From Spirogloea muscicola (Eukaryota > Streptophyta > Zygnematophyceae > Spirogloeales > Spirogloeaceae): DNA of 23,302 nt. Below are positions 1-23,302 of the stretch, one piece after another. Position numbers and translations under genes: made by a program. How positions within the stretch are numbered: the first letter of the stretch is position 1; each line of letters begins with the position of its first letter. The notes beneath the pieces are model-generated. The model was given only the letters and a program-made list of their open reading frames with translations, ran no database searches and was not told where the DNA came from. The stretch is from the NCBI GenBank assembly GCA_009602725.1, contig WELB01000220.1, forward strand, positions 149,896 through 173,197. Direction: 5' to 3'.

Positions 1-95
<95 letters not shown>

Positions 96-131
96 GCTCT
101 CTCTCTCTCTCTTTCTCTCACGCGCGCGCGC
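1..131. repeat. CT microsatellite followed by a short CG run
   Basis: An almost pure CT dinucleotide run fills 1-92, continues with a few interruptions to about 118, and ends in a CG run at about 121-131. It reaches the left edge, so its full length is unknown. It lies upstream of the first visible cystinosin exon and is probably intronic, because the part of that protein expected before residue one of the exon at 459 is not found between here and there. Confidence 0.95.
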
Positions 132-177
132 GCTAGCTCGTTTACTCTCTCGCCTCTCTTGCTCCTCTCTATCTCAC

Positions 178-290
178 CCTCCTCTCTGTACTTCTGACTC
201 TTCCTCTTAGCGGTTCCACTGTCTGTACTTCTGACTCCCTCCTCTCTGTACTTCTGGCTTTCTCCTCTTAGCTCTTCCACTCGCTCGCCG
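178..290 (+). repeat. Imperfect 60-base tandem duplication in CT-rich DNA
   Basis: The stretch starting near 178 recurs about 60 bases later, near 238. Both copies hold CCTCTCTGTACTTCTG, followed further on by CTCTTAGC and TTCCACT. A third partial match (CTGTACTTCTGACTC) starts near 222. This looks like slippage-prone simple sequence inside the presumed cystinosin intron. No coding potential is visible. Confidence 0.7.
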
Positions 291-458
291 TGCTCTCGCT
301 CTCCCTCATTAGGTCCAGCCCTTCGTTTGCCACTGTACAGCTCTGTGTGTGACTCCTCATGTCGGCGCTTCTCATACCCTTGACCAGGCACGCGAGTCAG
401 TGCTGTCGGCGGCGGCTGGCTCTGCAGCACTTTCTGACCAGTCCCCTGTCGCTTACAG

Positions 459-2225
459 CGTCGTGGGGCTCAACTTCGACTTTGTTGCCTTCAACATGAC
501 CAAGCACACAGCGTACCTCATCTCCAACGCTGCGCTCTTCTTCAGTCCCGCCGTGCAGCGCCAGTACCGCCGCAAGCACGGGCCCAAGGAGGTGACGGCC
601 GCGGGCTGCGCAAGCCAGCGCCGCGCTCGGTGGCTCCCGCAGCCGCCCTGAGGCGGGCTGGCGCTGGGCCCGGCGGCTGCAGCTCATTCCGGTGGCGGCC
701 AGCGACGTGGCCTTCTCCGTGCACGCCGTCCTCCTCACCGCCATCACCGTCTGGCAGGTCCTGCGGTACGAGGTGAGCTGGGCACACGCATCGGCGCGGC
801 AGCTAGCTAGGGCAATGCTGCTCCATTATGCACCTTATAATTGCAATAATGAGTTATTTTTTTCTTAGACTCTTGATAGAGACAGTCTGGTGTCCACTTC
901 TGTACATACTGAGCTACTAGAAGTCAGCGAGAGCTTCCAGATGCATTTGCATATATTGTGTGGATAGTGACGTCCTCCATCAACTCGCGACTGATGAGTC
1001 CCCTTCGGTTGGCAATGCACCTGTGCCAGCACGGCGGCCAGCGGATCTCGCGTGCGGGACTGCTCATCACGATGGCCGCATGGGCTGCGGCCGCCGTCTG
1101 CACGGTCCTCGGTGTCGTCAGCGGCGCCTGGCTCTGGCTCGTCACCTTCTTCAGGTAGGTCCGTGCTGTGCGCCACTCTTCCATGATGCTACTCCACCAC
1201 GCTGGCCTCTCTCCCACGACACATGAGCGTCCTGAATCGAAGTCAGCTATGCCAGCAGAAGTTGTGCTGACCGCGGCACGGCTGCCTTGTTGCTTGCAGC
1301 TACTTGCAGCTGACGATGACTGCCATCAAGTACATGCCCCAGGTATGCCATCTCAAATACCCCGCCCATGGCGGTGCACAGGCCGCGCACATAACCTCAG
1401 CCATTGGTGCTGCCGTGACTTGGGCGATGCAGTTGCTGGGCCGACGAGCGTGTTTTAAGCCCGGAGCACAGTAGACATGGGCAATACGGGGAGATTTAGT
1501 GAACAAAAGCTGTACGTGCTTACATGACTTCGTGAGCCGCCAAGTCAACTTTGGCAGCGTCATGGTGCAGGCATACATGAACTACCGACGGCGCAGCACG
1601 GTCGGGTGGAGCATCTCCAACATCCTCCTCGACCTCACCGGCGCAGTCGCCGCGCTCCTTCAGATGCTCGTCTTCGCCATTGACCAGCGTGCGGCGCTCC
1701 TCCTCACCTCCTACTCCAAGCTGCTCGGCTGCAGCAGATGCAGAAGCGGCCTGCGTGTTCTGGTCCGCCAGCTCCTCGATGCTCACACATCTTCCAAGCG
1801 GGGGGCTGTGTGCACAGGCTCGTTTGAGAACTTTTCCGGCAATGTTGGCAAGCTCGGCCTGTCCCTGGTGGGCTCCGCATCCCTGCCTGACCTAGCAAGA
1901 CTCGTGGGCATCTTAACAAGCCATGGATGGGGCATGCCTGCTGATGATTGTTCTGGTTGATCATTCTTTCTTACGTCGTCCGATGTTGGTTCATTTGCAG
2001 GAGACGATGGGCTTCGACCTCCTCTTTGTTGTGCAGCACTACATGCTGTACCCCGATGGCAGCCGTCGGCAGCGCAGTGGCAAGGTGGGCACCCGCGGGG
2101 ATGGCCTGCTGGGAGGCCGCAACGGCAGTGAAGACGACGATGTTGGTCACCGCGCGCCACTGCTGCAGCCCCCAAATGGGGAGGGGGCCCATCCTGCCCC
2201 GCCGGGGGTGGGCCCCACTCGATGA
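459..2225 (+). CDS. Cystinosin-family PQ-loop transporter, last seven exons (5' partial)
   Basis: This looks like a lysosomal/vacuolar proton-coupled cystine exporter of the cystinosin (CTNS) family. Exons read as 459-591, 683-772, 1030-1154, 1300-1342, 1571-1688, 1818-1867 and 2001-2225; all introns are GT-AG and splice phases match, giving 261 codons including the stop. Visible blocks in family order are VVGLNFDFVAFN (end of PQ-loop 1), HGGQRIS, KYMPQAYMNYRRRSTVGWS with the second PQ-loop, LLDLTGAVAALLQM, FSGNVGKLGLSL and FVVQHYMLYP. The segments alternate hydrophobic helices and short loops as expected for seven membrane spans. The first exon enters in mid-codon, and the region encoding the first PQ motif is absent from 1-458, so the gene starts left of the window. 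The C-terminal 40 or so residues are low-complexity and unlike the family; an alternative donor AAG|GTGGGC near 2085 could replace them. It converges on the WrbA gene. Confidence 0.9.
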
Positions 2226-2850
2226 AGCTCAACGTGGGACCCCGGGAGAAGCGCCAGTTTAGCGACTGAGGCACGGGGCGGAGCTCGGCGAGCATTGGAG
2301 ACTCTCTTACCTCCCTCATCTCTACACAGGTTGTACTGGTTACTGCCTTTGGAACAGCCCTTGAGCATCTTTGCCGTGCTTGAGAGCAGTAGTGGTTGTG
2401 TTCACTCTTCCCGTGTCGGTGTTCACTCTTCCCGTGTCAATTTCAGCTCTAGGTGCCTCAGCACTGCTCCTGCTGTTAGTGCTTCACAGTGCTTCGCTTG
2501 TGGGCGGCAGTCTTCTGGAGAGAACCGAGTGCAATTTAGAATCGCGTTAGAGTGGATGTGCAGTTGCTTTGGGCTCACACTTTGACTCGCCAAGTGGCTG
2601 TCAGGAAGGCACCAGCGACTCTGATAAATATTGAAACGAACCCTCCTGGGCTGAATGATTGCACCAAGCAGATGCTTCAAACAGCGGCAAGATTGGGTCT
2701 CCATGCCAGGCTTACTAAGCAGCCATCGTTCTGCTCGCATGTCATCCAGAATACCACCCTCCTCCAGTAGTGACCAGCACAAATTGCTCTGGCGTAGCGT
2801 CTGCTCTACTTATTGACGCATCTAGGGTCTCTTCAGCCCAGGCGAGTAAA
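2226..2850. other. Convergent intergenic region between cystinosin and WrbA genes
   Basis: About 625 bases lie between two stop codons that face each other and must contain both 3' untranslated regions. I see no conserved coding block. The one clear structure is a 21-base direct repeat in two adjacent copies (about 2398-2417 and 2419-2438). The short ORFs here match nothing I recognise. Confidence 0.6.
2398..2438. repeat. Two-copy 21-base tandem repeat
   Basis: GTGTTCACTCTTCCCGTGTC occurs at 2398-2417 and again at 2419-2438, separated by one G. The copies are identical. It is downstream of the cystinosin stop codon, probably in its 3' untranslated region. Confidence 0.85.
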
Positions 2851-4195
2851 TTATGCGAAACCCGTCTTAAGCTTCTTGGCCACCGCCGAGATGTACTTTC
2901 CCTGGTGGAATGCCTGCTCCAACTCGATCTTGCTGGGCATCCTGGTCCCATCGCCAGCCAGCGTACCTGCACCATAAGGCGATCCGCCCTTGACCTCGTC
3001 GAGCACAAACATGTTAGCCCCATAAGTGTAGCCAATGGGCACAAAGATCATGCCATGGTGCGTAAGCTGGGTGATGGCTGTGAACCTGCAATAAGATGCA
3101 CACAAACCAGGCATCAGCACCTGCTGATCCTCCAAGGTCAGACCACGTACAGAGTGGTACTCAAAGGGTCCCATCGCCGTGAAGTGCCTCTATTAAAACT
3201 AATTGCAACAAGCTCCTCCATGGCCACCGTGCGGATGTGTGGGCCTGGATGAGGGCCTCAACGCAATGACTGGCAAGCCCATTCCTTCCTCAAAATGGCT
3301 GGTGCTCCTGACAGATACTTGCAGTGGATACTCTTAAGGACCTGGCTGTTAAGACGTATTCAAGGACCTAAAAGTACTCTACGCAAAGCATGCCAGCAAG
3401 GAGACTGACGGCGGCACTTGGTAGGCAGCTGAAGGTGGGGCTCACGCGGTGGTCTCCTGGCCGCCGCCCTGGGAGCCAGTGGAGAAGAAGAGGCCGGCGG
3501 GCTTGCCAGCGAGCGCCTGCGTGCGCCAGAGGCCGCCCGTGGCGTCGAAGAAGGCCTTCATCTGGGCGCACATCATGCCGTAGCGCGTGGGGAAGCCGAA
3601 GATGATGCAGTCGGCGTCCGCCAGCTGCGCAGCCTCAATGTGAGGGTGTTTCGCCTTGGGCGGCGCGTGCATCTTTCCCAGCACCTCCTCCGGCAGCGTC
3701 TCCGCCACCTGCGCAGCGCCGCACGCCGGCAATCAGGTACTCTCCGGACCCATTTGGGGCTCCAGCCTTTTGGGTTGTGCGAGGCCCAGAAGGTAATGCA
3801 AAGTGCCGAGCTGCCCGCCAGGAGCCGGCAGCGGTGGGCCACCACCTGCCACAGAGTGGCGTCGATGCCCTCGACGCTGTCGCAGCCGCGCTTGATCTCC
3901 TCCGCCAGCGTCTTCACGTGGCCATACATGGAGTAGTACCTGCCCAACAGCGGGGAAGGAAGGGGAAAGGCGGTGTGGGTTTAGTGGGAGGCCCTTCAAC
4001 GGTGGCGTCAGTGGCGACGGTGTGGAGTCTTGACCATCGACAAGCTCTGGCGACGGCGTGAAGCCCGAAGGGCCGTCGGAAAGGTCCGGCCAAGCGGCGG
4101 GAGGTCCAGTGCGCCGGCGAGGCGGCGGACGGAACTCACACGATGTACACCTTGGTGCCCATGGTGGGCATGCCCATGCCGCCGACGGCCGCCAT
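2851..4195 (-). CDS. WrbA/FQR-type NAD(P)H:quinone oxidoreductase
   Basis: The product is a flavodoxin-like FMN enzyme expected to reduce quinones by two electrons, avoiding semiquinones. Exons on the minus strand are 4195-4140, 3939-3846, 3708-3446 and 3085-2851, with GT-AG introns and matching phases; the product is 215 aa, close to the family's roughly 200. The FMN phosphate loop reads VYYSMYGHV (residues 19-27). The conserved PTRYGMM lies at 90-96, FFDATGGLW at 103-111 and [12 protein letters not shown] at 126-137. The last exon carries [14 protein letters not shown] and [14 protein letters not shown], both typical of WrbA and FQR1. The start is the ATG at 4195; M9 or M12 could also serve. 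There is no obvious transit peptide, so a cytosolic or membrane-associated location is most likely, as in plant FQR1. The first intron donor directly follows KVYIV. Confidence 0.95.
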
Positions 4196-4640
4196 GGCGC
4201 CCGCGGAGCGCGCCGCGCGGCGCGGCGGAGGTGGCGGCGGGGGGTGCGGCGGGCCGCGTTAGTGCTCTCGAAAATCAAACCGGTGGGCGAATGCAAAGCC
4301 ACCGAGCGTCGTGAGGCAGACAAGCTCTCGATGTGGGCGGGGGGTGATTATTGGCGGCAGTGATCGGAACCGGCCGGCAATGCGGGTCACTCATCCCGGG
4401 AGGGGCGGAAGCCCGCATCTTTGGCGGCCGAGGGGGACCTCTGGGATGAGGAATAGATCACAGAAATCATTTGGCCCTCAAGATACCCCCCCGGCCTCGC
4501 GCCAGGCCGGCCCGGAAAATGCCTCCCGCAACAGCCCTGACGTCAGCCCTGGTGCTGCCGCGTGGCGCGGCCAGTGTGGCGGACCGCTGGCAGTCCATCG
4601 GGCGCGAAGAACTCCCGGGAGGAACGCGAGCGGGGGAGTG
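4196..4640. other. GC-rich region upstream of the WrbA gene
   Basis: This stretch holds the WrbA 5' untranslated region and probable promoter, followed by GC-rich sequence with no recognisable gene. A short string GTCACTCATCCC near 4386 and CCCGGGAGG near 4397 and 4614 recur in similar form near 6266-6282, so the distal part may already belong to the repeat block. No TATA element was recognised. Confidence 0.4.
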
Positions 4641-4652
4641 CTTCACTATTCT

Positions 4653-4745
4653 GGGCCTCTCACAGCCATTGCCGTACGTTGGACAAGAGAATGAGCTCGC
4701 CCATAGAAGAGAGGGGCTGGCAGAAGCCAGCCAAGAAAGAATGGA
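4653..4745. repeat. Hairpin-tail repeat, two copies in opposite orientation
   Basis: At 4653-4685 (+) the sequence GGGCCTCTCACAGCC followed by GCCGTACGTTGGA matches the copy at 19496-19532. At about 4690-4745 (-) a perfect 7-bp hairpin, GGCTGGC-agaa-GCCAGCC (4715-4732), is flanked by GAGCTCGCCCAT on one side and AAAGAATGGAC on the other, the standard flanks of the family. The minus copy lies just downstream of the retroelement ORF stop codon on the same strand, so it can be read as that element's 3' tail. Confidence 0.75.
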
Positions 4746-4774
4746 CAAAATCCAAAGAGCTACAGGAGAATCAC

Positions 4775-5710
4775 TCAGTAACCTCTGCTAAGCAGGTCGG
4801 AGATGCTAGGCTCGTTGAAGTGGGTCCCCTGGCCAGAGCCAGAGGCAGCAGCGAGGGCTCTGCCGGCACGAAGGTACAACGCCCGGGCCATAGACCTCTG
4901 CAGCGAGACGGCCAGGCGCATTCGATACACTTGCGCCAGCGACCCGGCTGCAGGAAAGTCTACCGGCTCCCCATGGAAGCGACGGGCGATGGTGTGGCGG
5001 GCGAGCTGGGTGAGCAGCTCGAGCCACCGAGCGCCCAGCGCCCCATGGGTATCAATGGCCAACGGGAAGAACTCGTCTTCCCGCAGATGGTCTGCGTACT
5101 TCAGCTCTTTGGCCCGAGCAGCGCAGGCGACCGCATACCCAGCCTTGGAGGCACATTGAGCTGGGTGTGAGCGGTCGTAGGCATCAGTGGTCACCACGTC
5201 CAGGAGAAGACGTGGCCCGCCGGCCTGTGGGGTGGCCACCAGGTCTACACGCCGGGCGTGGAGACCGTCGGCCCTTTCCTGAATCGGCATGATGCCGGAG
5301 TGCTCCGCTGCCACGGAGAAGCCCGCCTCCAACAGGATGCCATGCATCGCGTCGCGGAGGCGGTCGTGGGCGGCTGTCCGCTCTCCGCCGTGGGAACAGC
5401 GCAGAACATGAGCCGCCAGCTCTACAGGCTCGGCCCCGCGCTCGCCACACTCACATTGACGCACACCCTGGAGACATGGCGGCGGAAGGCCTAGGAGCTG
5501 GTGGACGGCACTGCGGAATACCTCGTCCGGGAGGGTGAGGGTGTCGTTGAGGGGGAGGGCCTGGAGCCACGCCGCTGCCCCCGGGGAGGAGGCCGAGTGG
5601 AGTCTCGCGCGCCCGAGCAAGTCGGCCTCGGGGAGCTGCAGCACGGCGGTGGTGAATGCGGCCTTGTCGACCACAGCCGCGACGTTGGAAAAGCTGGCTG
5701 TTATTCAGAT
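4775..5710 (-). CDS. Retroelement C-terminal ORF: zinc knuckle plus endonuclease-like domain (5' truncated)
   Basis: An open frame of about 310 codons is bounded upstream by an in-frame TGA near 5710 and has no ATG where the ORF begins, so it reads as a 5'-truncated fragment. Counted from the GTG at 5674, a knuckle-like cluster CECG (C74, C76), H89, C93 and H103 is followed by RRVDL (D144) and LLLDVVTTDAY (D159). That spacing resembles the PD-(D/E)XK-type restriction-like endonuclease at the C-terminus of some non-LTR retrotransposon reverse transcriptases; I see no clear catalytic lysine. The block KAGYAVACAARAKELKYADH followed by FFPLAIDTHG is typical of such algal and animal ORFs. No reverse transcriptase motif is present. 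Two shorter copies lie at 5737 and 7661. Confidence is high that this is mobile-element coding sequence, moderate for the domain assignment. Confidence 0.7.
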
Positions 5711-5736
5711 TGTTGTGAAGAAAGGAGCTGCTTGAG

Positions 5737-6115
5737 CTGCTCACCAAGCTCGCCCGCCACACCATCGCCCGTCGCTTCCATGGGGAGCCCTTAAACTTTC
5801 CTGCAGGCCGGGTCGCTGGCGCAAGTGTACCGTATGCGCCTGGCCGTCTCGCTGCAGAGGTCTATGGCCCGCGCGCTGCACCTTCGTGCCGGCAGAGCCC
5901 TTGCTGCTGCCTCTGGCTCTGGCCAGGGGACCCACTTCCAGGAGCCTAGCATCTCTGATCTGCGGCTGCTTAGCAGGGGGTTACTGACTGATTCGTAGCT
6001 GCTTTGTGTGCTTGTTTTCCTTAGCGCTTCCCCTGGCCCCCTTCTCGTACTCTATTCATTCTCTTTTTGGGCTGGCTTTTCCAGCCTCTATCCTCAATGG
6101 GCGAGCACTTTCTGT
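5737..6115 (+). pseudogene. 5'-truncated copy of the retroelement 3' end
   Basis: From GAGCTGCTCACC at 5737 the plus strand matches the minus-strand ORF region 5020-4785 in inverted orientation, at roughly nine bases in ten by eye. An extra G after CTTTCCTGCAG (near 5806) breaks the reading frame. The copy ends in the CTTAGCAGG...TTACTGA stop region, then a tail with CTTAGCGCTTCCCCTGG and the hairpin at 6069-6086 followed by AATGGGCGAGCAC. It carries a six-base insertion before GCTGCTTAGCAGG that is shared with the copy at 7661, so these two belong to one subfamily. Confidence 0.8.
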
Positions 6116-6336
6116 GGGCGGGCTCCCTCCTTCCAGTCAACGGCCACTTGAACCGTGTGCTTTAACCAACACAAACCCTTATATTGCCCACTACGTTCAA
6201 GAGAAGATGAGTCGGACGTGCGACTGTGCAAGAAAGTTGGATGGACACGACACGAGGACTTCCCGGGAGGTCACTCATCCCAGTGCTATTCTCGCCCAAG
6301 GGAGCTTAACTTCGGAGTTGGGATCCGAAGAAAAGG

Positions 6337-6520
6337 AAAGTGCTCGCCCATTGAGGATAGGGGCTGGAAAAGCCAGCCCAAAAAAGAATGAACAGAGTAC
6401 GAGAAGGGGACCAGGAAGCGCTAAGACGAAGGTGCTCGCCCATTGAGGGTAGGGGCTGGAAAAGCTAGCCCAAAAAGAATGAACAGAGTACGAGAAGGGG
6501 GCCAGGGGGAAGCGCTAAGA
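6337..6520 (-). repeat. Hairpin-tail unit, 92-base tandem duplication
   Basis: Read on the minus strand, the unit CTTAGCGCTTCC ... CTCGTACTCTGTTCATTC ... hairpin ... AATGGGCGAGCAC appears twice. Hairpins lie at 6361-6379 and 6453-6471, a period of 92 bases. The first stem (GGGCTGG/CCAGCCC, loop AAAAG) is perfect; the second has one mismatch. Orientation is opposite to the retroelement tail at 6000-6115, which it faces. Confidence 0.85.
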
Positions 6521-6529
6521 AAGCGCGGC

Positions 6530-6590
6530 CAGATTGACTGGTGGCTGGGAAAGGCCAGCCCAAAGGAATGGACAAGGAAAAGGTCCCGGA
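6530..6590 (-). repeat. Hairpin-tail repeat, variant subfamily
   Basis: On the minus strand this reads CCTTGTCCATTCCTTTGGGC and on through a 6-bp stem (GGCTGG at 6543-6548 with CCAGCC at 6555-6560) into CACCAGTCAATCTGGCCGCGC. The same flank after the hairpin occurs in plus orientation at about 7575-7596. Confidence 0.7.
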
Positions 6591-7540
6591 GAAGTGGTGG
6601 CCCTGGTATGATCGTATCACAATAATAGTGCTGGTGAGCACGTATATAAACGGTGGAATCCGCGGACAGGGACTTCGTTTAGTGAAGCGCTGCTAGGCCT
6701 GAGCGAGGGTTTCACCTTCATTATGCGTTTGTTGACAATGGGTTTGCGTAGCTCTGTGATATTGAATCAAGGTAGAGCTTCGTGGTTGCGCAACACGGCC
6801 CGGCCCGTTGACCTTGTCCATCACGTTTGGGCTTGCCTCTCAAAGCCATCGCCCCCTTCTGCTTGAAGGTTGAAGGAACGCACGCTGTGCATGAGATGGA
6901 AGGGAGGCCTAATCAAGCAATTGCACTGTCCAGGTAAAAGCTAGTGCTAGTTGAAAGGACGCGGTGGCTGTGTAAGGCCAGCTCACGGGGAGGGGAAGCC
7001 CCAATATGATAAAGAAGTGGTCACATTTGAGCCAATAAATTGTTCAAGCGAGATCTTATGCAAAAAGTGAGCCTACATAAAATGGGCCTACAAAAAGTGA
7101 AGTCGCCAATTACTGGGCAGAATAAGTGGCTACCGTGCATAGCCACTCCAACATTCCGATTTACAGCCGCAAGTTGGAGTCAAAGCAGCAGGACAGAACA
7201 AGCACTTCCGGAGGGGGCCATGGCTGTGAAGGGCCAGCCTTGAACGGCTTGGACAAGGTCCAAGCAAACTGCTTTCTCACACTAAAATCTCACTCTCACT
7301 TTCACACTCCACCTCCTTCCCATCAGGTAGCGACCTCTATGTGCTGACTCGTGGTTACTGAGCGGGTCAGCTGAGCAGCAGGTGATGAATATATGTCAAT
7401 GTGCTTGCATTTGTTCTTGGCCACACAGGCCCTCCATCACTTGAGACACACTCCGCTACATCCCGTCAGTTCAAGTGACCTCATGTAGCGATGAACACCT
7501 GGCTGGCCTTCACACCCTTATATGAGCAGCCGCATACTGT
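6591..7540. other. Non-coding interval within the repeat block
   Basis: No gene is recognised. Eroded hairpin-tail pieces are visible near 6968-6990 and 7205-7255 (GGCTGTGAAGGGCCAGCC followed by TTGGACAAGG, minus orientation). A TATATAAA string occurs at about 6643, but no adjacent transcript or ORF can be shown. The short ORFs at 7040-7347 are unsupported. Confidence 0.45.
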
Positions 7541-7655
7541 TCTCCTTGTCCATTGCTTTGGGCTGGCCTTTGCCAGCCACCAGTCAATCTGGCCGCGCTT
7601 ACTTTCTGTGGGCTGGCCATTTTCCCACCCACCAGTCAGTCTGGCCGTGCTTTCT
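7541..7655 (+). repeat. Hairpin-tail repeat, tandem pair
   Basis: The first copy has a perfect 7-bp stem with a four-base loop (GGCTGGC 7561-7567, GCCAGCC 7572-7578). It is preceded by CTTGTCCATTGCTTT and followed by CACCAGTCAATCTGGCCGCGC. A second, degraded copy begins near 7610 and repeats CACCAGTCAGTCTGGCCGTGC near 7630. Confidence 0.75.
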
Positions 7656-7660
7656 TTCGT

Positions 7661-7880
7661 TTAGCCCTCGCTGCTGCCTCTGGCTCTGGCCAGGGGACCC
7701 ACTTCCAGGAGCCCAGCATCTCTGATCTGCGGCTGCTTAGCAGGGGTTACTGAGTGTCTCGTAGCTGCTTTGTTTCTGTTTCTTAGCGCTTCCCCTGGCC
7801 CCCTTCTCGTACTCTGTTCATTCTTTTTTGGGCTGGTTGTTCCAGCCCCTATTCTCTGTGGGCGAGCTCTTCTCTCATTC
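7661..7880 (+). pseudogene. Shortest 5'-truncated retroelement 3'-end copy
   Basis: The match to the retroelement begins at CCCTCGCTGCTGCCTCTGGC and covers only the last 30 or so codons, the stop codon region (GGTTACTGAGTG), and the same 3' tail as at 6000-6115. The hairpin GGGCTGG-ttgtt-CCAGCCC (7830-7848) has a loop different from other copies but an intact stem. With the copies at 4775 and 5737 it forms a 5'-truncation series of about 310, 87 and 30 codons sharing one 3' end. Confidence 0.8.
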
Positions 7881-8054
7881 TTTCTCCCTCGTCCTGCGTG
7901 TGACCTTCCAAACATCCTTGCCGCCGCAGCCCTCCCCCTTTACCGGAGACCTGGCGAGGAGACGTCGAGAAGCCCCGGAGGGCGGGGTGGCTTCAGCCTG
8001 AGTCCTAGCGACGAATTAGCGGGAAGATAGCGAGGCCCGGCCCCGCGGGCTGCC

Positions 8055-10108
8055 ATGGCTCCGCGGCCGGCGGCGCCGGAGCCGCCGGAACCCNGGCGGC
8101 TGAGGCGCGGCCTGGCGGCGCCGACGAGGGCCTGAGGGCGGCCGCCGCGGCGCTCGTCGTCTTCGGCTTCGACGGCAAGCGGCTGGGCGCCCACGCGCGG
8201 CGCCTCATCCGCCTCGGTGCGTGCGGCCCAAAACCTCAAAACCCATATAACCAAAACCCTCAGTCCCTACCCAGAGCCCTCCTTCGTCTCCGGCGCCGGC
8301 GCTCGGGCTTGCGGCTCTGACTGCAGCCGCCGTGGCGGCAGCTGCAGGGCCGTGCAGCGGCCTCAGAACCTCCGCAGCTTGGCGTTGGTAGACATGCTAG
8401 TATTGGGATCTTGTGACTTTTCACTGCACCTGCCCGCTGCCCAAGGTTGGGGCGCAGGCTGACGCCGAACTTGACGTTGGAGCTGCTCCTCCTAAACCCA
8501 AATCTCGGAACCTCGAATGCCACCACTGCCAAAGCCACAACTCGCTGCCTGCGCCAGCCGGAGGTGGCGTATCACTGGCGTAACTGCCAGCGCCGTAGAC
8601 GGCGCGGGGGCCTGTCGGCAGCACTGACCCGCTCGATCCTCTCACGCGGCAACACGCTGTGGCAGGCGCCGGCGGCGCGATCCTCTTCTCTCGCAACTTC
8701 GACAGCCCAAAGCAGGTTTGCGCTGCAGTCTCCGACACCGCCACTGCACCCTTCTTAGACCCATTTGGAGGCCGAGCCAGCCGCAAAGCCACGCATCTTC
8801 AGTCGACGCAGAGCCGTGCAGGCCGGGGACGCCTTGCAATCCTTGTCTCACTCGTTCTCACTCGGCGGTGATCCCGCCATGCCCAATGCTGGCCGCCAGC
8901 TGCCTGACCTCCCCGGCGCTTCGCATGACATTTGGGCAGCAGCACCATCGGCAGCGGGACGCTTGCCAGCTGCTGGCCAGGCTCTGGGCAGGGCCACCAA
9001 CGCCTGTTTACGTCTGGATAAAATCTCCCTGGTTTCGGACTTCAGGCAGCGGCACGTCGCAACACACTGACGGGCTTCGCCTTGTGGCCTGCCGTCAATG
9101 GTGCAGGTCGCGCAGCTGTGCACGGACCTGAAACGGGAGGCGGCGCCGCGGCCGTTCCTGATCGCTGTGGACCAGGAGGGCGGCCCTGTGTCGCGGCTGG
9201 GGCCACCTTTCACGCCGGTGCCCGCGGCACGCGTACTGGGGTCCCTGCATGGCGCTGCCGCCGACGCTGCCGCCTCCGCTGGGACTGTACTCGGCCGGGA
9301 GCTCCGTGCTGTCAACATCGACATGGACTTTGCGCCTGTAGTGGACGTGGACAGCAACCCGGCAAACCCAGTCATTGGGCGGCGTTCTTTCGGCCCACTG
9401 TCGGACGTGGTCGCCGAGATGGGCTACCGCTTTGTGCGCGCTCTGCAGCGCGAGGGGGTCGCCGCGTGCGCCAAGCACTTCCCAGGGCATGGTGACACGT
9501 CGCTGGACAGCCACCTGGAGCTGCCAGCGCTCCGTCATGACCTTGCCCGGCTGCAGGCCGTTGAGCTGCGGCCATTTGCCAAGGCCGTGGAGGCCGATGT
9601 GGCGGCGGTCATGGTCGCGCACATCGCTGTGGCGGCGTTGGACAGCGGCGGCGAGGACACAGGCAAGCCAGCATCGCTCAGCGCTGGCGCCCTGCAGCAT
9701 CTGCGCGGCCCCTTGCGTTTTGAGGGTGTGGCGATCAGCGACTGCCTTGAGATGGGTGCCATCGCCAAGCACTACAGTGTGCCAGAGGCCGCTGTACAGG
9801 CGCTGGCTGCTGGCATGGACATGGTCCTGGTGTGTCACACAGAGAGCCGCCAGGTCGGCGTTATTGACGCAATCACCAGTGCCGTGGCTGCGGGTCGCGT
9901 GTCGCCAGCACGGCTGCATGAGGCTGGCGCCCGGGCACGACAGCTCGCTCAGACATATGTGCGCATGACACCTCCGCAGGCTGACTCATTTGAGGAGAGT
10001 TTTAGCACAGCCCAATTGCAGCTCATTGGTTGCAGCGAGCACCATGCCATTGTTGCCGACATACTCCGCCGAGCAGCCACTACGACCTCATCAAGCGGGC
10101 AGCCCTGA
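8055..10108 (+). CDS. NagZ-type beta-N-acetylhexosaminidase (glycoside hydrolase family 3)
   Basis: The product is predicted to cleave terminal beta-linked N-acetylglucosamine; bacterial NagZ does this on muropeptides during cell-wall recycling. Exons are 8055-8216, 8666-8715 and 9107-10108 with GT-AG introns. Family blocks in order are ALVVFGFDGKRL, GAGGAILFSRN, AVDQEGGPVSRL (about residue 92), NIDMDFAPVVDVDSNP, KHFPGHGDTSLDSH (about 194-207, the Asp-His acid/base pair) and VAISDCLEMGA (about D283, nucleophile). The product is about 404 aa, one catalytic domain as in NagZ, unlike two-domain plant GH3 xylosidases. The start is the ATG at 8055 in GCCATGG; the undetermined base at 8094 must stand for 3k+2 bases for the frame to join. 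The N-terminal Ala/Pro/Arg-rich stretch could be a weak targeting signal. It converges on the PES-like gene. Confidence 0.92.
8094..8094. other. Undetermined base N in the first exon of the NagZ gene
   Basis: The start codon at 8055 is in one frame and the conserved segment beginning near 8096 is in another. Reading through the N as a single base hits a TGA at about 8133. Upstream of 8055 the conserved frame meets a TAG near 8006 with no ATG between. The simplest reading is that the N marks an assembly or base-calling gap whose true length is not one. Confidence 0.7.
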
Positions 10109-11108
10109 GAGTGCCGCATTTCACACTTGAGTCACTGCAAGCATTTGAAATACATTTCGTAGGCTCTAGTGCTGGCTTCTCCTTATTGAAGTTAGATGTC
10201 AAGCAGCAATGTGCACTGCAGACATGCTAACTACTTGTGAAGTGGTTTACCAGACATTGCACATTTCAAATGCTTGCAGTGACTTGAAGAAACCTCCTTG
10301 GTAAGTCTCCCTGTACTTCTTTGCATGAATGAATATGCTGCTCCGCTGCATCTGTTGGGCTTGTTCCACGGTTTTGCAGAGTGTCTACATGAGATTTCAC
10401 TTGACGGGCTCACATGTGATGGAGATGTGTTTTGACTGCAGCTGGCAGACACATTCAGCAGTCGATAGCAAACTACCTCTTTCGTTGCTGTGGGCAGCGG
10501 AACATGGATTGCTCTTCTGTACAATAACATTATGATGGCAGCTCTGGCTTGCACAGTTGATGCATTCAAAGCTGGTTGTGATGAGATTATATTGTGTACA
10601 CATTGTTATAGATTTGCCCTTGCCACAGTGGTGCATAAAGAAATGACAAGGTTCAAGCGGCCAAAAGCAGAGTGTGAGCATCACATAGTTGCGCTTGATA
10701 AATAATACATGCACCTGTCACATGTGAAGGTGGCAATAGCTAAAATGGGTATGTAAATGTACGACCAATGTATGCTGCATGTGTCGGTTGACAAAGAATG
10801 GCGGTTGAAGTGCTATAATTCTCTATTTGCACAGAAGCCTAATGCTGACCAGATGCTACAAGATGACATCATCGGGGTGAAAACTCTGGTAGCAATCGCC
10901 TTGCTTTTGCTAAAAGCCTGGCCGGTAGTGTCCTTTCCTGGCACGTGGACAAAGAGGTCAAATCACCCACGTCATGGCCAGCAGTCACCAGATTGATCCA
11001 TCTTTCGTTGAAAGAGGTATTTTAATTAATTCTTGATGACGTATTATAGCCTCTCCAGCATAGCAGATACAAGATGTGCTACTAGTTTCATGCTACTTGA
11101 TTCAGATA
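10109..11108. other. Convergent intergenic region with a 22-base inverted repeat
   Basis: This kilobase separates the NagZ and PES-like stop codons and must hold both 3' untranslated regions. Base composition drops sharply in GC relative to the NagZ exon. No coding block is recognised; the short ORFs are not supported. The notable structure is the inverted repeat at 10130-10284. Confidence 0.6.
10130..10284. repeat. Perfect 22-base inverted repeat, 111-base spacer
   Basis: The 22 bases at 10130-10151 (AGTCACTGCAAGC... onward) are the exact reverse complement of 10263-10284 (ending ...GCTTGCAGTGACT). The left arm lies about 22 bases after the NagZ stop codon, so a transcript could fold into a long-stemmed hairpin. 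Pairing does not clearly continue into the loop. It could be a small transposon remnant, a hairpin RNA or a 3'-UTR element; the sequence alone does not decide. Confidence 0.85.
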
Positions 11109-14100
11109 CTACTCAATTATAGATCTGCATATGCAATCTGAAGGCAGCAGAATGCTCACCGGGTCGCGAGCTCTCACTTCTTTGAGGTACGAGATGCTAT
11201 TCTCCACTTCCGACCTTATCAACTCTGCAGAACCAGATCAGGCATTAATCCCATGCTTTGAAATCTGCCTGAGTCTCACACGGACAAAAGCACGAGAGCA
11301 TAACGTGACACTTCCAAGTGAAGCATATACTGCCAGTTGCGCACTGTGTGCTTGTTGCTTACTGTAAAGATCAGCACACTGCAGCCATTCCAGTCCCAGC
11401 AAGTCAACCAAAAAGAAAGAATCAGCAGAAGTTTGAGAAAAGCAGCATCAGCATAATCGCGTCAAGCTGTAAAATTTCAGGGGGCCAACACAACAGGTAT
11501 TACCACAGACAATCGATCAAAGCAGTACCTCCTTTGCATCGTTGAGATTGCAGCAATATTGAGCAGTGTCCACCGGCTTTGCAAAGTGGAAATACATCCG
11601 CTCAATTGTAGGCAATGGTATTGGGCTACAAACAGGAAAAGTGAATTGGTTATCACGAGCTATGCTGCTTGTGCAGATGTACATCACTGCAACTAGACAG
11701 CAATACAACATAGTGCAGGTAGCGGTGCAAGTACGGTAAGAAGGCAGACCTGGGAATGCTGGTGCCGGGAAATGCTGTAATGGGGTACACAGCTTCCTCA
11801 GCATCAAGATTAAACCTCCTCATGATGTTCCTGATAAGTGGACCAGCTGGAGACTCCAGGATGTCATCCGTATCAATGAGCAGCTTGTACCTGGCAACAG
11901 ATCATGGCACGTAAACTGGTAAGGGCACACTGGCACTCTATTATCCTTTTCCAAGTTTTGCTGTGCAGCAAGGACTGAGCTGCTGCAATGTGCCCTGCGT
12001 GTTCAGCTACTAGATTACAGAGTAGCTGCTGCCCTTTCAAGGATGGGCAATACTTCTGCAGGACACCAAAGTCACAACCTAAACGCATATTGTGTTGCAC
12101 AAACACCCACTGCAAGGGCAGACACGCAAGGCCCATGCCTATGGCAGTAAGACTGGCACTGGTACTAAGACTTGGACATAAAGTGTCTAATGTTGGAGCT
12201 TACGCATCATCGGCCCCAAGAGCTCCAAATGGCACTATGATAGCTCCAAACCTACTAGCCATTCGCACAAAATCCACCTTCTCCTTCCACATCAACTTAT
12301 ACTCCTCCCCCTATCATGTACATAGGATATGCAAGTCAGACTAACAGGCACATTGTCAACTGGAAGTGTGACTTCCCAAGACTTTTTCTGAGTCACATAC
12401 ATGATTACACACATGCTCTTCATTCCACCCAAAAACACCTTTATGCCTGAGAACTTACTTTACGCTTGGAAACCTCCCTGCCACCACCAGGGAAAAGCAA
12501 CACGTCCTCTCCTTCCTGCTCGCAATATCATGCAACAAGAGCTATTGTGAGCGATTGTCTTTTCAATAAGTAGGATGGTATACATCTCCTCAACGGAGCT
12601 GTTTTCTGTTGGTGATATTTGTAGCTCAAGCTGGCACGTGAATAAGGGCCATCTTCATGAAGATTATGAGGTACTTTGAGGAGCTTGTATGCTGCTCGTG
12701 GTGTTGCTTTCACATTACCATATCTGCACCAACATTCGTGCCAGTTAGCTTTTGGAAATTGAGAGGGGCACTAGTACACATGGTGCCCTCACAATGAGAT
12801 AGCATGACACAAGAAACACATTCTGTGCACAACAAAATTGAAGGAAGCACACTTTGTCAAGACCTTTCCAACAGAGTGGATGCACCACTCAGCCAGTGTC
12901 CTGGGTGAGCCAGGCCGCGACACCGGAAGCCCCTCAAGTACAACTGCATAATGTTATGTAAGAGTTGCACATGTGCCAAACTTAGTACCCTGCCAATACA
13001 TGCACTTTGATGTATCATATGCATAGGTAGAAATTGTACATGTGGGGACATGTCAAAAAGCAGGGTCTGGCAACTCTAGCTGTCAGGTTGACTAAGTGAA
13101 TGACTGGATGCTCCAACGTCCAATGGTCTTCCATTCAGTGATTTTGGCATAGTACAGGCAGAGAAAGTGACTCTAGCAGTACTTGCAAACACAACGGTTG
13201 TATAATTGTGTTCAATATGGTCATTGACGTCTAGTACCACACCTCATAGACCAGTGTAGGAGAGTCATAGAGGCCAAACAGAGTATGATTGCCAACAAAG
13301 AGGACAGGCCTCCTCGGCTGTGAAAATGTACAGTAACACTACGAAGGGCTCAGTCAAGTCCTGCTTTGAGGAGGAAACTCAGCTCTTACTTGCAAGGAAC
13401 ACAACAAAACGGCAAGAGCAACTTCAATACTTGCATGCATAGTACTGCAGAGAGGCAACCACTAACAAAGCACATGAACCTGACAAATTGGATGTAGAGC
13501 TAAACTGAGAGAATGTTTGACTTAAGGCACAAATATATGAGTGGCGAAATATCCTCCACTGACACAGGTGTCTGACCTGTGCATTCGGATTTGGCAAATT
13601 CTCCTCACCAGACACTAATGGAGAAGTGAGTACCTGCATCAATACAATAAAGCTTGCAAATGATAATAGCTAGTCTTTGTAGCTTCAAGCTGTTGCAACC
13701 CAGCTATGCATTCTGGGTAGTACTGTCTTTCCAACAAACAAACACTGAGAACATGAAGAGACTCTCCAAGGTCCATGAACCTACTCTCCAAGGTTCCAAT
13801 ATCCTTCCCATCTCATCCATAGTCTCATCAGGCACAGCTTCCTTCTTGCGCAGCATTTTCTGCTCTGCTTTGACCAGCCGCACAGTTGAAGCAGTACTAC
13901 TGCTGCTGGATGCCTCAGCATTGCCATCCTCCTCTGGAGCAGATTTTAAGACCTCAAATCCATTCTGCTTCATGATGTTTGCAATGTCGATATCGTCCTC
14001 CAAAAGAGCAGTGTGCCCACTGCACCATACAGCCATTAGTCAAGCTGCAGCTGGTCCTGGTCAAATGCTCCCTTACATACCCATATACTATATCTGACTT

Positions 14101-16775
14101 GTTGCTTGCAAGCCATGCATGGCTTGCACCTGCTGCTGGAAAGATAACTTTTCACGATGCACAGCAACTGCATGTTGACAATGTTGTGGAGTGACATATA
14201 GTACACTGTGAACCTCCTTCCAGATCAATTCTGCCGATGAGTTCACCTGATCCTGGGACTGACTTCGGTCTGCATAAAATAATTTAGTACCTCTCAGGGA
14301 GCAGGTATCGTCTGGCACTTCCAAGGAGCTTCTGGAGGCGAGTCCCTTCTGCCATTGAAGGGAGCACACGATCTTTGCAGCTGGCTATCTACAAATAGCA
14401 ATAGCAACATCGTTTGAGAACTGCGGGTCAATATTGTGAAGCAAATCAACAAAACTACTATTTTGAGCATGTCACCTTTGTGAATGCAAACCAGACCACT
14501 TCACAATTCAGCAGCCAGCTAATATAAATGGGTGAGTGTGAGGAGGTAGCCTTGACTATCGATGAAGTTAAGACTTAGCAGACAATCACATGAACCCGTT
14601 ACTCCTTTCCACCGGTAAGGGAGCTGTCTATATCAGCTATCAGCACATTAAGTTCATTCTATGTACTGGTAGTGTGGTGAGGCTCACAAGAAGAGTTGGA
14701 GTTTTGATCTCTGCCAAATCCCGCTCTTCCAGCCCAGCCTCATCATTGAGCATGGCCAGCCTCCAAGCCGCACAAGCGGACGGAACAAAGTCGACGGGCG
14801 AGAGTAGATCTTTGTTGGATGTCCTTGATACTCTATTCCGCTTCACCATCAGTGGCAGTAAGACGTCCTGCACATCTACTCCAAAGTTGTGAGTCAACAC
14901 ACGTCTTTTTGCTGGACAACCGGACAACCGACCTGCCCGGTGCTCCTGACAAATATACTAGCCCTTGTCAGGCGACCCTGCCTGTACTCTGCTTCCACTT
15001 GGAGGAGCTACAGAAGGTGAGCCACAACAGAGAATTACTACTTGCTGCAAGCTGCTGCATCAGGCCAATGTACAGGACGCGGGCATAGCTCACATGCAAG
15101 GGTCAAGAGTCAGACTAGTGGGCGTTCACCTGAGCTGTCCCATAGAAGACGTCAGGAAATGCTGCTAGAAGCCCTGTCCAAGCACAGAAGCTAATGAGGG
15201 GGTTGCCACTCTTGAAGCCGGTTGCTGGGTTTATCTGCACAGAAACCTCTCATGAGCACGATCACTCATGCGAGCGACCAGACAATTCGAGCTATTAGGA
15301 CACTTGCACCTTTCTGAAAAAATCCGAAAACAATCACAACTGACGATTATTCTTGACTTAAAGGCTCTAACTAGGTCACACAATCTCAGGCACAAGAGGC
15401 ATGCTTATGTACCAGCACCATCCTGGAGATGAGATCTGGAGCAGCTCTTGCAATCCGTAGTGCAAGACATGACCCAAATGATTCAGCCAGCAGAGTCACA
15501 CTCCTCTGCTTGCCACTGCCCCCTATCAGAGCCTCTGTACGCAGAAGAGGCACTGCTGCAGCAACTAACTCTGCCCAAGTTGATCTATCATTGCTTGGAA
15601 GGTAGATGCAAGCAATATCATACCTGCAAACACACAAGATATAAAAGTTGTAGAAATGACCTTCCTGTTCCACTTATATCAGTGTGTCAATCTAGATTAC
15701 AGCCTGTCAGAGACCTGAAAGCACAACCTGACAACAAGGTTACACTTAAACCCCCTTACTGAAGTCGCCCATGCCTTTCTATCAGCCCAAAAGAGAGTGC
15801 ACTTTCAGTGGACAATGCTGCACAAAGATGAAGCACCGCAACACTGTCCTATCTGATGCTCGCTGTGTGCACAACCTACTTGCTTCTTCAAATTCCTACT
15901 TGTCAGTACAAATGAGACACACAGCTGACTAGAACCCTACTATGTGACACAAGAGATGCCAGTCATACGTCTGCTCAGCTGGCACCTTGAGCACCCACCC
16001 TGCATCATTGAGGCCTGTGAGCTGAGGGCGAACGGTCTGGCCAGTGCCATCCATCCCTGGCACGTACACCAGTAGAGGCCTCCTATCCAGCGCGTCCGGT
16101 CTACTGCTTGCTGCACCACTACTGTGTCCAGCCTCATCAGCCTGCTGGGTGTAGAACTGACGGAGTGGCTTGATAAGTGTGAGGCGGGTGGAGGTGGTGC
16201 TGAAGTTAGGCAGAGGGCACGACGGGGGGGCCGCCAGGATCTGCTTGCTGATCTCCTCCTGCAGGATCTGCTCAGTGTTGGGCTCCGGCTGGGCCTGCAG
16301 GCTACAAGCAGGGGGCGGGCAGGGGTTTAGATACACCGAGATTAGCAGTCAGCCGAGGCACGCCTCGTTACTCTCTTATTGGCTACAAGATCATGTTCAA
16401 CAAGCGACGGCGGGGGCTCAGAGAAGCCAACCTGCCGTCAGCCATCGGTGGTGGCGGTGGTGGGGGGGAAGGGCGGCTCCCGGCTGCTGCGCCATTGCTA
16501 GCCTCCGCAGCCTCGGCCGTCAGGGCCCCAGCGCCTCGACGAGCCGCTTCCGAGAGCGAGCCGCCGTTAGGAGGTGCCGCCGAGCCATTGACGCTGCGGG
16601 CCTCGGTCCTCGACACGAGAGCTGCAACGAGAGCCGGGGCCGTCCGGCGCAGCGCTGGAAGCGGGCCGCTCGCGAGGCGCCCTGCCGGCTTAGGCGATGG
16701 CGTCCCCGCGGCTCCCAGCGGCGCGCGCCTCGCGGAGGACGGCGCCGGCGCGGGCGGCGGCCGCAGCGCAGTCAT
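11109..16775 (-). CDS. Phytyl ester synthase / diacylglycerol acyltransferase-like protein (PES/ELT family)
   Basis: This family acts at plastid plastoglobules, moving acyl groups to free phytol and diacylglycerol. Minus-strand exons: 16775-16432, 16301-15999, 15623-15413, 15234-15130, 14867-14688, 14388-14291, 14019-13785, 13633-13577, 13317-13243, 12943-12864, 12723-12675, 12515-12459, 12310-12204, 11890-11750, 11625-11529 and 11222-11109. All introns are GT-AG and all phases agree; about 750 aa. Residues 1-114 are Ala/Arg/Pro/Ser-rich, fitting a transit peptide. The hydrolase part has LLVYVPGMDGTG, YLPSNDRSTW, LLAESFGSCLAL (nucleophile about S264), CKDRVLPS (Asp) and SGHTALLED (His). The acyltransferase part has RPVLFVGNHTLFGLYD (about 515-529), RGLAHPGHW and LLFPGGGREVSKRKGEEYK. 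After RARDP (11160) the frame is read through to a TAG at 11109; a further splice there cannot be excluded, since nearby acceptors would give introns of only 22-35 bases. Confidence 0.93.
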
Positions 16776-16950
16776 GGCTGGCGCGGGTTGTCGTCGGGAG
16801 GGCGCTGGCCAGGGCAGGGAGCCAACGACTGCGCTGCTCGGCGTCTTTCAAAGGCCTTCCAATACAAACGGAGACGCGCTGCCGTCTCGGCGAGACATCA
16901 GGCCAGACGGCGAGCCTGGCTGCCCCCGCGGCCTGCAGCCACGTAGAAGA
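16776..16950. other. 5' flank of the PES-like gene
   Basis: GC-rich sequence between the PES-like start codon (16775) and the nearest hairpin-tail repeat should contain the 5' untranslated region and core promoter. No TATA box or other specific element was recognised. Long open frames here on the plus strand are antisense shadows of the GC-rich first exon. Confidence 0.35.
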
Positions 16951-17015
16951 GGAAAGTGCTCGCCCATTGAGAATAGGGGCTGGAACAACCAGCCCGAAAA
17001 AGAATGAACAGAATG
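16951..17015 (-). repeat. Hairpin-tail repeat copy upstream of the PES-like gene
   Basis: The core matches the copies at 6337-6520: AAAGTGCTCGCCCATTGAG, then a perfect 7-bp hairpin (GGGCTGG 16977-16983, loop AACAA, CCAGCCC 16989-16995), then AAAAGAATGAACAGA. The loop differs from the AAAAG of other copies while both stem arms are unchanged. It stands alone, with no retroelement ORF attached on its strand. Confidence 0.85.
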
Positions 17016-17239
17016 AACAACATAGGAGCCCGGTCTCCCAGTCAGCTGGCTCGTCTGCCAAGACGGCGGGAGAGGGTGTGGCGGGCCGTGGTGCCAGCCA
17101 CGTTGCCGTGGCGAAGCTGCTCGCCCAGCCGAGCTGGCGCCGCGGCACGCTGCCGCCATGGCCGCCGGTCTGGGAGCCGCTGCTCCCACGTCTCTCGCTT
17201 GCCCGCCCTGCGCAACGGCGCGTCTCTGCCCTCCACTCG

Positions 17240-17610
17240 TGAAGGTGGCCGAACAGAAGAAGTTGCACAAGTACAAGGACCACCCGGCGAGTGATACCTT
17301 TTACCCCCTGGCCATGGACATCCATCGGTGTTACGGGGGTCGGTGGTCCTCGTTACTTTCGCTGCTGGCCTCTCAAGCTGACCAACGGGAACAGGGTGCA
17401 GCCTTTCCCGGTGTGGCTCGGTGCTTTCGGGTCTTGTGTCCTGCTACCGAATGCGTTTGTCTATGTGCCTACAGCGGTCCCAGGCGATTGCGTTGCATCG
17501 CCGGGCTGGTCGCGCCCTTGCAGCAGCCTCTGGTTTGCGCAGCGGGGTTGCTCTCCTCCCCTCAGCTCCTCTGACTTCCTACTGCTGACACGGGTGTAGT
17601 GAGGGCAGCC
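17240..17610 (+). pseudogene. Diverged, frameshifted copy of the retroelement tail domain
   Basis: VAEQKKLHKYKDH...FYPLAMDIHRCYGGRWSSLL corresponds block by block to the retroelement segment AARAKELKYADH...FFPLAIDTHGALGARWLELL. The frame is then lost, and near 17447 another frame resumes with YRMRLSMCLQRSQAIALHRR and AGRALAAASG, matching YRMRLAVSLQRSMARALYLR and AGRALAAASG. Sequence divergence is much greater than between the copies at 4775-7880, so this is an older or different subfamily. The knuckle and endonuclease segment upstream is not recognised; this too is a 5'-truncated remnant. Confidence 0.75.
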
Positions 17611-17764
17611 TGTCTGCCTCGCCTTTGGCTCCGTCATGAACACCTGTATGCATCTGGCTGGCAATTTACAGCCGATTCTTTAATATCAGCAGCCGCTCCA
17701 CCCGCCCAACCTCTAAACACTTTGGGTCGCTGTGTGCTCTCCCCTTCGTAGCTTGGCCCCTTCG

Positions 17765-17910
17765 AACCTTCTCGATTCTTTTCGGGCTGGCTTAACACAG
17801 CCATTGCCCCATTGGGAGAGCCACTCTTCTTTAGGGCTATTCTGGCCCCTTCGTAAGTCTGTGCACTCTTTTCAGGGCTAGCCAATCACAGCCATCGCCC
17901 TCTACTGGAA
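17765..17910 (+). repeat. Two diverged hairpin-tail copies
   Basis: At about 17771-17830 the sequence reads GATTCTTTTCGGGCTGGCTT then ACACAGCCATTGCCCCAT. At about 17860-17910 a second copy reads CACTCTTTTCAGGGCTAGCC then AATCACAGCCATCGCCC. Both follow TGGCCCCTTCG. They lie downstream of the diverged retroelement remnant on the same strand, the place expected for its 3' tail. The stems are weaker (GGCTG with CAGCC). Confidence 0.65.
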
Positions 17911-19480
17911 GAGTCTCTCTCTGGACAACGCCCTCACAAGAAGACGGTAGCTCTTACAGAGAGGCTTGAAGCGCTAATCAAAGAGGGGGGGTGGGCTGTG
18001 AAAGAGCAAACCAAGACATATTGAAGGGTAGGGTAACATTGTAATACGTCATGATTGCATTCAGCAAATACAGCAGGTAGTATCTACAGACCTTCAGTAA
18101 GTCGTCCACACCAAAATTGACTAACAGCGCGGCTTCGGCTTCACATCAGACGGCAGAAGTAAAGCATGCTTTGCAAGTTTTCTTTGGGCAAGTGTGAAAG
18201 CTCACAGTCAAGAAATGCAGGCGCGTGTGCTCTTGCAACTCTTCTGAGCCCACTTTGGAGATCCCTGCACACCGCAGCCAAACAAGAAGAAGGGCGCGCG
18301 GCCAGCATGAGAATGGAAGGGAGGCCAATACGAGCCTTACAGAAGTCCTGGTAACGGGGCAATGAGCCGGCTAAGGGGGACACTGGGTATCCACGAGAGA
18401 GAGAGCCTCACCAACACCACGGAAGCCATTCGCCTGGCCTAGTGCGCGCCCAGCACGTTGTGTATCGCGAGTGCCTGGGAGCGCTGTAGATTCCGTGATA
18501 GCCGCAATCTGTAGCAAGCAACGATTGCTAGCGGGACGCTAGAATGCCCTAAGCTACCCGCCCAAAGACACTGGGGTCGGTTTCTCCCTTTCAATTACTA
18601 AACATTTCCCCTGCAAAGGTCAAAGGAACCAGTTGCTGTGCCTTCTGCAGTGGCATTGGGTGAAAGTTGATTCAAACTTGATGGGCGAGGTAAGAAGCGG
18701 CATGCTTGCTCAAATTGGCAACGTAGCTGCGTAGTCAGCTAGGTAAGTTAGGCCCAAGCAGAACGTCCTTCGCACATGCAGAGCAACAATCTGGCAGGGA
18801 CAAGAGTTGCATTGCAGAAAGGACGCTACGGCCAAGGCGCTTGGCAAGCAGCTGTAAGGAACAATATGCCTGCTACCAGTCCTTACCACCACCGCCGAAG
18901 ACAGTATAGGGCCCAACAAAGGCTAGTCTTTGCAAGCTGGAAATATATAACCGTGACTACATGCTGTTGTGGAGTGCCAAGCCAGAGGATGAGGGCGTCT
19001 ACCTGCACACAAATAAAAGCACCTGGTAAACTCCATTGTGCAGGCAACTGTAGTCGCAGCATTGTGTATAAGGCGTATAAGCCACACTGACATCCACAGA
19101 CTCTGGGCTGGTGGCCAGGTGTGATTGTCGCAGCTGCTACCTACGGTAAGCTCGGCTATGTGCGGAAGCTTCAAGTGCTAGATGATGAAGTGAAATATGG
19201 TGAGATTGACATATGATACTGATACGAACTCGGAGACAACACTCGAGCTCAGAGGCAACATCTACGTCATTGCAATCTTTGCAACTTGGTCCGTTTGCTG
19301 CCCACTTGGACGGGCGGACACTTCTCCCTGCAAGTCTAGCCGCAAAGTCTTTCCAACTTGCGGCTGTTGACAAGGGCTGACTGAGAGGCTGAGTAAGCAG
19401 CCACTTGACTTGCTGATTTGGTTGTCCAGCTCTGTTGGATCTTCTTGTTTGACCTCTTTGCCAGTCACTTAGCGAGACCT
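17911..19480. other. Long interval without a recognised gene
   Basis: About 1.6 kb with mixed composition. I checked both strands for plant-type coding blocks, tRNA-like T-arm boxes and conserved motifs and found none I can support. Several ORFs of 60-115 codons exist but have no recognisable domain and no splice partners. It lies in the head-to-head interval between the PES-like gene and ndhM. Confidence 0.5.
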
Positions 19481-19720
19481 TCTTCATTCCTTTTGGGCTG
19501 GCCTCTCACACCCATCGCCGTACGTTGGAAGAGCTGTTTCTTCTGAGTCTGACCAGGGGTCACTGAGCAGCCATCATTGATGATCTTGTGCTTCCCTGCA
19601 TGGATAGCACTTTCTGGAATCCTCTTGTACATCCATTGTGGACTGGCTTTTCACAGCCCTCGCCTCTCTGCAAGAGCTGTGCCTCTGAGTCTGGCCCTCA
19701 CAGCCACCGCCCAATATGCA
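19480..19720 (+). repeat. Diverged hairpin-tail copies upstream of ndhM
   Basis: A copy at about 19484-19535 reads CATTCCTTTTGGGCTGGCCT then CTCACACCCATCGCCGTACG then TTGGAAGAGCTG. A second at about 19632-19675 reads CATCCATTGTGGACTGGCTT then TTCACAGCCCTCGCC, ending in CAAGAGCTG. A third fragment, CTGGCCCTCACAGCCACCGCCC, follows near 19691. GCCGTACGTTGGA is shared with 4672-4684. Confidence 0.6.
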
Positions 19721-20123
19721 GAGCGCTCCTGCCTTTTCCAAAGCCTTCACTGTACCGAAAATCGATCAGCACTCACCCACGGACTTCTAGGAATAACATG
19801 AGCGACAATGCCGAACAGTAGTGAGTGCCGCTTCGCTAACGGCGCAGGGCGTCGCAGACGGGGCCCGTCAGCGGCGAGGGAGACCTTAGGGTTTGGGAAA
19901 GCGCCCTCGCGGCGTGGCGCAGCTGCCCCTCCCGGCCGAGCCGCCGCATTCCGCGGCGCGCATCCCGGGCCCGGCGACGGTGGCGGCGGCCCAGGTACGG
20001 CGTCGAGGCCCTGAGGCCGAGGTGCCGCAGAGCCAGGCTCCGGACCGCCGTCGGCGGCGCGGCGGCCGGGAGCTCGGAGGCGGTTGAGCCTTGTCGGTGG
20101 TCTTCGTCGGCGAGGGCGCGGCC
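19721..20123. other. GC-rich 5' flank of ndhM
   Basis: This stretch becomes strongly GC-rich from about 19840 onward, as upstream of the NagZ gene, and presumably contains the ndhM promoter and 5' untranslated region. Open frames are long here only because stop codons are rare in GC-rich DNA. No specific element was recognised. Confidence 0.4.
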
Positions 20124-20223
20124 ATGGCGGCCGCAGCCTGCGGCCTGGCCGCCGCATCCGCCGCGGCNAGGTGGAGGTGGAGACGCGCAGCCGGGGCTTG
20201 GAGCGCAAGGGCCTGGTCCAGGT

Positions 20224-20255
<32 letters not shown>

Positions 20256-21053
20256 GGCCCTTGCTGCGCCGCCGCCCTCTGCCGATGGCCGGGGGGCCTC
20301 CATTCAAGGCCCCGGCCGTCTCCAGTGGCCCCAACAAGAGTCTCTGAGTCAGTTCAACGTTTAGTCTAGCCATCGTCAGAGGCCTTTGTGGACGTACAGC
20401 CGGCCCACTGAGTTGACGAGCTTCCCCTTCTCGGTGGCGGCCTCCGTGGCGTCGTGCGCAGGGCGGCCGGTGGCTCAGCTGCACGACGCGCCACGTGCGG
20501 ATATACGTCGGCTACATCGACCCGGTGAGCAAGGTGATGGACCAGACGCAGATCGACAAGCTGAGCATCATGCTGGACCCCGACAACGAGTTCGAGTGGC
20601 CCGACGACAAGGTCCAGAAGGTGTACGACCAGTTCGCGGAGCTCGTGGACCAGTACGCGGTGAGCGCCGCCACGCTCGCCGTCTCTCGGCTTGTTGCTGC
20701 AGCTTGAGACAGCTGGTGCCTGTGCCGCGCTCTTGGTGGATCCCGGCAGCGCCGCTAGCAGCGCCCCAGCTGGCATCGAGTGTTGACCTTTGAGTGTTAT
20801 GACATAGCCACCCTGTCGGAGGCTCGAACGCGGGTGCTCGAAATCTCATAGCTGCGAGGTCGGCATTTGTGTCCAGGGTGCGCCGCTGACAGAGTACACG
20901 CTGCGCCTTATTGGGTCGGACCTCGAGCACTTCATGCGCAAGATGCTGCTTGGTGGCGAGATCAAGTACAACCTTAATAGTCGCGTCCTGAACTTCAGCA
21001 TGGGGAAGCCACGATTGCAGGGCATCGATGTCGAGGCCAATGCTGCGGGATGA
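20124..21053 (+). CDS. ndhM: NAD(P)H dehydrogenase-like complex subunit M, chloroplast (NdhM)
   Basis: NdhM is a small stromal-side subunit of the thylakoid NDH-1 complex used in photosystem I cyclic electron flow and chlororespiration. The best model is exon 1 20124-20221, exon 2 20462-20659 and exon 3 20877-21053. Exons 2 and 3 are secure: GGRWLSCTTRHVRIYVGYID, then QIDKLSIMLDPDNEFEW, then KVYDQFAELVDQYAGAPLTE across the splice, then YTLRLIGSDLEHFMRKMLL, GEIKYNL and RVLNFSMGKPR, matching plant and cyanobacterial NdhM from end to end. Exon 1, starting at the ATG in GCCATGG and rich in Ala, would encode the transit peptide and end in RKGLVQ just before a GTGCCG donor. It contains an N at 20168 across which the frame changes, so its protein sequence is uncertain. 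It converges on the AP2 gene. Confidence 0.9.
20168..20168. other. Undetermined base N in the first exon of ndhM
   Basis: The ATG at 20124 and the segment leading into the likely donor at 20222 are in different frames. The offset is the same as at 8094 in the NagZ gene: the N must stand for 3k+2 bases. The alternative, staying in the start frame to a donor at 20325, is also phase-compatible with exon 2 but gives an unlikely Arg/Trp-rich peptide, so this is suggestive rather than proven. Confidence 0.5.
20224..20257 (+). repeat. CCG trinucleotide run at the start of ndhM intron 1
   Basis: About eleven consecutive CCG triplets begin two bases inside the proposed donor GTGCCG. If the donor is used, the run is intronic and its length does not affect the protein. 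If not, it would encode a proline or arginine tract. Confidence 0.85.
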
Positions 21054-22045
21054 GGCTGCTGCTAGGCTGTGCTTGGGCGCTGTTGGAATGTCAAACTTGA
21101 CAAGGTGGGCTGGCAGCGGCGTAGTGATAGACTTGAGGGTCACGCGTGGTACAGAGCGCATCCTGACATACCCTTGAATATCGGGATTACCCTGAACAGG
21201 TATCGCGCATGTTCTCGTGCTTGTGCCTCTAACATCTCTCTCTGCTCTGAGAATCTGAAAAGACATTTGCATATAATGAGCACCGATGCGCTTGTTTGCA
21301 ATGCACGCTCACTGCTGCACACTGCCAATGTCCACGGATCCCAATTTTGGTACATCACAAGTGCGTCTGCGCTTCCTCATTCACCTCACTGGATTGCTCA
21401 TTTCCATGTGCTGCTTGTTTGCACTTTGCGCAATGTCCAACATTGTCGCCTTTGTCATATGAAGTTTATGGTATCAGATTGAACAGAGTCAAACGTCTCT
21501 GATCATACATACGTCACTTTCACTCCAACTCCGCATCTGTGGGTGATGAAACCAGTACACTGATGGATACAATGCGAGTAGACGTCTTATTGGGCGTCTA
21601 AAAAATTTCTCTGCATGGATGCTTATAAGTTAGGTTGTACGCTGATGCATCAATAAGCGTGGGAAGTCAAAGTCTGGCTTGAGCTTGATACATGAATCAG
21701 CATCTTCTATCTATCAGACCGGTGTACACCTTACAAACTCGACATATGCAAGCTGTGTGCTGACGCTTGCACATCTTGTATCACAACTCATACTTTGTAC
21801 TGAGAGGCTCAAGTGACTGAAGGGTAATTTCAATAATACGTATGACACAATAAATTGGTAGTGGATTCACCACCAGATAATACATGGGGGGGCTGGGCAG
21901 ATGGCATGACAAGGCCATTGCCTCCTGATTGAATTGGTGCAGCTGGCACCGCCAGCACAAGCAGCAGCACGTGTTGGCCTTTCCAGGCGGCTCTTTGCAC
22001 ACCACAAACTAGCAAGACAATGTTATGCAACCCATAGTGTTTTCA
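21054..22045. other. Convergent intergenic region between ndhM and the AP2 gene
   Basis: About 1 kb of moderate-GC sequence holding the two facing 3' untranslated regions. No gene, hairpin-tail copy or long repeat was recognised. An AATAAA string on the plus strand near 21849 is in the wrong place to be assigned to ndhM with confidence. Confidence 0.55.
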
Positions 22046-23302
22046 CTATTCGTCCATGACTGCAAGGTCACGAAGGTCCTGGACAGAGGACGGGCTAAAG
22101 TCGACGGGCTGTAGGAGTGTTTGCCAACTGATCTCGGGCAGCATGCCTGGCGACGGGTCCAGCAGAAGGAGGTCGGGGTCGGCCGGTGGGGCGGGTGCGC
22201 CGTCGTCGTTGTCGGCCATCGACTTGGCGGAGTTGGGCGAGCTTGGGTTGCTGCCGGCGGTCGTGCTGGCGCCCCCAGCCACCGTCGAGGATGAGCGCTC
22301 GTCTTCGGACAACGAGGAGACATAGGACTCGCTCGTGGCGGCGCGCAGCAGCTCTGGCGGGCCCGCCAGGTCCAGTGCATCGAGCCGCCCAAAGTCGAGC
22401 TGGTCCATCAGGCTCTCCCACACCTCCATGGACGACCGGTCGAGCTTGGCCGAAACCAGCGCCGCGTCTGGCTCCACCTTGGACAGGGGCGCCTGTGGGG
22501 GCGTGAGCGGCTGCAATGGGGGCAGCTGCTGCGGCTGGTGGGGCGGCAGGTGCGGCACCAGCGGGTGCGGCAGCTCATGCTGCCGAAGCAGCAACGGCTG
22601 CAGCAATGGCAGCTGGTGCGGGTGGTGCTGCTGCTGGTGTTGGTGGTAGTGGTGGTGGTGCAGCGGCATGACACTCGCCACCGGAGGTGCGGGCGCCCCG
22701 TTCGCCGCCGTGCGTTGACAACCAGAGGGTGCTGCCGACGTCGCTGGCGCCAGAGGCGCGGCGGGTGCCGCGGCGCGGTTGAAGACCTCGCCCATGTCCA
22801 CGCCGCGCGCGGCGGCCTTGCGCGGCGATGCGAGGCTGGGCGGCACCGACGGCAGCGGCGCCTTGAACTTGGCCGGCACACTGAGCTGCTTCACCAGCGC
22901 CGGCGCCGCCGCCGCGCGCTTCTGCTGCTGCGAGGCGAGCTGGTAGGCCAGGAAGCCCGGCTGCGCTGGCGGCGGCGGCGGCGGCGACGGCCGGAGGCCG
23001 CCGCCGGGCACATGCTCCACGGCATTGAGGCGGGCGCGGGGGCCATGGAGGGCGCGCGCGGCGTCGTTGTATGCGCGCGCGGCCTCCTCGGCGGAGTCGA
23101 AGGAGCCGAGCCAGATGCGCGTGCGGTTGTGGGGCTCCCGGATCTCCGCCACCCACTTGCCCCACGTCCGCTGCCGCACGCCGCGGTAGCCGTGCATGGC
23201 GTTCATGGGCCCGCCCTTCTCGCCCTTGACGAGCCCCTTGCGGTTGCGCCGTGCCCCGCGCTTCTTTGCCACTGCGCCCGTGGCGCCCAGCGACCCCGCC
23301 GC
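22046..23302 (-). CDS. DREB-type AP2/ERF transcription factor (5' partial)
   Basis: A nuclear sequence-specific regulator with a single AP2 domain. The frame is open to the right edge; the first in-window start-like codon is a GTG at 23272, so the true start is outside. The AP2 domain (about 23188-23024) runs from [19 protein letters not shown] to [13 protein letters not shown], 55 residues. The two residues that separate DREB from ERF proteins are V (in KWVAE) and E (in IREP), the DREB state. It is preceded by a basic stretch [15 protein letters not shown] and KGGP, as in DREB2 (A-2) proteins of land plants, a likely nuclear signal. The rest is low-complexity: Pro/Ala-rich, a His/Gln-rich part around 22690-22560, and an acidic hydrophobic end [20 protein letters not shown] that may be an activation segment. 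No introns are seen in the 1.26 kb. It is 418 codons in the window. Confidence 0.93.

Follow-up and report, generated by a model that had tools for sequence, protein, structure and literature searches.

Shared 3'-terminal hairpin modules of dispersed LINEs in Spirogloea muscicola and their exchange between families

How the enzyme of a LINE picks its own RNA is an old question. It is raised here by a window of 23,302 nucleotides (the whole stretch of DNA analysed, from contig WELB01000220.1 of Spirogloea muscicola), in which an initial annotation had pointed out a repeat built on a short palindrome at 14 positions, partly behind retroelement reading frames and partly alone. In the sample that we read, this module is the shared 3' end of several families of non-LTR retrotransposons, lettered below, of which family A is the best studied.

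Hairpin modules and the elements that carry them

The module spans 60-75 nt and comprises a U-run, a GGGCUGG hairpin and a CUUUC(UUC) tail. That the dispersed repeats are real was borne out by a covariance model of the 72-nt module, built on 30 training sequences, which at a cut-off of E < 0.001 found 14 places in the window, namely 13 of the 14 annotated positions and a partial match at 6826-6856. The window itself supplied three of the 30 training sequences (about 7536, 17760 and 17851), so the model scores at these sites are circular. The fourteenth position, 4653, is absent from the model's list even at E 10 and is, by eye, a degenerate fragment (GGGCCTCTCACAGCC). In the window the palindrome GGGCTGG-N3..8-CCAGCC occurs 10 times, at 7 distinct sites of which 3 are read on both strands, against 0.06 occurrences expected from 100 shuffles. 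Exact palindrome matches in the genome number 11,756 forward and 11,762 reverse, as compared with 6 and 2 for a control. The exact tail of family A was found at 3,620 genome places, the C tail at 3,924 and the 5' end of family A at 17 (the latter two with at most 2 mismatches). Rfam and tRNA scans of the window gave no match. An AP2-domain ORF, together with the overall gene content, points to the green lineage. The features of the window are as follows.

4686..5674, minus strand: 3' portion of a chimeric LINE whose body is A-type and whose tail is G-type (ORF 4775-5674, hairpin tail 4686-4757)
5730..6113, plus strand: family A LINE copy truncated at its 5' end, with 380 nt of the element, the hairpin at 6069 and a terminal CTTTC tail
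6336..6425, minus strand: 5'-truncated family A copy, 96 nt of the element, hairpin at 6361
6424..6522, minus strand: another family A copy truncated at its 5' end, 99 nt, head-to-tail with the copy at 6336..6425 and directly adjoining a C-type tail
6514..6584, minus strand: C-type LINE 3' end, hairpin at 6543 (covariance model)
6826..6856, plus strand: partial hairpin match, not annotated initially (covariance model, E 7.8e-5, model positions 22-52 only)
7193..7265, minus strand: decayed module copy, annotated at 7230 (covariance model)
7537..7607, plus strand: C-type LINE 3' end, hairpin at 7560 (also a training sequence of the model)
7663..7871, plus strand: 5'-truncated family A copy, 215 nt of the element, hairpin at 7830, with a decayed C-type tail adjoining upstream
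16948..17012, minus strand: 5'-truncated family A copy, 65 nt, hairpin at 16977
17433..17549, plus strand: piece of an ORF from a related LINE, 66.7% identical to family A over 39 aa
17760..17830, plus strand: D-type LINE 3' end (covariance model; also a training sequence)
17850..17922, plus strand: E-type LINE 3' end with an imperfect stem (covariance model; also a training sequence)
19471..19543, plus strand: decayed LINE 3' end, annotated at 19496 (covariance model)
19614..19686, plus strand: decayed LINE 3' end, annotated at 19640 (covariance model, E 1.4e-4)

The copies thus lie on both strands, as annotated, and three of them do directly follow the end of a LINE ORF (4686-4757, minus strand; 6043-6115 and 7805-7876, plus strand). 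The ORF at 4775-5674 (minus strand) encodes 299 aa, with a C-terminal linker, a CCHC motif and an endonuclease-like region.

Beyond the window, we read a biased sample of about 273 kb, made of 30 loci fetched by the ORF, 30 by a 141-nt 3' end, 8 by the palindrome and 5 for long open frames. The family A element is about 4.1 kb long and has one ORF of about 1,340 aa, with C2H2-like fingers, an R2-type reverse transcriptase and a probable C-terminal restriction-like endonuclease (RLE). Examples of B, C, D and G bodies, which share 59-71% aa identity with A, each precede their own version of the hairpin. The initial expectation that full-length elements end in the hairpin held for all 5 long elements fetched. 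Two related LINE families, F and H, whose proteins are 38-59% identical to that of family A, have other sequences at their 3' ends. Two comparisons of long copies gave dN/dS values of 0.21 and 0.27. No relatives were found in collections of viral contigs (three stretches matched a pattern and 0 were confirmed) or prokaryotic contigs, which are not collections of algae.

As in non-LTR reverse transcriptases, RVT_1 was found in all 3 long ORFs scanned (E 8.3e-16, 4e-17 and 8.3e-16), and among their Pfam matches up to E 1 there was no apurinic-type endonuclease (APE) and no RNase H. A sequence comparison with the PDB gave 4 matches up to E 1, three of them to R2 proteins (E about 1e-6) and one to a zinc finger (E 0.81). 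The elements are probably of the RLE type: their C-terminal part carries the conserved pattern RR.DLV...LLLDVV...K, which we read as a candidate RLE motif, and the six best fold matches of this region are all R2 proteins, at E 0.003 or worse from a low-confidence model (mean pLDDT 47.4). A profile of the region gave no sequence match. The putative endonuclease assignment is weak because the model is poor and neither a fold match at E 0.001 nor a profile match was obtained.

Exchange of tails between families

The body of the window LINE at 4686-5674 (minus strand) is 93% identical to family A and its last 77 nt are 97% identical to family G. The bodies of the two families are about 63% alike over the 271 nt compared, and the exchanged unit of 62-77 nt is nearly identical. 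We observed this chimera in three insertions; its junction has 129 copies in the genome, and the swapped tail therefore still propagates. A second junction, between an A-like body and a B-type tail, has 9 copies (at most 3 mismatches), and such a body carries an intact ORF of 1,338 aa; for comparison, the standard start of the family A 3' UTR has 832. Family A 3' UTRs are connected, at separate junctions, to ends of the G, B, C and F types, the last two seen by eye. Tails have thus been exchanged between families.

Tails also occur in tandem. A tail in the same orientation (head-to-tail) adjoins 12 of 95 family A copies against 0.8 expected, and a tail in the opposite orientation none of the 95 against 1.3 expected. 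Head-to-head inverted pairs of copies of at least 64 nt, considered as a sign of two-sided priming, were unconvincing, with 3 pairs seen against a null mean of 0.8 and a null maximum of 4. A plain count within family A gave 1 tail-to-tail and 7 head-to-tail pairs.

Recombination at the DNA level, or insertions nested in tails already present, could have produced these chimeras and tandems in place of jumps between RNAs, and we give this alternative substantial weight. Indeed, one insertion (L056) has its target-site duplication (TSD) inside the hairpin of another LINE, and several TSDs begin, by eye, with CTT or TTC, so that a tail already in place can serve as a target; tandems in the same orientation would likewise follow from insertion into a TTC tail. 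Against this, different junctions join family A 3' UTRs to the ends of four other families, and the chimera with one complete 3' end and 129 junction copies has probably been retrotransposed after the swap, whatever the origin of the latter.

The A/G hybrid amounts to a natural tail-swap experiment, in which bodies about 63% alike share near-identical last 62-77 nt and the hybrid has multiplied; it therefore offers a short, testable candidate for a recognition unit in a RLE-type LINE. The initial proposal that the hairpin is the RNA feature recognised by the reverse transcriptase gains from these amplifying swaps, which make it the best candidate for that role. Most likely, we infer, the hairpin common to these tails is what the reverse transcriptase recognises, and the enzyme jumps from one 3' end to another.

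Stem, loop and role of the hairpin

To compare the stem with the loop, we used hairpins chosen without regard to the stem, at 2,296 genome places matching anchors in both flanks, and scored the first 100 listed; the use of exact flanks biases this set towards young copies. Of the 100, 93 have an intact stem. Among the 85 of standard length (the other 15 were left out of the per-position count), only 2 changes were found at 1,190 stem positions, and the loop is polymorphic at positions 1, 3 and 4 (CTTGT, TTGTT, CTTTT, CTGTT, TTATT). The stem is thus more conserved than the loop, as had been suggested; the claim of conserved arms stands for these genome hairpins and not for the listed copies at 7230, 17870, 19496 and 19640, the stems of which are imperfect.

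Compensatory changes did not appear in the inner stem, where 0 of 7 pairs have changed on both sides in 30 sequences. There is no covariation support since the arms do not vary, and the test is low in power because 5 of the 7 pairs are invariant or nearly so. RNAalifold returned 5 inner pairs only, without a two-sided change in any of them. An outer helix (GUYCAUU with AAUGGGCG) has no covariation support over all families: 2 of its 8 pairs show one two-sided compensatory cell each, against a mean of 2.2 in shuffles, and the covariation score was reached by 425 of 500 shuffles. The given structure, derived from one sequence, pairs 77% of cells, and versions shifted by 1 to 3 columns pair 32-51%. 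Good folding of the outer helix is confined to the A, B and G tails. Compared with shuffles, a single tail each of A, G and B folds better (z -4.7, -5.1 and -3.1), and a single tail each of C, D and E does not (z -0.5, -0.7 and 0.0); the short inner hairpin is therefore the only part shared by all. By eye, and uncounted, the outer helix of the D family shifted by one base would need one two-sided change.

An invariant stem behind a U-run near the 3' end of the RNA would also suit a hairpin acting in transcription, in the termination or 3'-end formation of LINE RNA, and not in recognition by the reverse transcriptase. We consider this unlikely, given that further conserved nucleotides and the TTC tail lie downstream of the hairpin, and that the hairpin stays coupled to the 3' end, the expected starting point of target-primed copying, both being kept in the tail-swapped forms.

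Stand-alone copies, a proposed mechanism and known systems

The initial annotation had regarded the stand-alone modules as a SINE-like non-autonomous family. On the contrary, stand-alone family A copies are 5'-truncated LINE insertions. Family A matches below 64 nt or below 80% identity were left out of the counts (in the TSD count, only those below 64 nt), as were copies at locus edges or with N in the flanks. The lengths of 49 family A copies of at least 64 nt and at least 80% identity, none of them the reason for fetching its own locus, form a continuum from 65 to 4,111 nt. The insertions carry the CTTTC(TTC) tail, and the TSDs that had been suggested as a check are present: 14 of 102 family A copies have one of at least 8 nt, against a mean of 1.4 and a maximum of 5 with shuffled flanks, and the other 88 have no TSD of 8 nt.

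A SINE with its own head and promoter and a tail borrowed from the LINE would account for the very many short copies with a LINE 3' end, and in the green alga Chlamydomonas a SINE is known to share tails with LINEs (SINEX with RandI and L1; PMC3747384). This reading is already largely refuted within the sample and we hold it to be very improbable, although a rare SINE could be missed because only about 273 kb were sampled. Besides the continuous lengths in family A, 155 oriented hairpins compared by upstream sequence gave seven clusters with 102 members and 53 hairpins without a match among the rest. The tails in the four largest clusters are of the A, C, D and B types respectively, and among the members inspected (30 of the 62 in the largest cluster) the 5' starts are scattered, with none in common. 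There were no tRNA genes in 74 sequences. Of 152 hairpins, 1 is preceded by a strict Pol III B box where about 0.5 would be expected, which is no excess. A DNA element such as a Helitron or a MITE, suggested by a short GC-rich hairpin near one end, can be dismissed, being refuted by the TSDs, the continuous 5' truncation and the reverse-transcriptase ORF contiguous with the tail.

Taken as a whole, the data are very probably best explained by a module which is the 3' terminus of a dispersed group of one-ORF LINEs and serves as landing site of the reverse transcriptase. In such a mechanism, the U-run, the hairpin and the 3' tail of the RNA would be bound by the element's own reverse transcriptase, which would start copying there at a nick in the target, perhaps aided by base pairing between the UUC tail and target DNA that contains GAA. 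The enzyme would usually stop early, leaving the short remnants, and could switch by a jump to the 3' end of a second LINE RNA bearing this hairpin, thereby producing tandem tails and chimeras. More tentatively, the 60-77 nt 3' module might be an interchangeable tag across RLE-type LINE families, forming a cross-mobilising autonomous network and not a LINE/SINE pair: any member's enzyme would use the tag, so that families about 60% identical could copy each other's RNAs and trade tails by template jumping. Titles, starts of abstracts and some passages of the literature held no description of tail exchange in green-lineage RLE LINEs. R2, a RLE-type LINE, is in use for RNA-templated gene insertion (PMC11331408).

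Like the RLE LINEs (R2, NeSL, R4, HERO and CRE clades), the elements described here have a single ORF, a R2-like reverse transcriptase, a C-terminal endonuclease-like region and truncated copies; unlike them, they are dispersed in thousands of copies and not at one repeated target. The R2 clade proper is defined by insertion at a fixed site of the 28S rDNA, whereas these elements occupy thousands of places on many contigs with differing flanks. Four of the five RLE clades are mostly target-specific, HERO holding many non-specific elements (PMC4640811). In R2, a 3' RNA region is needed for the protein to recognise its own RNA, with 250 nt of 3' UTR (PMC5135761), whereas the unit exchanged here has 62-77 nt and the targets are many. 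RandI/Dualen and SINEX of Chlamydomonas reinhardtii are likewise green-lineage elements that share tails and have 3' repeats other than poly(A) (PMC3747384). Dualen combines an APE with an RLE, and an RNase H has been reported in Dualen/RandI (PMC4640811), whereas the 3 long ORFs here gave no Pfam match up to E 1 to either APE or RNase H.

The stringent-type LINEs, such as SART1 and ZfL2, have a conserved 3' stem-loop followed by a short repeat tail, as is found here. UnaL2 is also a stringent-type LINE, with a 3' stem-loop needed for retrotransposition. The stem-loops of SART1 and ZfL2 are needed for retrotransposition as well (PMC3747384, PMC5135761). Of the marks of this type, our elements have the conserved 3' stem-loop and not the compensatory stem changes (0 of 7 inner pairs, at low power). 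They differ from stringent-type LINEs in that, with no SINE partner in the sample, several families share and exchange one candidate hairpin.

A repeated hairpin module at the 3' ends of LINEs

To count the palindrome GGGCTGG-loop-CCAGCC we searched the 153.1-Mb genome (471 contigs), in which the window occupies C220:149896-173197, and observed 11,756 forward and 11,762 reverse matches, versus 6 and 2 for a reversed control; many palindrome sites match on both strands, so there are no fewer than 11,762 distinct sites. It occurs ten times (seven sites) in the window, with 0.06 expected. A covariance model of the module (U-run, GGGCUGG hairpin, CUUUC(UUC) tail), trained on 30 sequences including three from the window, finds 14 window places at E < 0.001 and recovers 13 of the 14 repeat positions of the initial annotation.

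Downstream of the hairpin, about 25 conserved nt are followed by CTTTC with TTC repeats, beyond which the flanks diverge. The hairpin was expected to close full-length elements, and it does terminate all five long elements fetched, the loci with long open frames L069 to L073. Three of them, L070, L071 and L073, are copies of family A with an aligned length of 4,111 nt; L069 aligns to family A over 3,927 nt, and L072 over 3,387 nt plus another 335-nt block at 78%. The window ORF (4775-5674, reverse strand) has at least 131 genome matches, itself included, this being a lower bound with 131 of 18,805 first-look candidates scored. One relative (C111:340983-341885) lies inside an open frame given as 5,371 aa, far longer than the other relatives.

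A reverse transcriptase domain (RVT_1, E 8e-16 to 4e-17) was detected in the three long ORFs scanned, with no APE or RNase H among their Pfam matches up to E 1; C2H2-like fingers are under the Pfam cut-off. Four PDB sequences match the LINE ORF up to E 1, namely three R2 proteins (E ~1e-6) and a zinc finger (E 0.81). For the C-terminal region, a profile search gave no match, and a PDB fold search with its poor structure model (mean pLDDT 47.4) gave an R2 protein for each of the six best matches, at E 0.003 to 0.044; no match reached E 0.001. The hairpin-bearing LINE is probably RLE-type; R2 proper was ruled out because the element is dispersed. Two comparisons of long copies gave dN/dS of 0.21 and 0.27, values that suggest the ORF is under purifying selection.

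Related families, whose labels were coined in this analysis, have their own hairpin versions: C (L050, 61.5% amino acid identity to A over 351 aa), D (L043, 65.4% over 127 aa; L008, 70.8% over 65 aa), B (L068, 62.6% over 115 aa) and G (L035, 58.7% over 109 aa). Families F and H (38-59% identity to A) have different ends without the GGGCTGG hairpin:

Ends of families F and H, in fetched loci: L019 3007-3850; L073 6649-7400; L052 693-1000; L025 2543-3300; L029; L059

Family H carries GGCC-loop-GGCC near its end, and family F a GC-rich CATGCGCCCCGCGCGCC end. By eye, another hairpin lies 3' of an E-like LINE ORF end at window 17640-17690, where it reads GGCTGGCAATTTACAGCC, and in L042 at about 300-560; it may be a further 3'-end type. 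Among 57 LINE body ends less than 78% identical to family A, a set that includes decayed pieces of family A itself, a hairpin pattern matches within 330 nt in 35. These numbers are approximate. Inspection by eye assigns no fewer than three of the 35 matches to adjacent inverted copies (L029, L017, L066); variant hairpins account for several of the 22 misses (L035, L010, L030), and certain loci stop too early.

The window holds other features, of which the PQ-loop and FMN-reductase matches are apparently exons of two genes:

349-651 and 1499-1960, forward strand: PQ-loop matches, E 0.004 (under the Pfam cut-off) and 1e-10
3442-3732, reverse strand: FMN-reductase domain, E 5e-11
9098-10108, forward strand: 336-aa ORF, glycoside hydrolase family 3 N-terminal domain, Pfam E 8.5e-73, open across 1 kb
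22046-23272, reverse strand: 408-aa ORF, AP2 domain (Pfam E 1.7e-13), containing runs of glutamine, histidine and proline

The AP2-domain ORF, taken with the overall gene content, suggests that the genome is that of a green alga.

Conservation and folding of the hairpin

Using anchors in the flanks only, with none in the stem, we picked hairpins at 2,296 genome places. The stem is intact in 93 of the first 100 listed. In the 85 of standard length among these, only 2 of 1,190 stem positions are changed, versus three of five loop positions polymorphic between subfamilies; the proposed conservation of stem over loop is thus confirmed. Compensatory changes lend no support to the fold, since the arms hardly vary: two-sided changes affect none of the seven inner pairs, nor any of the five inner pairs predicted by RNAalifold. 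The outer helix has a single two-sided cell in each of two of its eight pairs, no more than shuffles give (mean 2.2 over the whole structure). One tail of each type was folded and compared with shuffles: with this helix the A, G and B tails fold far better (z -4.7, -5.1 and -3.1), and the C, D and E tails show no gain (z -0.5, -0.7 and 0.0).

Stand-alone copies

The initial annotation read the isolated hairpins as a SINE-like, non-autonomous family. Family A tails occur exactly at 3,620 genome places and C tails, with up to two mismatches, at 3,924; the family A 5' end, also allowing two mismatches, is present at 17. We collected 111 unique family A copies in 273 kb (at least 64 nt, at least 80% identity), the floor being set at 64 nt because the last 63 nt are common to other families. 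The 49 copies with a visible 5' end that were not themselves the reason for fetching their locus range from 65 to 4,111 nt, and no single length clearly predominates. The sequences upstream of 155 oriented hairpins form seven clusters (62, 17, 11, 6 and three pairs; 30 of the 62 rows of the largest were listed), the four largest carrying A, C, D and B tails, and 53 hairpins match no other. No tRNA gene was found in 74 sequences, and upstream B-boxes are not in excess (1 of 152 hairpins, about 0.5 expected). Taken together, copy lengths, upstream clusters and the lack of tRNA genes or B-box excess leave the SINE reading unsupported within the 273-kb sample; the stand-alone family A copies are 5'-truncated LINEs.

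Target-site duplications of at least 8 nt flank 14 of 102 family A copies, where 200 shuffles gave a mean of 1.4 and a maximum of 5; those of at least 6 nt flank 32 (mean 9.1, maximum 18). Such duplications exceed chance, but most copies have no clear one, which we attribute to age, short duplications or inexact boundaries. Head-to-head inverted copies with 3' ends outward were also seen (L071 1949-2075, L048 965-1633); such pairs number three, not clearly exceeding chance.

Exchange of 3' ends between families

In the window LINE (4686-5674) and in L012 and L010, the aligned body is 91-94% identical to family A. This identity reaches a few nt beyond the stop (about 20 nt for L010); the last 62-77 nt are 97-100% identical to family G. 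The A and G bodies are only about 63% alike over 271 alignable nt. We observed the A-body/G-tail junction at 129 genome places with up to two mismatches (control, 0), and the standard family A 3' UTR start at 832. L073, with an intact 1,338-aa ORF and a last kilobase 85% identical to the family A copy L071, ends in a tail of B type (89% identity to a B tail across 89 nt), and its junction occurs at nine places with up to three mismatches. This apparent swap is the weaker case, because the A and B tails already resemble each other at 80-86% identity in the last 64 nt. In L011, 26 nt of G tail are joined with an A tail, and by eye A 3' UTRs continue into C and F ends in L052 and L053. Tandems also occur: 12 of 95 family A copies start directly at a same-orientation LINE tail (A, C or F), versus 0.8 expected for random positions, and none of 95 at an opposite-orientation tail (1.3 expected).

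The A-body/G-tail form has multiplied, so a G-type end is evidently usable by A-type machinery, unless the chimera was copied by the enzyme of another family. A and G tails are 82.8% alike over 64 nt and have the U-run, hairpin and tail in common, which together with this multiplication points to the module as a candidate recognition unit. The LINE RNA would be recognised through this module, the tail might pair at the target, and template jumping between 3' ends in target-primed copying could produce both the chimeras and the tandems. Either might also have arisen by nested insertion into TTC tails or by DNA recombination.

The titles and abstract openings that mainly made up our literature search gave no account of RLE-type LINE families exchanging such a module. 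An essential 3' stem-loop is described for stringent-type LINEs and LINE/SINE pairs for Chlamydomonas (PMC3747384, PMC5135761), and RLE clades and their target habits are treated in PMC4640811. Unlike the Chlamydomonas pairs, the LINEs studied here have no SINE partner within the 273-kb sample; and what sets them apart from both known systems is one short module common to several autonomous families, probably of RLE type, and exchanged among them.
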